Source of the DNA: Telmatospirillum sp.
GTDB lineage: Bacteria > Pseudomonadota > Alphaproteobacteria > Rhodospirillales > Magnetospirillaceae
Assembly (NCBI GenBank): GCA_031291415.1
Contig: JARLJB010000238.1
Coordinates: 1-63,812, forward strand
Length of the DNA: 63,812 bases
Reading direction: 5' to 3'
This document shows, in pieces, positions 1 through 63,812 of the stretch (position 1 is the stretch's first letter; each line of letters begins with the position of its first letter). The notes under the pieces are model-generated. The model did no database searches and was not told the DNA's origin. It worked only from the letters and a program-made list of their open reading frames with translations. A program made the translations under genes and the position numbers.

Positions 1-126
1 CACTTGATCGAAAATTTCTTCTGTCGACTCAAGCAGTTTCGAGCCATTGCGACCCGCTACGATAAAACTGCGAGAAATTTCCTCGCCGCCGTTCACCTGG
101 CGGCCTCTGTGGTCTGGCTCAATTGA
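1..126 (+). pseudogene. IS5-family transposase, C-terminal end (cut by window edge)
   Basis: The frame is open from the first base to a TGA and encodes 41 residues that begin HLIENFF and end SVVWLN. The Glu in HLIEN followed by FFCRLKQFR matches the last part of the DDE catalytic region of IS5-family (IS427-like group) transposases. This includes the third acidic residue and the basic segment after it. The rest of the gene lies outside the window, so whether the element is intact cannot be told. It ends just before a possible terminal inverted repeat and lies immediately downstream of the pgi stop codon. The family is fairly secure; the subgroup is less so. Confidence 0.75.
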
Positions 127-138
127 GGACACGCCCTA
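124..138. repeat. Putative right inverted repeat of the IS5-like element
   Basis: The sequence TGAGGACACGCCCTA overlaps the transposase stop codon. Its reverse complement, TAGGGCGTGTCCTCA, has the look of IS427-group element ends. The partner end is outside the window, so the boundary is approximate. Confidence 0.45.
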
Positions 139-153
139 GTGTTCCGACCGCTC

Positions 154-1803
154 CTATCGCCTGCGGATCTCTTTGAAATAGTTGATCAGCCCGCGGGTCG
201 ACGCATCATGACCGGACACCGGTTCCTGTCCTGCCAACTCGGGCAGAATCACCTTGGCCAGTTGCTTGCCGAGTTCCACTCCCCACTGGTCGAAGCTGTT
301 GACCTGCCAGATCACGCCCTGAACGAAGATCTTGTGTTCGTAAAGGGCGATCAGGCGTCCCAAGGTCCGTGGCGAAAGTTCGCTGTAAAGCAACGAATTG
401 GTTGGATGGTTGCCGGCAAACACCCGGTGCGGCACCAGAGCTTCCAGGGCATCTCCGGACAACCCTTGCGCCGTCAGTTCCTTGCGCACCGTCTCGGCCG
501 TCTTGCCCTGCATCAGGGCTTCCGTCTGCGCGAAGAAATTGGACAGCAGCAGGGTCTGGTGCTCTCCAATCGGATTCTGACTGTGCGCCGCGGCAAGGAA
601 ATCGGCGGGCACCAGCCGCGTTCCCTGGTGAATCAATTGGTAGAACGCATGCTGGCCGTTGGTCCCCGGTTCGCCGAACAGCACCGGCCCCGTCTGATAA
701 TCGACCGGCCGGCCGTCCAAGGTCACGCTCTTGCCGTTGCTTTCCATGTCGGCCTGCTGGAGATAGGCCGCGAACCGATGCAGATACTGGTCGTAAGGCA
801 ACACGGCATGAGCGGCCGCATCGAAGAAGTTGATATAAAGGACGCCGAGCAGGCCCAGGATCACCGGCATGTTCGCCTCAAGCGGCGCCGTGCGGAAATG
901 CTCGTCCATGTCGAAGGCGCCTTGCAGAAGCTCGGCGAAATGGTCGTAGCCGACGGCGATGGCGATCGACAGTCCGATGGCCGACCACAGAGAGTAGCGG
1001 CCGCCGACCCAGTCCCAAAAGGCGAACATGTTGCGGGTATCGATACCGAAGGCGGCCACCGCCTCGGCATTGGTCGACAGCGCGACAAAATGCCGGGCCA
1101 CCGCGTCGTTGCCGAGCGCCGCCACTGTCCAGGCCCGCGCCGTTTGCGCGTTGGCCAGAGTCTCCTGGGTGGTAAAGGTCTTCGAGGCAATGATGAACAG
1201 AGTGGTCGCCGGGTCGCAGTGCTTCAGCACCTGATGGATATGGCTGCCATCGACATTCGATACGAAATGGCTGCGCAAACCGTCCCGCCCAAAGGGCTTC
1301 AGAGCTTCAGTCGCCATCAGCGGCCCGAGGTCAGATCCACCGATACCGATGTTGACCACATCGCTGATCGGTTTCCCGCTGGCCCCACGCCAGGCGCCCG
1401 AACGAATCTGCTCGGAAAAGTCGCGCATCTGGTCCTGGACCCGGCGAACCTCGGTCATCACGTCGACACCGTCGACGGAGATCGGCCGCTTGCTGCGATT
1501 GCGCAACGCCACATGCAAAACGGAACGATTTTCCGTCGTATTGATCCGTTCGCCGGAGAACATCTGGTCACGGCGTTCCTCGAGGCCGGCCTCGCGGGCC
1601 AACTGGAACAACAAGGCAAGCGTTTCGTCGGTGATCCTGTTCTTCGAATAGTCGAGCAACAGATCGTCGAGACGAACCGTGTAGCGGGGAAACCGCGTCG
1701 GATCAGCCGCGAACAGATCGCGCATGTGCAGAGGACGCAGGGATTGAAGATGTTTGGCGAGAGCCTGCCAAGCCGGCAAAGTCTGGAGAGATCGCATGTT
1801 CAT
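154..1803 (-). CDS. pgi: Glucose-6-phosphate isomerase
   Basis: Interconverts glucose 6-phosphate and fructose 6-phosphate in the cytoplasm, at the entry to glycolysis, gluconeogenesis and sugar-nucleotide synthesis. The 549-residue protein has the expected family length. It carries the substrate-phosphate loop [11 protein letters not shown], the segment [14 protein letters not shown] and the catalytic-region signature [14 protein letters not shown]. The ATG at 1803 was chosen because it starts directly before the conserved N-terminal helix (MNMRSLQTL). A TTG 33 bases upstream would only add an Arg-rich stretch. It is transcribed alone. The IS remnant ends about 16 bases from its stop codon, so an insertion landed just behind the gene without damaging it. 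Confidence 0.95.
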
Positions 1804-2008
1804 TCCGTCTTCAAAACGGCGACGACGACGCGCCAAGGATAATTACGACGTTATCAGAGCCGTCGCCCGACGGCCATCCCCCGAACGCAAGACATCATTA
1901 TGAAAGGTGGATACCGGGAAGTGCTAGGGAATGGACTCCGGCCGTCGATGGGGCGCATGTTGGTGGTCCGCGAGGGAATTTTTCCCGCGAGAACGCCCTG
2001 GAGCTTCC

Positions 2009-2227
2009 ATGCCCAAGACGAAAAAACCCGCTCCGCAGCCCCTGAAGCTGAGCGCGACGGAAAAAATGATTCAAGACTGCGTCAAGAACGCCCGGGCCCG
2101 TAAGCGCTCCGGCGAAACCGACGACACATGGCGCAAGCAATACGCCGCCACCCTGAAAGTCGGAGGAGACGCCGTCCCGCTCAGTCAGACGCCATTCGCC
2201 GGAGACACCAACAAAAAGAAACTATGA
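2009..2227 (+). CDS. Small hypothetical protein (72 aa)
   Basis: An unrecognised small basic protein, starting MPKTKKPAPQP and ending DTNKKKL. The start is supported by GGAG five bases upstream of the ATG, inside an intergenic space between two minus-strand genes. The middle (LSATEKMIQDCVKNARARKR) looks helical and the ends are Lys/Pro-rich. No signal peptide or membrane segment is visible. A longer reading of the same frame begins at 1931 but lacks a comparable ribosome binding site. A function cannot be assigned. Confidence 0.5.
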   Translation: MPKTKKPAPQPLKLSATEKMIQDCVKNARARKRSGETDDTWRKQYAATLKVGGDAVPLSQTPFAGDTNKKKL

Positions 2228-2250
2228 CACCGGCATCGCTCTCGCGATGA

Positions 2251-3303
2251 TCAGTCCCCGACGGCGACAGCCAAGGTAAGCGGGTCGAACGGCGAGAGAT
2301 TGTCGAGGAACTGGTGAGTGCAGGCTTCCCATGAAAACGTCAGGGCGTAGGCCCGGCAGACGTCAGGGGAAATACCCAGCGCCGTGCGCGCGGCAACCGC
2401 GAGATCCTCGTGGAGAACACCGGCCGGCGAATCGCCGATGACGTCGAGCGGTCCGGCCACAGGATAGGCGGCGACCGGCACGCCGGAGGCCAGCGCTTCA
2501 AGCAGTACGAGACCGAAGGTATCGGTCCGGCTGGGAAAGACGAAGACCGATGCCGCCGAATAGCAGGCCGCCAATTCCTCGCCCTGCTTGGCGCCGGTAA
2601 ACAAAACATCGGGATGCTTGCGCCGCAGATCCTCGATCTGCGGGCCGTCGCCGACGACGACCTTGCATCCAGGCAGGTCGGCGGCCAGGAATGCCCCGAT
2701 GTTCTTTTCGACGGCGACGCGTCCGACATAAAGAAAAATCGGCTTTTGCAAGGCGACCAGCTGCGGCACCAATGCCTGCAACTCATCTTGGCTGCGCGGC
2801 CGGAACAGAGTGGTGTCGACGCCCCGCGACCATCGCCGGATATGACGGAAACCGCGGCTTTCCAACTCGTTCTGAACAGTCTGGGTGGCCACCATGATGG
2901 TCGCCGACGGACCATGGAACCGCCGCATGACCCGGTAGCTGAGCGGCAAGGGCACGCGGAACCGCGCCCGAATGTATTCGGGAAATTTGGTGTGGTAGGC
3001 CGTGGTGAAGGGAACGTGCCGTTTGAGACAATAGCGCCGCGCCGCCCATCCAAGCGGACCTTCGGTCGCGATATGGATGGCGCAAGGCTGATTGGCCTCG
3101 ATGGTTTTTGCCAAGCGTCGTCCGGGTTTGATCGCCAGCCTGATCTCAGGATAGGTTGGACAAGGAAGGCTGCGGAATTGGTCGGGCGTCACGAAGACAA
3201 CTTCGTGGCCGAAGCGGAGCAGTTCCTCGCGCAATGTTCCCAGGGTACGAACCACGCCGTTAACCTGGGGATACCACGCATCGGTAACGACAAGTATGCG
3301 CAT
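2251..3303 (-). CDS. GT4-family glycosyltransferase (MgtA/SqdX type)
   Basis: A GT-B glycosyltransferase of about 350 residues, presumably transferring a hexose or mannose to a lipid acceptor at the inner membrane. The N-terminal domain begins MRILVVTDAWYPQVNGV, typical of this group. The C-terminal donor-binding domain has FLYVGRVAVEKN and the DTFGLVLLEALASG motif, a form of the E-x7-E signature with Asp in the first place. The start at 3303 puts Met directly before the first beta strand; the extra seven upstream codons are unlikely to be translated. It lies 27 bases downstream of the metallophosphoesterase gene on the same strand, probably as a two-gene operon. The acceptor is unknown. Confidence 0.85.
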   Translation of the reverse strand: MRILVVTDAWYPQVNGVVRTLGTLREELLRFGHEVVFVTPDQFRSLPCPTYPEIRLAIKPGRRLAKTIEANQPCAIHIATEGPLGWAARRYCLKRHVPFTTAYHTKFPEYIRARFRVPLPLSYRVMRRFHGPSATIMVATQTVQNELESRGFRHIRRWSRGVDTTLFRPRSQDELQALVPQLVALQKPIFLYVGRVAVEKNIGAFLAADLPGCKVVVGDGPQIEDLRRKHPDVLFTGAKQGEELAACYSAASVFVFPSRTDTFGLVLLEALASGVPVAAYPVAGPLDVIGDSPAGVLHEDLAVAARTALGISPDVCRAYALTFSWEACTHQFLDNLSPFDPLTLAVAVGD

Positions 3304-3330
3304 GAGTGATCCGGTTCTGTTCAAAGGTCG

Positions 3331-4131
3331 TCAGTCCTGCGCAGCCGGCGCCAGATGTTCCTCGAAAAGCGACAGTTGCCGGGCTTCGGTCCATCGCAGG
3401 ATCTCCAGCCGGCCGTCATAGTGCTCGACCAAGGCGGTGCAGCTCTCCACCCAGTCGCCATCGTTGGCGTAACAGATACCGCCGATTTCCCTGAGCTCGG
3501 CATGGTGGATATGTCCGCAAATGATCCCGTCGACGCCGCGATAGCGGGCGACATCGATCATCGCCTCCTCGAATTGGGCGATGAATTGCACGGCGTTTTT
3601 AACCTTGTGTTTCAGATAGGCTGACAACGACCAATAGGGATATCCCAGTTTGCGGCGCAGCCAGTTAAACCAATGATTCATCGCCAGAGCGGCGGTGTAG
3701 GCGTGGTCACCGAGATAGGCGAGCCACTTGGCATATTGCACGACGCCGTCAAACTGATCGCCATGCATGATCAGGAAGCGCTTGCCGTCGGCCATCTGGT
3801 GGATGGTTTCGTTCAGGACCTGAACTTCGCCGAAATTGAATTCGAGGTAGTCGCGGGCGAATTCATCGTGGTTGCCCGGAACGAAGACGACCTTGGTTCC
3901 CTTGCGGGCCTTGCGCAGCAGCTTTTGAACGACGTCGTTATGGGCCTGAGGCCAATGCCACGACCGCCGCAGCCGCCAGCCGTCGATCATATCGCCGACC
4001 AGATAGAGATAATCGGATTCGGTGTTCTTCAGGAAATCGAGAAGAAATTCTGCCTTACAGCCCCGTGTGCCCAAATGCACATCGGAGATCCAGATCGCGC
4101 GATAGTTCTGCACGCCGGAAATCACCGTCAT
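3331..4131 (-). CDS. LpxH-like metallophosphoesterase (UDP-2,3-diacylglucosamine diphosphatase family)
   Basis: A calcineurin-like phosphoesterase of 266 residues. All metal-binding blocks are visible in order: SDVHLG (Asp17, His19), VGDMIDGW, PGNHDE, MHGDQFD and CGHIHH. This set and the length match the LpxH-like branch that alphaproteobacterial genomes often carry. In true LpxH the reaction is hydrolysis of UDP-2,3-diacylglucosamine in lipid A synthesis, at the inner face of the inner membrane. The neighbouring glycosyltransferase and the divergent lipid kinase gene support an envelope-lipid role. Whether this copy is the lipid A enzyme or a paralogue acting on another lipid pyrophosphate cannot be told from the sequence. 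Confidence 0.8.
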   Translation of the reverse strand: MTVISGVQNYRAIWISDVHLGTRGCKAEFLLDFLKNTESDYLYLVGDMIDGWRLRRSWHWPQAHNDVVQKLLRKARKGTKVVFVPGNHDEFARDYLEFNFGEVQVLNETIHQMADGKRFLIMHGDQFDGVVQYAKWLAYLGDHAYTAALAMNHWFNWLRRKLGYPYWSLSAYLKHKVKNAVQFIAQFEEAMIDVARYRGVDGIICGHIHHAELREIGGICYANDGDWVESCTALVEHYDGRLEILRWTEARQLSLFEEHLAPAAQD

Positions 4132-4198
4132 CGTCTCATGCGTCCACTCGTCTTGCCTCGAACCGGCAGAGCAGGCTTATAGTAGGCGAAGATCAAAC

Positions 4199-4227
4199 TT
4201 GTACATAAACATTGTGGTATCTATATT
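4199..4227 (+). promoter_or_regulatory. Possible sigma-70-type promoter for the lipid kinase gene
   Basis: TTGTAC and TATATT are separated by 17 bases inside an AT-rich stretch, unusual in this GC-rich window, between two divergent genes. The -10 matches five of six consensus positions; the -35 is weak. Confidence 0.4.
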
Positions 4228-4306
4228 GTTATTTCATAAAACTGCCCAAATAATGTCATGCAAGTTTCATCGATCATCCGTGCCGCGACAGGTATAGACG
4301 GGGCCT

Positions 4307-5230
4307 ATGCATATGACCCTGACACAAACGATGCCGGGAACGGGGATCTGTCGACGACGGGTCCTGGTAATATACAATCCAACTGCCGGGCAATGGCGTC
4401 GCCGGCGCCTGCGGGCCACCTTGCGGGCGCTCGAAGGCGAAGGCTGTACGCTGACGCTGCATGAAACCACCCGACCGGGCGATGCCGAGGCGACGGCGGC
4501 GGATCTTCGTGCGGCGGATTTCGATGTGGTGGTTGCGGCCGGCGGCGACGGCACTATAAATGAGGTGGCCAACGGTCTGATCAAAGCCATCGAAGCCATC
4601 CCGCCGCTGGCGATCATCCCGCTTGGTACCGCCAATGTTCTCGCCCAGGAGATCGGACTGCACGGTCAACCGGCAACGATCGCCAAGGCGATCGCCTATG
4701 GCGGGCGAATCACCGTCCATCTCGGATTGGCCAACGGGCGCCATTTTATCATGATGGCCGGCGTCGGTTTCGACGCCCATGTGGTCGCCAATGTCGATCT
4801 TGCCCTCAAGCGACACACCGGCAAGATTGCCTATGTCCTGGAAACCTTGACCCAGGCGCTACGCTACGGTTTTCCCGCCTGTCGAGTGACAATCGACGGC
4901 GTGACCCGTAACGCGAGGTCCGTCGTGGTGTGCAACGGCCGCCATTACGGCGGACCCTTCGTCGCAGCTCCGGAAGCCAGCCTCGGCGCCCCGACGTTCG
5001 AGGTCTGTCTGCTCGAACGCGGCGGCTGGACCCATGTCCTGCGTTACGGCGCCGCTCTGGTAATGGGCCGGCTGGCTGCGCTATCCGACGTCCGGATTCT
5101 CTCCGCCCGCTCCTTGCGGATCGAGGGTGAGGACGGACTTCCGGTGCAGGGAGACGGCGACATCATCGCCACCCTGCCGGTCGACATCACCGTGGCGGAC
5201 AAGACGCTCGACCTGATCGTTCCTGAGTAA
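4307..5230 (+). CDS. Diacylglycerol kinase family lipid kinase (YegS/BmrU-like)
   Basis: A 307-residue protein of the DAGK catalytic-domain family, which phosphorylates lipid alcohols such as diacylglycerol or sphingoid bases at the inner membrane. VLVIYNPTAG near residues 19-28 and the nucleotide-binding loop AAGGDGTINEVANGL (GGDGT at 79-83) identify the family, as does PLGTANVLAQEI. There is no signal peptide. Two ATGs lie close together (4307 and 4313); either could be used. It is divergent from the phosphoesterase-glycosyltransferase pair, suggesting a shared lipid or glycolipid theme. It ends four bases before the convergent pmbA stop codon. The substrate cannot be assigned. Confidence 0.85.
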   Translation: MHMTLTQTMPGTGICRRRVLVIYNPTAGQWRRRRLRATLRALEGEGCTLTLHETTRPGDAEATAADLRAADFDVVVAAGGDGTINEVANGLIKAIEAIPPLAIIPLGTANVLAQEIGLHGQPATIAKAIAYGGRITVHLGLANGRHFIMMAGVGFDAHVVANVDLALKRHTGKIAYVLETLTQALRYGFPACRVTIDGVTRNARSVVVCNGRHYGGPFVAAPEASLGAPTFEVCLLERGGWTHVLRYGAALVMGRLAALSDVRILSARSLRIEGEDGLPVQGDGDIIATLPVDITVADKTLDLIVPE

Positions 5231-5233
5231 AAC

Positions 5234-6577
5234 TCAAGCTCCGGCGATCGTCATGCCATCGATCCGCACGGTCGGCGCGTCGGTCCCATAGCGCCAGACC
5301 AGATCGTTGGCCGGCGTCAATTCGCGGAACATCTCCTTGAGATTGCCGGCCACGGTGACCTCGCTGACCGGATAGGCGATCTCGCCGCCTTTGATCCAGA
5401 AGCCGGCCGCGCCGCGGGAATAGTCGCCGGTCACGCCATTCACGCCCATGCCGAACAGTTCGGTGACATAGAACCCTTCGGGGATGTCGAAGATCATTTC
5501 GGCCGGCGTGATGGCTCCCGGCTCCATCCACAGATTGGTCACCGACGGTGAAGGCGGCGAACCGACGCCCCGCGCCGCATGACCGGTGGTTTCGAGACCG
5601 AGCTGGCGTGCCGACCGCAGATCGAGCAGCCAGGTGGTCAGCGTACCGGCATCGATAAGGGCGCGCCGCCGGTTGGCGATTCCCTCCCCGTCGCAGGGTT
5701 TCGAGCGGAGCCCGCGCTGGCGATGTGGATCGTCGGTGATGGTCACGCCGTCGGCGAAGATCTGCGCCCCCAGGCTGTCTTTGAGAAAGCTGGTGCCCCG
5801 GGTAATCGCCCCGCCGTTGATCGCCCCGGCCAGATGCCCGAGGAAGGACCGCGATACGCGTGGGTCAAAGACCACGGGAAGCTTGGCCGTCCTTGCTTTG
5901 CGCGCTCCCAGGCGTTCGACCGCCCGGTGCCCCGCCCCCTGCCCGATATCCTCGGGCGAACGGAGGTCGGCGGCGTAGACGGCCGAGGAAAAGTCATAGT
6001 CCCGTTCCATGCCACCCGCGGCGTCGCCGGCCAGGACGGCGGCGGAAATCTGCGCGCTGCTGACGCTGTAACTGTGGGAAAAGCCGTTGGATGCCACCAG
6101 CGCCACTTTCGAACGGCCCCAACCGGCATCAGCCCCTTCCGAGTTCGTCACGCCGCGCACAGCGCGCGCCGCGTCCTCGGCCCGTTTCGCCCAATCGACC
6201 AGTTGCTCGGTGGACGGCTCAGTGGGATCGCAGATATCGAGAACCGGAAAATCGCGGGCCAACTGCGCCGGATCGGCCAAGCCGCAATAGGGATCCTCCG
6301 GAACGGCACGGGCCATGGCCACCGCCCGCTCGACCAGTTCGGCCAATGCCTGGACGCTGCGATCCGACGACGACACAAACGCCTGGTGTTTGCCGATCAG
6401 GACCCTAAGGCCGACGTCGCCTGCCTCCGACCGTTCGACTTTCTCCGGCCGCCCGAGCCGAAAGGTGACCGACAGCGAGGACTGGTCGACAAGCAGGGCA
6501 TCGGCGGCATCGGCGCCGGCCGCCTTCGCCTTGGCGATCAGATCGGCTAACAGAGTCTCGGCTTCATCGGCGGCCAT
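5234..6577 (-). CDS. pmbA: TldD/PmbA family protein, TldE (PmbA) subunit
   Basis: A 447-residue protein of the U62 peptidase family. It begins with the TldD/PmbA N-terminal pattern (AEKLL-like helix, then EKVERSEAGDVGLRVLIG). It ends with the family C-terminus around FGMGVNGVTGDYSRGAAGF and IAYPVSEVTVAGNL. In this family TldD carries the metal site and PmbA/TldE lacks it. No HExxxH motif is present here, so this is the TldE partner of the TldD-TldE heterodimer that degrades unfolded peptides and matures RiPPs. No tldD lies in the window. It follows the ubiD-like gene by 54 bases and may be cotranscribed with it. Confidence 0.88.
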   Translation of the reverse strand: MAADEAETLLADLIAKAKAAGADAADALLVDQSSLSVTFRLGRPEKVERSEAGDVGLRVLIGKHQAFVSSSDRSVQALAELVERAVAMARAVPEDPYCGLADPAQLARDFPVLDICDPTEPSTEQLVDWAKRAEDAARAVRGVTNSEGADAGWGRSKVALVASNGFSHSYSVSSAQISAAVLAGDAAGGMERDYDFSSAVYAADLRSPEDIGQGAGHRAVERLGARKARTAKLPVVFDPRVSRSFLGHLAGAINGGAITRGTSFLKDSLGAQIFADGVTITDDPHRQRGLRSKPCDGEGIANRRRALIDAGTLTTWLLDLRSARQLGLETTGHAARGVGSPPSPSVTNLWMEPGAITPAEMIFDIPEGFYVTELFGMGVNGVTGDYSRGAAGFWIKGGEIAYPVSEVTVAGNLKEMFRELTPANDLVWRYGTDAPTVRIDGMTIAGA

Positions 6578-6631
6578 TTATGGCTCCTTCCAAATAATTG
6601 CAACGGCGGCACAGGCACGCCAAAGGGATAA

Positions 6632-8155
6632 CTATTTCCAGATCGGCCGCCCGGTTCCGGGCAGACCATATTGCGCCCATTTGCGCGTGACCTCGTCGAT
6701 CACCACCGGATCCATATGGATCTTGCGCCCCCAGTCGCGATGGGTCTCCGGCGGCAACTTGTTGGTGGCGTCCATGCCAAGCTTGCCGCCGAGTCCCGAT
6801 TCCGGCGAGGCGAAGTCGAGATAATCGATCGGCGTATTCTCGACGACCATAATGTCACGCGCCGGATCCATACGGGTGGAGATCGCCCACATCACGTCTT
6901 TCCAATCACGCGCGTTGATGTCGTCATCGACGACGATCACAAATTTCGTGTAGACGAATTGTCGCAGGAACGACCAGACGCCCATCATGACGCGCCGGGC
7001 GTGGCCAGGGTAGGTTTTCTTGATGGAAACGACGGCGATCCGGTAGGAACATCCTTCCGGCGGCAGCCAGAAGTCGACGATTTCCGGGAATTGCTGCGCA
7101 AGAAGCGGAATGAACACTTCGTTCAAAGCTTCTCCCATAATCGACGGCTCATCGGGCGGACGGCCGGTGAAGGTCGACAGATAGATGGGATCGCGGCGCA
7201 TGGTGATCGCCGAAATCGTAAACACGGGAAAGCGCTCGACGGAGTTGTAATAACCGGTGTGGTCGCCGTATGGCCCCTCGTCGCCGTAATCGGACAGCGA
7301 CACATGACCTTCGAGGATGATCTCGGCCTGGCCCGGCACCTTGAGCGGAACGGTCTTGCAATCCACCAGTTCGACTTTCCGTCCGCGCAGCAAACCGGCG
7401 AACTGGTATTCGGACAAGGTATCGGGCACCGGTGTGACGGCCGCGAGAATGGTTCCCGGATCGGCGCCGATCACCACGGCGACTGGCAGCGGTTCGGCCT
7501 TTTCCCCGGCCCAACGCTGATGATGCTGGGCCCCGCCACGATGCCGCAGCCAGCGCATCAAGGTGGTGTTGCGCCCCGTCACCTGCATACGATAGATGCC
7601 GAGATTGAAGGCATCCCGCCGATCGGCGTCGGGGCCTGTGGCGCGCGGCCCCTGGGTGACCACCAAAGGCCAGGTAATCAGGGGCGCAGGTTCGCCCGGC
7701 CAGCAACTTTGGATCGGCAGGCGGGCCAGATCGATCTCGTCGCCGGTCAGCACCACCTCCTGGCAGGGGGCCGAACTGACGGTCTTGGGACGCATGGCCA
7801 TGACCGTTTTCAGAAGAGGCAACATCCCGATCGCCTCGCGCCACCCGCCGGGAGGCTCGGGTTGCTTGAGAAAAGCCAGCGTCTCGCCGATCTCGCGCAG
7901 TTGATGCGGCTCCCGGTCCATACCCCAGGCCACCCGTTCGATCGTCCCGAACAGATTGACCAGTACCGGCATGTCATAGCGCCGGCCGTCCGCACCGATC
8001 ACATTTTCAAACAGAACGGCGGGACCGCCCTCAGCCAAAAGACGAGTCTGAATTTCGGTGATTTCCAACACCGGCGAAACCGGCTCGGTGACACGGACCA
8101 GGCGGCCGGCCTTTTCGAGATGGGCCAGGAAATCGCGCAATGAGGAATAAGGCAT
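6632..8155 (-). CDS. ubiD: UbiD family decarboxylase
   Basis: A 507-residue protein of the prenylated-FMN-dependent (de)carboxylase family. Characteristic segments are [18 protein letters not shown] at the N-terminus, [18 protein letters not shown] in the middle and [18 protein letters not shown] before the C-terminal domain. Length and N-terminus match UbiD, the 3-polyprenyl-4-hydroxybenzoate carboxy-lyase of ubiquinone synthesis, which needs the flavin prenyltransferase UbiX. No ubiX is in the window. Related family members act on other aromatic acids, but the full-length match to the UbiD type makes quinone synthesis the likely role. Confidence 0.9.
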
Positions 8156-8240
8156 GACGATCGTCTAATGGATTGGGGGGGAATCCATTGGAGAGCCAAT
8201 GGCCTCTGGCGTCAAGCGATACCCTGTTCATTAAAATGAA

Positions 8241-8260
8241 ATGTCCCTCAAGCGCCGGGC
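8241..8260 (+). repeat. Truncated copy of the dispersed repeat
   Basis: ATGTCCCTCAAGCGCCGGGC is the first 20 bases of the repeat unit that appears complete a few bases later. It breaks off into unrelated sequence. Confidence 0.7.
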
Positions 8261-8274
8261 AGGAAGTTGTTAAG

Positions 8275-8378
8275 TGTCCCTCAAGCGCCGGGCGCCGGCG
8301 TCCGCCGGCTTGGCTTATGCGCGAATCGTCGCGCGGGGCCTCAATGGCCAGTCGCGGCAAGCCGCTCCGTTTTTGAAA
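8275..8378 (+). repeat. Dispersed repeat, tandem unit 1 (104 bp)
   Basis: Starts TGTCCCTCAAGCGCCGGG and runs to CCGCTCCGTTTTTGAAA. The next unit follows directly and is nearly identical except for a variable stretch after the first 20 bases. The start can fold through GCCGG...CCGGC. Confidence 0.85.
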
Positions 8379-8483
8379 TGTCCCTCAAGCGCCGGGTGGG
8401 CGCATCCGCGCCCTTGGCTTACGCGCGAATCGTCGCGCGGGGCCTCAATGGCCCAGTCGCGGCAAGCCGCTCCGTTTTTGAAA
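8379..8483 (+). repeat. Dispersed repeat, tandem unit 2 (105 bp)
   Basis: Same start and end as unit 1, with one extra C in GGCCCAGTCGCGG. The variable part after the shared start (TGGGCGCATCCGCGCCC) differs, but it preserves a hairpin, so the change is compensated. Confidence 0.85.
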
Positions 8484-8638
8484 TGTCCGGCATTGCCTTT
8501 TGAAGGAACCCGACCGGAGCGGGCATAGCCCGCGACTAGCGCATTGAGCGCGCCGCAGCGTTGCCGGAGCGTCAGCGCAGGCATAAGCGAGGAAAGCCAA
8601 GCCGGCGGATGCCGGCGCCCGGCGCTTGAGGGACATTT
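8484..8638 (-). repeat. Dispersed repeat, inverted longer copy
   Basis: Read on the minus strand from 8638, it starts AAATGTCCCTCAAGCGCCGG. It continues with the CCGGCATCCGCCGGCTTGG version also found at 21217-21280, then diverges from units 1 and 2. A further scrap, AAATGTCCCTCATT on the minus strand, lies at about 8642-8655. Confidence 0.75.
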
Positions 8639-8661
8639 AACAATGAGGGACATTTACAAAA

Positions 8662-8698
8662 CCAAAAGGCCCGGCGCCTGGGGCACCGGGCCTTTTGG
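8662..8698. terminator. Bidirectional-looking terminator hairpin downstream of the phasin gene
   Basis: A perfect 13-bp stem (CCAAAAGGCCCGG pairing with CCGGGCCTTTTGG) has an 11-base loop. It sits two bases beyond the phasin stop codon. The A and T runs lie inside the stem, so a U-rich 3' arm is transcribed in either direction. Confidence 0.85.
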
Positions 8699-8699
8699 A

Positions 8700-9050
8700 T
8701 CAGGCCGCCTTGAACAGACCGGACAGCGCCTGGACACGCGCGTTCAGCGGCGCAAAGCTGCTGGTCACGATGCTGTTGGCCAATTCCTGGATCTTGCGGC
8801 TCTCGGCCACAAAATTCTCGAGACTGGTCTTCGCCAAGCCGGTGTAAATGGTTTGGAACTCCGTCGGGCTCTTGGCACTGGTCAGCGCCTTGACGGCATT
8901 CGTCGTTTGCTCGATCGATTGATTGGCCAGCGACGAATAGGCTTTCGCCAGATCTTCGAAACCTTTGACGGTTACGCTGCTGCTCTTCACCAAAGCTTCG
9001 ACATTGGCCTTCCCGAAAGCAACGACGTCTTCAAGATTCTGTACGGTCAT
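8700..9050 (-). CDS. Phasin family protein
   Basis: A 116-residue amphipathic helical protein that coats polyhydroxyalkanoate granules. Its sequence (MTVQNLEDVVAFGKANVEAL, then FEDLAKAYSSLANQSIEQT and a C-terminal segment of small residues) fits the Phasin_2 type common in Rhodospirillales. GAGGA precedes the ATG by about nine bases. A promoter with a PhaR-like operator lies upstream and a strong terminator directly downstream, so it is a single-gene unit controlled by the polymer level. No PHA synthase gene is in the window. Confidence 0.9.
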   Translation of the reverse strand: MTVQNLEDVVAFGKANVEALVKSSSVTVKGFEDLAKAYSSLANQSIEQTTNAVKALTSAKSPTEFQTIYTGLAKTSLENFVAESRKIQELANSIVTSSFAPLNARVQALSGLFKAA

Positions 9051-9106
9051 GGGTGCATCCTCGCAGGTGATTTGGTTGGCGCCGTGCGATCGCCACCTGG
9101 CGATTG

Positions 9107-9117
9107 CTGCACTGCAA
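9107..9117. promoter_or_regulatory. PhaR-like operator upstream of the phasin gene
   Basis: CTGCACTGCAA matches the CTGC-N3-GCAG site described for PhaR, the phasin repressor of Paracoccus and Rhodobacter, with one mismatch. It lies 57 bases before the phasin ATG, just downstream of the predicted -10, where binding would block transcription. Confidence 0.5.
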
Positions 9118-9125
9118 CAAACGGA

Positions 9126-9153
9126 AGGATATCCAAATTACCTTAGGTTGCAA
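9126..9153 (-). promoter_or_regulatory. Predicted promoter of the phasin gene
   Basis: On the minus strand TTGCAA and TATCCT are separated by 16 bases, placing the transcription start near 9119 and the PhaR-like operator over the start region. Confidence 0.5.
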
Positions 9154-9211
9154 GAGGATTTTTGTGCGCTGCACCATTTTTGTTAAAGCGTCATGCGATC
9201 ACGTCAAACGC

Positions 9212-9253
9212 CCATGCTCGGCAGGCCAAGCGCTGCTGGCCTGCCGAGCATGG
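9212..9253. terminator. Terminator hairpin downstream of alaS
   Basis: A perfect 17-bp stem (CCATGCTCGGCAGGCCA with its complement) and an 8-base loop begin six bases after the alaS stop. There is no long T run on the minus strand, so termination efficiency is uncertain. Confidence 0.7.
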
Positions 9254-9258
9254 TTTCA

Positions 9259-11895
9259 CTATTTGCCGGACAACACCGTTTCGATCGCCACCAGCGCGTC
9301 TTTCGCGTGGCCATTGTCTGTTCCACCGGCCTGAGCCATGTCCGGCCGGCCGCCGCCGCCCTTGCCGCCCAGCGCCTCCGATCCGGCGCGCACCAGATCG
9401 ACCGCCGAGAAACGGGCCGTCAGGTCGTCGGTCACCGCCACCACCAGCGAGGCCTTACCGTCGGCGACGCTGACCAGTGCGACGACACCGGACCCGACCT
9501 GCTTTTTCAGCTCGTCGGCCATGCCCTTCAAATCCTTGGCGGGGACGCCTTCAAGAGAACGCCCGGCAAAGGTGATGCCGGCGACCGTCTTGTTGGTCGC
9601 CGCCTGGGCTCCGCCGGTCGCCATCTGGCGACGCAGATCGGAAACCTCGCGCTCCAGACGCCGCCGCTCTTCGAGCAGCGCTTCGATACGGCCGGGCAAC
9701 TCGCCCGGCGTTGCCTTGATCGCCTGGGCAGCCCGCCCCAAAAGTTCGGCCTGTTCGGTAACCCAGACTTCGGCGGCGGCCCCCACCACCGCTTCGATGC
9801 GACGGACACCGGCAGCCACGGCGCTCTCGCCGATCAGCTTGAACAGACCGATGTCACCGGTCCGCCGCACATGAGTTCCGCCGCAGAGCTCGACGGAGTA
9901 TTTCTCCGCTCCCTCGCCCATAGAGACGACACGCACTTCGTCGCCGTATTTCTCACCAAACAGGGCCATGGCGCCGGCTTCGATAGCAGCATCAGGCGTC
10001 GTCAGCAGGGTTTCCACCGGAAGATTGGCACGAATCCGATCATTGACCTCATCCTCGACCAAACGAATTTCCTCTGGCGAGAACGGCTTGTTATGGCTGA
10101 CGTCGAAACGCAGCCGATCGGGGGCCACCAACGATCCCTTCTGCGTGACATGGCTCCCCACGAAATGGTGGAGCGCCGCATGCAGAAGGTGAGTGGCGGA
10201 ATGGTGGGCTCTGAGAGCGGCACGGCGCTTCGGATCGACCACCAGGTCGGCGAAGTCCCCGACGGCGATTTCACCCTCATCGACGGTCCCCAGATGGACG
10301 ATCAGATCGCCCAGCTTTTTCTGGGAATCGGTCACTGTCACCCGCCCCTTGCCGGCCGCCGTAATGGATCCGACATCACCCATTTGTCCGCCCGATTCGC
10401 CGTAGAACGGCGTCTGGTTGACGATCACGGCCACCGTCGCACCGGCTTTGATCTTGTCGACCGGCTTGCCATCGGACAACAGGGCGACAATCTGGCCTTC
10501 GGCATGCTCGGTGTCATACCCCAGGAACTCGGTGGCTCCGACCTTTTCGCGGGTCTCGAACCACACCGCCTCGGTCGCCGCCTCGCCAGAGCCGGCCCAG
10601 GCCTTACGCGCCTCGGCACGCTGACGGGCCATCGCCTTATCGAAGGCCGGAACATCGACGGAAAGGCCCCGCGCCTTCAAGGCATCTTGGGTAAGATCGA
10701 GTGGAAATCCGAAGGTGTCGTAAAGACGGAACGCCACGTCGCCGTTCAGGCGCCCACCGGCCGGCAGACTGGCAGATTCCTCGTCGAGCAGCTTGAGGCC
10801 GCGTTCGAGGGTCTGCTTGAAGCGCGTCTCCTCAAGCTTCAAGGTTTCGGTAATCAGCGCCTGCGCCCGAACCAGCTCGGGGAAAGCCTGCCCCATCTGG
10901 GCGACCAAGGCCGGCACCAGCTTCCACAGCAACGGATCACGGCATCCCATCAATTGAGCGTGACGCATGGCCCGGCGCATGATGCGGCGCAACACGTAAC
11001 CGCGGCCTTCGTTGGACGGCAACACGCCATCGGCGATCAGGAAGCTGGACGACCGCAGATGGTCGGCGATGACACGATGCGACACACGGTGCACGCCATC
11101 GGCGGCCGCCCCGGATGCATCCGCCGATGCCGCGATCAGCGCGCGGAACAGGTCGATGTCGTAGTTGTCGTGCACGCCCTGCAGGACGGCGGCCAGACGC
11201 TCGAGACCCATGCCGGTATCGATTGAGGGACGCGGCAGCGCGATACGTTGGTCCGGTGTCACCTGCTCATACTGCATGAACACCAGATTCCAGATTTCGA
11301 TGAAGCGGTCGCCATCGGCCTCCGGACTGCCGGGCGGGCCACCGGCGATATGCTCGCCGTGGTCGTAGAAGATCTCCGAGCAAGGGCCGCAGGGACCGGT
11401 ATCGCCCATCGCCCAGAAATTGTCGTGCGTCGGAATGCGGATGATCCGGCGCTCCGGCAAGCCCGATATCCGTCGCCAGAGATCGAAAGCCTCGTCGTCG
11501 GTATGATAGACCGTCACCGAGAGACGATCGGCTGCCAAGCCGTATTCCTTGGTGATCAGCCGCCAGGCAAAATCGATGGCGCCTTCCTTGAAGTAGTCGC
11601 CGAAGGAGAAATTGCCCAACATTTCGAAGAATGTATGGTGGCGGGCCGTATAACCGACATTGTCGAGATCGTTATGCTTGCCGCCGGCGCGAACACATTT
11701 TTGCGACGTGGTGGCCCGCACATAGTCCCGTTTTTCCATGCCGGTGAAGACATTTTTGAACTGGACCATTCCGGCATTGGTAAACATCAACGTCGGATCG
11801 TTGCGCGGCACCAATGGACCGGACGGCACAGCGGTGTGACCGTTCTTGGCAAAGAAGTCGAGAAACGTGCTGCGGATATCGTTTGCTGTCTGCAT
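9259..11895 (-). CDS. alaS: Alanyl-tRNA synthetase
   Basis: Charges tRNA-Ala with alanine and hydrolyses mischarged Ser/Gly-tRNA-Ala. The 878-residue protein has standard length. The class II catalytic core starts at the N-terminus ([30 protein letters not shown]). The editing domain carries the zinc-binding [13 protein letters not shown] and the later [13 protein letters not shown], and the C-terminal oligomerisation domain follows. It lies downstream of recA in the same direction, a common alphaproteobacterial arrangement, but a 453-bp gap with a palindromic element separates them. Separate transcription is therefore likely. Confidence 0.97.
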
Positions 11896-12348
11896 GACTA
11901 TCTATGTACCCAAACCATCGGACCAACCACAGTGGCGGGCCGTCTTGTCCAACCGGGAGGTTGTTGTAACAAGCCCCTGGCCGGGTGTCCATCGCATCGC
12001 TTTGGCATAATACGTTGGCTGCGGATCGTCAAACGGCGACCGTCGAGAAAACGCGCTACAAGATGTTGGGTAAATGGTTTGTTCCACGCAGGAATGACTA
12101 AATCAGCGTGTCATCCCCGCACAAGAGGCCGCAAGTCATTCAACCTGGTGGCACCGGCGTCCCTGCCGTTGTTCCGGCGGAGCCGGAAAATTCAAGAAAT
12201 TCCGCTTTTTGGCGGACATGGGCAGGGACGCCCATGCCACCGATCCAACCTATTCACATCCTGAGCTCAGCGGGGATGACCGTTATAAAATTATCAATCA
12301 ATCATCCTCTCGGCCAACCGACGACAGCCTCAACTCGAAAGAGTCGCT
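11896..12348. other. Intergenic region between alaS and recA
   Basis: This 453-bp stretch has no supported gene. Its alaS-proximal half should contain the alaS promoter, though no clear -35/-10 pair stands out. The recA-proximal half is filled by the palindromic element. Confidence 0.7.
12110..12280. repeat. 171-bp palindromic element (MITE-like or REP-like)
   Basis: Perfect 11-bp terminal inverted repeats GTCATCCCCGC and GCGGGGATGAC bound the element. Inside, two 21-base arms (12147-12167 and 12221-12241) pair at 19 of 21 positions. A third nested hairpin (TTCCGGC-GGA-GCCGGAA) occupies the centre. The spacings on each side are similar (26 and 28 bases), so the whole unit is a large imperfect palindrome. 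It carries no coding sequence. A similar half-site, GCAGGAATGAC, lies just outside at 12088-12098. Confidence 0.7.
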
Positions 12349-13431
12349 CTATTCCTCGGTGACCACCCCGTCGGCATCGACGGCGACCGGGGCACCGCTC
12401 AGGGCGTCGGCGATGACCACCGAATTCTGGCGGATTGCCGCCTCGATTTCCGCGGCGACCGCCGGATTATCGCGCAAGAATCCCTTGGCGTTTTCCCGTC
12501 CCTGACCGATACGCTGGGAATTATAGGAAAACCACGCACCGGACTTCTCGACGATACCCGCCTTGACGCCGAGATCGACCAATTCGCCGGTCTTGGATAC
12601 GCCTTCGCCATACATGATATCGAATTCGACAACCTTGAACGGCGGGGCCAGCTTGTTCTTCACCACCTTGACGCGGGTCTGATTGCCCACCACTTCGTCA
12701 CGGTCCTTGATGCTGCCGATCCGGCGAATATCGAGACGAACCGAAGCATAGAATTTCAAGGCGTTACCGCCGGTCGTGGTCTCCGGCGATCCGAACATCA
12801 CGCCGATCTTCATCCGGATCTGATTGATGAAGATGACCATGCAGTTGGACCGCGACACCGTGGACGTCAATTTCCGCAGAGCCTGGCTCATCAGACGGGC
12901 CTGCAAACCGACATGGGAATCGCCCATCTCGCCTTCCAATTCGGCCCGCGGCACCAAGGCCGCCACGGAATCGACCACCAACACGTCAATGGCTCCCGAA
13001 CGGACCAGGGTGTCGGCAATCTCCAATGCCTGTTCTCCGGCATCGGGCTGGGAAATCAGCAGTTCATCGAGATTAACGCCGAGTTTGCGGGCATATCCGG
13101 GATCAAGCGCATGCTCCGCATCGATAAATGCGCAGGTCCCGCTCTTTTTCTGAGCTTCGGCGATGACATGCAAAGCCAGGGTCGTCTTACCCGAACTTTC
13201 CGGACCATAGATTTCGACGATCCGTCCTCGCGGCAATCCTCCGATCCCCAAGGCCACATCAAGTCCAAGAGATCCGGTGGAGATCGCCTCCACATCCACG
13301 ACGTCGTGAGATCCCATCCGCATGATCGAGCCTTTGCCAAAGGCCCGCTCGATCTGCGTGAGCGCAGCATCCAAAGCTTTCTGCTTGTCCATCGTATCCT
13401 TGTCCACCAGCCGAAGAGCGGTCTGATTCAT
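12349..13431 (-). CDS. recA: Recombinase A
   Basis: DNA strand-exchange protein and co-protease for LexA self-cleavage. The 360-residue sequence is typical throughout: Walker A GPESSGKT at residues 76-83, LVVDSVAAL for Walker B, and the DNA-binding loop region [21 protein letters not shown]. The acidic tail ends DADGVVTEE. An SOS box and a plausible promoter are present upstream. It lies between cckA and alaS, an order seen widely in alphaproteobacteria. Confidence 0.98.
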
Positions 13432-13482
13432 GTTGCGGTCCCCAGTTATTCCACACCTTGCAAGGGCGATGCAATCCGCAAC

Positions 13483-13510
13483 ACTGTACCCCCTTTGTTC
13501 CTAATGGCAA
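13483..13510 (-). promoter_or_regulatory. Predicted recA promoter
   Basis: On the minus strand TTGCCA and TACAGT are separated by 16 bases. The -10 element lies about 50 bases before the recA start codon, and the SOS box ends eight bases upstream of the -35. Confidence 0.5.
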
Positions 13511-13517
13511 GGCAAAT

Positions 13518-13532
13518 GTTCTTGTCTTGTTC
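13518..13532. promoter_or_regulatory. LexA-binding SOS box of alphaproteobacterial type
   Basis: GTTCTTGTCTTGTTC is an exact match to the direct-repeat consensus GTTC-N7-GTTC used by LexA in alphaproteobacteria. It lies 87 bases upstream of the recA start codon, just upstream of the predicted -35. Confidence 0.88.
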
Positions 13533-13597
13533 CGGTCAACCATTCCGCGAAACCTCGATCCCCACAGGAATCGGCTCAAAGCAGCGGTCCCGCGGGA

Positions 13598-16036
13598 CTA
13601 GGAGACCTCGCCCAACACGTCCTTGACCTTGCTGGCCAACTGTTTCAGGGAAAACGGCTTGGGCAGGAAGTGGATACCATCTTCCCCCGAAAACTCTCCC
13701 AAAGCGACATCTTCGGCATAGCCCGACATCAGAATGACCTGGATATGCGGCCGCTCCATGCGAACCAACCGCGCCAGGGTGGCGCCATCCATGCCCGGCA
13801 TCACCACGTCGGAGACCAGAACGTCGACCCCCTCCTCGCCATGCAGGACGTCGAGAGCGTTCTCGCCCGATCGCGCCTCGAGGACCCGGTAGCCTTTGTT
13901 ACGCAAGGCGCGCGCACCGAACAGGCGCACGGCATCCTCGTCCTCGACGATCAAAATGGTTCCTGTTCCGGTAAGGTCGCCGATTTGCGCGGCCTGTTCC
14001 CCGCCGGCGAATTTCGCCCGCACACCGGGTTCGGCACCGTCAAACCGGGGCAGGTAGATGGAGAAGATCGAACCATGGCCGGGCTGGCTGTCGACGAAAA
14101 CGAAGCCGTCCGTTTGACGCACGATGCCATAGACCGTCGACAGACCAAGGCCGGTGCCGGCGCCGACCTCCTTCGTCGAGAAGAATGGTTCGAAAATCCG
14201 CCCCAGATTTTCCGGGCTGATTCCCGTGCCGGTATCGGCCACTTCGATCAGCACATAGTCGCCGGGCGGCATGACGTCGGCCCCTCGCTGGTAGGGGCGT
14301 TCGTTATGGAAGACCCGCGTCATGACGCTCAGTTGGCCGCCGCCCAGCATGGCGTCCCGGGCATTAACCGCCAGGTTGATGATGACCTGGTCGAACTGGC
14401 CTGGATCGACGCGGACCAGCCCCAGATCGCGGCCATGGGTAATCGACAGCTCGATCGTCTCGCCCAGCAGACGGCGCAGCAGGTTGGACAACTCTGCCAA
14501 GGCGTCGGTGACGTCGAAAAGACGCGGCTGCAGTGCCTGCCGTCGCGAAAATGCCAAAAGCTGACGGACCAGGCTGGCCGCCCGATTGGCGTTTTGCTTG
14601 ATCTGCATGATATCGGCGAAAGACGCGTCGCCGGGACCATGGCGTTGCAGCAACAGATCGCAAAAGCCGATCATCGCGGTCAGAAGATTGTTGAAATCGT
14701 GCGCGATCCCGCCTGCCAGCTGGCCCATCGCCTGCATTTTCTGGCTTTGGGCGAATTGCAATTCGAGGTTTTTCTGTTCCGTCGTATCGATGAAATGCAG
14801 CATCAGGCCCGAGACACCGCCCTCGTCGGCCGCCGGACTGACATAGAGCGTGGCCACCATTTCGCCGCCACGGCCGGCCAGACGCACCGGCAGATGCGTT
14901 CCCGGACTGGTTCCCATCAACACGCGTCCGAGATGCTCGGCGGCGGGCCCTTTGTCGTCCTCGGCGATGAAATCAACGACCGGAGAACCGATCACCTCCT
15001 CGGCGGTCACTCCGGCCATCTCGGCGAAAGCCGGGTTGCACAGGCTGACCGTGGTATCAGGATCGACCAGGACGATGCCGACCGGCGCATCTTCGAACAA
15101 CCAGTGGAAGCGGCGATCCGAGGCTTTCAACGCGCGTTCCCAATGACGTTCGGGCATCAGATCGCGGACGACGATCGAGCGGGTCAAAGTCTCGCCGCCC
15201 TCATCGAAAACGGTATGTGTGACGAACGCCTGGAAGACGTCGCCGTTGCGCCCCTTAAGCCGCATTTCGGCGCGATCTTCCTCCGGATTGGGGACAACCC
15301 CCAAGACGTCGACCAGTTCCTGGCCAACCAGCGCTTCGGCCGGATGGCCGATCCATTCGGCAAGCCGCTGGTTGACGAACCGGAAACGGCCTTCGGTGTC
15401 GGCCGAATAGAAGCCGACCGGCATGAAGTCGATAAAATCGGCCAACATTTCATGGTCCCGGCGTAGCGTTTCCTCAATGGCCCGCCTTGCCGACACGTCT
15501 TCAGCGGTCCACAGGATACCGCCTCCGCCCAGCGGATAGACCGCCAACGCCAGCCAGTCGCGACCACCTTGCGCTCCCGGCAAGGAAATTTCGGCGGAAT
15601 GGGATCCGCCGTGCCGGGCGGCAGCGGCCAATCGCTGCAGTTCCTCCTCTGCCCGTTCGTCACCCGAAACCCGTAGCAGCAAGGGCGCGCATGGAGCCTC
15701 CGGCGGACCGAAGGTCTGCTCGGCCATCGCGTTACGCAGGATTTCCTGACCATCGGCGTCGAAAACCAGCCGGGCGCGATGATCGCCGCCCAACGCCGCC
15801 TCCAGCCGCCCGGTCCGCACGGATCGCCGTGCGCGATCTCCGAGCTTCGACAACAATCCGGCAATGGCAGCCAAAGCCACGACGGTTACGATAAAAACGG
15901 CAGTCCACTGCCATTGTCCGTCCAAAGGCGACAAGGCCAAACCAACCAACAGACAGACGGCGCCCAGCACCAGCCAGGTCAGGGGAGTAGTGCGCAACGC
16001 CTCAGCGGCGGAGCTTGCCTTTGAGACGCATGACAT
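13598..16036 (-). CDS. cckA: Cell-cycle hybrid histidine kinase CckA
   Basis: An inner-membrane hybrid kinase that, with ChpT, controls phosphorylation of the master regulator CtrA. The 812 residues contain two membrane helices (about 19-38 and 45-63), a divergent PAS-like region and two PAS domains (about 195-295 and 305-420). Then come HisKA with the diagnostic [20 protein letters not shown] (His446), HATPase (about 545-665, DTGTGIS and [14 protein letters not shown]) and a receiver domain (about 692-812) with Asp743 in [10 protein letters not shown]. The match around the His box is strong for CckA rather than for a generic hybrid kinase. Its start overlaps the flhB end by 35 bases, so it is the last gene of a flagellar export operon. 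Confidence 0.92.
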
Positions 16037-17072
16037 AACTGATCACCTCGGCTACAGCCTTGTATTGATCCGGCTGAATCTCTCTATCGATATCCACTGT
16101 GGCATATAATGCCCGCGCCAGGGGCGGATTTTCCACGATCGGAACGTCGTGTTCCTCAGCGACCTCGCGTATCCGGAAGGCGACCAGATTCTGTCCCTTG
16201 GCCACCAGAACCGGCGCATTCATGGTATCGGCGTCGTACTTCAAAGCGCAGGCGTAGTGGGTCGGGTTCGTGACCACCACGTCGGCCTTCGGCACCGCCG
16301 CCATCATTCGGCCACGCGCTCTTTGCATCCGCAACGAACGCAGGCGGGATTTGATCAGCGGATCGCCTTCTGTCTGCTTATTTTCTTCCTTAACTTCCTG
16401 CTTGCTCATGCGCAGCTTCTTCATGAAAGCAAAGCGCTGGTAGAACCAGTCGGCCGCCGCGATGACGATCGTGACCAGGGCGATGGCCAGCATCAAGCGA
16501 ATCAGAACATGGTGCAGGTACCTGAGAATTGCCTCGGTCTCCATCGACGGCAACAGGTCGAGATCGTTGATCCGGGGCTTCAGGGCGATGTAGCAGATAG
16601 CGCCGACCACCACCATTTTGGCGATGCTCTTGACCAGTTCCACCACCGACTGCAGCGAGAACATGCGGCCGAAACCGGCCAGCGGACTGATCTTCTTCAA
16701 ATCCGGCATGATCTTGCTGAAGACGATCATCCAACCGGTCTGGGCAATGGAGGACGTGAAGCCGACAATCAGCAGGAAAGCGAACGGCATGGCGATGGCA
16801 AGACCAACGTGGGACAACAGATCGCTGGCCAATCCCGTCAATTCCGACGTCGTGCCGACCCTCATCGTTTCAGGCTGCTCGAGAAAACGCGCCAGATAAA
16901 TCCGCAACCGCTCCATCGACATCGGCGCGATCAACCACACGAAGACGGTGATGGCGACCAGCATGGCCGCCGTCTTTACTTCCTGGGATTGAGAGATATC
17001 ACCTTCTTCACGCGCCTTGGAAAGACGGTGACCGGTTGGTTGTTCGGATTTGGAGTCGTCGTCTTCGGCCAT
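16002..17072 (-). CDS. flhB: Flagellar export switch protein FlhB
   Basis: Membrane component of the flagellar type III export gate that switches substrate specificity from rod/hook to filament proteins. The 356 residues have four hydrophobic segments and a long cytoplasmic C-terminal domain. The autocleavage motif NPTH is intact at residues 269-272 (VVVTNPTHYACALKYD). It follows fliR by three bases and overlaps cckA, consistent with translational coupling. The N-terminus (SKSEQPTGHRLSKAREEGDI) matches the family. Confidence 0.96.
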   Translation of the reverse strand: MAEDDDSKSEQPTGHRLSKAREEGDISQSQEVKTAAMLVAITVFVWLIAPMSMERLRIYLARFLEQPETMRVGTTSELTGLASDLLSHVGLAIAMPFAFLLIVGFTSSIAQTGWMIVFSKIMPDLKKISPLAGFGRMFSLQSVVELVKSIAKMVVVGAICYIALKPRINDLDLLPSMETEAILRYLHHVLIRLMLAIALVTIVIAAADWFYQRFAFMKKLRMSKQEVKEENKQTEGDPLIKSRLRSLRMQRARGRMMAAVPKADVVVTNPTHYACALKYDADTMNAPVLVAKGQNLVAFRIREVAEEHDVPIVENPPLARALYATVDIDREIQPDQYKAVAEVISYVMRLKGKLRR

Positions 17073-17075
17073 GGT

Positions 17076-17840
17076 TCACCCGGGCGCCAGGAAAGGCTGA
17101 AGCCCATCCGAAAAATGCCGGAGGAACCAGCTCATGATCGACGGCAGGCAGAAAGCCAAAATAGCCATGCCCCCCAAAATCTGCACAGGCATTCCAACGA
17201 AGAACACCTGGACCTGCGGAACCAGACGATTGAGCAAGGCGAGTGCCGAATTGAAAGTCACGGCGAAGACAATCAGCGGCGCCGCCAACTTGAACCCGAC
17301 CATCATGCTATCGGACGCGCAACGCATCAGCGCCTGGGAAAAATCGTCGAACGGCAAAGGCTGTCCGGGCAAGAACAATGCGTAACTGTCAACGATGGCC
17401 TGGAACATCAGATGGTGGGTGTCGGTAACGAAGACCACGCTGATGGCGATCAGGTTGAGAAAGCCGGTCAGCAACTGACTCTGTTCCTGCGTGACCACAT
17501 CGTTGGTGAACATATTGGTCAGCCCGACCGCAAAACCGACGGCGCTTCCGGCAATGTCGATCGGCATGATGAGAACCCGCGTCAGGACGCCAAAAAACAG
17601 GCCGACTGTCACCTCCCCGCCAATCAGCAAAACCATCGACATTGGATCAGGCGGCATTCGCGGCAGCTGTCCCGCCAGACTGGGCAGCAGCAAAAAGGCG
17701 ATAGCGAGCGCCAACAGCAGACGAAACCGGGTGAATACCGCGGCGCTGCTCAATCCGGGGAAAAGCATCATCGCCGCCCCCAGGCGCGCGAAGATGAGGA
17801 TCAGGGCATAGACATCGGTGGACAGGATTTCCTTCAGCAT
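17076..17840 (-). CDS. fliR: Flagellar export protein FliR
   Basis: A hydrophobic 254-residue protein with about six membrane helices, part of the FliP-FliQ-FliR export gate. Family features are the N-terminal segment VYALILIFARLGAAMMLFPG and the later GFKLAAPLIVFAVTFNSALA. It sits between fliQ (five bases upstream) and flhB (three bases downstream). Confidence 0.94.
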   Translation of the reverse strand: MLKEILSTDVYALILIFARLGAAMMLFPGLSSAAVFTRFRLLLALAIAFLLLPSLAGQLPRMPPDPMSMVLLIGGEVTVGLFFGVLTRVLIMPIDIAGSAVGFAVGLTNMFTNDVVTQEQSQLLTGFLNLIAISVVFVTDTHHLMFQAIVDSYALFLPGQPLPFDDFSQALMRCASDSMMVGFKLAAPLIVFAVTFNSALALLNRLVPQVQVFFVGMPVQILGGMAILAFCLPSIMSWFLRHFSDGLQPFLAPG

Positions 17841-17845
17841 TCGGG

Positions 17846-18112
17846 CTACCCGCCCGCGATGGCGCGGTCCAGGACCAAATGCGTAAAATCCATCAATGTA
17901 TGCAAGATGAAGGGCAGAAAGATCAGCAAGGTCAGGAAAACCGCCAGGACCTTCGGCACGAAGGTCAGCGTCATTTCCTGGATCTGGGTCAATGCCTGGA
18001 ACAGCGAAACCACCAACCCGATGACCAGGCCGGCGACCAGCGGCGGTGCCGCCACCTTCAACATAACCAGCATACAGGCGCGGGCGAGCTCAATGAGATC
18101 TGCTTCTGTCAT
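17846..18112 (-). CDS. fliQ: Flagellar export protein FliQ
   Basis: An 88-residue protein with two membrane helices, the smallest export-gate subunit. It has the family pattern VAAPPLVAGLVIGLVVSLFQ followed by ALTQIQEMTLTFVPK. It lies between fliE and fliR in a tightly packed operon. Confidence 0.95.
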   Translation of the reverse strand: MTEADLIELARACMLVMLKVAAPPLVAGLVIGLVVSLFQALTQIQEMTLTFVPKVLAVFLTLLIFLPFILHTLMDFTHLVLDRAIAGG

Positions 18113-18126
18113 CGCGCCCAGGCAGG

Positions 18127-18450
18127 CTAGATGGCCATATGCAGGATTTCGCTGTAGGCGGAAATCACCTTGTCACGAACGGCGACGACCGTCTGCAAGG
18201 TCACTTCGGCGTTATTGACGGCGGCAACCACATCGCGAACGTCGGCTTTCCCCGCCAAGCCTTGCTTGGACAGTTCTTCGCTCTTCTTGCTGGCATCAAT
18301 GGCAGCCTTCACCCCATTTTGCAGAAGGCTCGCGAAATCGCTGCCCGGCGCCTGGCTTTCATCCGCCGCACTCGAACTCGATTCGCCTGAGATGGATTTG
18401 GCCGCATTGTTGTAAGCGGCGATGGCATCAGTGATCGAGGATATGGCCAT
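18127..18450 (-). CDS. fliE: Flagellar hook-basal body complex protein FliE
   Basis: A 107-residue protein at the junction of the MS ring and rod. The C-terminal half (NNAEVTLQTVVAVRDKVISA then YSEILHMAI) is the conserved FliE signature; the N-terminal part is Ser/Ala-rich. The gene follows flgC by 60 bases and precedes fliQ by 14, the usual flgB-flgC-fliE order. Confidence 0.95.
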   Translation of the reverse strand: MAISSITDAIAAYNNAAKSISGESSSSAADESQAPGSDFASLLQNGVKAAIDASKKSEELSKQGLAGKADVRDVVAAVNNAEVTLQTVVAVRDKVISAYSEILHMAI

Positions 18451-18510
18451 TGTCTACCTAGCGTTCTTTGTATGCCGTTCCGAAACCCGGAACAGGTTCG
18501 ATGACACCAC

Positions 18511-18921
18511 TTATTTTAACATGTCGACGGTTTTCGTAAGCATCGATTTCGACACGCTCACGACATTGAGATTGGCCTCATAGGAGCGCTGCGCCTCGCG
18601 CATGTCCATCAATTCGATAAGCGGATTGACATTGGGCGCCAGCACATAACCGCTGCTGTCGGCCGCCGGATGCTTCGGGTCGTATTTCTTCTGGAATTCC
18701 GACCGGTCGACATCGACCTTCTTGACCTTGACGACATCGGCCCCGGCGGTTTTGTCCAGAACATTGCGAAAGCTGATGATCTTGCGCCGGTAGGGCGTGG
18801 CGTCCGGAGTCGTCGGCAGGGAATCGGCATTGGCAAGATTCTCGGAGACCACACGCATCCGCTCGGATTGCGCTTTCATCCCGGATGTCGCGATCAGCGA
18901 AGCTTTATTCAGGTCGTCCAA
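18511..18921 (-). CDS. flgC: Flagellar proximal rod protein FlgC
   Basis: A 136-residue rod subunit. The N-terminal heptad helix with RMRVVSENLANADS and the C-terminal ANLNVVSVSKSMLTKTVDML are the paired terminal signatures of flagellar axial proteins. The adjacent flgB and fliE confirm the assignment. Confidence 0.96.
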   Translation of the reverse strand: MDDLNKASLIATSGMKAQSERMRVVSENLANADSLPTTPDATPYRRKIISFRNVLDKTAGADVVKVKKVDVDRSEFQKKYDPKHPAADSSGYVLAPNVNPLIELMDMREAQRSYEANLNVVSVSKSMLTKTVDMLK

Positions 18922-18955
18922 GATCTCATCCCTCCGCCCAGACCAGGCTCAACGC

Positions 18956-19354
18956 TCACGACCCTTTGCCGATCGCCGTCTTCAACATGGTAAGATGCTT
19001 GGTAAACAGATTGGCGGCGAGCTCGTAGCTGCCTTTGACCTCACCGATTTTCTGCATCTGCTCTTCGATGAGCACGGAATTGCCGTTCGGCTTCGATTCG
19101 TCGGGGCTCCGCTCGGTCACCGTTTCAAATTTGACGGGCTCGACTTCCGGCGAAACATGCATCGGATTGGTCGTCGCAGCCCTGACTGCGACATCTTTTT
19201 CAAGCATATGCTTGAAGGAAATCGGCGCCAGATCCTTCGCCTGATATCCTGTCGTATTGGCGTTGGCCACGTTCTCGGACAGAACCTCCTGGCGTTTCGA
19301 CAGCCAGTCCATGGACTTCTGCGCCATGGCAAAAAGTGTGAGATCCTCGAACAT
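18956..19354 (-). CDS. flgB: Flagellar proximal rod protein FlgB
   Basis: A 132-residue rod subunit. MFEDLTLFAMAQKSMDWLSK at the N-terminus and VLSENVANANTTGYQAKD identify FlgB. The start at 19354 was chosen because homologues begin at this Met; the same frame runs 23 codons further upstream without family similarity. It is separated from fliP by 114 bases, so it may have its own promoter or be read through from fliP. Confidence 0.94.
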   Translation of the reverse strand: MFEDLTLFAMAQKSMDWLSKRQEVLSENVANANTTGYQAKDLAPISFKHMLEKDVAVRAATTNPMHVSPEVEPVKFETVTERSPDESKPNGNSVLIEEQMQKIGEVKGSYELAANLFTKHLTMLKTAIGKGS

Positions 19355-19468
19355 GCTTTGAACCCTCGGCCAGCCTACCTCGCCTCTAGTATTGAGCTTA
19401 ATGCCGGTTGCTTTAAGAAACAATGAATGCGCGGACGCCGCTTCTCAGACAGGGCATGATTCTCAAGC

Positions 19469-20218
19469 TCAGATCGGGCCAAAACTCTGCACCAGGCTGC
19501 CGGCGATCAGATACCAGCCATCGACCAACACGAAAAAAATCAGCTTGAAAGGCAAAGCGAACGTCGCCGGCGGAAGCATCATCATACCCATGCTCATCAG
19601 TACCGAGGCGACCAGCATGTCGATAATCAGAAACGGAAGATAGATAAGGAAACCGATCTCGAAAGCCCGCCGCAGTTCGCTGATCATGAAAGCGGGAATC
19701 AGAGCCTGCAACGGGGTGGCGTCGGCCGCGACCGTTGCAGGCGTGTGCGACAGATTGAGGAACAGCTGAAGATCCTGTTCGCGCACATGATGCATCATGA
19801 ACTGATGGACCGGCTTGACCGCTCGGTCAAAGGCCTGCATCTCATCGATCTTGTTGGCGAGAAGCGGCTGAATCCCCTGCTCATAGGACGCCTGCAACGT
19901 CGGCGTCATGACAAACCCGGTGAGAAACAACGCCAGACTGATCATCACCATGTTCGGGGGCGCCGACTGGGTCCCGAGCGCCTGGCGAAGGAATGACAAC
20001 ACGACGACGATCCGGGTAAATGACGTCACCATCACCAGGATGGACGGCGCCAGCGACAGTACCGTCATCAGGGTGATCAACTGGACCAGCCGCCCTGTCG
20101 TCGAGGCACCTTCGCCGAGATCGAGAGTGAACTGCTGCGCCGCCGCGGGATTAGCCACAACCAGTCCACCGATCGTGGCGGCAAGACCCATCAGAACGAA
20201 ACACAGACGGCGCTTCAC
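19469..20218 (-). CDS. fliP: Flagellar export gate protein FliP
   Basis: About 249 residues with a cleavable N-terminal signal sequence, as FliP family members have, then four membrane helices. Hallmarks are SPSILVMVTSF-like SLAPSILVMVTSFTRIVVVL, NMVMISLALFLTGFVM and DMLVASVLMSMGMMMLPP. The GTG at 20218 is preferred because it overlaps the fliO stop as GTGA; the open frame extends 19 codons further into fliO. FliP forms the core of the export channel with FliQ and FliR. Confidence 0.92.
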   Translation of the reverse strand: MKRRLCFVLMGLAATIGGLVVANPAAAQQFTLDLGEGASTTGRLVQLITLMTVLSLAPSILVMVTSFTRIVVVLSFLRQALGTQSAPPNMVMISLALFLTGFVMTPTLQASYEQGIQPLLANKIDEMQAFDRAVKPVHQFMMHHVREQDLQLFLNLSHTPATVAADATPLQALIPAFMISELRRAFEIGFLIYLPFLIIDMLVASVLMSMGMMMLPPATFALPFKLIFFVLVDGWYLIAGSLVQSFGPI

Positions 20219-20526
20219 TGGTCTTTTCCCTTTTCCTGTTCGGACGTTTCCTCGTCCGACGCGGTCACCGACCACCCCTTCTCGACGATGATATCCGACG
20301 CCCCGCCGATCAGCAGCAGATGTTCGACGTCGTCTTTGCGCACCAGGACAAGACGCCGCCGATTGTCGAGAGGCAAGACCTCAACGACGGCCAGCCGGCG
20401 CGACCGGCGTCCCAAGGGCATCACGCCGCCGACGCCGAATCGCCGGACCAGCCACGCCACCACGCCGATCATCGCCAATACGGTGACCAGCGCCAGCAGG
20501 CTGCGCAAATAAATGTCCCACTCCAT
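20215..20526 (-). CDS. fliO: Flagellar export assembly protein FliO
   Basis: A 103-residue protein with one N-terminal membrane helix (SLLALVTVLAMIGVVAWLVR) and a small cytoplasmic domain containing RLAVVEVLPLDNRRRLVLVR, the FliO family core. FliO helps assemble the FliP ring, and it is coupled to fliP by a GTGA overlap. Confidence 0.88.
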   Translation of the reverse strand: MEWDIYLRSLLALVTVLAMIGVVAWLVRRFGVGGVMPLGRRSRRLAVVEVLPLDNRRRLVLVRKDDVEHLLLIGGASDIIVEKGWSVTASDEETSEQEKGKDQ

Positions 20527-20543
20527 TCGCCCGTTGCTTTCCG

Positions 20544-20825
20544 TCAGTCCCCGTCCGGCGGGTCCGCCGGTCCGCCACAGGCGGCCAACCGGCTCTCAAG
20601 GTCACGGGTCAACTGGTCGAGTTTGTTGATCAACGCCTGCATATCGTCGATCAATTCCCGCCCGTCTTCCCGCGGCATTGCCTGAATTCCCTCGCAAACG
20701 GCGCGGACGCGCTCTTCGAGAGCCACCAAATCGACAAGCTTGCCCGAGGCGATCAGTCGACGCGCCGTCAAAGCCAGAGACGAAACCTTCGCCAATTCCT
20801 CACGCGCCATCACGGCATCGGTCAT
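20544..20825 (-). CDS. Small helical protein in the flagellar operon (FliT/FlgN-like pattern)
   Basis: A 93-residue, mostly helical protein without membrane segments. The layout, one long helix pair with VDLVALEERVRAVCEGI and MQALINKLDQLTRDLESRL, resembles small flagellar export chaperones such as FliT, but no definite family signature is visible. Its ATG overlaps the end of the FlhB-like gene as ATGA and it is followed by fliO after 17 bases, so it is surely part of the export operon. I infer a chaperone or export-apparatus role. Confidence 0.65.
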   Translation of the reverse strand: MTDAVMAREELAKVSSLALTARRLIASGKLVDLVALEERVRAVCEGIQAMPREDGRELIDDMQALINKLDQLTRDLESRLAACGGPADPPDGD

Positions 20826-21151
20826 TTCTTTTTGCCTTCCGTGAACAGCGGACCGGGATCGGCCTGCTGGTTGGCACGATAAACGTAGGCGAGAATTTCG
20901 GCGACCGCCATGAAAGCTTCCAACGGAATGATGCTGTCGACGTCGACAACCGACAAAAGTTCCGCGAGATCGGCATCCTGGCGAACCTTGACGCCTTTTT
21001 CGAACGCCCGGTCGAGAATTTCACGGGCCAGTTCGCCGCGCCCGGTGGCAACAACCTTCGGCGCGGCATCGCCACTTTCGGGCCGGTAGGAAAGGGCGAC
21101 AGCGATTTCTCGCTTAGTCCCCTTGGCATGTTTGGTGTGATCCGCCGCCAC
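20822..21151 (-). CDS. FlhB-like export switch protein (EscU/YscU/HrcU C-domain homologue)
   Basis: A 109-residue soluble protein that resembles only the cytoplasmic domain of FlhB, downstream of the cleavage point. ALSYRPESGDAAPKVVATGRG and IPLEAFMAVAEILAYVYRAN line up with ALKYD...APVLVAKGQN and [13 protein letters not shown] of the full FlhB in this window. It lacks the NPTH cleavage site and all membrane segments. Such FhlB or FlhX-like proteins are known to substitute for the FlhB C-terminal fragment in some bacteria. The gene starts with GTG and follows a CtrA-like box by 47 bases. Confidence 0.85.
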   Translation of the reverse strand: MAADHTKHAKGTKREIAVALSYRPESGDAAPKVVATGRGELAREILDRAFEKGVKVRQDADLAELLSVVDVDSIIPLEAFMAVAEILAYVYRANQQADPGPLFTEGKKK

Positions 21152-21197
21152 GGGCCAAGCCCCTCGGTGTTGACGCTACACGATGCTCCGAACGGCT

Positions 21198-21212
21198 TTA
21201 ACAAAGGCTTAA
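21198..21212. promoter_or_regulatory. CtrA-like box upstream of the fhlB-fliOP-flgBC-fliEQR-flhB-cckA operon
   Basis: TTAACAAAGGCTTAA is an exact match to the CtrA consensus TTAA-N7-TTAA. It lies 47 bases upstream of the first gene of the operon, with TGTAGC following at roughly -10 spacing on the minus strand. It is placed between the operon and the repeat copy that follows the upstream TPR gene. Confidence 0.65.
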
Positions 21213-21216
21213 GGAG

Positions 21217-21280
21217 CCCCTCAATCGCCGGGCGCCGGCATCCGCCGGCTTGGCTTCCTCGCTTATGCCTGCGCTGACGC
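21217..21280 (+). repeat. Dispersed GC-rich repeat, single copy
   Basis: Matches the outer part of the inverted copy at 8484-8638 over about 60 bases with only a few differences (CCTCAA[T/G]CGCCGGGCGCC and so on, through GCTTATGCCTGCGCTGACGC). It sits 12 bases beyond the stop codon of the exported TPR gene. Confidence 0.8.
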
Positions 21281-21291
21281 GCCGGGCGCTG

Positions 21292-24200
21292 TCAGTTGAT
21301 CGCCGACAGACCGTTCGACTGCACGCGTTTTTTGTAGTTGCCCATGAAGCTCTGGAAGCCTTGGGCTTCCTTGATCTTTCCGGCGATGGCAGGCATATCG
21401 GGCACATCCTTGTCGAGCGCACTGGTCAGCAGGTTGAAGCCGTCGTTATAGGGCGTCGCCGCCAGTGCGGGACCGTAACTGCGCCGCAAAGCCGCCAAGC
21501 CGCGCTCGTCGTTGCCAAGTACAAGACACGTCGCCCAGACAACCACCAATTTCGCCGAGGCGTCGTCGAGTGTGGTTCCGCGATCCGGCTTGGCAACCAT
21601 CGCCTCGAACGCCAGAGCGGCGTTGGCCCAATCCTGCTTTCGCCAATAGATCTCGGCCCGCAGCTGCATGGCCTCGGCGCTTGCGTCGCCGACCAGCAAC
21701 TGGATGCCTTCGGGGACTCTGTCAAGATCGGAAAGCGCGCGGGCCTTCAGATGCTTGCGCTGCCGCTGCAGTTCGTCGGGCAGTCCCGGCACCTCACTGC
21801 CCGTCAGGGCGTCCAAGGCGGCTTGCGGCTGAAAATTGAGCAAATCGAGAAGCGCCAGTTGCGCCCCGACCCGCCCCTTGTCCAGCCCCTGCAGGCGGAA
21901 GGCGACCTGATGCTTCAGCAGTTCGGCTGCGCGATCCAGGAGGTCGACGGCCGCCAGCCGATCGGCCAGTCGGCGAATCATCTCGTCGCCCTTCGCCCCG
22001 GTCGGAGTCAGATCCCGGAATTCGTCGTAAAGACCAATCGCCGAAACCGCCGACATGCTGTCGGCCGCCCCCTCGAGATAAAGCCGCGAGAATGTGTCGC
22101 TCATCATCTTGGATACTTCCGGCACCTTTCTATTGTCCGGATAGTTGGTCAACAGCGACCGCATCGAACGCAGGGCATCGGGATAGGCGCCGGCCTGGAC
22201 CTGCAATTCGGCCAACCGCTTCAACAGGCCGAATTCGAAATCCTCCTCCCGCCAGGCAAAACGCAGATGGTCCAACCGATTGGCGGCCTCGATCGGCGAT
22301 ATCCGCCCAAGCCGGAGCAGCAGTTCGGTGGCGGCAACCGCGGCCCTGGCCCGATATTCGCGGTTGTCCCCTTTCGTCGCGTGATCGTAATCATCGAGGG
22401 CCTTGTCGAACTGCCCGGCCATCTCGTTGAAGGCGCCATGCAAATAATCGAGCAGCACTTCCTCGCGCGGCGAGATGATTGAGCGGTCGAGGATGTCGAG
22501 AGATTTTTGCGTCGCGTCGTCGTCGGCCGCGGCAAGCGCCGCCTTGGCGGCATTGACTGCCAGAGGCCAGGCCAGCGGCTTCGGATAACCGCCGATCGTC
22601 GATACACCGCTGGCCAGGGCCTTGTCCCAATTGGCCGGAGAATCACCGGCCGCCGCGTGCGCCGCCGCCTGCCAAAGGCGACTTTCGGCGTCATCCTTGA
22701 CCAGGGGGCTGTCGAGATCGGCCAGAGCCAGGTCATAGCGTCCCATCAGGAACTGACAGGCGCCCCGCAACGCCCGGTAGGATCCGGTGTCGACCAGCGT
22801 CGGATCCTCTTCGGCCGCCAGGCGTAAGAAGCCAAGCGCCTCGGCGGCGAAACCGTTGGCGAAGAAGAATTGGGCGGCCTCCATATGCGCACCGCTCCGG
22901 CCGGCCGGTGGAATCAGAGAAAGGCCGGCCTCAAAGGTCCGCCGCTCCTCGGCAAAGGCATCAGGACCGCCCCGTTTCCAATTGCCTACGTCGAAAAATC
23001 CATCGCGGTCGGAATGCCTGGCCGCCGAAACTGAATGCCCGCCGGGAGTCGACAGCCGCAACCCGGCGCCGCTTGGCATGCCGATGGACACGGTGCCACG
23101 AGTCGAACGCACGTCGAGACCGTCGACATGCGGCAGCATCGCGATGCCCTGAACCGTCGGCAATAATTCCACGTCGGGCGTATCGCGTCCGGGGTAGACG
23201 CCGGCCCCAAGCGGAATGACGGGAACGACCAGCATACTGTCGCCCACTTCGGGATCGGCGACGCTGATCACATTGCCGGCATCGGCCACGGCAAGCGAGA
23301 TGCCGATACCATTGGGAAGCGATGCCGGCACCGTTACCGGGATCGGATCTTTCGGTTCGTCGGGCTGGCGCAGGAGGTCGATCACCCACAGCAGACCGTC
23401 GCGGCGCACGCTGGGAGTATAATCAGGCTGCACCAGAAGCCGCAGCACCGTCGCCTCGCGATTGGGCAGCTGCTGGATCGAAGACACCGCTTCTCCGCCC
23501 AAGCGACGCAACAGCTTGGTGTCGACGTCCTGCTTGCGATCGAAAATCAGCCAGAGATATCCGGCGCGACGAAACACCGCCGCGGCGACCGGTTTCTCCC
23601 AAGAGACACTGAGGCTGAACACCTTGTCGGCATCTCCAGCCGCCGGCATCGTCTTGACCGCCGGCCGGGCAGAAACCGCCGGCGGCGGTGGCTCGGGAGC
23701 TGCCGGTGGTGGTGGTGGTGGTGATGGCGGCGCTACTGCCGGTGGCGCCGGCTCCTTCGCTGGAGCCGTGGCTTTCGTCGTCCCGGAAGCAGCCGCCGGG
23801 GCCGGCGCCGTCAGGCTCTCGGACGGCAGGCGGGGCTTATCTTCCTGGGTAAGGGGCTTCAAGGACGGCAGCGTCACATCGCCTTCCGACGAAGCCGGCT
23901 TGCCGTTCGAGGCCGGTGGCGGGTCGCCGGCATCGCGCACCACGTCGAGCACGACCTTGGCTCCGGAAGAAAAATGCCGGAGCCGGGCGCCCACTGGCAC
24001 CGATAGAACGACGGTCGATGATTTTCCACCGCCGTCGGTTGACTGAATGGCGATATCGGACGGCAATGCTCCCTGCAGGCCCGCCAGATCGAAACGCGCC
24101 GGCCTGGAAAAACTGACCGTTGCATGCCCTCCCTGTTTTTCAACTTTATAGGGAACGGCCTGCGGCCAAGTGAAGACGACACGACTGTAACTGCCGTGGT

Positions 24201-24798
24201 CACCGGCACGAACCTCGACCTGCGATGGCTCACCGCTCGACGGGCGCGTGATCGTCCGACTGGCCGGAGGAGGAGGAGGCGCCGCCGGAACGGATTGTGG
24301 CAGCAGTGATACCGGTCCATCGGGAGGAGACTGTTCGGTCGCCGCAGCAACCGGGGCGGCAGCAGAGGTCCGGCCGCCGTCACCATCAGCGGTCGGTATA
24401 TCATCGGCCCTGTCGGCAAGGTCGATGACCACGGCGTTATTGTTGCCGACGAACGCCTTTACCTGGATCGGACGAACAAGCGGGAAACTGGCGGTCTGTC
24501 GGTCGGAGCTGACGGAAACACCGCGAAGATACTTCGCCAGTGGCCTAACCAAACCACGAAAATCGCCCTTGACGGGGCGATCGAAACGTACGACCAGCTC
24601 GCCGTTGACGACATCGGCCGAATATTGCACCGGCCTGTCCCAATCGAAGACGATACGTCCGTAGCCATCGTGCTGGGCGGCGCGTGGTGACGACGAGGCA
24701 GCCGGTGTCTGCGCCGAAGCCTCAAAATGGCCCCAGGCCAGCACGCAAAACAGCACCAACAGCGGCAGAACCCGCAAAAGACGCCGAAAAGCCGTCAC
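21292..24798 (-). CDS. Exported TPR protein with AMIN-like N-terminal domains
   Basis: A 1168-residue protein with a signal peptide (LLRVLPLLVLFCVLAWGHF, cleavage near ASAQ), so periplasmic or cell-surface. The N-terminal half has repeated beta-rich segments resembling AMIN domains (RIVFDWDRPVQYSADVVNGE, SRVVFTWPQAVPYKVEKQGG), separated by a Pro/Ala-rich linker at about 325-385. The C-terminal half (about 650-1150) is helical with TPR-like repeats (AAQFFFANGFAAEALGFLRL, ALDDYDHATKGDN). It starts with GTG overlapping the small upstream ORF as GTGA. Its position between cheZ and the export operon suggests a motility role, perhaps in envelope passage or placement of the flagellum. That role is inferred. 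Confidence 0.8.
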   Translation of the reverse strand: MTAFRRLLRVLPLLVLFCVLAWGHFEASAQTPAASSSPRAAQHDGYGRIVFDWDRPVQYSADVVNGELVVRFDRPVKGDFRGLVRPLAKYLRGVSVSSDRQTASFPLVRPIQVKAFVGNNNAVVIDLADRADDIPTADGDGGRTSAAAPVAAATEQSPPDGPVSLLPQSVPAAPPPPPASRTITRPSSGEPSQVEVRAGDHGSYSRVVFTWPQAVPYKVEKQGGHATVSFSRPARFDLAGLQGALPSDIAIQSTDGGGKSSTVVLSVPVGARLRHFSSGAKVVLDVVRDAGDPPPASNGKPASSEGDVTLPSLKPLTQEDKPRLPSESLTAPAPAAASGTTKATAPAKEPAPPAVAPPSPPPPPPAAPEPPPPAVSARPAVKTMPAAGDADKVFSLSVSWEKPVAAAVFRRAGYLWLIFDRKQDVDTKLLRRLGGEAVSSIQQLPNREATVLRLLVQPDYTPSVRRDGLLWVIDLLRQPDEPKDPIPVTVPASLPNGIGISLAVADAGNVISVADPEVGDSMLVVPVIPLGAGVYPGRDTPDVELLPTVQGIAMLPHVDGLDVRSTRGTVSIGMPSGAGLRLSTPGGHSVSAARHSDRDGFFDVGNWKRGGPDAFAEERRTFEAGLSLIPPAGRSGAHMEAAQFFFANGFAAEALGFLRLAAEEDPTLVDTGSYRALRGACQFLMGRYDLALADLDSPLVKDDAESRLWQAAAHAAAGDSPANWDKALASGVSTIGGYPKPLAWPLAVNAAKAALAAADDDATQKSLDILDRSIISPREEVLLDYLHGAFNEMAGQFDKALDDYDHATKGDNREYRARAAVAATELLLRLGRISPIEAANRLDHLRFAWREEDFEFGLLKRLAELQVQAGAYPDALRSMRSLLTNYPDNRKVPEVSKMMSDTFSRLYLEGAADSMSAVSAIGLYDEFRDLTPTGAKGDEMIRRLADRLAAVDLLDRAAELLKHQVAFRLQGLDKGRVGAQLALLDLLNFQPQAALDALTGSEVPGLPDELQRQRKHLKARALSDLDRVPEGIQLLVGDASAEAMQLRAEIYWRKQDWANAALAFEAMVAKPDRGTTLDDASAKLVVVWATCLVLGNDERGLAALRRSYGPALAATPYNDGFNLLTSALDKDVPDMPAIAGKIKEAQGFQSFMGNYKKRVQSNGLSAIN

Positions 24799-24962
24799 CC
24801 GGTGCCTCCAGCCTCAGCAACAGTGCCGAAGGGCCACCGGCTTTCGAACCCGATGATGTCTCGTTCCTCCTCGCCGGACAGAGAACCGCCGAACGCGGGG
24901 CAATCGGCAGGACTGGGTTCGCCGCCGGCCGAAACACGCGGCTTGCGGCCGAACTCGGTCAT
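24795..24962 (-). CDS. Small ORF (55 aa) between cheZ and the exported TPR gene
   Basis: The ATG lies four bases after the cheZ stop and the TGA overlaps the GTG of the next gene, so the frame exactly bridges the two. The peptide begins MTEFGRKPRVSAGGEP and contains an acidic patch (LSGEEERDIIGFESRW). No family is recognised. The exact fit in the operon argues that it is translated, at least for coupling. Confidence 0.55.
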   Translation of the reverse strand: MTEFGRKPRVSAGGEPSPADCPAFGGSLSGEEERDIIGFESRWPFGTVAEAGGTG

Positions 24963-24966
24963 CTCG

Positions 24967-25611
24967 TCACGAATTGTCGAATAAGGCGTCGATAGCAGCC
25001 TGGTCGTGGGCCTTCTCGGGAAGTTGCGGACCGTTTAGCAATTCTTCGTCGCTCAACGTCTGTGCCGACGTTTGCTCGGATGGCTTGTCGGTATCCTTGA
25101 CCTCCGGGCCGAAAGCCAGGACCAAAGCATCGATACGTTCTTCAATATGCTTGAGCGCCCGAACCACCTTCGTGATGCGCTGACCTGTGATGTCCTGGAA
25201 GTTACAGGCTTCGTAAATCAGGGTGATCTGCTCGGTCAGTCGCTGGCCAACCTCTGGCACAGTATCGTCCGTCAGAGATTCGAGCTTCTCGGCGGCATCG
25301 AGAATTGCGTTGGTGGCATTTTCAGTCGCCCCAACGATAGCGTCCAGCTCATCGGTCGCCGAAGCAATATATTGCTGCTGGATGTCCTGCGGACGAAGCG
25401 CCGCGATCTCCATCTTGGCGTTATGGATGTACGTGGCCAGAGCCTGCACTTCCGAATAAAGACGCAAGTCCCCAGCAGAAACGTCGCCGGACAGCGACAT
25501 CAGCAGAGAACGGACAACGTCCCCGACCTCCTCGACCTTGACCGTGTCGCCCATCTGCTTGCGCAACGCCTCAAGATGAAGGGCGAGGTCCCGATCAACG
25601 GTCGAAGACAT
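24967..25611 (-). CDS. cheZ: CheY-P phosphatase CheZ
   Basis: Accelerates CheY-P dephosphorylation to end the motor signal. The 214-residue helical protein has the catalytic segment YEACNFQDITGQRITKV, placing Asp140 and Gln144 where E. coli has Asp143 and Gln147. It ends IDALFDNS, like the CheY-binding C-terminal tail of CheZ. It follows cheY by 11 bases, matching its function. Confidence 0.92.
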   Translation of the reverse strand: MSSTVDRDLALHLEALRKQMGDTVKVEEVGDVVRSLLMSLSGDVSAGDLRLYSEVQALATYIHNAKMEIAALRPQDIQQQYIASATDELDAIVGATENATNAILDAAEKLESLTDDTVPEVGQRLTEQITLIYEACNFQDITGQRITKVVRALKHIEERIDALVLAFGPEVKDTDKPSEQTSAQTLSDEELLNGPQLPEKAHDQAAIDALFDNS

Positions 25612-25622
25612 CAGTCGTCTCC

Positions 25623-26009
25623 TCAGAACTCGCCGAGTACGCTGACCATCTTGGCCTGCAAAGTTTCGGCGTTGAAGGGTTTGACAATATAGTTGGAGAC
25701 GCCGGCTTCTTTCGCAGCAATGACGTTTTCTGATTTTGATTCGGCCGTAACCATGATGAAGGGAGTGTTCTTCAACTTGGCGTCGGAGCGAACCTCACGC
25801 AGAAGCTGCAAGCCGGTCATGGGCTCCATGTTCCAATCCGAGATCACCAAACCGTAGTTGCCGCCTCGCATCATCTGCAATGCCATCGACCCATCGGTCG
25901 CCTCGTCGATGTTAACGAAGCCTATCTGCCGCAGGAGATTGCGGATGATACGCAACATGGTTTTGTAATCGTCCACAATCAAAACATGCATGTTTTTGTC
26001 GACAGCCAT
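25623..26009 (-). CDS. cheY: Chemotaxis response regulator CheY
   Basis: A single-domain receiver of 128 residues. Asp58 in VISDWNMEP is the phosphorylation site, with DD at 13-14, Thr88 in MVTAES and Lys110 in YIVKPF. The NMEPMTGLQLL stretch and the adjacency to cheZ and fliM identify a flagellar motor CheY rather than another single receiver. GGAG occurs upstream of the ATG. Confidence 0.95.
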   Translation of the reverse strand: MAVDKNMHVLIVDDYKTMLRIIRNLLRQIGFVNIDEATDGSMALQMMRGGNYGLVISDWNMEPMTGLQLLREVRSDAKLKNTPFIMVTAESKSENVIAAKEAGVSNYIVKPFNAETLQAKMVSVLGEF

Positions 26010-26118
26010 CCGCCACTCCTTTTATGCCACTGATCAAATGCCATTCTCTACAACAGTGGTTTTGAGTCTAGTTAAAATACGGAAATCCAACCGGATCAAG
26101 TTTTTTCCAACCTGCCGG

Positions 26119-26970
26119 TCAGCCGCCACCCTGACCTTCCGCTTTTGTAGCACGACGCATGGCGATAGCATCAGTGAGCTGTTTCGCCGACGACGGTTCC
26201 ATCTGCTCCATGATCGGCGCCACTTTTTGTTCCTTCATGTGCGTGATCACGCCCAACAAGATCGGCATATCGAGCTTCTCAAATATCTTTGCCGCGTCTT
26301 TCGGTTTCATATTTTCGTATATCTTGACCAGGCTCTTCATTTTGCCGTCATCCTGGTCATCGACTTGCTTCAACATTCCCTCGACATTCGCCTGCAGGGT
26401 TTTCATCTCGGCAATTTTTTTGTCGATACGGCTTTCCGCCGCCTTGATCATGTTTTCCCGCAGATCGAGATCGCGTTGGCGCGCATCCAATGATTCGCGA
26501 CGCTCCGCCAACTTCTGCAGAACATCGATCTCGTTCTGAGTAAAGGTCGGAGGCTCGCCCTCCGACGCACCGGCCGACGGCACCGCGGCGGGCAAGGGGA
26601 CCGACGGAGGCGTCGTTCCTGCTGTCGTCGGGACCGTTGCCTGGCCGGCTGAAGCTGCCGTCGTCGCTGCCTGCGATCCGCTCGCCGCACCGGAATCGGT
26701 AGCCGCCGCAGTCGTGGCGGGTGTCGTTTGGCCCCGCTTGCGGCCACCGGGCGGCGGCGGCTGTTGTGCCTGCGTTTCGTTGAGCGACACGGCGGGGAAA
26801 TCCGCCGTCGTCAAACCACGCCATATGTCGTTGACGCGAACGGAAAGCATCAGCGCGGCAACGAAGATAGTCACCGGCAGCAACCGGATACCGGGCACAG
26901 TCCGGGGTTTGGCAATGTTAGGCTGACGAGCGGTGAAGGGGGTCGTGCCCCGCGCCGGTTTCTTGGCCAT
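26119..26970 (-). CDS. motE: MotE-family flagellar motor accessory protein
   Basis: A 283-residue protein with one N-terminal membrane helix (LLPVTIFVAALMLSV), then a low-complexity Thr/Ala/Pro linker. A long coiled coil follows (QNEIDVLQKLAERRESLDAR to about residue 215). It ends in an MgtE-N-like helical domain (YENMKPKDAAKIFEKLDMPI, HMKEQKVAPIMEQM). MotE is described in rhizobia as a periplasmic partner for assembly of the motor protein MotC. The start at 26970 is preferred because GGAGGAAA precedes it; six further upstream codons overlap the preceding gene. Confidence 0.82.
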   Translation of the reverse strand: MAKKPARGTTPFTARQPNIAKPRTVPGIRLLPVTIFVAALMLSVRVNDIWRGLTTADFPAVSLNETQAQQPPPPGGRKRGQTTPATTAAATDSGAASGSQAATTAASAGQATVPTTAGTTPPSVPLPAAVPSAGASEGEPPTFTQNEIDVLQKLAERRESLDARQRDLDLRENMIKAAESRIDKKIAEMKTLQANVEGMLKQVDDQDDGKMKSLVKIYENMKPKDAAKIFEKLDMPILLGVITHMKEQKVAPIMEQMEPSSAKQLTDAIAMRRATKAEGQGGG

Positions 26971-26984
26971 TGCTTTCCTCCCGC

Positions 26985-27488
26985 TCACCGCACGGCCTGT
27001 AAGGCGCGCAGCAAATCGCGTTCGGCTTCCGAACGATCGTCGTCCAGATCGTCGCCCCGGTCGGCCGTCAGCGGCGACATCGACACCGGCTGAGGCACGG
27101 CGGCGGGGACCGGCCGGACCATCGGCCCACGCGGCGCCTGTGGCGCCGGCGATGGCTTGGTCTCGGTGCGGGCCGTGCGCACGACGCCCTCGAGACGATT
27201 GGCCATGGCATCGGCCCGCTCGATCATGAAGGCCAAATCGTCACGGAGCGATTGAGCTTTTTCGACACGCTCGACAAGCGTCGAACTGGCCTCTTCCGAT
27301 ACTCTTTTCAGCTTCGGGATCCCCGCTTCCGCACGCGCCGTCGCCTCGTTGAAGGCGGCGACCAATTTGGCCAAATCATCGCGGTTTTTGCGAAGCTGGT
27401 TCAACTTTCCGTTGAGAATGGCGGCATAGACGATCGTCGCGGCCAGTAAAACGGCAATAATGAGATCAAGAACGAGCTTGTAGTCCAT
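26985..27488 (-). CDS. DUF6468-type membrane protein of flagellar loci
   Basis: A 167-residue protein with one N-terminal membrane helix (LVLDLIIAVLLAATIVYAAI). A helical region with RKNRDDLAKLVAAFNEATAR and FMIERADAMANRLE follows, then a Pro-rich tail. This pattern matches the DUF6468 family found beside fliM and motE in alphaproteobacteria; its function is not known to me. The ATG overlaps the fliM stop (TGATG) and the gene is followed closely by motE, so it is part of the motor operon. Confidence 0.78.
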   Translation of the reverse strand: MDYKLVLDLIIAVLLAATIVYAAILNGKLNQLRKNRDDLAKLVAAFNEATARAEAGIPKLKRVSEEASSTLVERVEKAQSLRDDLAFMIERADAMANRLEGVVRTARTETKPSPAPQAPRGPMVRPVPAAVPQPVSMSPLTADRGDDLDDDRSEAERDLLRALQAVR

Positions 27489-28711
27489 CAGACTCTCTCC
27501 TTCTTGATTTTGTCTTCAATCCGGATGGCGATGTGGGTACCCTTGCGCCCCATTTTTCCGCCGAACATCGGGACATCGCCACACCGCAACTCCACGGTCG
27601 ATTCGGGCATGGCGTTGAGCATGATCTTGGAGCCGACGCGCAAGTTAAGGATGTCGCGCAAGGGCATCACCTGCTCGTCGAGCACAGCTTCCATCTCGAC
27701 GTCGGTCAGCCACAGTTCTTCGGCCAAGTGGGTTTCCCAGATGGAATCACGACCGAACTTCTCGCCCATGAACATCTGCAGCAGAAGTTCACGGACCGGC
27801 TCCAAGGTCGCGTACGGAAGCATCAGTTCGAGGCGACCGCCGCGGTCTTCCATGTCGATGCGAAGCTTGGCAACGATGGCGGCATTCGACGGACGCGAAA
27901 TCGTGGCGAACCGCGGATTGGTTTCCAACCGATCGAAACGGAAGGTGACCGGCGACAACGGATCGAAAGCGGCCGACAGATCCGCCAGGACCACATGTAC
28001 CATGCGCTCGACCAGATTACGCTCGATGGTGGTGTAAGGACGCCCTTCGATTCGCATCGCGGCGGTACCACGGCGCCCGCCCAGCAACACGTCGACAATC
28101 GAGTAAATCAGGGATGAATCGACGGTCAGAAGACCATAGTTATCCCACTCCTCGGCTTTGAAAACCGCCAGCATCGCCGGCAGAGGAATAGAGTTGAGAT
28201 AATCGCCGAAACGCAACGACAGAATGTTGTCGAGCGAAACCTCGACATTGTCCGACGTAAAATTGCGCATGCTGGTCGACATCATGCGCACGAGGCGGTC
28301 GAACACCACTTCGAGCATCGGCAGGCGTTCGTAAGACACCAACGCCGAATTGAGAATAGCTTGAATGCCCGAACGATCGCCGCTTCCGCCTGCGGAATCG
28401 TCGAAGCCGAGCAACGAATCAATTTCGTCCTGATTGAGGACGCGGGTCGAGGTTCCGGTCGCGGCCTCTTCGCCGTCGGCCTCCCCGGCGTTGCCACCCT
28501 CGTCGCCGGCCCCCAGCATGGCTTCCCATTCGGCAGCCACGTTGTCGGCGTCTTCGGGATTGGCAGACGCCGCCTCGGGGGCATCGCCGCCGGCCGCAGG
28601 CTCCTCATCGCCGCCAGCCATGGCGGCCCATTCCTTCATGAGGGCTTCTTCGTCGTCGGTCGACCGGCCTTCACCGCCGTCTTCGCTGTCCTCAGCCATC
28701 AGGGCATCCAT
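27488..28711 (-). CDS. fliM: Flagellar motor switch protein FliM with an N-terminal extension
   Basis: C-ring protein that binds CheY-P and sets the direction of rotation. The core from about residue 90 is typical: the CheY-binding peptide VLNQDEIDSLLGF (91-103), GIQAILNSALVSYERLPMLE, and the C-terminal surface-presentation domain with NLRVGSKIMLN. An acidic extension of about 90 residues precedes the CheY peptide, which normally sits at the very N-terminus. It contains two similar motifs, LMKEWAAMAG and AAEWEAMLGA. An alternative Met at residue 5 does not remove the extension. It lies between fliL and DUF6468. Confidence 0.95.
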   Translation of the reverse strand: MDALMAEDSEDGGEGRSTDDEEALMKEWAAMAGGDEEPAAGGDAPEAASANPEDADNVAAEWEAMLGAGDEGGNAGEADGEEAATGTSTRVLNQDEIDSLLGFDDSAGGSGDRSGIQAILNSALVSYERLPMLEVVFDRLVRMMSTSMRNFTSDNVEVSLDNILSLRFGDYLNSIPLPAMLAVFKAEEWDNYGLLTVDSSLIYSIVDVLLGGRRGTAAMRIEGRPYTTIERNLVERMVHVVLADLSAAFDPLSPVTFRFDRLETNPRFATISRPSNAAIVAKLRIDMEDRGGRLELMLPYATLEPVRELLLQMFMGEKFGRDSIWETHLAEELWLTDVEMEAVLDEQVMPLRDILNLRVGSKIMLNAMPESTVELRCGDVPMFGGKMGRKGTHIAIRIEDKIKKERV

Positions 28712-28714
28712 CCG

Positions 28715-29257
28715 TCACTGAACCAGCATTTCCTTGAACAGCACGTCATTGACCTTCGCCGGTTTGACTGCATTGTTCACGCGGGTCAGCAGCTCCTCAC
28801 GCAAACGCAACATGCCGGCCGAACCTTGCAGGTCTTCAATGCGCAACTCTCGCAAATACACCTGGAAGTTGTCGATGATCCGTGGCATCACGCTTTCGAC
28901 CTTCGAGACATCGAGCGGACTGTCCAATTCCAGGCTCACCCGAATCTTCAAGAAATTCTGCTTGCGTCCCGCCGAATTGAGATTCACGAGAATCTCAGGC
29001 AAATCGTAGAACACGGCCGCGTGAACTTCCTTCGGTTTTTCTTCCTCGACTTTCTTTTCGCTTTTCGTCGCATGCAAAAGCGGATCAAGGAATCCTGCGA
29101 AATAGAGCCCGGCCGCCACACCGACAACCGCCAGAATGGCAACGACGATCAGAATCAGCTTTTTCTTCTTAGAACTGCTGCCTTGTCGTACGGGTGCGGC
29201 TTCCATTTCGTCGGAGGCTTCACCTTCTTCAAAGTCTTCTTCCAAGTCCTCGGCCAT
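28715..29257 (-). CDS. fliL: Flagellar basal body-associated protein FliL
   Basis: A 180-residue inner-membrane protein next to the stator. It has an acidic cytoplasmic N-terminus, one membrane helix (KLILIVVAILAVVGVAAGLY) and a periplasmic FliL domain (FYDLPEILVNLNSAGRKQNF through the LRIEDLQGSAG region). GGAGG precedes the ATG. It is the first gene of the motor operon fliL-fliM-DUF6468-motE-cheY-cheZ, with a CtrA-like box 72 bases upstream. Confidence 0.93.
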   Translation of the reverse strand: MAEDLEEDFEEGEASDEMEAAPVRQGSSSKKKKLILIVVAILAVVGVAAGLYFAGFLDPLLHATKSEKKVEEEKPKEVHAAVFYDLPEILVNLNSAGRKQNFLKIRVSLELDSPLDVSKVESVMPRIIDNFQVYLRELRIEDLQGSAGMLRLREELLTRVNNAVKPAKVNDVLFKEMLVQ

Positions 29258-29328
29258 GGTCCTCCACCCCCGCAGGGCGCCTCGACCGACGCCCGGAGTA
29301 AGTCACCCTACACAGTAACCTTCCGCGG

Positions 29329-29343
29329 TTAACAAGATATTGA
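29329..29343. promoter_or_regulatory. CtrA-like box upstream of fliL
   Basis: TTAACAAGATATTGA fits TTAA-N7-TTAA with one mismatch. Read toward fliL it is TCAA-N7-TTAACC, so it keeps the extended TTAACC half. A TGTAGG lies 16 bases downstream of TTAA, at -10 spacing. In Caulobacter fliLM is a CtrA-dependent early operon. Confidence 0.5.
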
Positions 29344-29515
29344 TAGCCACTCGAAATCCGGGTCTTCAAGGGCCCCTTCGACCAGGAGGCACCATAACAA
29401 GGCGGCCCTAACCGGGCAATAACTACCCGGCATCACCGTCCTCAACCGCCTTTACCACCGCCGCCGTCACCCGGCGTCACGGGGAATAGCGCGGATTCCC
29501 TCACTTTTTTGAAAG

Positions 29516-29531
29516 TGGCACGCCTTCTGCA
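29516..29531 (+). promoter_or_regulatory. Sigma-54-type (-24/-12) promoter of flgFGAH
   Basis: TGGCACGCCTTCTGCA matches TGGCACR-N4-TTGCW with one mismatch and preserves GG-N10-GC. The predicted start lies near 29542 and the flgF ATG at 29569, which fits. Confidence 0.72.
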
Positions 29532-29568
29532 TAGACATTGGCGTCCGAATTTTCAGGATTCCTGTGTG

Positions 29569-30312
29569 ATGGAAAACACGTCTTACGTCGCCCTGTCTCG
29601 CCAAACCGCCCTGTGGCGGCAGCTTGAAGTCGTGGCCAACAATCTGGCCAACGCCAACACGCCGGCATACAAGGGCGAACAGGTGATGTTCACCGACTAC
29701 ATGGTGAAATCCAAGTCCGACCACACGCCGTTTGGCCAAAAGGTGTCGTTCGTCCGCGACCTTGGCACGCTTCGCGATACCCGCGAAGGGCCGGAGACCA
29801 AGACCGACGCGCCGCTCGACGTGGCCATCCATGGCGACGGCTACTTTTCCATCGACACTCCTGCCGGCCAACGCTACACGCGAGCCGGCCATTTCCGGCT
29901 GGACGAGAACGGCATGGTAGTCACCACCGCCGGCTATCCGGTGCTTCAGCAAAACGATACGCCGATCGTACTGGCGCCCAACGAGGCGGAAGTGTCGATC
30001 GCCGGCGACGGAACGCTTTCCACCGAAAACGGCGTCATCGGCAAGTTGAAGGTCGTGACGTTCGACAATGACCAGGAGATGCGCGCTGCCGGCGACGGCA
30101 CCTACGAAACCACCGCCACGGCGAACCCGTCCGACACAGCAAACATTTCCCAGGGAATGCTGGAAGAATCGAACGTTCAGCCAATCACCGAAATGACCAA
30201 CATGCTGACCATCATGCGTAATTACGAGAGCATCCAGAACCTGATTCAAAATGAGCACGATCGGCAACTGAAGGCGATGCCTGTGTTGTCGCAGTCGCAG
30301 CAGACCGCGTAA
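29569..30312 (+). CDS. flgF: Flagellar proximal rod protein FlgF
   Basis: A 247-residue rod subunit. MENTSYVALSRQTALWRQLE plus VVANNLANANTPAYKGEQV is the alphaproteobacterial FlgF N-terminus. The C-terminus (EMTNMLTIMRNYESIQNLIQ) pairs with it as in all axial proteins. The ATG at 29569 is chosen because it begins the conserved helix and lies downstream of the sigma-54 promoter. It is the first gene of flgF-flgG-flgA-flgH. Confidence 0.95.
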   Translation: MENTSYVALSRQTALWRQLEVVANNLANANTPAYKGEQVMFTDYMVKSKSDHTPFGQKVSFVRDLGTLRDTREGPETKTDAPLDVAIHGDGYFSIDTPAGQRYTRAGHFRLDENGMVVTTAGYPVLQQNDTPIVLAPNEAEVSIAGDGTLSTENGVIGKLKVVTFDNDQEMRAAGDGTYETTATANPSDTANISQGMLEESNVQPITEMTNMLTIMRNYESIQNLIQNEHDRQLKAMPVLSQSQQTA

Positions 30313-30327
30313 GAAGGGATTGAGACC

Positions 30328-31116
30328 ATGAGGGCCATGAACATCGCCGCCACCGGAATGCAGGCTCAGCAGACCAATGTGGAAGTGATCTCCAACAACA
30401 TCGCCAACATGAACACCACCGCCTACAGTCGGCGGCTGCCCGAATTCACCGATTTGCTGTACCAGAATCTGCAGCGCGTCGGTACCTTTTCGTCGGACAG
30501 TAACACCATCGTGCCGTCAGGCATCCAGTTGGGACTGGGCGTCAAGACCACGTCTGTCTACCGTGTCGCCGAACAGGGGCCGGTCAACAACACCAACGAC
30601 ACATTGGATGTCGCCGTACAGGGCAAGGGCTATTTCCAGATCCAGCTGCCCAATGGTTCGACGGCTTACACCCGTGATGGCACCTTCCAGCTCAGTTCGC
30701 AGGGGCAGATCGTGACCGCCACCGGCTATACCGTGTTGCCCGGCATCACCGTTCCCAACAACGCGACCGGCATCACGATCAACAGTTCCGGCCAGGTCTC
30801 GGTGACCATCGACGGCCAGACCGCGGCATCCGTGGTCGGTCAGCTCACGCTGGCCAACTTCCCCAACGACGCCGGTCTCGAAGCCGAGGGCAACAACCTG
30901 TTCCTGCAGACGGCATCATCGGGCTCGCCGATCGTCGCCACGCCGGGAAGCAACGGCTTTGGCAGCATTCTGCAGGGATATCTTGAGGGGTCGAACGTCA
31001 ACTCGGTGTCGGAAATGACCAATCTGATCAGCGCCCAGCGCGCCTATGAGATGAATTCCAAGGTCATTCAGACCGCCGACAACATGATGCAGACGACCTC
31101 GCAGCTCAAATCGTAA
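30328..31116 (+). CDS. flgG: Flagellar distal rod protein FlgG
   Basis: A 262-residue protein of exact family length. MRAMNIAATGMQAQQTNVEV and ISNNIANMNTTAYSRRLPEF at the N-terminus and VNSVSEMTNLISAQRAYEMN at the C-terminus are FlgG signatures. It follows flgF by 15 bases. Confidence 0.97.
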   Translation: MRAMNIAATGMQAQQTNVEVISNNIANMNTTAYSRRLPEFTDLLYQNLQRVGTFSSDSNTIVPSGIQLGLGVKTTSVYRVAEQGPVNNTNDTLDVAVQGKGYFQIQLPNGSTAYTRDGTFQLSSQGQIVTATGYTVLPGITVPNNATGITINSSGQVSVTIDGQTAASVVGQLTLANFPNDAGLEAEGNNLFLQTASSGSPIVATPGSNGFGSILQGYLEGSNVNSVSEMTNLISAQRAYEMNSKVIQTADNMMQTTSQLKS

Positions 31117-31128
31117 AGGCTTGAGATC

Positions 31129-32076
31129 ATGAACCGTTTCGTCCTGCCCCTGGCCATCGCCCTCAGCGTTGCCGCATCACCGGTGATGGCCGGCGCATTG
31201 TTGCGCCCCAACGTGGTGATCGATGGCGACATCCTGAAGCTGGGCGACGTTTTCGACAATGTCGGAGACAAGGCCGACACCGCCATCGCCCGCGCCCCGG
31301 CTCCGGGCCGCCGAGCGATCCTTGATGCCGATTGGCTGCAAAAGGTCGCCAACAGCAACCGCATCGACTGGCGGCCGCAGAACGCTTTCGAACAGGCGGT
31401 AGTGGAACGGAGCGGCGTTACCGTCACCCACGACCAGATCGAAGCTGAAATCCTGGCGGCTCTGGCCGGCCAGGGGGTACCCGACGATGCCCAGATCGAG
31501 CTTGCCAACCGTGCGACGCAAATCGTCGTCCCCATCGGAGCCGCCATGCAGGTGGGCGTTCGCGACCTCTATTACGACGCGCGCTATAAGCGCTTCACCG
31601 CGACGATCGAAGTCCCGGCCAACTCGCCCAGCGCCACCCGCATGCGGATCACCGGCCGCGTCTTCCAGACCGTCGAGGTTCCGGTTCTGAGCCACCAGAT
31701 CAATCGGGGCGACGTCATCACCGCCCGCGACGTCACCTGGACCAAAGTCCGAGAAGACGGCGTGCGCCGCGATGTCGTTACCGAAATGAACCAGGTCGTC
31801 GGCTTCACACCGCGCCAGCCGCTACGGCCCGGCCAGATGCTGTCCTCCGCCGAATTGCAAAAGCCGCTGGCTGTCCTTCGGGGCGCCCTGGTCACCATGG
31901 TGCTGAAGTCGGGTGCGATGTCGCTGTCGACGCAAGGTCACGCGATCGAACAGGGAAGCGTCGGCGACGTCATCCGGGTGAGCAACAGCCACAGCAATCT
32001 GACCGTCGAAGGCAAGATCGAAGGCCCGAACATCGTCAGCGTCTCGATGAATGGCGCCACAGCCCTAGCCAACTGA
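31129..32076 (+). CDS. flgA: Flagellar P-ring assembly chaperone FlgA
   Basis: A 315-residue periplasmic protein with a signal peptide (FVLPLAIALSVAASPVMAGA). It is needed for assembly of the FlgI P ring. The conserved SAF-domain region is in the C-terminal half: INRGDVITARDVTWTKV, VGFTPRQPLRPGQML and the end VIRVSNSHSNLTVEGKIEGP. The gene lies between flgG and flgH; flgI is not in the window. Confidence 0.92.
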   Translation: MNRFVLPLAIALSVAASPVMAGALLRPNVVIDGDILKLGDVFDNVGDKADTAIARAPAPGRRAILDADWLQKVANSNRIDWRPQNAFEQAVVERSGVTVTHDQIEAEILAALAGQGVPDDAQIELANRATQIVVPIGAAMQVGVRDLYYDARYKRFTATIEVPANSPSATRMRITGRVFQTVEVPVLSHQINRGDVITARDVTWTKVREDGVRRDVVTEMNQVVGFTPRQPLRPGQMLSSAELQKPLAVLRGALVTMVLKSGAMSLSTQGHAIEQGSVGDVIRVSNSHSNLTVEGKIEGPNIVSVSMNGATALAN

Positions 32077-32086
32077 GGAACATGCC

Positions 32087-32845
32087 ATGACCCGCAAACA
32101 CTCCCTTTCGTTCAAGGCGGCGTTGCTGTTGTCGGCAACGACTATGGTCAGCGGCTGCAATTTCTTCGAACGCATGTCCGAGGTGGGAGAACCGCCGCGG
32201 GTTTCGCGGATCCAGGATCCCACCCAGGCGGCCAATTATCAGCAGGTCAGCATGCCGATGCCGACGCCAACCGCGCCGCCGGCGGGAACCAATTCGTTAT
32301 GGCGCCGTGGTGCGCGGGCCTTTTTCAAGGATCAGCGGGCCACCGAGATCGGCGACATCCTGACTGTCGCAGTCAGCATCAACGAAAGCGGGACCTTGTC
32401 CAACAAGACGACGACGGCAACCGCCAGCTCAGAGGCAGCCAATCCCAGCTTTACCTTCCTTGGGCTTGAGAAGGGTATCGGCCACGTTTTTGGTGGTGCC
32501 TCGTCGACCGACCTCTTCAGTTTCGGCAGCAGCAGCGGCATGACCGGCGCCGGTTCAATGGCCCGGGCCGAGCAGGTCACCATCAATCTGGCGGCCACCG
32601 TCGTCCAGAAACTGCCGAACGGCAATCTGGTCATCAATGGCAAGCAGGAACTTCGGGTCAACGGCGATATGCGCGAACTTTCGATCCAGGGCATCATCCG
32701 GATCGAGGATATTTCCTCGCTGAATACCATTTCCTCCGAAAAAATCGCCGAGGCGCGCATCGTCTATGGCGGCCGCGGCACCATGGAGGACATCCAGCAG
32801 CCTCGTTACGGCACGCAAATCTTCGACGCGATCGCGCCATTCTGA
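32087..32845 (+). CDS. flgH: Flagellar L-ring lipoprotein FlgH
   Basis: A 252-residue outer-membrane lipoprotein with a signal peptide and lipobox VSGC (Cys24). Family features are SLWRRGARAFFKDQRATEIG, DILTVAVSINESGTLSNKT and the C-terminal RELSIQGIIRIEDISSLNTI. It ends the flgF-flgG-flgA-flgH unit and is followed by a hairpin terminator. Confidence 0.96.
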   Translation: MTRKHSLSFKAALLLSATTMVSGCNFFERMSEVGEPPRVSRIQDPTQAANYQQVSMPMPTPTAPPAGTNSLWRRGARAFFKDQRATEIGDILTVAVSINESGTLSNKTTTATASSEAANPSFTFLGLEKGIGHVFGGASSTDLFSFGSSSGMTGAGSMARAEQVTINLAATVVQKLPNGNLVINGKQELRVNGDMRELSIQGIIRIEDISSLNTISSEKIAEARIVYGGRGTMEDIQQPRYGTQIFDAIAPF

Positions 32846-32864
32846 CGAGATACGACCCGGTTTT

Positions 32865-32904
32865 GACGGAAAGCCGCGGGCTTGTTGGCCCGTGACTTTC
32901 CGTC
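32865..32904 (+). terminator. Hairpin downstream of flgH
   Basis: GACGGAAAG pairs with CTTTCCGTC, with an inner CGGGC/GCCCG stem separated by a small internal loop. It begins 20 bases after the flgH stop codon. Confidence 0.6.
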
Positions 32905-33081
32905 ACGTCATCGGAACTATTGCTTGAGAAGAGGCCGGCCCGCATCCCAGCTGGGACAGCGTGCCGACAGGGCTCCTCGGGGCGGCAAATCTTGCCGCTC
33001 ACATCTTGCCGAGTCCAGCAAACCAACTTTTCCCCAGAGAATGACACACGTGCCTTGCCGGAGGCTTGACCGGGAAGGTCG

Positions 33082-33116
33082 ATCGGGCTGGAGTTCCGTG
33101 GGAACTCCAGCCCGAT
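33082..33116 (-). terminator. Hairpin downstream of flgL
   Basis: A perfect 16-bp stem, ATCGGGCTGGAGTTCC with its complement, and a three-base loop, 34 bases past the flgL stop codon. There is no long T run. Confidence 0.65.
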
Positions 33117-33149
33117 ATTCGAATTTCAGCACCGACCTCAAGTACAGTA

Positions 33150-34385
33150 TTACAAATAGCTGGCCAGGTTGATCTTGGCGATCTGCGACACTGCCAGATA
33201 GGACGCCTGAAGCTGGGTCTGATATTTAGAGACCGCCGCTGCCGCTTGCGCCGTGTCGACGTTCTTCACGCTGGAGAGCGAATTCTGCAAATATGTGACG
33301 TAGGTGGTCTGCTGCTGACCCGACGTGGTCAACTGGCTTGATGCCGCAGCCAGGCTTTCCTGCGCATTGGACAGGTCTTTGACGGAACTGTTGGCGACCG
33401 TCAGCGCCGTTTTAAGAGACGTCTGAAACGACGACGCATAGGTCATGCTGCTCGGAAGACCAAGACCGCTGCTATCGGAAATCGTCAGGGGGTTGGTGTC
33501 GCCACTGGCGATCTGCAGCGAGTAGGTGCCACTGCCGCTGTAGACGACCTTGGCTATCGTGCCAGTGGTGCTGCTCGCCGTCTGGTAGGCGGTGTTCACG
33601 TCGTTCGCGATGGATTGCAGATCCTCGCCCGCACTGACGGTGACCGAGGTGGTGATCGGCGAGGTGGAGGGACCAGTGGTAATGCTGAGCGAACCACCGG
33701 TTACGACGGAGGAGTTGGTCGCGGCGCTGGGACCGGTCGCCGTCGCCGTGCTGGTCGCCAGCGTGCTGGAGGCTGCGTCGGACGTCAACTGCACCGCCCG
33801 CATGGCTTCTTCGAAGGGCTGACTGTCGGCGGTAACGCCGTAAGAGATGGTTTGCTGCGGCGATACCCGAACCGACAGAATATTGTCATCACCGGTGTAA
33901 TAGCTGCCTTTGTCGCCGCCTGACTTCTGATAGGTGGCCAAACTGGCGGCCGTGACCGGCTCCGTCGCCGAATTGCTGCCGGCGAACACATAACCCGCCG
34001 AATCCTTGGTATTGATTTCGCTGACCAGTGTCTGCTGCAACGACTGAACGGCCGAAGCCAAGGTCGAGTTGTCGTTCGTCGACATGGCGGCGCTGATCTT
34101 GGTTTCCAGACTGGAAAGCGTGGTCGACATATTGCCGATCGCGCTATACATCGACTGCGTCCGGTTGCCCACTGTCGTGGCGTCGGAGGCCCAGGTCTGC
34201 GACTGCTCGATATCGTGCTCGAGATTGAGCATCTCGTTGCTGCTGGCGCCACCCAGCGTTCCGAAGTCGGATGCGACGAGTCCCGATGATTCCTGAATCG
34301 ATGCCTGGGCATACTGCGACTGCGTGGACAGCGCCGAGCCAACGACCAAATTATTGAGCTGCATCGTGGATACTCTAGTCATCAT
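33150..34385 (-). CDS. flgL: Flagellar hook-filament junction protein FlgL, with an internal insert
   Basis: A 411-residue flagellin-family protein. The N-terminal helix (MMTRVSTMQLNNLVVGSAL) and the C-terminal helix (TAQAAAAVSKYQTQLQASYL) flank a domain with the FlgL-like AGYVFAGSNSATEPVTA. Between about residues 225 and 310 there is an insert resembling the Flagellin_IN motif (GGSLSITTGPST, SVTVSAGEDLQSIANDVNTA, YSLQIASGDTNPLTISDSSG). Its position after flgK argues for FlgL over a flagellin. It has no cysteine and is rich in Ser/Thr, as expected of a surface protein. Confidence 0.88.
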   Translation of the reverse strand: MMTRVSTMQLNNLVVGSALSTQSQYAQASIQESSGLVASDFGTLGGASSNEMLNLEHDIEQSQTWASDATTVGNRTQSMYSAIGNMSTTLSSLETKISAAMSTNDNSTLASAVQSLQQTLVSEINTKDSAGYVFAGSNSATEPVTAASLATYQKSGGDKGSYYTGDDNILSVRVSPQQTISYGVTADSQPFEEAMRAVQLTSDAASSTLATSTATATGPSAATNSSVVTGGSLSITTGPSTSPITTSVTVSAGEDLQSIANDVNTAYQTASSTTGTIAKVVYSGSGTYSLQIASGDTNPLTISDSSGLGLPSSMTYASSFQTSLKTALTVANSSVKDLSNAQESLAAASSQLTTSGQQQTTYVTYLQNSLSSVKNVDTAQAAAAVSKYQTQLQASYLAVSQIAKINLASYL

Positions 34386-34405
34386 CGTTCTCCTGACTAG
34401 TAGTT

Positions 34406-36523
34406 TCAGCCGCCAACTGCGGTAAGCAGAGCGTTGAACATCGTCTGGACCGTGCTGACGATCCTGGCCGATGCCGCATAAGCGCTCTGCAATTCGGTGA
34501 GTTTGGCGGTTTCCTCATCTGTATTTACACCCGACTGCGAACTGAGACTGTTTTTCAAAGTCGACAGTGCCGTCGATTTGGTTGTTTCGTCAGTCGCCGC
34601 GCTGCTCGCCCGTTGGGCGATATCCGAGATGATGCTCGAGGCGTAGCCGGAAAATGACGTCGTTGTCGTGCCCAGATAACCCGATGGCGAGCTGGACAAC
34701 CCAAGGCTGGAAAGCACATTGCCGCTGTTGTTGACGAGCGTCAGCGGGTTTCCGCCGGAAGAAATCTGCAACTGATATGAGCCATATCCAACGAGCGACG
34801 CAGAAACGCCGGAGATGCCAGCGGCCGAGATGGCGTTGTTGATGGCCAGCTCGATACTGCTCAACGTGTCGGTCGAGGCGACAGTCACCGAAACCGGTCC
34901 GGAGCCGCCTTGGATAGTGAAGGTTCCAGACAATCCCAAAGCCGTGGTCGCGCTGGATTCCGCGGTCGTACTGGTTGCCGTATTGGCGGCGAAGGTCTGG
35001 TTGGTCGCCAACAGCGCATTGGCCAAATTCGTCGCCGTCGTCCCGTCGCTGGCGCCGATGCCCGCGTAAGGAACGGTGCTTGAGCTGGTATTGAGCGTGG
35101 CCGACGGGAACAGGTAGGAATTCTTCATCAGCGTCGAATTGACGGCGATGCCCGAAGCGGAAGAACCGCCGGAGATCACGTCGTTCAGATGAAAAAAGCT
35201 CGAAAAGTCAGTCGCGCTCGAAGAGCTGTTGGGGCTGCCCAAGGTGCCGCTGACGGTCGAAACGGCGATTCCTTGACCGGTCGTCGTCGAGGACAGAACC
35301 AGCTGCCCGGACCCGCTGAGGCTCGCCACGGTCGACCCCATCGCCGTGTTGATGTCGCTCACCACATCGCCGACGGTCGCCGCGGTACTGAGATCGACAT
35401 CCTTGAAGCTTTGGACCTGCCCCGAGGAATCGACCATCGCCACGCGGACGACCAGATTGGCCGACGCCGGCGGCGTCGCTGCCGTTGATGACGGCGTCAC
35501 CTGATCGGTCGCGGGGTAGCTGTTGCCAAAACTACTGGTCAGGGACGACGGCGCCGGATTGGCTGTTCCCTGGTTGGAGATGGTGTTGAGCGTGGTGCTC
35601 AGATGCTGGGCCAGGGTATCGAGCGAATTCTGAGCATTGGGCAGCTCGGTATCGCGCATCTGGATATCGCCGGCGATCGTACCCGACGTGATATCGGAGG
35701 TGATATCCGTGTTGCCGACCATGATGCCGTTGATCGTCCCACTGGCATAGCTCGTAGAGGAGCTGACCGTCACCGCCGTGTGGGACAATTCATTGACGCC
35801 ATCGCCAAGCAGGAGCGGCGTGCCGCTGGTCGTGTAGACCTGCATGATGTCGTTGCCGTTGACGAAGGCGTTCACGCCGAGGTCGCTGGTCAGGCTGGAA
35901 AACGCCGTGTTTCGCGAATCCTCGAGACTGGCGGTCGGCTGGCCTTGCGCCTTGGCGACGGCAATCTGCTTGTTCAGCGAATTGATGGTGTTGAGCTGCG
36001 TATTGGCGTCGGTGACCGCGTCGCTGATGTTCTGGTCGGCCGTGGTCCGCAGGCTCTGGATCTGCGTCGACATGGACCGCATGTTGGAGGTCAGGTTGTC
36101 GAGGCTCTGGACGACAGAGGACGACAAAGCCGTGTCGCTCGGCGTGGTTGCCAGCTTGGTCAGCGACGTTTCCAGCGTGCTGAGCTGCGATGCGATGTCG
36201 CCACCGCCGGTTTCGCTGCCGCTGATCGAGCCCAGGGCATTCTGCAATTTCTGGTAAAGCGTGTTGTAGGCCGTCGCCGACGACGACGCGGTCGTGGCCT
36301 GCCTTACCGACGCCAGAAGAAACTGATCGATATTGCTGGTCGTGCCCAGATCGGTCACGCCGGTGCCGACACCGCCGGACACCGACGGCGCGAGCTGCAC
36401 GGTTTCCTTGGAATAACCGACGGTATTGGCGTTTGAGATGTTATTCGACGTCACGCCCATCTGCTTCTCGATGACGAGAAGCGAGCTGACCGCGGAAGAC
36501 AGGGCTACGTTGAGCGACGACAT
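34406..36523 (-). CDS. flgK: Flagellar hook-associated protein FlgK
   Basis: A 705-residue hook-filament junction protein. The N-terminus (LNVALSSAVSSLLVIEKQMG then VTSNNISNANTVGYSKETV) and the ESSATT-rich middle are typical. The C-terminus (DEETAKLTELQSAYAASARI then VSTVQTMFNALLTAVGG) carries the FlgK signature. Like FlgL it contains a Flagellin_IN-type segment (GTFTIQGGSGPVSVTVASTD, YQLQISSGGNPLTLVNNSG). It lies between flgN and flgL. Confidence 0.95.
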   Translation of the reverse strand: MSSLNVALSSAVSSLLVIEKQMGVTSNNISNANTVGYSKETVQLAPSVSGGVGTGVTDLGTTSNIDQFLLASVRQATTASSSATAYNTLYQKLQNALGSISGSETGGGDIASQLSTLETSLTKLATTPSDTALSSSVVQSLDNLTSNMRSMSTQIQSLRTTADQNISDAVTDANTQLNTINSLNKQIAVAKAQGQPTASLEDSRNTAFSSLTSDLGVNAFVNGNDIMQVYTTSGTPLLLGDGVNELSHTAVTVSSSTSYASGTINGIMVGNTDITSDITSGTIAGDIQMRDTELPNAQNSLDTLAQHLSTTLNTISNQGTANPAPSSLTSSFGNSYPATDQVTPSSTAATPPASANLVVRVAMVDSSGQVQSFKDVDLSTAATVGDVVSDINTAMGSTVASLSGSGQLVLSSTTTGQGIAVSTVSGTLGSPNSSSSATDFSSFFHLNDVISGGSSASGIAVNSTLMKNSYLFPSATLNTSSSTVPYAGIGASDGTTATNLANALLATNQTFAANTATSTTAESSATTALGLSGTFTIQGGSGPVSVTVASTDTLSSIELAINNAISAAGISGVSASLVGYGSYQLQISSGGNPLTLVNNSGNVLSSLGLSSSPSGYLGTTTTSFSGYASSIISDIAQRASSAATDETTKSTALSTLKNSLSSQSGVNTDEETAKLTELQSAYAASARIVSTVQTMFNALLTAVGG

Positions 36524-36538
36524 GGCGATAACTCCGCT

Positions 36539-36979
36539 CTACCGGCCTAGCCGGACGTCCGGCGAGGTTTCGCCGTCGTTCGTTGGGGTGTCGTCAAGGG
36601 CGCGAATTGCCTCCATCACTTTGTCGACCCGGCGACGGGTCGCAGACAGCGCGTTGGACAACAACTGGCGATTTTCTTCGGTCATGGCATAGAGCTGGGC
36701 GGTCGCATTCAGCAACTGTTCCTGCAAGGCGGAACCGTTCAGATCCTGCCCGGACGATCCATTGACCAGATCGCCGCCCTTTGATCCGAATTCCTTCGAC
36801 AATTTGGCTTTCAATTCGATGGTATCGAGCATGGTGGCCGGCAGTCCGCGGTTCAGGAGATCATTCTCCTCGGCGATCACCGACCGCAGCCGGCCCATGA
36901 CTCCGACAAACTCGGACACAGCCGGATCTTCGCTGTCATTAGCGCTTGGCGGAGGCGTCTCATCGTGACGACGATCCAT
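36539..36979 (-). CDS. flgN: FlgN-like flagellar export chaperone
   Basis: A 146-residue helical cytoplasmic protein. EFVGVMGRLRSVIAEENDLL and the later LYAMTEENRQLLSNALSATR have the helix spacing and EEN/ENR motifs of FlgN, the chaperone for FlgK and FlgL. It lies directly upstream of flgK, as expected. The family similarity is moderate. Confidence 0.72.
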   Translation of the reverse strand: MDRRHDETPPPSANDSEDPAVSEFVGVMGRLRSVIAEENDLLNRGLPATMLDTIELKAKLSKEFGSKGGDLVNGSSGQDLNGSALQEQLLNATAQLYAMTEENRQLLSNALSATRRRVDKVMEAIRALDDTPTNDGETSPDVRLGR

Positions 36980-36994
36980 GCTGTCTGTCTCCCT

Positions 36995-37348
36995 TTACAT
37001 GAAGGCCGGTTTGTGCCGGCCCATTCGTGAGACCCGGTTATAGGCACCGACCGCCTGGCTCTGGTGGTTGACCTTCTTGAGTTCGCCCCCGATGTCGGCA
37101 AGCAGCCGGGACATTTCGGCCATGAGTTGTTCTAACTGGCTATAGGCGACGATGGCTTTCAACCTCAGTTTTTCCCGTTCGTTCGGCGACAGCGAAGATG
37201 CGTACTCGTCCGCTTTTCTCCGCAGGTCGGCTTCATCAACCAGCCCTGTAACGCCCGGCACCAGGATCTGGTGGATTTCCGCCAGCTTCCGCGCCGCCCG
37301 CATCTGCATGAGATCGAGCGCCTGCCTATGATCCGCGTCGTATCTCAT
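36995..37348 (-). CDS. Unknown helical protein in the hook operon
   Basis: A 117-residue protein predicted to be mostly helical (LDLMQMRAARKLAEIHQILV, YSQLEQLMAEMSRLLADIGG) with a basic C-terminus (YNRVSRMGRHKPAFM). No family is recognised. It lies 17 bases downstream of flgE and 15 upstream of flgN, so it is cotranscribed with the hook genes. A chaperone or export-regulator role is plausible but not shown. Confidence 0.7.
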   Translation of the reverse strand: MRYDADHRQALDLMQMRAARKLAEIHQILVPGVTGLVDEADLRRKADEYASSLSPNEREKLRLKAIVAYSQLEQLMAEMSRLLADIGGELKKVNHQSQAVGAYNRVSRMGRHKPAFM

Positions 37349-37365
37349 GATTCACCTCCCCCGAC

Positions 37366-39105
37366 TTACTGGATGACCGAGATCAGAGAGTCGAACATCT
37401 TCTTATCGGTGCTGATCACCTGCGACGCCGACGAATAGGCCTGCTGCGCCGTGATCATGTTGGAAAATTCTACTGTGGTGTTGACGGTCGATGATTCAAG
37501 ACTTTGTCCCTTGATACTTCCGGCGCCGTTGTTCCCAGCCTCGTTCAGGGTGTAGTTCCCCGACAGGCTCGACTGTTCGTAGACGCCGTCCGATTTTTCC
37601 GTCAAACCGTTCTCGTTCGGGAACGTCGCCACCGGAATTTTATAGATCGGCACTTTCTGCCCATTGTCGTAAGCCGCGATGACATTGCCCGACGTGTCGA
37701 TCGACACCCCGGTCAGCGAACCGTACTGCACGCCGTTTTGCTCGGTGCTCTTGACCGAGATGGAAAGCGACGTCGACTGGGTCGTCGAGAATTGCGACAG
37801 GCCATCGGTCTTGCCGGTGGTACCGAGGTTCAAGACCACCGCCTGCGATCCGGTCGACACCGCGGCACCGTCGGTCCAGGTTGCCTGAAGTTCCGGCTGC
37901 GAGGTCGATGACATCGGCGCCGTACCGGTGACCGCGCCCGTCGAATCGTATGTAGGCAAAGCCGTGAAGCTTCCCAGGGTACCGTCGGAATTGAAGGTCA
38001 CCTTGTAGGAGTAGGAACTGACGACCGAACCGGCGGAATTGATCAACTGGCCGGTGCTCTTGGTGCCGGCAGCATTGGTGGGCGAGGCGACCGTCATGAT
38101 CCAGCTGTTGTCGCCCGCCGCCGTCCATGTGGTTCCAAACGATTGCTCGACACCGAGCGAGTCATAGACGGTCATCGAATTCGCTTTGCTGTAGCCCGAA
38201 CCGATCGCCGTGGTCAGCGTCGACCAAACGGAGTTGGCTGCCGCGGTTGCACCGGGAAGCGTCACCGAACTACCGGCGGTGATATCGGCTGGCGTAATGC
38301 TCGGCAGGCCAGTCAAGGTGTAGCCAGTGGCGCCGTCCATTCCGACGACATTGGTAATCGTTCCCGTGTTGTCGACCGTCACCGAATAAAGCAACTGGCT
38401 GGCCGAGTTGGTGGTGCCGTCGCTGATGGTGGTCGAGGACGGCGAATCGATTGTCACCGTATAGGTCGTGGTCGGCGTCGCAGCGGTGGGATCGCTTGCC
38501 GTCTGCACGTAGGTCATCGACAGGTCTTCGGTCACGCCCGACGAATTCGTGTAAGCAACCGTCCCCAGACTGTTCTGCGCCGCCGCCGGAAAGTTGGCCG
38601 ACATGGTGTAGCCCGTGGTGGCGACCGCCGACGAATTGTACTTGTTGATATTGACGGTCTCCAACGACGCTTCGTTGTCGGAATTCTTGGAGGTAACGGT
38701 GCCGTTGGTATCCGTCGGCCAGCCCTCAAGATAGTAGTTGGTACCCGACAGGTAAAGATTGCCGCTGGAGTCGGTGTCGAAAGCGCCATTGCGGGTATAG
38801 CCGACCTGGCCGCCGCTCAGCCCATAGGAGACCACGAACATGCCGTTGCCGCTGATCGCCATGTCGGTGGTGACGCTGGTCCCGGTGATGGTGCCCTGGG
38901 CCAACACATTCTGCCGCGCCGTCGCCGACACGCCACCGGTCGTAAAGGTCGCGCCATTGCTCAGTTCCGTCAGAAGACTGGTGAACTGCGTCGCGACGGC
39001 TTTGTAGCCGGAGGTTTGCGAATTCGAGAGGTTGTTCGAAATGTTCGAGAGTGCGGTGCTTTCTGCCAGGAGGCCCGAAACCGCCGAAGACATTGCTGCG
39101 TCCAT
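37366..39105 (-). CDS. flgE: Flagellar hook protein FlgE
   Basis: A 579-residue hook subunit, longer than the enteric version but usual for alphaproteobacteria. The N-terminal MDAAMSSAVSGLLAESTALS with NISNNLSNSQTSGYKAVATQ, the internal VGYTRNGAFDTDSSGNLYLS and the C-terminal VEFSNMITAQQAYSSASQVI are FlgE signatures. It lies downstream of flgD, which provides the hook cap. Confidence 0.96.
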   Translation of the reverse strand: MDAAMSSAVSGLLAESTALSNISNNLSNSQTSGYKAVATQFTSLLTELSNGATFTTGGVSATARQNVLAQGTITGTSVTTDMAISGNGMFVVSYGLSGGQVGYTRNGAFDTDSSGNLYLSGTNYYLEGWPTDTNGTVTSKNSDNEASLETVNINKYNSSAVATTGYTMSANFPAAAQNSLGTVAYTNSSGVTEDLSMTYVQTASDPTAATPTTTYTVTIDSPSSTTISDGTTNSASQLLYSVTVDNTGTITNVVGMDGATGYTLTGLPSITPADITAGSSVTLPGATAAANSVWSTLTTAIGSGYSKANSMTVYDSLGVEQSFGTTWTAAGDNSWIMTVASPTNAAGTKSTGQLINSAGSVVSSYSYKVTFNSDGTLGSFTALPTYDSTGAVTGTAPMSSTSQPELQATWTDGAAVSTGSQAVVLNLGTTGKTDGLSQFSTTQSTSLSISVKSTEQNGVQYGSLTGVSIDTSGNVIAAYDNGQKVPIYKIPVATFPNENGLTEKSDGVYEQSSLSGNYTLNEAGNNGAGSIKGQSLESSTVNTTVEFSNMITAQQAYSSASQVISTDKKMFDSLISVIQ

Positions 39106-39143
39106 GGTCCTACTCCTTGATCGTTAGTCGGTCTGGGCCTAAC

Positions 39144-39809
39144 TCAACTATTAATGGATGATACTTTGGAGACGGAGACTTCGATGTCGCCAATCTTCAA
39201 TTTCGTGGTTCCGCTGGAACTGTCGACACCGGTCACCGTTCCAACCAAGTCGGTCGATGTGGAGACGTCGTCACCGGAAGTATCCGAGGCCGCCACCGAG
39301 AGCGTAAAGTCGCCGGTGCTTTCCGTGCTTCCCGACGTGGTTTTGCCGTCCCAGGAGAATGAATGAGTTCCCGAGGTGGCGTCGCCCGTAGTGGTGTAGA
39401 CCGTATCGCCGCTCGAATCCTTGACCGTCAATTTGACGTTGCTGGCAGCCGAGTCGAGAGTGTAGGTCCATTTCACCGTCCCGCTCTGCATGGGCGAGGT
39501 GGTGCCGCTCGCGGTCACTGTCTTGCCGATGTAACCGAGGCCGTTAGACGTTGCCACCGAATTCAAATTGGTCGAAATGGTTCCCAGGGTATCGTTGATC
39601 GCCAACTCCTGCTCGACACCCGACAGCTGAATCATTTCGCTGGTGAAGGTGTCGGTGTTGGTCGGATTTAAGGGGTCCTGGTTCTTGAGCTGCGTCGTCA
39701 GCAGCGTCAAGAAGGTGTTATAGGACGCGCTGGCCGACGTGGCTGCCGTCGACGAACTCGTGCTGGTACTGCTACCCGCCGTGTTGGAGGTGTTTATTGC
39801 ACTCGTCAT
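39144..39809 (-). CDS. flgD: Flagellar hook assembly protein FlgD
   Basis: A 221-residue hook-capping protein. The Ser/Thr-rich N-terminus is followed by the signature YNTFLTLLTTQLKNQDPLNP and TDTFTSEMIQLSGVEQELAI. A beta-rich domain with GTHSFSWDGKTTSGSTESTG comes next. It is the first gene of flgD-flgE-unknown-flgN-flgK-flgL. Confidence 0.95.
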   Translation of the reverse strand: MTSAINTSNTAGSSTSTSSSTAATSASASYNTFLTLLTTQLKNQDPLNPTNTDTFTSEMIQLSGVEQELAINDTLGTISTNLNSVATSNGLGYIGKTVTASGTTSPMQSGTVKWTYTLDSAASNVKLTVKDSSGDTVYTTTGDATSGTHSFSWDGKTTSGSTESTGDFTLSVAASDTSGDDVSTSTDLVGTVTGVDSSSGTTKLKIGDIEVSVSKVSSINS

Positions 39810-39975
39810 CGCACCCTACTCCCAATGGACCGTTTCAACCCGTTGCGGCCCCACCGTGAAAATGCTACCTAGCGCTTACTAGGAAGAATTTTCCTCTTAC
39901 TGCACATTTGACCCGCCTTGGGTCGACCGGAACCGAGGAAAACCCCGGAACGGTCGTTATCTCGCCTCCCATCCT

Positions 39976-39991
39976 TGCAGGACCCATGCCA
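39976..39991 (-). promoter_or_regulatory. Possible sigma-54-type promoter for flgD
   Basis: On the minus strand TGGCATGGGTCCTGCA preserves GG-N10-GC but differs from the consensus at two positions. It lies 167 bases before flgD, a long leader, so confidence is low. Confidence 0.35.
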
Positions 39992-40034
39992 CTTTTCGAT
40001 CGCGTTGAGAGGTCTCTTCCGCCAAGATGCTCAT

Positions 40035-40049
40035 CAAGCTTTCGTTAAC
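40035..40049 (+). promoter_or_regulatory. CtrA-like box upstream of the giant TPR-glycosyltransferase gene
   Basis: TCAAGCTTTCGTTAA followed by CC gives TCAA-N7-TTAACC, the same form as the site in front of fliL read toward its gene. It overlaps the -35 position of a promoter whose -10 is at 40066, the arrangement of CtrA-activated promoters in Caulobacter. It could also act on flgD, 226 bases away. Confidence 0.5.
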
Positions 40050-40065
40050 CAGGCTCTACTATCCT

Positions 40066-40071
40066 ATACTG
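40066..40071 (+). promoter_or_regulatory. Predicted -10 element of the TPR-glycosyltransferase operon
   Basis: TATACT lies 16 bases after the TTAA half of the CtrA-like box, about 100 bases before the start codon. Confidence 0.45.
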
Positions 40072-40170
40072 TCGATTGGACCGCAGGCCCCGCGGTCAGT
40101 TTTCACGCTCTTCGGAGTCTCTGGTGCAATCCCCCTCCCCGTCTGACACCGGTGCGAAGAGAGCCGCCAA

Positions 40171-41900
40171 ATGAACCGCAAGCAGCGGCGCGCCACCAAA
40201 GCCGGCTCTTCACCGGCTGGCGAGGTCTTCCACGCGAAGGCTATTGCCCTGGTCAGTGGCGGTCAGACAAACGGCCAAACGCTGAAGGATGCCGTCGAGG
40301 CGTTCAGCCGCGCCGTCGCCTTGCAACCGGACAACGCGGAATGGCATGGCGACCTTGGGGCCGCGCTGCAGAGCGCCGGACACTATGAAGACGCCATCGC
40401 CGCCAGCGAACGGGCTATCGCGCTTGATCCGGTGTGCGCCCGCGCCTTCTACAACAGAGGGCTGGCTCTCAAATCGTTGAAGCGATTGGAAGAAGCCATC
40501 ATTTCTTACCGGAGAGCGCTGGTGGTCCGACCGGCCGACCCGGAAACACACAACAACCTCGGCGTGATCTTCGCCGATCTTTTCCGCCCCGAAGAAGCCG
40601 AGGAAGCCTTCCGGGCCGTCCTGGCTCTCCGAGCCGATGACCCGGAGGCGCACAATAATCTCGGCGTCGTTTTGCTCACCCAAGGCAAGTTTGACGACGG
40701 TACCGCAGCCTGCCGGCGGGCCATCGCGCTTCGTCCGTTCTACGCCGAGGCTCGCGCCAACATCGGAACGGCCCTGTTTGAACAGGGCCGCTTTAACGGC
40801 GCTTTTACCACGGCACAACAGGTTCTGGAAATAGAACCTGGCTATGCAGCAGCCGAGAACAACCGCGGCGTCGCGCTGCAGGCCATGGGACGGCTGGCCG
40901 AAGCGACGAAAGCCTTCCGCAAGGCGCTTGTCCTCCGTCCAGACTTCCCCGAAGCCCACTACAACCTCGGTACGACGCTGCTCCAGGATGGCAAATTCCT
41001 CGACGGTTGGCGGGAATATGAATGGCGGTGGAAAGGCGGGGTTGAATCCATGGTTCCCCGGCATTTCCGGCAGCCCCGGTGGGCCGGCGAGGATCTGACC
41101 GGCAAAACCATATTGCTATACGCTGAGCAGGGTTTGGGCGATGCCTTGCAATTTGTCCGGTATGCCGCCCCCATTGCCGCACGGGATGGCCGGGTGATCC
41201 TCGAGGTTTATTCACCGTTGGCGCGATTGCTGACCAGTGTGCCTGGATTAGCCTCGGTGGTTGCCGGCGGCGACGCCCTGCCCGATTTTGACTATCATCT
41301 TCCGCTGATGAGCGCGCCTGGGGTGCTCGGCACCACGCTCGACAGCCTTCCTAACGATACACCTTATATTACTGCCGATGCCCGGCAGGTGGCGGCATGG
41401 AAACAGCGGCTTGCCGGTCTGTCCGGCCTCAGGGTCGGACTGGCCTGGTCCGGGGATCCCCGTCCCCATGATCCGCGCGCCAATTCCGTCGACCGTCGGC
41501 GCAGCATCGCGCTTGCCCGATTGACACCGTTGCTGTCGGTCCCAGGTGTCAGCTTCGTCAGCCTGCAAAAGGGGAGGCCGGCGGCGCAGTTGAACGAAAT
41601 TGCCGCCGACGGACGCCCGTTCGATGCCATGGACCAGGTCGGCGACTTTGCCGACACCGCCGCCCTGGTCGCCAATCTCGACCTCATCATCTCCGTCGAC
41701 ACGTCGATCGTCCACCTGGCCGGCGCCATGGGCAAGCCGGTGTGGATTCTCTCGCGCTTCGACGGCTGCTGGCGCTGGCTGACGGATCGGGATGACTCAC
41801 CTTGGTATCCGACGGCACGATTGTTCCGCCAGACAACGCCGGGTGATTGGAGCACAGTCGTGGAACGGGTGGCGGCGGAACTCGCGCACCTGAGCGGGCA
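40171..41900 (+). repeat. Module 1 of the giant gene
   Basis: Residues 1-577. About eight TPRs, then a GT9-like domain from GWREYEWRWKGG. The module begins with the MNRKQRRA peptide instead of a full starter repeat. Core motifs AEQGLGD and SVDTSIVHL are intact. Confidence 0.8.
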
Positions 41901-44900
41901 ATCGGGTCGGGGCGACCTGCTCTCGGCGCGGCCCAAAACGGTGACGATCAATCGGCTTGCGAGCGACGACCTGGACGAGGCGAAGCGGACGGAGCTTGCC
42001 ACCCCGGCGAAGGGCGCCCGACAACCCGATGAGCGCCGGGCGGCAGCCCTGCTGCGGTTTCCGCGTGCCAGAGAACACCAGCAGGCAGGCCGGTTGCCTG
42101 AAGCGGAAGAGTTTTACCGGCGCATCCTGTCCGACGTCCCTGACCACGCCGCCAGTCTTTACAACCTTGGCCTGATCGTCCTTCAGGGCGACAGACCGGA
42201 CGAAGCGGCGGATCTGATGGAACGGGCGCTCTCGCAGAAAACCGACGATCCGCAGGCCTATTACAATCTCGGCACCGCCTATCACCGCGCGGGCGAACCA
42301 GGGAAAGCAGTCGACGCTTATGGCCGTGCGCTTGCCTTGCGGCCGGATTACCCCGAAGCCGGCAACAATCTGGGCGCCGCCTTGATGGATTTGCGCCGGA
42401 TTGGCGCCGCCGAAGCGGCCTTTCGGAGTGCCATCGCTTTGCGCCCCGCTTATCCGCAAGCCCATTACAATTTGGGAACGGCCTTGCTGCTGCAAGGTCA
42501 TCTGACCGAGGGATGGCAGGAATTCGAATGGCGTTGGCAGGGCGGGGCCCGGTGCCTGACCGCCAGGGCGTTCCTCCAGCCGTCATGGCAGGGCGAAGAC
42601 CCGGCCGGAAAGACCATCCTGCTCTATGGCGAGCAAGGACTGGGCGACATGCTGCAATTCGCCCGCTACGCCACGCCGCTCGCGGCCCGCGGCGCCCGCG
42701 TGATTCTCGAAGTCCATCGCTCGCTCGTCCGTCTGCTTGCCTCCGTTCCGGGTGTCGCCGATGTCGTCGCGATGGGAGATCCGCTCCCCGACGACATCGA
42801 CTTTCAGCTTTCGCTGATGAGTGCGCCACGCGTGATGGAAACGACGTTGGAGAACATTCCCGCCACTGTCCCCTATGTCGCGGGCGATACCGCGCAGACG
42901 GCGGCCTGGCAGGAACGCCTGGCAAAACTCCCGGGTCTCAAGGTCGGGTTGGCCTGGGCGGGCGAACCGCGCCCCGGCGATCCCGAGGCCAATGCCATCG
43001 ACCGGCGACGCAGTCTGGCCATCGCCCGGATGGCGCCGTTGCTCGCGATCCCCGGCATCAGTTTTGTCAGTTTGCAGAAGGGCGCCGCCGCCCGGCAACT
43101 GCACGACCTGCCCTCGGGAAGACGACCACTCGATTGGATGGACGAGGTCACGGATTTTGCAGACACGGCCGCGCTTGTGGCCAATCTCGATCTGGTGATC
43201 ACGGTCGATACGTCGGTCGCCCATTTGGCCGGCGCCATGGGCAAGCCCGTGTGGATTCTGTCGCGCTTCGACGGTTGCTGGCGCTGGCTCCTGGACCGCG
43301 ACGACTCACCTTGGTACCCGACGGCACGTTTGTTCCGCCAAAGATCGGCCGGCGCTTGGCAAGAGGTGCTGGCGCAGGTTGCAACCGAACTGACGAAATT
43401 GGCCGGAAAAACCGCATCTGCACCGCGCCCCGGTCAGGAAGCCACCGTATCGAAGACGTCCAGCGCGACGTCGCGGCTTTTCGACCTGGCACTGGAGCAT
43501 CATCGGGCTGGTCGGCTGACCGAGGCGGCAGCGCTCTATCATCGCGCCATTGACGCCGACCCGAACCATGCCCGAAGCCACTACAATCTTGGCCTGATCG
43601 CCTTGCAGGAAACCGATTACCGGACCGCGGTCGAAACAATCCGCCGCGCCCTGGCGCTAGACCCCGGCAACGCCGAAGCCCAGACAAACCTGGGTACCGC
43701 CTTGCAGGCGCTGAACAAACTGCCCGAGGCGATCGCGGCTTTCCGGGCGTCCATTGAGCTCCGCCCTGATGACGCCCGAGTCCACTTCAATTTGGCAACG
43801 GCTTTGGACGCGGTAGGAAAACCGAAGGAAGCCGCCGCTGCCTACCGTGCCGCCATCGTTCTCAACCCGGCCTTCACCGAGGCTTATGTCAATCTGGCCA
43901 CGACGGTCGCCGCCCCGGGACTGGACGCCATCGGGCTTCTTCGTCGGGCCATCGTCCTTTCCCCGGAAGACGCCAAAATCCAATACGATCTCGGGATGGC
44001 TCTGCAAAATCGCGGAGAAAATGCGATGGCTGAGGCCGCCTTCCAGGCGATACTCGATCGCGATCCCGGCCATCTCAAGGCGCGAGGCGCACTCGAAGTC
44101 CTTTATATTCAGATGGGACGGCCGACCGAGGCGGAGGCCGTCTGTCGAGCCGTCATCGGCGACACGCCGGACAATGTTCCAGCACGTTCGAACCTCGCCG
44201 CCGCTCTTTTCGATCAGGGCCGCTTCGGCGAGGCCCTGGCGGCCGTAAAATCCGCCATCGTTTTCCAACCGGACTTCGCCTGCGCCTACAACGGCCTCGC
44301 CGTTACCCTGCAGACTTTAGGACAATTGGCTGAATCAAGCTCCGCCTACCGGCGTTGCCTCTCTCTCGACCCGAATTATGCCGAAGCCCGTCACAACTGG
44401 GCCACCGCGCTGCTGCAAAACGGCGACTATGCCGAAGGCTGGCGCGAATACGAATGGCGATGGCAGGCCGGTGAAGGGCATATGAAACCCCGGGACTTTT
44501 CCAAGCCGCAATGGGCGGGCGAAGACTTGAATGGCCGAACCATTCTGCTGCACGCGGAACAAGGATTTGGCGACGTCTTGCAATTCGCGCGCTACGCGAC
44601 ACCGCTCGCTGCCGCCGGCGCCCGCGTGATACTTGAGGTCTTCGCACCCCTGAAGCGGCTGTTGGCCAGTGTCCCCGGAGCAGCCCAGGTGGTGGCGACG
44701 GGCGAGGCTCTGCCCAACTTCGACTATCATCTGCCGATGATGAGCGCGCCGGACCTTCTGGGCACCACCCTGGAAACCATCCCGGCCGACATTCCTTACA
44801 TTACGCCCGATCCGCGGCAGATATCGGCGTGGGGCGAAAGACTGGCCGGATTTCCGGGGCTCAAGGTTGGGCTGGTCTGGGCCGGCAATCCAAGACCCGG

Positions 44901-47900
44901 GCAACCGCGCGCTCATCTCGTCGACAGCCGCCGCAGTGTCGCGCTCCGAAGACTGATGCCGGTGCTGTCCGTCCCCGGGGTCACTTTCGTCAGCCTGCAA
45001 AAGGACGAACCGGCGACCCAGATGCTGGGCATCGCACCCGCTTTACGGCCGCAGGACTGGATGAAGGACGTCACCGACTTCGCCGACACGGCGGCTCTGG
45101 TCGCCAATCTCGATCTGGTCATCGCGGTCGACACCTCGATCGTGCATCTGGCCGGCGCTCTCGGAAAACCGGTTTGGATTCTGTCCCGTTACGACGGTTG
45201 CTGGCGCTGGCTGTGGGACCGGGAGGATTCGCCCTGGTACCCGACGGCACGTCTGTTCCGCCAATCGGAACCGGGGAACTGGGACGCGGTGGCAACACGG
45301 GTCGCCGCCGAGCTGACCCGCTTTGCCGCGGATCGCGCCGCACCGGCCAGCCAGCCGTCGCCTCTGGACGAATCCGACAGCCGGCGGGCCGGAGGGTGCC
45401 ACCACGCCAACGAGACCTTTGGTCTGGCGAGAGTCGGTGGCATTGGGACAAAAGCCCAGGCAACGCCCGAATCACCCGCCGAATGGCTGGTCCGAGCAAT
45501 CGAACACCACAAGGCGGGGCGTCTCGAAGAGGCGGAGGCGAACTACGACCGCGCCCTGGCGCTGAAACCCGATTACCCGGAGGCGATGACCAATTTAGCC
45601 TGCCTGTTGCGGGCACGTGGCCGCCACGCCGAGGCGATCGCGCTTCATCGGGAAACGGCGCGTCGCTGGCCGGACTATCCCAGCGTCCACAATAATCTTG
45701 GCGTCGCCCTCAAGGATCTCAACCGGCCGGCCGAGGCAATCGCGGCGTTCCGGGCAGCTGTCCGCCTGAAACCGGCCTATGCGTCGGCGCACACCAATCT
45801 CAGCATCGCCCTGTTGCTGGCCGGGCAGTTCACCGAAGGCTGGGAGGAATATGAATGGCGCTGGCGGGGCGGCCTCGACGCCCTTGTTCCGCGGTCGTTT
45901 CCCCGCCCCTTGTGGACTGGCCAGGATCTGTCCGGGCGCACCATTCTCCTGCATGCTGAACAGGGCCTGGGCGACGCCCTGCAGTTCGTCCGTTACGCCG
46001 CGCCGATCGCCGCCCGCGGCGCCCGCGTAATCCTTGAGGTGCATCCTCCGCTCAAACGGCTTCTCGCCACGGTGCCGGGCGCCGCCCAGGTCATCGCCGG
46101 CGGCGAGCCCCTTCCGCCGTTCGACTATCACCTTCCTTTACTGAGTGCGCCGCATTTGCTGGGCACTGTGCTCGAAACCATTCCCGCCGACATCCCCTAT
46201 GTGCACCCCGACGCCGACTTGGTGGCGGCCTGGGCCAGGCGCCTGGAAGGAAGACCGGGTCTGCGGGTCGGTGTCGTCTGGGCCGGTGATTCCCGTCCGC
46301 ACGACCCGACCTCGAACGCCATCGACCGTCGGCGGAGCATGGCGTTGAAGCGCCTGACGCCATTGCTGTCGGTGCCCGGCGTCCGCTTCATCAGTCTGCA
46401 GAAGGGCACTCCGGCCGGTCAACTGAACGACCTTGCCGCCGATCTGCGGCCGGAAGACTGGATGGACGATGTCACCGACTTTGCCGACACCGCCGCCCTT
46501 GTGGCCAATCTTGATCTGGTCGTTTCGGTCGACACCTCAATTGTGCATCTGGCCGGCGCCATGGGAAAACCGGTCTGGATTCTCTCACGCTTCGACGGTT
46601 GTTGGCGCTGGTTGCTTCATCGCGACGACTCGCCCTGGTACCCGACAGCGCGCCTGTTCCGCCAAACCGAACCAGACAACTGGGAAGAAGTGGTCGCCCG
46701 CGCCGCAGCCGACCTGCGGAACCTCGCCGACCGACCAACCGCACCCTCCTCCGTCATCGACGCCCGCCAGCAACAATCCACAGGCGGAACCACGGCGCCG
46801 GCCGCGACGAAGACGGATGCGGACGACATCGCCGGGCTCTTCGCCCAGGCGATCGAGCATCACGCGGCGGAACGTCTCGATGAGGCGGAAATCTTATATC
46901 TCCGCATGCTGACAGAACATCCGGTCGCCGCCGGTCATGCCGAGGCACACAACAATCTTGGTTTCTTGTACCGCCAACAGGGAAAGCTCGCCGTGGCGGC
47001 GGAGAATTTCCTCCGCGCCATCCGACTGCGGCCGGACTACGGTGAGGCGCACAACAACCTCGGCCTCACCTTCAGCGACCAGGGCGATGCCGAGGCGGCG
47101 ACCGCTTGCTATCGTCGCGCGCTGTCTCTGCAACCGGCCGATGCCCACGCCTTGTCCAATCTGGGCGTCGCCCTGCAGGACCTGGGACGAACCGGCCAGG
47201 CGGAATTCGCCTATCGGCGGGCTCTTGCCATCGCCCCCCTGTTGGCCGGAACCCACTATAACCTTGCTCAGGTCCTGCTGCGTCAGGGCGACTACCGCCA
47301 AGGCTGGCGGGAACATGAATGGCTATGGAAGGGTGGCATCGAACGGGTGAAACCACGCGGTTTCTCCGAGCCGCGATGGACCGGCGAGGATATCGCCGGC
47401 CGGACCATTCTGCTCTACGGCGAACAAGGCCTGGGTGACGTCCTGCAATTTGCCCGCTATGCCACGATCGTCGCCGCCCGCGGCGCCAAAGTTATTCTTG
47501 AGGTACAGCCTCAACTCAAACGCCTGCTCGGCACAGTGCCTGGCGTAGCGCAAGCCGTTGCCCTGGGCGATCCCCTGCCGGCCTTCGACGTCCAGCTTCC
47601 ATTGATGGGCGCCCCCTTCATTCTCGGTACCACGGTCGAGAGCATTCCCGCGACCGTGCCCTATGTCACCGCCGACACCGTTTCGAAGAAACTCTGGAAG
47701 GAACGACTGGCCTCTCTGCCCGGACTCAAGGTTGGACTGGTCTGGGCCGGCGACCCGAGGCCCGGCGACCGACGGGCGGGCGCCGTCGACCGCCGCCGCA
47801 GCATTTCCTTGTCCCGGCTCCTGCCGTTGCTGTCGATTCCCGAGGTAAGCTTCGTCAGTTTGCAAAAAGGGCCTGCCGCCACCCAAATCGCCGATATCGC

Positions 47901-50900
47901 CCCAGGCTTGCGGCCTTATGACCGCATGGAGGACATCGGCGACATCGCCGATACCGCCGCCGTGATCGACAATCTCGATCTGGTGATTTCGGTCGACACC
48001 GCGGTGGCCCATCTGGCCGGTGCTCTGGGCAAACCGGTCTGGATTCTCTCTCGCTTCGATGGTTGCTGGCGCTGGCTGCAGGATCGCGAGGATTCGCCCT
48101 GGTATCCGACGGCGCGGCTGTTCCGTCAGACATCACCGGGCGATTGGGATCTGGTGATCACCCGCTTGGCCGCCGCTTTGAGAACGCAGACGACATGCAC
48201 CCGCCCGGCGGCGGATCTCTCCTTGTCGACCGGCGATACCAAGACCTCCCGCAGCCTCGCCCCGCGGCAGGCGGAGTCCGTCGGCCGGCTGTTCGCTCAG
48301 GCGGTCCGCTATTTCGAAACCGATCGGCTGAACGAAGCAGCCCCCGTCTACCACCGCATTCTGACGCTTGACCCCGACCATGCCGACGCCATGCATCATC
48401 TTGGTCTGATCGCCCTCAGATCGGGACAACTGACCGAAGCGGCCGCTTGGATCATCAAGGCGATGGTCCGCAATCCCGCCTACCCTGAAGCTTACAACAA
48501 TCTCGGCATCATAAGACTGGAACAGGGAGATCTGTCCCAGGCCACGGACATGTTCCACCGCGCCCTCGTTCTCAAGCCCGACTATTCCACGGCGCTATCG
48601 AATTGGGGCAGCACGCAAGGCGAACAAGGGCACTGGAACGCCGCCGAAGCGGCATGCCGTCATGCCGTCTCCCTTGAGCCGGGCTTCGCCGGAGCCTATT
48701 CCAATCTTGGCGTCCTCAAGAGTGAGACCGGCTTTCCGGCCGAAGCGGAAGTCGCCTTCCGGACAGCCATCCTCCTCTCGAACGATCATGCCGAGGCTCA
48801 TTACAACCTGGGGACTACACTGCTCTCCCTTGGCCGATATGAGGAGGGGTGGCCGGAATACGAATGGCGTCTGCGCGGTGATAATCCGGAGATCAAGCCG
48901 CGGAATTTCGTCCAGCCGGCCTGGACCGGAGAGCCGCCCGCCGGAAAGACCATCTTGTTGTATGCCGAGCAAGGGCTTGGCGATCTTCTGCAATTCTCTC
49001 GCTACGCGACGCTTCTCGCGGCCGCCGGCGCCCGGGTTATTCTCGAAACATATGGACAACTGACACGGTTGCTCACCACCGTGCCTGGGGTTGCCCAGGT
49101 GGTGGCCAAGGGCTCCCCCTTGCCTGACTTCGACTTTCATCTCTCGGTGATGAGCGCCCCCTATCGTCTCGGGACGACGATCGACTCCATTCCGGCGAAT
49201 ATTCCTTACATCTCGCCAGATGCCGGACAGGTGGAAGCGTGGGGAACCCGCCTTGCCGGGATCTCCGGCCTCAAGGTCGGATTGGTTTGGGCCGGGGACC
49301 CCCGACCCCATGACCGCCGGGCCCATGCCGTCGACCGCCGCCGCAGCATGGCCGCGACCAAAATGCTGCCGTTGCTGCGTCTGCCGGGAGTGACCTTCGT
49401 CAGTCTGCAGAAAGGTTCCCCGGCAGCTCAGATCACCGACATACCGGCAGAGCTGCGACCTTACGACTGGATGGGAGACGTGACCGACTTCGCCGACACC
49501 GCGGCACTGGTCGCCAACCTGGATCTGGTCATTGCCGTCGACACCTCGGTCGTCCATCTCGTCGGCGCCCTCGGCAAGCCGATCTGGGTTCTCTCGCGTT
49601 TTGCCGGATGCTGGCGTTGGTTCGTTGATGGAGACGAATCGCCCTGGTACCCGACGGCACGTGTCTTCCGGCAGACGACTCGCGGCGATTGGGACGAAGT
49701 CATCGGCCGCGTCGTCGTCGCCTTGCAGCAACTGACCGCCGGGCAACAGACCCAGCAGACGCTCCCGGAAATTACCTGGGACTCGTCACCGGCGAAAGAA
49801 ACACTGGGAACCGAACAGCCGCCGCTGTTCGTCGAAGCGCTGCGACATCACCAGGCGGGACGGTTGGCCGAAGCGGAACAGCTTTATCGGCGCGTTCTCG
49901 ATGAACATCCCGATCACTTCGACAGCCTGCACCATCTTGGCCTGATCGCTCTTTGGTCCAACGACGCGACCAGTGCCGTGCAATGGATCAGCAAAGCCAT
50001 CCTGCACAACCGGCAGCACATCGGGGCGCATATCAACCTTGGCAAGGCGCTTTGCAAGATGGGACGGGTCACCGACGCCGTCGTCGTCTTCCGCATGGCG
50101 GTCGCCCTCGACCCGGAGGACGCCGACAACCGTTATCATCTGGGTGCCTGCCTGCATGATCTTGGAGCACTGGACGAGGCGGCGGCAGCTTATCGCGAAG
50201 CCCTCGTCCTGCGGCCGGAATTCTCCCGGGCCCTGACCAATCTGGGCAGCGCGCTTGGCGAACAGGACCGGCTGGAGGAGGCCATCGGCGTTTGCCGCTG
50301 GGCGGTTGCCGCCGATCCAAGAAAGGCCCACGCCCACACCAATCTCGGCGCCTGCCTGCACGAACTGCACCGAATCGACGAGGCGATCGCGTCTTATCGG
50401 CAGGCGCTTGCGTTGTCGTCGGTTCTGCCGGAAACGCACCATAACCTGGCGACCGCGCTCCTGTCGCAGGGAGCCTACGCCGAAGGATGGGTGGAATATG
50501 AATGGCGCTGGGAAGGCGGCGTCGCGGGCCTCGTCCCCAGGCAATTCGACAGCCCCTTGTGGCGAGGCGAACCTCTCGCCGGTCGGACCATCCTGTTGCA
50601 TGGAGAACAGGGGTTGGGCGACGTCCTGCAGTTCGCCCGCTATGCCTCGGTCATCGCCTCGTGTGGCGCCAAGGTGGTACTTGAGGTCTATCCTCCCCTG
50701 AAACGCCTGTTGTCCACTGTTGCAGGCGTCGCGCAGGTGGTGGCAACCGGTGACCCCTTGCCCGCCTTCGATTGCCACCTGCCGCTGATGAGCGCGCCCT
50801 TGCGTCTGGGAACCAGGCTCGACAATATTCCGGCCACCGTCCCCTATGTCGATGCCGACCCGGTCGCTGTCATCGCATGGCGGGAGAAACTCGCCGGGTT

Positions 50901-53900
50901 GCCGGGTCTGAAGGTTGGATTGGTGTGGGCCGGCGATCCGCGCACCCATAATCCGCGCAACAATGCCGTTGACCGCCGGCGCAGCATTCCGCTCGTCCGG
51001 ATGGCGCCGCTGCTGGCGACACCGGGGGTCAGCTTCGTCAGTCTGCAAAAGGGCGAGGCCGCGGCGCAAGCCGGTCTGCTCGCCGCGGCACAACGTCCCT
51101 TCGACATGATGAACGATGTGGCGGATTTCGCCGACACGGCGGCGCTGATCGCCAATCTCGATCTGGTGATCACCGTCGACACCTCGGTCGGCCATTTGGC
51201 TGGCGCCATGGGCAAACCGGTTTGGATTTTGAACCGTCTCAACGGCTGTTGGCGTTGGCTCGACGAACGCGAGGATTCTCCTTGGTATCCCACCGCTCGC
51301 TTGTTCCGCCAAACCAGGCTCGGGGATTGGGACGATGTCATCGTCCGGGTCGCTGCCGCCTTGGCGGAATGGACGGCAACGGCCAGCCAGCCAACCGTCG
51401 ACGCCCTGTTCGCCGATGCCGTGCGCCATCATCAGGAAAACCGGCTGGACGAAGCTGACAGCCTTTATCGCCAGATTCTTGCACGCGAACCGCGGCAGCC
51501 GGTTGTCTTGCATCATCGCGGCGTCGTCGCGCAGCAGCGGGAAAATCCGCGAGCGGCGGTTGCCTTCATCCGGCAATCACTCTGTCTTGTACCCTCCTAC
51601 ACGGAAGCCTGGAGCAATCTCGGAACGGCGCTGCGCGACTGCGGAGACCGCGCGCAGGCGGAAGTCTGCTTCCGGCGGGCCGGTTCGTTACGGCCCGATC
51701 TTGCCGAACCGCAAAACAATCTGGCGGCGCTCTACAAGGAAGAGGGCCGGCTCGACGAAGCGATCGAGGCTTTTCGCAAGGCCCTCTCGCTGCAGCCCGA
51801 CCATCCGGAGATTCATTGCAATCTGGCGGCCGCTTTGCTGGAACGAGGCGACTACGCGGAAGGTTGGCAGGAACACGAATGGCGGTTGCACGAGGCTGTC
51901 CCTTGGGCCAAGCCGAAACCGCTGCCGAATCCGGTGTGGGCCGGCGAAGACCTTAAGGGCCGCGCCATTCTGCTGCGGAGCGAACAGGGACTGGGTGATG
52001 ATCTGCAATTCGCCCGCTTCGCGACGCCGATCGCGAACCGTGGCGCGCGGGTCATCCTTGAGGTTCAGGCGTCGCTCAGGCGTCTGCTGGCCAGTGTGCC
52101 GGGTGTCGAGCAGGTGATCGCCCAAGGGGAGCCCGTTCCCGACGTCGACTGCTATCTGTCCTCGATGAGCGCGCCCTGTCTTCTGGGCACGACGGTCGAA
52201 ACCATTCCCGCCCAGCCTTATGTCACGGCCGATGCCGGGCTGGCGGCCGCCTGGAACGAGCGGCTTGCCGGTCTTGCCGGTCTCAAGGTCGGACTGGTGT
52301 GGGCCGGCGATCCGCGTCCCTATGACCGGCGCGCCAATGCAATCGACCGCCGGCGCAGCATCGCGGCGGTCAAGATGTTGCCGCTGCTGAAAACCGCCGG
52401 GGTCAGTTTCATCAGTCTGCAAAAGGGCGAGGCGGCAGCCCAAATCGGCGAGATCTCCCCCGGACTGCGGCCGCTCGACCTGATGGACGAGGTTGTCGAT
52501 TTTGCCGACACGGCGGCCATCGTCGCCAATCTCGATCTGGTGATTTCCGCCGACACATCGGTGGTGCATCTGGCCGGCGCCATGGGCAAACCCGTGTGGG
52601 TCCTCTCGCGTTTTGATGGCTGCTGGCGATGGCTGACCGGTCGCGACGACAGCCCCTGGTACCCGTCGGCCCGCCTGTTCCGCCAGATCGAGCCCGGTAA
52701 CTGGGACGAGGTGATCGGTCGGGTGGCCAAAGAGCTGGCGAAAAAGGCGGCGGATTTTGTCGTTGCCGGACCGCCGGCAATCCGGCCAGCGGTTCCCGAA
52801 GAACTGATGGCCCAGGCCGTTTCCCTTCACAAGGCCGGTCGAACGGCCGATGCCGAGACACTCTACCGGCGAATTCTGGCTTTTTCCCCCGATCATCCGT
52901 TCGTCCTCCATCAACTCGGGATGATCCGGCAGAGCTTGGGCGACGCAGATCAAGCCCGGCAAATGATCGAACGCGCCATCGCTGTCGCTCCCGATTACGC
53001 CGAAGCCTGCAACAATCTCGGAGCCGCCCTGGCCGATCGGGGAAAACCGGCCGATGCCATCGCCTGCTGCCGCCGCGCCATCGTCCTCAGACCGGATTAT
53101 GCCAAGGCCCAGAGCAACCTCGGCAAGGCACTGAAGGATCTGGGCAAGGCGGCGGATGCGGCGATCTGGTACCAAAGGGCGCTCGTCATCGATCCGCAGT
53201 TCACCATGGCCTTCAGCAATCTGGCGGCGGCGCTGCAGGATATGGGAAGACTGGCGGAAGCACGGGAGGCCGGCGAGAAGGCCCTCATGCTCGCCCCCGA
53301 TCACCCGATCGCCCTCAATAACCACGGTATCACCTTACAGGAGCAGGGCAACGAGCTGGCCGCCATCAGCTGTTACGAACGAGCCGTCCGCCTCGCCCCG
53401 GACTATGCCGAAGCCCACACCAATCTTGGCATGGCGGCGTTGCTTCATGGCGATTACACCCGCGGCTGGCAGGAATATGAGTGGCGGTGGAACGGCGGCA
53501 TCACGGCCCTGCGCCAGCGAGATTTCTCCAAGCCGCGCTGGACCGGCGACGACCTTCGAGGACGAACCATTCTGCTGCATGCCGAGCAGGGCTTCGGCGA
53601 CGTCCTGCAATTCGCCCGCTACGCCAAGCCGATCGCCGCCCGCGGCGGCAAGGTGATCCTTGAGGTGCACCCGCCTCTCATGCGGTTGCTGTCTACCGTC
53701 CCCGGCGTAAGCCGGGTGGTTGCCATGGGCGCACCGCTGCCCGAATTCGATTGCCATTTGCCCCTGATGAGTGCGCCGCTGGTCATGGGAACCACGGAAC
53801 GGACCATTCCGGCCGAGACACCCTATGTCGTCCCCGATGCCGCGAAGGTGGCCGCCTGGAGCCGGCGCCTGGCCGGATTGCCAGGGCTTAAGGTCGGCCT

Positions 53901-56286
53901 GGTGTGGGCTGGCAATCCAAGGCCGCACGATCCGGGCTCGAATCTCGTCGACCGCCGCCGCAGCATGACGCTGCAGCAACTGATGCCGCTTCTCAAGGTT
54001 CCCTCGGTCAGTTTCGTCAACCTGCAAAAGGACGGACCGGCGACGCAAATCGGCGAAATCTCCGCGGATTTGCGCCCGCATGACTGGATGGCCGAGGTGG
54101 CGGATTTCGCCGACACCGCCGCCCTGATCGCCAATCTCGATCTGGTTATTTCCGTCGATACGTCGGTCGTGCATTTGGCCGGCGCGCTGGGCAAACCGGT
54201 CTGGATTCTCTCGCGCTTCAATGGTTGCTGGCGTTGGCTCACCGACCGCGAGGATTCGCCCTGGTATCCGACGGCGCGTCTGTTCCGCCAAACCAGGCGC
54301 GGCGATTGGGACGAGGTGGTGACGCGGGTGGCGTCCGCCCTGGCGGACCTGACGGACAGGACGCAAAAGCCTTCTGCCGATGCAGCGCAGCTGTTCCAGC
54401 AGGCCGTCGAGCATCATCAGGCCGGACGGTTTGACGAGGCGGAAAGGCTTTACCGAAGCATCCTCGCCACGGAACCGCGCAACGTCGGTTGTCTCTATCA
54501 TCTAGGTCTTGTCGCGCAGCAACGCGGTCGCCACGCCGACGCCGTCGACCTGTTCCAGCAAGCCGTCCAACTCAACGGCAAGGTGGCTGGGCTCCATGGC
54601 TCTCTCGGGACATCGCTGGCTGCGTTGGGACGTCTCGACGATGCGATAGCCTCGCACAAACGGGCCATCGCCCTTGAGCCCGAGCTCGTTTCGGCCATTT
54701 ACAATCTTGGCAACGCCTACCTCGCCCGGGGAAACCGCCGAGAGGCAAGCGCCTGTTTCCAGCGGACTGCGGCGCTTCGGCCGGATCTCGCCGAACCCTA
54801 TAACAATTTGGGCAGCATCTTTTCGGCGATTGGCGCTTTCGAAGCCGCGGAACGGTCTTTCGAAAGGGCGATCGCTCTGCAGCCGCAAGTCGCGGCCGGG
54901 CACAACAACCTCGGAAACGTCAGAAAGGAACAGGGCCGACTGGCGGAAGCCGAGGCCTGTTTCCAACAGGCGATCTCCTTGCAGCCGGACTACGTCGAAG
55001 CACATTACAATCTGGCCAATCTTCGACTGGACATGAGCGACATCAAAGGGGCAATGGCGCGGTTCCAGCAGGTCATCGCCGTCAAGCCGACGTTGCCCGA
55101 GGCTTACAACAACCTTGGCTCCGTCCTCCACATGAACGGCGACGTCGAGCAGGCGGTGACATGCTACAAACGCGTGCTGACCCTCGATCCCCGCTTCCCC
55201 GAGGCGCACGCCAATCTCGGCACGGTGTACCGCGACAGGGGAGACATCGACTTGGCAATCGCCACCTACCGGCACGCCATCGATCTTGACCCCACCTACC
55301 CTCTGGCCCACACCAATCTGGCGGTGTCGCTCCTGCTGCGAGGCGAGTTCGAGGAAGGCCTGCGCGAGTTCGAGTGGCGCGAGCGCGGTGGACCGAACGG
55401 CCCCAACCGCGAATATAGCCAACCGGAATGGACCGGGGAGCCTCTCGCCGGACGTACGCTCCTCCTGCACGCCGAACAAGGTTTGGGCGACACGCTGCAC
55501 TTTGTCCGTTACGCGCCAATTCTGGCGGCAAAAGGAGCGAAGATCATTCTGGAGGTCTACCCGCCGCTCGTCCGGCTGCTGGCCAGCGTTCCCGGGGTTT
55601 CCCGGATCCTCGCCACCGGAACGGAGCTTCCCCCGCATGACTTCCATCTGTCGCTGATGAGTGTCGCCTATCGATTGGGCACCAGACTGGACAGCATCCC
55701 GGCCAGTGTCCCCTATTTGGCGCCGGAGCCCCGGCAGGTCGCCGACTGGGCCCGGCGGCTCGCCCGCCTGCCGGGATTGAAGGTCGGACTGGTTTGGGCG
55801 GGAGAACCGCGGCCGCACGATCCCCGCGCCCATTCCGTCGATCGCCGACGCAGCATGAAACTCGAACAATTGTCGCCGCTGCTGGCGCTTCCGGGAGTCA
55901 GTTTCGTCAGCCTGCAAAAGGGATCGCCTGCCCGGCAGTTGGACGATATCCCCGCCGAACTGCGGCCGCTCGACATGATGGAAGATATTGCCGATTTCGC
56001 CGATACGGCGGCCCTGGTCGCCAATCTCGATCTGGTTATTTCGGTCGACACCTCGGTCGCGCACCTGACGGGGGCTCTAGCCATACCAATATGGATTCTC
56101 TCCCGCTTCGACGGTTGCTGGCGTTGGTTGCAGGACCGCGAGGATTCCCCCTGGTATCCATCCGCCCGGCTGTTTCGTCAAAAATCGCCCGGCGACTGGA
56201 CTGACGTGGTCGAACGCGTCACCAATGCCTTGGCGGATGTGATCGATAACCCGCCAGCGCCGACGATCCCGGAGACTCCGTCGTGA
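40171..56286 (+). CDS. Giant ten-module TPR/GT9-like glycosyltransferase (5371 aa)
   Basis: One uninterrupted frame encodes a protein of roughly 580 kDa with no signal peptide or membrane segment, so it is presumably cytoplasmic. It starts MNRKQRRATKAG and consists of ten modules. Each opens with a starter repeat of the form AxxHHxAGRLxEAExLYRxIL and has 4-10 TPRs (about 67 in total), then a GT-B domain of about 300 residues. That domain has EQG(L/F)GDxLQF, GLVWAGDPRP, VDRRRS, FVSLQK, DFADTAALIANLDLVISVDT and HLAGAMGKPVWILSRF. The D-T-S/A-x-x-H-L-A-x-A-x-G-K-P block matches GT9 heptosyltransferases. Family members with one module are ordinary; ten fused modules are not. TPRs may bind acceptor proteins. 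It is coupled to the next gene by GTGA. Confidence 0.88.
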   Translation: MNRKQRRATKAGSSPAGEVFHAKAIALVSGGQTNGQTLKDAVEAFSRAVALQPDNAEWHGDLGAALQSAGHYEDAIAASERAIALDPVCARAFYNRGLALKSLKRLEEAIISYRRALVVRPADPETHNNLGVIFADLFRPEEAEEAFRAVLALRADDPEAHNNLGVVLLTQGKFDDGTAACRRAIALRPFYAEARANIGTALFEQGRFNGAFTTAQQVLEIEPGYAAAENNRGVALQAMGRLAEATKAFRKALVLRPDFPEAHYNLGTTLLQDGKFLDGWREYEWRWKGGVESMVPRHFRQPRWAGEDLTGKTILLYAEQGLGDALQFVRYAAPIAARDGRVILEVYSPLARLLTSVPGLASVVAGGDALPDFDYHLPLMSAPGVLGTTLDSLPNDTPYITADARQVAAWKQRLAGLSGLRVGLAWSGDPRPHDPRANSVDRRRSIALARLTPLLSVPGVSFVSLQKGRPAAQLNEIAADGRPFDAMDQVGDFADTAALVANLDLIISVDTSIVHLAGAMGKPVWILSRFDGCWRWLTDRDDSPWYPTARLFRQTTPGDWSTVVERVAAELAHLSGQSGRGDLLSARPKTVTINRLASDDLDEAKRTELATPAKGARQPDERRAAALLRFPRAREHQQAGRLPEAEEFYRRILSDVPDHAASLYNLGLIVLQGDRPDEAADLMERALSQKTDDPQAYYNLGTAYHRAGEPGKAVDAYGRALALRPDYPEAGNNLGAALMDLRRIGAAEAAFRSAIALRPAYPQAHYNLGTALLLQGHLTEGWQEFEWRWQGGARCLTARAFLQPSWQGEDPAGKTILLYGEQGLGDMLQFARYATPLAARGARVILEVHRSLVRLLASVPGVADVVAMGDPLPDDIDFQLSLMSAPRVMETTLENIPATVPYVAGDTAQTAAWQERLAKLPGLKVGLAWAGEPRPGDPEANAIDRRRSLAIARMAPLLAIPGISFVSLQKGAAARQLHDLPSGRRPLDWMDEVTDFADTAALVANLDLVITVDTSVAHLAGAMGKPVWILSRFDGCWRWLLDRDDSPWYPTARLFRQRSAGAWQEVLAQVATELTKLAGKTASAPRPGQEATVSKTSSATSRLFDLALEHHRAGRLTEAAALYHRAIDADPNHARSHYNLGLIALQETDYRTAVETIRRALALDPGNAEAQTNLGTALQALNKLPEAIAAFRASIELRPDDARVHFNLATALDAVGKPKEAAAAYRAAIVLNPAFTEAYVNLATTVAAPGLDAIGLLRRAIVLSPEDAKIQYDLGMALQNRGENAMAEAAFQAILDRDPGHLKARGALEVLYIQMGRPTEAEAVCRAVIGDTPDNVPARSNLAAALFDQGRFGEALAAVKSAIVFQPDFACAYNGLAVTLQTLGQLAESSSAYRRCLSLDPNYAEARHNWATALLQNGDYAEGWREYEWRWQAGEGHMKPRDFSKPQWAGEDLNGRTILLHAEQGFGDVLQFARYATPLAAAGARVILEVFAPLKRLLASVPGAAQVVATGEALPNFDYHLPMMSAPDLLGTTLETIPADIPYITPDPRQISAWGERLAGFPGLKVGLVWAGNPRPGQPRAHLVDSRRSVALRRLMPVLSVPGVTFVSLQKDEPATQMLGIAPALRPQDWMKDVTDFADTAALVANLDLVIAVDTSIVHLAGALGKPVWILSRYDGCWRWLWDREDSPWYPTARLFRQSEPGNWDAVATRVAAELTRFAADRAAPASQPSPLDESDSRRAGGCHHANETFGLARVGGIGTKAQATPESPAEWLVRAIEHHKAGRLEEAEANYDRALALKPDYPEAMTNLACLLRARGRHAEAIALHRETARRWPDYPSVHNNLGVALKDLNRPAEAIAAFRAAVRLKPAYASAHTNLSIALLLAGQFTEGWEEYEWRWRGGLDALVPRSFPRPLWTGQDLSGRTILLHAEQGLGDALQFVRYAAPIAARGARVILEVHPPLKRLLATVPGAAQVIAGGEPLPPFDYHLPLLSAPHLLGTVLETIPADIPYVHPDADLVAAWARRLEGRPGLRVGVVWAGDSRPHDPTSNAIDRRRSMALKRLTPLLSVPGVRFISLQKGTPAGQLNDLAADLRPEDWMDDVTDFADTAALVANLDLVVSVDTSIVHLAGAMGKPVWILSRFDGCWRWLLHRDDSPWYPTARLFRQTEPDNWEEVVARAAADLRNLADRPTAPSSVIDARQQQSTGGTTAPAATKTDADDIAGLFAQAIEHHAAERLDEAEILYLRMLTEHPVAAGHAEAHNNLGFLYRQQGKLAVAAENFLRAIRLRPDYGEAHNNLGLTFSDQGDAEAATACYRRALSLQPADAHALSNLGVALQDLGRTGQAEFAYRRALAIAPLLAGTHYNLAQVLLRQGDYRQGWREHEWLWKGGIERVKPRGFSEPRWTGEDIAGRTILLYGEQGLGDVLQFARYATIVAARGAKVILEVQPQLKRLLGTVPGVAQAVALGDPLPAFDVQLPLMGAPFILGTTVESIPATVPYVTADTVSKKLWKERLASLPGLKVGLVWAGDPRPGDRRAGAVDRRRSISLSRLLPLLSIPEVSFVSLQKGPAATQIADIAPGLRPYDRMEDIGDIADTAAVIDNLDLVISVDTAVAHLAGALGKPVWILSRFDGCWRWLQDREDSPWYPTARLFRQTSPGDWDLVITRLAAALRTQTTCTRPAADLSLSTGDTKTSRSLAPRQAESVGRLFAQAVRYFETDRLNEAAPVYHRILTLDPDHADAMHHLGLIALRSGQLTEAAAWIIKAMVRNPAYPEAYNNLGIIRLEQGDLSQATDMFHRALVLKPDYSTALSNWGSTQGEQGHWNAAEAACRHAVSLEPGFAGAYSNLGVLKSETGFPAEAEVAFRTAILLSNDHAEAHYNLGTTLLSLGRYEEGWPEYEWRLRGDNPEIKPRNFVQPAWTGEPPAGKTILLYAEQGLGDLLQFSRYATLLAAAGARVILETYGQLTRLLTTVPGVAQVVAKGSPLPDFDFHLSVMSAPYRLGTTIDSIPANIPYISPDAGQVEAWGTRLAGISGLKVGLVWAGDPRPHDRRAHAVDRRRSMAATKMLPLLRLPGVTFVSLQKGSPAAQITDIPAELRPYDWMGDVTDFADTAALVANLDLVIAVDTSVVHLVGALGKPIWVLSRFAGCWRWFVDGDESPWYPTARVFRQTTRGDWDEVIGRVVVALQQLTAGQQTQQTLPEITWDSSPAKETLGTEQPPLFVEALRHHQAGRLAEAEQLYRRVLDEHPDHFDSLHHLGLIALWSNDATSAVQWISKAILHNRQHIGAHINLGKALCKMGRVTDAVVVFRMAVALDPEDADNRYHLGACLHDLGALDEAAAAYREALVLRPEFSRALTNLGSALGEQDRLEEAIGVCRWAVAADPRKAHAHTNLGACLHELHRIDEAIASYRQALALSSVLPETHHNLATALLSQGAYAEGWVEYEWRWEGGVAGLVPRQFDSPLWRGEPLAGRTILLHGEQGLGDVLQFARYASVIASCGAKVVLEVYPPLKRLLSTVAGVAQVVATGDPLPAFDCHLPLMSAPLRLGTRLDNIPATVPYVDADPVAVIAWREKLAGLPGLKVGLVWAGDPRTHNPRNNAVDRRRSIPLVRMAPLLATPGVSFVSLQKGEAAAQAGLLAAAQRPFDMMNDVADFADTAALIANLDLVITVDTSVGHLAGAMGKPVWILNRLNGCWRWLDEREDSPWYPTARLFRQTRLGDWDDVIVRVAAALAEWTATASQPTVDALFADAVRHHQENRLDEADSLYRQILAREPRQPVVLHHRGVVAQQRENPRAAVAFIRQSLCLVPSYTEAWSNLGTALRDCGDRAQAEVCFRRAGSLRPDLAEPQNNLAALYKEEGRLDEAIEAFRKALSLQPDHPEIHCNLAAALLERGDYAEGWQEHEWRLHEAVPWAKPKPLPNPVWAGEDLKGRAILLRSEQGLGDDLQFARFATPIANRGARVILEVQASLRRLLASVPGVEQVIAQGEPVPDVDCYLSSMSAPCLLGTTVETIPAQPYVTADAGLAAAWNERLAGLAGLKVGLVWAGDPRPYDRRANAIDRRRSIAAVKMLPLLKTAGVSFISLQKGEAAAQIGEISPGLRPLDLMDEVVDFADTAAIVANLDLVISADTSVVHLAGAMGKPVWVLSRFDGCWRWLTGRDDSPWYPSARLFRQIEPGNWDEVIGRVAKELAKKAADFVVAGPPAIRPAVPEELMAQAVSLHKAGRTADAETLYRRILAFSPDHPFVLHQLGMIRQSLGDADQARQMIERAIAVAPDYAEACNNLGAALADRGKPADAIACCRRAIVLRPDYAKAQSNLGKALKDLGKAADAAIWYQRALVIDPQFTMAFSNLAAALQDMGRLAEAREAGEKALMLAPDHPIALNNHGITLQEQGNELAAISCYERAVRLAPDYAEAHTNLGMAALLHGDYTRGWQEYEWRWNGGITALRQRDFSKPRWTGDDLRGRTILLHAEQGFGDVLQFARYAKPIAARGGKVILEVHPPLMRLLSTVPGVSRVVAMGAPLPEFDCHLPLMSAPLVMGTTERTIPAETPYVVPDAAKVAAWSRRLAGLPGLKVGLVWAGNPRPHDPGSNLVDRRRSMTLQQLMPLLKVPSVSFVNLQKDGPATQIGEISADLRPHDWMAEVADFADTAALIANLDLVISVDTSVVHLAGALGKPVWILSRFNGCWRWLTDREDSPWYPTARLFRQTRRGDWDEVVTRVASALADLTDRTQKPSADAAQLFQQAVEHHQAGRFDEAERLYRSILATEPRNVGCLYHLGLVAQQRGRHADAVDLFQQAVQLNGKVAGLHGSLGTSLAALGRLDDAIASHKRAIALEPELVSAIYNLGNAYLARGNRREASACFQRTAALRPDLAEPYNNLGSIFSAIGAFEAAERSFERAIALQPQVAAGHNNLGNVRKEQGRLAEAEACFQQAISLQPDYVEAHYNLANLRLDMSDIKGAMARFQQVIAVKPTLPEAYNNLGSVLHMNGDVEQAVTCYKRVLTLDPRFPEAHANLGTVYRDRGDIDLAIATYRHAIDLDPTYPLAHTNLAVSLLLRGEFEEGLREFEWRERGGPNGPNREYSQPEWTGEPLAGRTLLLHAEQGLGDTLHFVRYAPILAAKGAKIILEVYPPLVRLLASVPGVSRILATGTELPPHDFHLSLMSVAYRLGTRLDSIPASVPYLAPEPRQVADWARRLARLPGLKVGLVWAGEPRPHDPRAHSVDRRRSMKLEQLSPLLALPGVSFVSLQKGSPARQLDDIPAELRPLDMMEDIADFADTAALVANLDLVISVDTSVAHLTGALAIPIWILSRFDGCWRWLQDREDSPWYPSARLFRQKSPGDWTDVVERVTNALADVIDNPPAPTIPETPS
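41901..43410 (+). repeat. Module 2 of the giant gene
   Basis: Residues about 578-1080. Five TPRs and one GT9-like domain (GWQEFEWRWQGG; GEQGLGD; TVDTSVAHL). The linker in front is charged and low in complexity. Confidence 0.8.
43411..45335 (+). repeat. Module 3 of the giant gene
   Basis: Residues about 1081-1722. About ten TPRs, tied with module 10 for most, and a GT9-like domain with EQGFGD (Phe in place of Leu) and AVDTSIVHL. Confidence 0.8.
45336..46740 (+). repeat. Module 4 of the giant gene
   Basis: Residues about 1723-2190. Only four TPRs, the shortest TPR block of the array. The GT9-like domain is complete (AEQGLGD; SVDTSIVHL). Confidence 0.8.
46741..48196 (+). repeat. Module 5 of the giant gene
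   Basis: Residues about 2191-2675. Five TPRs; the first has a short insertion (HPVAAGHAEAHNNLG). The GT9-like domain has EHEWLWKGG and SVDTAVAHL. Confidence 0.8.
48197..49747 (+). repeat. Module 6 of the giant gene
   Basis: Residues about 2676-3192. Six TPRs. The GT9-like domain is more divergent: YEWRLRGDNPEIK at the entry, HLVGALGKPIWVLSRFAGC and WFVDGDESPWYPTARVF at the end. EQGLGD and AVDTSVVHL are kept. Confidence 0.8.
49748..51381 (+). repeat. Module 7 of the giant gene
   Basis: Residues about 3193-3737. Seven TPRs. The GT9-like domain has VDTSVGHL and ILNRLNGCWRW in place of the usual SRFDGCWRW; the core is otherwise intact. Confidence 0.8.
51382..52759 (+). repeat. Module 8 of the giant gene
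   Basis: Residues about 3738-4196. Five TPRs. The entry is changed (EHEWRLHEAVPWAKPKP) and two residues are missing in ETIPAQPYVT. Other modules have ETIPADIPYVT. SADTSVVHL replaces SVDTSVVHL. Confidence 0.8.
52760..54360 (+). repeat. Module 9 of the giant gene
   Basis: Residues about 4197-4730. Seven TPRs; GT9-like domain with EQGFGD, FVNLQKD and SVDTSVVHL. Confidence 0.8.
54361..56253 (+). repeat. Module 10 of the giant gene
   Basis: Residues about 4731-5361. About ten TPRs. The GT9-like domain is the most divergent: it enters with FEWRERGGPNGPN, has LHFVRY for LQFARY, and reads HLTGALAIPIWILSRF, losing the Gly-Lys of the A-x-G-K-P motif. Confidence 0.8.
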
Positions 56287-58859
56287 CGAGGAATGGCGCA
56301 CCGGAGACCGGCGCATTCCAGGAAAAGCCGCTGTCGGAGCCGGCGAAGGACCGTCTCCGCCGGGGTCTTGCGGACCATCGCGCCGGACAACTGGCCGAAG
56401 CGGAAGCCTTGTACCAGAGTGTCCTGGCGGAGGCGCCCGACCACCACGACAGCCATTACCTTTTGGGATTGATCGCCCTGCACCGCCGGGATTTCACCGT
56501 CGCCGCCGGGCATTTGCGCCAAGCCCTTGCCGTCCGGCCGGACAATGCCGATGACGAGATCAGTCTCGGTCTTTCCCTGCAGGGAATGGGGCGTCTGGAC
56601 GACGCCGTCGCGGCGATGCGCAATGCGCAAATCCTGCGGCCCAACGAAGCCAAAGCACACTTCCACTTGGCTGTTATCCTTGAAAAACAGGGCAACTGGC
56701 AGGAGGCAATCGCCGCCTATCGCCGGGCGATCGCCTGCCAGCCCGGTTTTTCCGATGCGTCGTCCAATCTCGGATCGGTCCTTTTTGAACAGGGACGATT
56801 GAGCGATGCGATAGACGCCTTCCGGACCGCTCTCGCCACCCGGAACAAGGATCCGAAAACCTGGTACAACCTGGGACTGGCCCTACGGGAACAGGGAAAT
56901 CTGACGGCAGCAGTGGACGCCTATCGCGGGGCGTTGGCGCTTCAGCAGGACTTTCCCGAGGCATTGACCAATCTCGGCATCGTCCTGGTCGATCAGGGCC
57001 GGCTGGAGGACGCCATTGCCGCATTGCGCCAGGCGTTGGCGCTCAAGCCGGGAAACGCGCGGGCCCATGCCAACCTCGGCGTCGGACTGGTCAAGTTTGG
57101 CCTCTTCGACGAGGGGATTGCCGCCCACCAGGAAGCGATAAGGCTGCAACCCGACTATGCCGAGGCTTTTGCCAATCTGGGAGAGGCGCTCCGGGAAAAA
57201 GGCGATCGGACGACGGCACTTGCGATGTTGCGCCATGCCGCCGCCCTCAAACCCGACTATGCCGAGACCTACACCAATCTCTCGGCCCTCTTGCAGAGCC
57301 AAAACCAATATGACGAGGCCCTGACGGCCTGCCGGAGAGCCATCGGGATTCGTCCAGACTATGCCGAGGCCTACTACAACAGCGGGCTGGCGCTCAAGGC
57401 GCAGGAACACTTTGCCAAAGCAAGGACGGCCTATTGCGCCGCCCTTGCGCTGGCGCCGGCCTACGCCCCCGCCCTCAATGCCCTGGCGGCTGTGTTGCAA
57501 GCGGTGGACGAGCCGAAAGACGCGGAAACAGCCGCCCGCCGTGCTCTAACCCTGGCTCCGGAACTTTCCGAGGCATGGAATAATCTGGGGGCGGCGCTTT
57601 TGGCGCAGGACGATGCCGAGGGTGCTGTCGCGGCGTGCCGCCAAGCCATCTGCCAGGTTCCCGACAACGCCGAAGCCCACGTCAACCTCGGCCACGCCTA
57701 CTATCAAAAAGGACGTTTCGACGAGGCCCTGGCGACCGTCCACCGCGCCCTCCATCTTCGCCAGGACTTTGCCGGAGCGCACAACAATCTTGGCGTGACG
57801 CTGCAGGCCTGCGGCCGGGTCGATGAGGCCATCGACGCCTATCGCGCCGCGCTCGCCATCCGGCCCGACCATCCGCCGGCTCATTTCAATCTGGCGACAG
57901 CCTTGCTGCTGCGGGGCGACTACCCGGCCGGCTGGGACGCCTATGAATGGCGCTGGAAAGGCGGTGTCTCGGGGCTCCAGCCGAGACAATTCAACCGACC
58001 GGAATGGCAGGGAGAGGATGTCTCGGGAAAAGTCGTTCTGGTTCATGCCGAGCAGGGAATGGGAGACACGCTGCAATTCGCGCGCTATCTGCCGCGTCTG
58101 GCGGAACGCGCCGGCTGGGTGGTGGTGGAATGCCAACCCGCGCTGAAACGGTTGTTGACGACCCTGCCGGGAGACATCGAGGTGGTGGCGTTCGGTGAAC
58201 CGCTGCCCGACTTCGATGTCCACCTTCCGTTGATGAGCGCCCCCCAGCGATTCGGCACCACCCTGGCCACGATACCGGCGACGGTTCCCTACCTCGGCGC
58301 CCTGCCGCAACTGGAAGAGGACTGGGGGCGTCGGCTGTTCCGTCTGGCGGGACCGAAAATCGGCCTGGTTTGGGCAGGAAATCCCAGGGCGGATGACCCG
58401 GCGGCGCGGGCCGTCGATCGCCGGCGGAGCATCGCCTTGTCCCGGCTGCGGCCGCTGCTGGAACTCTCCGGCGTCAGCTTCGTCAGCCTGCAAAAGGATG
58501 GCGCTGCGCAAGAGCTCAAACGGTTGCCGGCCGAACTCCGGCCGCTCGATCTGATGAGCGACGTCAGCGACTTCGCCGATACGGCGGCGATCATCGCCAA
58601 TCTCGATCTGGTCATAACGGTCGACACCGCCGTCGTGCATCTGGCGGGCGCCATGGGCAAGCCGGTCTGGCTTCTCTCTCGTTTCGACGGCTGCTGGCGC
58701 TGGCTGCGGGACCGAGAGGATTCGCCCTGGTATCCGACCCTGCGCCTGTTTCGCCAGAGCGCCCCCGGAGATTGGGAATCGGTGGTCGGTCAAGTCGTCG
58801 CGGCCCTGCCCCACCAGAGTGACCCGGCTGGTGCCGCAACACCGGCGGCTTCTCGATGA
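56283..58859 (+). CDS. TPR/GT9-like glycosyltransferase, single module with about 16 TPRs
   Basis: An 858-residue protein of the same family as the giant gene, with one module. About 16 TPRs (residues 20-545) precede a GT9-like domain (about 550-840) with EQGMGDTLQF, GLVWAGNPRADD, FVSLQKDG and TVDTAVVHLAGAMGKPVWLL. It has the longest TPR block in the operon. It lacks the MNRKQRRA start peptide; the GTG start overlaps the stop of the giant gene as GTGA. The end overlaps the next start as ATGA, so it is translationally coupled on both sides. A cytoplasmic location is inferred from the lack of a signal sequence. Confidence 0.88.
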   Translation: MTRNGAPETGAFQEKPLSEPAKDRLRRGLADHRAGQLAEAEALYQSVLAEAPDHHDSHYLLGLIALHRRDFTVAAGHLRQALAVRPDNADDEISLGLSLQGMGRLDDAVAAMRNAQILRPNEAKAHFHLAVILEKQGNWQEAIAAYRRAIACQPGFSDASSNLGSVLFEQGRLSDAIDAFRTALATRNKDPKTWYNLGLALREQGNLTAAVDAYRGALALQQDFPEALTNLGIVLVDQGRLEDAIAALRQALALKPGNARAHANLGVGLVKFGLFDEGIAAHQEAIRLQPDYAEAFANLGEALREKGDRTTALAMLRHAAALKPDYAETYTNLSALLQSQNQYDEALTACRRAIGIRPDYAEAYYNSGLALKAQEHFAKARTAYCAALALAPAYAPALNALAAVLQAVDEPKDAETAARRALTLAPELSEAWNNLGAALLAQDDAEGAVAACRQAICQVPDNAEAHVNLGHAYYQKGRFDEALATVHRALHLRQDFAGAHNNLGVTLQACGRVDEAIDAYRAALAIRPDHPPAHFNLATALLLRGDYPAGWDAYEWRWKGGVSGLQPRQFNRPEWQGEDVSGKVVLVHAEQGMGDTLQFARYLPRLAERAGWVVVECQPALKRLLTTLPGDIEVVAFGEPLPDFDVHLPLMSAPQRFGTTLATIPATVPYLGALPQLEEDWGRRLFRLAGPKIGLVWAGNPRADDPAARAVDRRRSIALSRLRPLLELSGVSFVSLQKDGAAQELKRLPAELRPLDLMSDVSDFADTAAIIANLDLVITVDTAVVHLAGAMGKPVWLLSRFDGCWRWLRDREDSPWYPTLRLFRQSAPGDWESVVGQVVAALPHQSDPAGAATPAASR

Positions 58860-60395
58860 ACCGTAAGCAAAGACGCGCCGCCGCCAGCAAGCCGCAACCG
58901 CCGACGGCGACACAACCGCCGGCCTCCGACGTCTTCGCGGTGGCCATTGAGCATCATCGGGCCGGCCGCCTTGCCGACGCCGAACGACTTTATCGGCTGG
59001 TGCTGGCAGCCGATCCCCGTCACGCCGACAGTCTGAACCTGCTGGGTGTCATCGCCGCGCAAACCGGGCATGCCGATCTGGCGATCGACCGCATCGGCCA
59101 GGCCATCGCCATCGATGAGGGTGTGGCGTCCTATCACAACAATCTGGGCGAGGTGTTGCGCCAGGCGGGCCGTTTGACGGACGCCATGGGCCATTTTCGC
59201 CGCGCCCTCGACCTCACTCCCGATTATGCCGACGCCCACAACAATCTCGGCGCTGTCTGCCATGGGCTTGGCCATCTGGACGAAGCGATCATCCACTATC
59301 GGCAGGCACTCTCCCTCAGGCCAGACTACCCGGAAGCATTGAACAACCTTGGCGCCGCCTGCCAGGAACAGGGCGAGCTGGACGAGGCTGCCCGCTGTTA
59401 CCGCGAGGCTCTCGCCCGCGGTTTCGATGACGGGAAAACCCGCGCCAATCTGGGAACGGTTCTTTTGGCGAAAGGCGATTTCAAGGAAGGCTGGCGCCTT
59501 TACGAATGGCGCGAGCGCGGTGACCGCCCCCTCGTCGTTCCCCGGCATGTCGAACAGCCTCGCTGGCGAGGCGACGACCTCGCCGGGCGCACCCTTCTTC
59601 TGCATGGTGAACAGGGCCTGGGCGATTGTCTGCAATTCGCCCGCTACGCCACCTTGGCCGCCTCGCGTGGGGCTTGCGTCATCCTTGAAGTGCCGCCGGC
59701 GCTCCGACGTCTGCTGGCAACCGTTCCGGGCGTCGCCATGGCAATCTCGGCCGGCGATCCGCTACCGCCCTTCGACTGTCATCTCCCGTTGATGAGCGCC
59801 CCGTATCTTTTCGGCACGGAACCGGACAGCATTCCGGCCGATATTCCCTATGTCCGGCCCGATCCGGCCGCGGTGGCATCATGGAGCCGCCGGCTGGCCG
59901 CTCTGTCCGGTGTCAAAGCCGGACTGGTCTGGGCCGGAGCTCCGCGACCCGACGATCTGCGGGTCAATGCCATCGATCGCCGGAGAAGCATGGCGCTTGC
60001 GCAGATGGCCCCGATACTCGGGGTGGCCGGCGTCAGTTTCGTCAGCCTGCAGAAGGGGGCGGCGGCCGTGCAGATCGCGGCGCTTGCCCAGGACGTGCGG
60101 CCGCTCGACCCGATGGATGAAATCGGCGACTTTGCCGACACGGCGGCTCTGGTCGCCAACCTGGATCTGGTGATCAGCGTCGACACCGCAGTTGCCCACC
60201 TGGCCGGCGCCATGGGAAAGCCCGTGTGGATTCTGTCGCGTTTCGACAACTGCTGGCGCTGGCTCACCGAACGCGAGGACTCACCTTGGTACCCGACGGC
60301 CCGGCTGTTCCGTCAAAAGGCACCCGGCGACTGGCCCGAAGTGGTGGCCCGGGTCGCCGACGCCTTGGGACAAAAGGACAGGTCGCTTGTCGTCT
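58856..60395 (+). repeat. Module A of the two-module glycosyltransferase
   Basis: Residues about 1-513: six TPRs and a GT9-like domain. A Lys/Arg-rich linker (DRSLVVSTKRVKPQQ) separates it from module B. Confidence 0.75.
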
Positions 60396-62173
60396 CGACG
60401 AAGCGGGTGAAACCGCAGCAGGACTCCGGCAGTGCGACCTTTCCCGGCTTTCACATTGCCGCCCGCCCCGGTTGGACGCCCCCCATGCTGGCCCAGGCCC
60501 GCGTGTTTCACCAAGCCGGCCGCGACCAGGAGGCGGAACCGCTATGCCGACGTCTGCTCGCCAACGAGCCCGATCAACCGGCCGTGCTGCATCTGTTGGG
60601 ACTGATTCTGGCGAGACTGGGCCGGCCGGATGAGGCGGTGGCAGCCTTGCGCAACGCCATTGCGCTCGATGGCGACGATGCCGATGTCCATTTCGATCTC
60701 GGCGTCGTCTTGCAATCGCATGGCCGGCCGATGGACGCCGAACGGGCTTACCGCTCCGTCCTGGCGTTGCGGCCGGATCATGCCATGGCTCTCAACAACC
60801 TCGGCAACGCCCTGCGCGATCAGGGCCGCCAGGAAGAGGCCGCGGAGGCATTCCGCACGGCATTGCGCTGGAAGCCGGATTACGCCGAAGCCTATTTTAA
60901 TTTCGGCATTCTGCGGCACAAGGTTGGCCGCCTGGCCGAGGCAATCGAGGCCTATCGCGGCGCGCTGGCATTGAAACCCGACTTTCCAGGAGCACAAACC
61001 AACCTCGGTGCGGCGCTTCAGGAATTGGGACGGCTGCAGGAGGCAGAAACCGTCCATCGGGCAGCCGTCACCAGGTGGCCGCAGGACCCCACCGTGCAGC
61101 AGAATTTCGGTGTCATGCTGACGCGGTTGCGCCGTCCCAGTGACGCCGCGGCAGCCTTTCATCAAGCGCTCCGGCATTCTCCCGACTATGCGACGGCCCA
61201 TGTCAATCTGGCGCACGCACTGCTGTTGGGCGGCGACTTCGCGGCCGGCTGGCGGGAATACGAATGGCGCTGGAAAGGCGGTGTCGACGGTTTGATGCCG
61301 CTCGCTTATTCGCAACCGCTATGGCAGGGCGAGGATATCGCCGGCCGCACCGTGCTGTTGTATGCCGAACAAGGTCTTGGCGACAGCCTGCAGTTCGCCC
61401 GTTTCGCCGAATCGATAGCCGCCCGCGGTGGGCGGGTCGTCCTCCAGGTTCAGCCATCCTTGCAAAGGCTGCTGGCGACCGTGCCGGGCGTCGCCGAGAC
61501 CATCGCATCGGAAGACACGCCACCGCCTTTCGATGTCCATTTGCCGATGATGAGCGCCCCCTTCGTCTTGGGAACGACATTGACGACAATTCCCGCGAAG
61601 ATCCCTTATGTCACTCCAGACGCCGAGGCGGTCGAGACTTGGCGGCGACGGCTGTCGCATCTGGCCGGCACCAAGATCGGATTGGTCTGGGGCGGGTCGC
61701 CACGCAAACACGATATTCGGCTGCAGGCAACGGATCGTCGCCGCAGCATGGCGCTTTCCACCCTCAGTCGATTGCTGGCAACGCGCGGTGCGACGTTCGT
61801 CAGCCTGCAGAAAGGAGAGCCCGCCGCCGAGATCGCCGACCTTGCCGCTGAATTGCGGCCTCTCGACCTGATGGACGAGGTTGCCGATTTCGCCGACACG
61901 GCGGCACTGGTCGCCAATCTCGATCTGGTGATCTCGGTCGACACGTCGGTGGTCCATCTGGCTGGTGCCATGGGAAAGCCGGTCTGGCTGCTGTCGCGCT
62001 TTGACGGCTGCTGGCGCTGGCTCATGGACCGGGACGATTCGCCCTGGTATCCCAGTCTTCGGATTTTCCACCAGAGCGAACCGGAAAACTGGCAAGAGGT
62101 TGTTGAGCGTGTCCAGCGGGCCCTCGAAGCATGGCCCGGCCCCTCCGGCGCCACTACCGAGGAAACGCCATGA
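58856..62173 (+). CDS. TPR/GT9-like glycosyltransferase, two modules
   Basis: A 1105-residue protein of the same family with two complete modules. It starts MNRKQRRAAASK, the same peptide as the giant protein. Module A (to about residue 510) has six TPRs and a GT9-like domain entered by YEWRERGDRP with GEQGLGDCLQF and SVDTAVAHL. Module B has eight TPRs and a domain with GLVWGGSPRKHD and SVDTSVVHLAGAMGKPVWLL. The ATG overlaps the stop of the preceding gene (ATGA) and its own stop overlaps the GT41 gene start (ATGA). Its acceptor and donor sugars are unknown. Confidence 0.88.
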   Translation: MNRKQRRAAASKPQPPTATQPPASDVFAVAIEHHRAGRLADAERLYRLVLAADPRHADSLNLLGVIAAQTGHADLAIDRIGQAIAIDEGVASYHNNLGEVLRQAGRLTDAMGHFRRALDLTPDYADAHNNLGAVCHGLGHLDEAIIHYRQALSLRPDYPEALNNLGAACQEQGELDEAARCYREALARGFDDGKTRANLGTVLLAKGDFKEGWRLYEWRERGDRPLVVPRHVEQPRWRGDDLAGRTLLLHGEQGLGDCLQFARYATLAASRGACVILEVPPALRRLLATVPGVAMAISAGDPLPPFDCHLPLMSAPYLFGTEPDSIPADIPYVRPDPAAVASWSRRLAALSGVKAGLVWAGAPRPDDLRVNAIDRRRSMALAQMAPILGVAGVSFVSLQKGAAAVQIAALAQDVRPLDPMDEIGDFADTAALVANLDLVISVDTAVAHLAGAMGKPVWILSRFDNCWRWLTEREDSPWYPTARLFRQKAPGDWPEVVARVADALGQKDRSLVVSTKRVKPQQDSGSATFPGFHIAARPGWTPPMLAQARVFHQAGRDQEAEPLCRRLLANEPDQPAVLHLLGLILARLGRPDEAVAALRNAIALDGDDADVHFDLGVVLQSHGRPMDAERAYRSVLALRPDHAMALNNLGNALRDQGRQEEAAEAFRTALRWKPDYAEAYFNFGILRHKVGRLAEAIEAYRGALALKPDFPGAQTNLGAALQELGRLQEAETVHRAAVTRWPQDPTVQQNFGVMLTRLRRPSDAAAAFHQALRHSPDYATAHVNLAHALLLGGDFAAGWREYEWRWKGGVDGLMPLAYSQPLWQGEDIAGRTVLLYAEQGLGDSLQFARFAESIAARGGRVVLQVQPSLQRLLATVPGVAETIASEDTPPPFDVHLPMMSAPFVLGTTLTTIPAKIPYVTPDAEAVETWRRRLSHLAGTKIGLVWGGSPRKHDIRLQATDRRRSMALSTLSRLLATRGATFVSLQKGEPAAEIADLAAELRPLDLMDEVADFADTAALVANLDLVISVDTSVVHLAGAMGKPVWLLSRFDGCWRWLMDRDDSPWYPSLRIFHQSEPENWQEVVERVQRALEAWPGPSGATTEETP
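60396..62173 (+). repeat. Module B of the two-module glycosyltransferase
   Basis: Residues about 514-1105: eight TPRs and a GT9-like domain. WGGSPRK replaces the WAGDPRP of most modules. Confidence 0.75.
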
Positions 62174-63654
62174 GCGACGAGACATTGACCGGCCTTGAGG
62201 CCCGCGCCCACGCTCTGCTCGGCAAACAGCTGTGGCAGCACGGCCTTTTTGGCGAAGCCGTTATCGAATTGGACCGGGCGATCGCCCTCGTTGCGGACAC
62301 TGGTTGGAGAATCCGCCGGGCCATTTTGATGCCGCCGGTCCCGCGGTCAGTCGAAGAGATCGCCGCATTGCGCAACGATTGTCAGGAACGCCTGTCGACA
62401 TTGCTGGGTGAAACGCTGGAACTCGGCGATCCGGTCAAGCAAATCGATTGGACGCCCTATCTGCTGTCCTATCACGGGACCAATTCGAACCGGATCCTCA
62501 ACGCCATGTTCCACCGGGTCTGCTCTCAGGCATCGCCGGATCTGGAGTGGCAGGCACCGCACTGCCGGGCACCTCGCGCCGCCGGCCGGCCGCGGATCGC
62601 GTTCATTTCCTGGTTCTTCAACGAGCACACCATTTCCCGTCTTTTCGGTGGCCTGATCGAACAGTTGGATAGCGAGGCATTCGACGTCACGGTCTTCGCT
62701 TTCGAAGGCAACGATTCCTTTCTTCGCCAGGGTGATCTGCGCGGCAAACGCGCCGTCACCCTGCCGGCGGATCTGCGGATCGCCCGCGAAACGATCGCCG
62801 CCCATCAGCCGGATCTGCTGGTCTATCTCGAGCTTGGGATGGACCCTTTCACCTTGTTCCTGGCACACTCGCGTCTGGCTCGCACGCAAGCGGTTCTGTG
62901 GGGGCATCCCGACACCACCGGCATCCCGGCGATCGACATATTCCTGAGCTGCCAAGCCATGGAACCCGAAGACACGGCAGATCACTATGGCGAACGATTG
63001 GTGCCGCTGCCCGGTCCCGGATGCTGGTACCGCCGTCCCGAGGTCGCCACGACCGCGATGAGCGCCATGGACTTCGGTCTGCCGGACGACGCGCTGCTTT
63101 ATCTCTGCCCACAGACGCCACAGAAGTTTCATCCCGACTTCGATCAGGTCATCCGGCGCATCCTGGCGGCCAACGACCGCGCTCACCTGGTTCTGACGGC
63201 CGGCTGGGCGCCCCCGCTGATGGCCCTGGTCCGCGAGAGAATCGTCCTGCCGGCTCCCGAACTCGCCGCCCGCATCCATATCCTGGGTGCCATGGACCGA
63301 TCGCATTTCATCGGTTTGATGCAGGTCTGCGACATCCTGCTCGATCCATTGCATTACAGCGGCGGTAACACGTCGCTCGAGGCCTTCGCCTGCGGGGCGC
63401 CGGTGGTCACCTGGCCGGGTCGGTTCATGCGGGCCCGCCACACGTTTGGTTTTTACAAACTGATGGGAGTGACCGATTGCATTGCCACCGACATCGACTC
63501 CTATGTCGAGATCGCCATCGCACTCGGCCGGGACAAGGCGAAGCGGGACGCTCTGCGCCAGTCGATTCGCGAGCGCAGCCGCACCCTGTACGAGGACGAT
63601 ATGGTGGTCCGCGCCTTCGAGGCATTCGCCATTTCAACGACCTTGTCCCGATGA
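62170..63654 (+). CDS. Stand-alone GT41 (OGT/SPINDLY-like) glycosyltransferase
   Basis: A 494-residue protein whose residues 140-490 align with the catalytic region of O-GlcNAc transferase. FNEHTISRLFGGL carries His153 at the place of OGT His498. LWGHPDTTGIPAIDIF corresponds to LGYPGTSGALFMDY. YLCPQTPQKFHP puts Lys319 at OGT Lys842, and LHYSGGNTSLEAFACGAPVV matches the UDP-binding CNGHTTGMDVLWAGTP region. Only one TPR-like hairpin remains at the N-terminus, whereas GT41 enzymes normally have a long TPR superhelix. The start at 62170 overlaps the previous stop as ATGA. It may take acceptors from the neighbouring TPR proteins; this is inference. Confidence 0.87.
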   Translation: MSDETLTGLEARAHALLGKQLWQHGLFGEAVIELDRAIALVADTGWRIRRAILMPPVPRSVEEIAALRNDCQERLSTLLGETLELGDPVKQIDWTPYLLSYHGTNSNRILNAMFHRVCSQASPDLEWQAPHCRAPRAAGRPRIAFISWFFNEHTISRLFGGLIEQLDSEAFDVTVFAFEGNDSFLRQGDLRGKRAVTLPADLRIARETIAAHQPDLLVYLELGMDPFTLFLAHSRLARTQAVLWGHPDTTGIPAIDIFLSCQAMEPEDTADHYGERLVPLPGPGCWYRRPEVATTAMSAMDFGLPDDALLYLCPQTPQKFHPDFDQVIRRILAANDRAHLVLTAGWAPPLMALVRERIVLPAPELAARIHILGAMDRSHFIGLMQVCDILLDPLHYSGGNTSLEAFACGAPVVTWPGRFMRARHTFGFYKLMGVTDCIATDIDSYVEIAIALGRDKAKRDALRQSIRERSRTLYEDDMVVRAFEAFAISTTLSR

Positions 63655-63680
63655 CCGGCCCCTGAGCGATATGTATCCAT

Positions 63681-63697
63681 CCGGCGTAGACCGCCGG
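63681..63697. terminator. Weak hairpin at the end of the glycosyltransferase operon
   Basis: CCGGCG and CGCCGG with a five-base loop, between the converging GT41 gene and the partial gene at the edge. The stem is short and there is no T run. Confidence 0.3.
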
Positions 63698-63701
63698 CGG
63701 C

Positions 63702-63812
63702 CTATTCCTGATCGACTTTCGGGTTTGCCTTGTGGATCTCGATGAGTTCCCGGAGGCATTCGATGCCGTCCTCGGAGAAGGCCATGACGCCTTCGTCACC
63801 CAGCCCATAGCC
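63702..63812 (-). CDS. Unknown gene, C-terminal end (cut by window edge)
   Basis: An open frame runs from the window edge to a TAG and encodes 36 residues (GYGLGDEGVMAFSEDGIECL to HKANPKVDQE). Third codon positions are GC-rich as in the neighbours, and a convergent gene at this place is expected. The rest is outside the window and no family is recognised. Confidence 0.4.
   Translation of the reverse strand, partial: GYGLGDEGVMAFSEDGIECLRELIEIHKANPKVDQE

Follow-up and report, generated by a model that had tools for sequence, protein, structure and literature searches.

What can a bacterium do with a single gene in which ten tetratricopeptide repeat (TPR) parts alternate with ten glycosyltransferase (GT) domains? 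The gene concerned occupies positions 40171-56286 (+) of the window, i.e., the whole stretch of 63,812 nucleotides that was analyzed (G000:C44:1-63812), taken from a Telmatospirillum sp. genome of 7.14 Mb in 412 contigs. In a preliminary description, it was regarded as a series of whole ancestral genes fused in frame, acting either as an assembly line or as a multi-site glycosylating scaffold. The reading preferred here, to which slightly better than an even chance is given, is that its product is an FlmG-like enzyme that glycosylates flagellar axial proteins in the cytoplasm, its ten sockets for docking being served by a single common chemistry. The acceptors would be flagellins, perhaps together with hook or hook-associated proteins.

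Organization of the Ten-Unit Gene

The frame starts with ATG and comprises 5371 codons with a single stop, at its end, for a predicted product of 5371 aa and 586.6 kDa. Over the same stretch, stops number 117 and 78 in the other two forward frames, and 26, 149, and 119 in the reverse frames. The GC contents at the three codon positions are 0.701/0.488/0.737, and the order GC3 > GC1 > GC2 is found in 20 of 26 segments of 600 nt, the six others having GC1 close to GC3 and GC2 lowest; the frame looks coding over its entire length. A scan upstream of the gene found neither promoter nor terminator, and its own start is without a clear Shine-Dalgarno sequence. GTG, TTG, and a few ATG codons are present near the unit borders, the in-frame starts near the nine borders having Shine-Dalgarno matches of at most four bases.

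From the open reading frame, Pfam matches, and unit mapping, ten units can be delimited, all on the forward strand: unit 1 at 40171-41898 (GT part 41005-41898), unit 2 at 41899-43407 (GT part 42511-43407), unit 3 at 43408-45330 (GT part 44437-45330), unit 4 at 45331-46731 (GT part 45838-46731), unit 5 at 46732-48195 (GT part 47302-48195), unit 6 at 48196-49740 (GT part 48847-49740), unit 7 at 49741-51378 (GT part 50485-51378), unit 8 at 51379-52752 (GT part 51862-52752), unit 9 at 52753-54357 (GT part 53464-54357), and unit 10 at 54358-56247 (GT part 55357-56247), with 7, 5, 9, 4, 5, 6, 7, 5, 7, and 10 TPRs, respectively. The GT domains measure 297-299 aa and the TPR parts with which they alternate 161-343 aa, linkers counted in. 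The claim of ten TPR+GT9-like units in one frame holds on a Pfam check of the chain: the TPRs are far above the cut-offs, and GT9 (PF01075) is above its cut-off for the whole chain and, when the units are taken singly, in eight of the ten, the match being mostly to a short stretch of the profile (about 172-205). Pfam Glyco_transf_41 was not among the best 25 of the 26 and of the 43 families for the two parts of the chain, a weak match being possible.

A shared starter repeat (AxxHHxAGRLxEAE) had been said to open each unit. It is recognizable in most of them, but is exact only in units 4 and 7 (M4, M7); nine of its ten fixed letters are found in M2, M3, M5, and M10, seven in M8 and M9, and five in M6, while the four found in unit 1 (M1) represent the chance level, i.e., the repeat is absent there. 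The GT parts of the ten units exhibit 55-72% pairwise identity and are therefore neither recent copies nor assembly echoes; as the array also recurs in other assemblies, duplication of units during assembly is ruled out.

Genomic Neighborhood

The array continues in two downstream genes, one of 858 aa with a single TPR+GT9-like unit (unit 11; 56283-58859, +), whose GTG start overlaps the stop of the giant gene, and one of 1105 aa with two such units (units 12 and 13; 58856-62173, +), whose ATG overlaps the preceding stop. They are followed by a GT41-like gene (62131-63654, +), which encodes 507 aa if read from the earliest ATG in its frame, the true start being perhaps a later ATG. Directly upstream, on the opposite strand, the array is divergent from flgD-flgE-flgK-flgL, namely a flgD-like gene (hook capping; 39144-39809, -), a flgE-like gene (hook; 37366-39105, -), and a flgK-like gene (hook-filament junction; 34406-36523, -), and a flgL-like gene (33150-34385, -), whose Pfam match is Flagellin_C and which is assigned to FlgL by its place after flgK. 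Farther from the array, the window harbors FliL, a rod gene of the FlgE/F/G type, FlgA, and FlgH. The flagellar neighbors, units 11-13, and the GT41-like gene had not figured in the preliminary description of the giant gene. None of the ten neighbors scanned is a polysaccharide gene, and the flgL-like gene gave no match when searched against plasmids.

Arrays in Related Genomes

Among five genomes of the genus, units can be found in four, this one included, and none in the fifth (0.9 Mb). Telmatospirillum siberiense 26-4b1 (G001, locus L044) exhibits, in the same place as the giant gene, an uninterrupted 14-unit frame of 7454 aa; its successive frames carry 14, 1, and 3 units, those of the present genome (G000) 10, 1, and 2. 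In Telmatospirillum sp. SA7853_bin3 (G002, L033), three units, a gap, and seven units are followed by frames of one and two units. This break between units 3 and 4 consists of ten N in a G/C run (G002:C82, about 41829-42258), so that the reading of a real fission into 3 + 7 units was dropped, the interruption being an assembly gap; G002 may have the same ten-unit gene. The array of the fourth genome (G003) is interrupted by contig ends. Array units are neighbored by flgD and flgE in all four genus genomes with units: in G000, G001, and G002 it is the first unit that adjoins them, and in G003 a partial unit found on a separate contig. The GT41-like gene comes after the last unit in G001, G002, and G003 also.

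Outside the genus, a search of 55 genomes of the family identified in another genus (G021) eight separate one-unit frames in a row (L122, L123; G021:C32:22442-35747), located about 6-10 kb from flgD, flgE, and flgK, with flagellin in between. This row of TPR-GT frames is the unfused counterpart of the giant gene and, together with the resemblance of the units to complete single genes, it supports the proposal that the unit is a whole ancestral gene fused in frame. In another relative (G020:C51; L120:1262-18054), a 3876-aa frame combines three GT41 domains and one GT9-like domain, counted over pieces, and a second frame of 2014 aa has one GT41 and one GT9-like domain, both frames having TPRs as well; a flagellin-like fragment is close by, where the contig begins. 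No further frames above 2100 aa were found among the matches listed for the order (199 genomes) and the class (385 genomes), where E-value limits of 1e-90 and 1e-100 were applied and at most 11 and at most six candidates were scored per genome, other multi-unit genes being possible.

Chains of at least five modules, the existence of which elsewhere had been raised as a check, are found not only in T. siberiense but also in Microcoleus vaginatus (L102), with five units in 3326 aa; as this locus is on a complete chromosome, multi-unit chains are not confined to drafts. The 79 loci that were named are the best 79 of 586 confirmed stretches. For those of G005, G012, G018, G019, G022, and G023, the stretches searched gave no match to the flagellar proteins of the window or to the flagellin queries; G022 has a weak match to the GT41-like gene. 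In L070, L075, L081, L085, and L103, the final GT domain has the C-terminal half of the profile (about 140-296) before the N-terminal half (1-139), like a circularly permuted GT-B domain. An initial count of six units in such Geobacter-type frames was too high, the last two matches being the swapped halves of one GT domain.

Motifs and Predicted Fold of the Units

The EQG[LF]GD and DTxxxH motifs are kept in all ten GT domains of the giant gene. Over the arrays of G000, G001, and G002, the strict EQG[LF]GD pattern is present in 12/13, 18/18, and 12/13 units, and the strict DT..H pattern in 13/13, 18/18, and 12/13, respectively. In an alignment of 60 GT domains, selected from 174 candidates, G45, D46, and H236 are invariant (60/60) and D231 is kept in at least 90%. 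The GD and DxxxxH motifs have roles in WaaC.

Unit 8 was modeled with AlphaFold2 (72 sequences; pLDDT 95.1, pTM 0.91), and the prediction displays an arm of TPR helices and, after it, an alpha/beta domain of the GT-B type. In Foldseek searches against the PDB, SPY and OGT rank highest for the whole unit (TM about 0.4, E about 1e-13). With the predicted GT domain alone (pLDDT 92.5), GT9 enzymes come first, namely 3tov (E 1.1e-7, TMq 0.62) and WaaF (E 4.2e-7, TMq 0.59), followed by TibC and WaaC. A sequence search of the PDB with the GT profile A1 gave no match up to E 0.1. By hhalign, only the DTxxxH region was aligned between the GT domain and the GT9 genes of this genome (probability 14.7), a result of little weight with four of five rows (L002-L005) in the wrong frame.

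Position-Specific Arms and Similar GT Domains

When the arrays of G000 and G002 are compared, the raw best match of the TPR part is at the same position for all 13 units, and likewise for whole units (p 2e-5 in a permutation test, the lowest value that 50,000 draws allow). The GT part behaves differently, with 6/13 raw best matches on the diagonal, rising to 11/13 after centering; GT-only identity was accordingly abandoned as too weak a signal of orthology, the TPR part being needed. TPR identity amounts to 55.6% (G002) and 55.2% (G001) at the same position vs. 36.6% and 37.3% at other positions, whereas GT identity is 63.8% and 66.8% vs. 59.0% and 62.2%.

Within the repeats, positions 2, 5, 9, 12, 13, 33, and 34, which we take to be the canonical ligand-facing ones, are 60% (G002) and 53% (G001) identical between orthologous arms, but 14-15% identical between different arms. 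The corresponding values are 44% (G002) and 42% (G001) vs. 22% for outer positions, and 72% vs. 44% for core positions. The ligand-facing surface therefore varies most between arms and yet, within an arm, is conserved more strongly than the outer face, which can be read as ten different, conserved, predicted binding specificities on one common catalyst.

The arms also keep their size. The TPR counts of the ten units in G002 are 7, 5, 10, 4, 5, 6, 7, 5, 7, and 10, and TPR-part lengths in G000 and G002 show a mean difference of 7.6 aa and an r of 0.99 over eight comparable positions, units 1 and 4 being left out; by plain position, r is 0.87 with G001 over nine positions, unit 1 being left out. 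Unit order is kept in G002, while T. siberiense has five extra units and two units elsewhere, the whole-unit reciprocal best matches of units 1-13 being its units 1, 2, 3, 11, 13, 6, 7, 8, 9, 14, 15, 16, and 17. For unit 6, the best T. siberiense match is unit 12 by TPR part only and unit 6 by whole unit; for unit 13, it is unit 18 (raw) or 17 (centered) by TPR part only and unit 17 by whole unit. In a GT tree, where bootstrap support was not settled, only some positions are joined, and the partial unit beside flgD in G003 (C389) groups with unit 11 of G001. Gene conversion among GT domains had been suggested by G000 alone (63.6% identity within the array vs. 59.0% to other G002 positions), but was dropped because the within-array value of G002 (58.9%) equals the cross value and that of G001 is 62.5% vs. 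62.2%.

Association With Flagellin Genes

Two single-unit genes of this genome (C270, C216) each come immediately after a flagellin gene, at about 195 bp and in the same orientation; the GT part of the C270 gene is matched by profile A1 (E 1.6e-62), not by Pfam. These flagellin-adjoining genes represent 2/16 of the GT matches outside the array. At G002:C35:20338-22895, a TPR-GT frame comes after a flagellin on its own strand, which makes a further pair of flagellin and TPR-GT genes; around the G002 array (C82:1-56000), no flagellin was matched by the queries. Flagellin_N matches, fragments counted, number 10, 6, and 6 in G000, G001, and G002, which differs from their 13, 18, and 13 units, respectively. 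Contig C249 of this genome (L140) has a flagellin gene start at both ends, the assembly possibly having stopped there at nearly identical copies of flagellin.

In the Geobacter-type multi-unit loci (L066, L070, L071, L075, L081, L085, and L103), a flagellin match is found about 60-220 bp after the frame in all seven cases, and the flagellin of L103 was confirmed by Pfam. With six usable query records, a flagellin match is in reach of 7/12 multi-unit named loci vs. 3/66 others (Fisher p 3e-5), a count in which all seven positives are of the Geobacter type and hence not independent, L033 (Telmatospirillum, no match) is left out, and L051 is taken as single (two parts of one domain). No flagellin match is in reach of the cyanobacterial multi-unit loci L095, L102, L104, and L107 or of locus L034. 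On plasmid p1 of Azospirillum sp. TSH100 (L141), TPR-GT genes are found close to a gene, about 20 kb long, whose product is an Ig-like domain protein and may be a non-flagellar acceptor for the TPR-GT family. The cyanobacterial multi-unit genes without flagellin and this Azospirillum neighbor indicate that the TPR-GT family is not tied to flagella.

Alternative Explanations

On the assembly-line proposal, the ten GT domains would add sugars in succession, building a longer glycan on one acceptor with unit order as sugar order. Ten serial GT domains with conserved motifs, a GT41-like gene after the array, the combination of GT41 and GT9-like domains in one chain in G020, and a unit order shared with G002, along with the weak GT position signal seen after centering, are all consistent with it. 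We nevertheless hold it to be quite unlikely: GT domains from different positions resemble each other almost as much as orthologous ones do, unlike the expectation for different donors or linkages, the displacement of units 4 and 5 to places 11 and 13 in T. siberiense has changed the order, and the strong position signal is located in the protein-binding arms. The alternative option of the preliminary description, a multi-site glycosylating scaffold, fits this pattern of position-specific arms and similar GT domains. A glycosyltransferase of polysaccharides (LPS, capsule, or exopolysaccharide), with the TPRs as complex adaptors, could be supposed from the likeness of the predicted GT fold to the LPS heptosyltransferases WaaC and WaaF. 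Against the absence of polysaccharide genes from the scanned neighbors, the presence elsewhere in the genome of seven stronger GT9 genes that could serve LPS, and the position-specific ligand surfaces of the TPRs, this assignment appears decidedly improbable.

The enzyme could modify non-flagellar proteins such as large adhesins or other secreted surface proteins, its flagellar neighborhood being incidental, since TPR+GT9-like genes are widespread, cyanobacteria included, and single units adjoin the giant Ig-like protein gene of the Azospirillum plasmid. Yet the adjacency of flgD and flgE to units in all four genus genomes with units, the proximity of flgD-flgE-flgK in another genus, the flagellin next to the multi-unit genes of all seven Geobacter-type loci, and the flagellin-TPR-GT pairs of this very genome make such a coincidence rather unlikely. 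Finally, the cell might make shorter pieces, through internal starts or proteolysis, or the giant frame might consist of genes joined by an assembly error. The interruption of the G002 frame and the start codons near unit borders would point this way, but the former is an assembly gap and the latter have poor Shine-Dalgarno matches, a weak test considering that the start of the giant gene is no better in this respect. With an uninterrupted 14-unit frame in T. siberiense and no stop across 16 kb, shorter pieces or a misjoin are judged improbable.

Proposed Mode of Action

As an FlmG-like flagellar enzyme, the product of the giant gene would bring ten units together in one chain, if made at full length, and three more would be supplied by the two overlapping genes. 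Each TPR arm would hold a particular acceptor segment, and the adjoining GT-B domain would glycosylate this segment with a nucleotide-sugar as donor. The reaction would be the same, or nearly so, in all GT domains while the arms differ, giving ten sockets per molecule, perhaps in simultaneous use; one molecule could then act on more than one acceptor, or on more than one segment of the same acceptor, ahead of export from the cytoplasm. Docking and glycosylation before export are proposed by analogy with FlmG, in which the TPR part binds flagellins. The giant gene itself would go back to single-unit genes in a row, which were duplicated and fused in frame.

As regards the donor, the modeled GT9-like fold tentatively suggests ADP-heptose or another nucleotide-sugar. 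NeuB has no match in this genome, while 9/14 control genomes, Caulobacter vibrioides included, have one; pseudaminic acid, the donor of FlmG, is therefore probably not made here, and judging from gene content the donor of the giant enzyme probably differs.

A bolder reading, which remains tentative and is more doubtful than the enzyme assignment itself, is that a single chain of 0.6-0.8 MDa embodies a glycosylation code, in which 10-14 conserved TPR sockets, every one with a separate acceptor segment of the flagellum and joined to copies of one catalyst, would set the sites that are decorated and perhaps their proportions. If so, one molecule would decide which flagellar sites carry sugar and perhaps in which proportion. 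To our knowledge, the choice of acceptors by TPR-guided glycosyltransferases such as FlmG, OGT, and SPY is poorly understood. With 10-14 arms of apparently different specificity, closely similar catalysts, and orthologues in three species, arm-acceptor pairs could be read against a near-constant catalyst, and the giant chain would constitute a natural design for multi-site protein glycosylation.

Comparison With Known Systems

OGT and SPINDLY (GT41) also have a TPR arm beside a GT-B domain that modifies proteins, and they are the best Foldseek matches of the whole unit, but they belong to another GT family and their TM to the unit is about 0.4. As far as is known, they have one unit per chain. 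Among GT9 enzymes, the heptosyltransferases WaaC, WaaF, and 3tov provide the nearest solved folds of the GT domain and have a DTxxxH-type motif in common with it; in contrast, they are devoid of TPRs, WaaC and WaaF have LPS acceptors, and Pfam GT9 matches the giant gene in part. TibC and the BAHT protein heptosyltransferases share the GT9-like fold of its GT domain, and TibC is, by PDB title, an iron-containing dodecamer. We know of no repeated TPR-GT units in these enzymes. Like the giant gene in its proposed role, they act on protein acceptors (PMC4358343).

Single-unit TPR-GT proteins are already known and annotated. Plasmid-borne genes of this kind from Azospirillum, Paraburkholderia, and others are 41-46% identical to unit 9 over 94-99% coverage (best 25 of 88 records) and, where annotated, are called tetratricopeptide repeat protein or tetratricopeptide repeat-containing glycosyltransferase family protein; they differ in having one unit per gene in the region examined. 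The multi-unit genes of the Geobacter type and of cyanobacteria likewise carry several TPR-GT9 units in frame, those of the Geobacter type preceding flagellin, but at the loci seen they contain no more than four whole units and one more whose halves are swapped, and no more than five units (Microcoleus vaginatus L102), respectively, compared with ten in the giant gene. As to whether the architecture is undescribed, no description of a multi-unit TPR-GT chain was found in the literature searched, i.e., open-licence PMC papers only.

The closest system is FlmG from Caulobacter crescentus, a flagellin O-glycosyltransferase of 596 aa with a TPR part (1-313) and a GT-B part (309-596). The TPR part of FlmG is reported to bind flagellins, the GT part alone neither binds flagellins nor restores motility, and pseudaminic acid is required (PMC7591256). 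FlmG resembles one unit of the giant gene in size and in combining an N-terminal TPR part with a C-terminal GT-B domain, and both are linked genetically to flagellar genes or flagellins. They differ in that FlmG consists of one unit, while the giant gene has ten in a chain plus three downstream, and in that FlmG has a pseudaminic acid donor, while NeuB is without a match in the Telmatospirillum genome. The term FlmG-like is accordingly used on architecture and context only, and by that measure the multi-unit chain represents a new form of the FlmG-like type.
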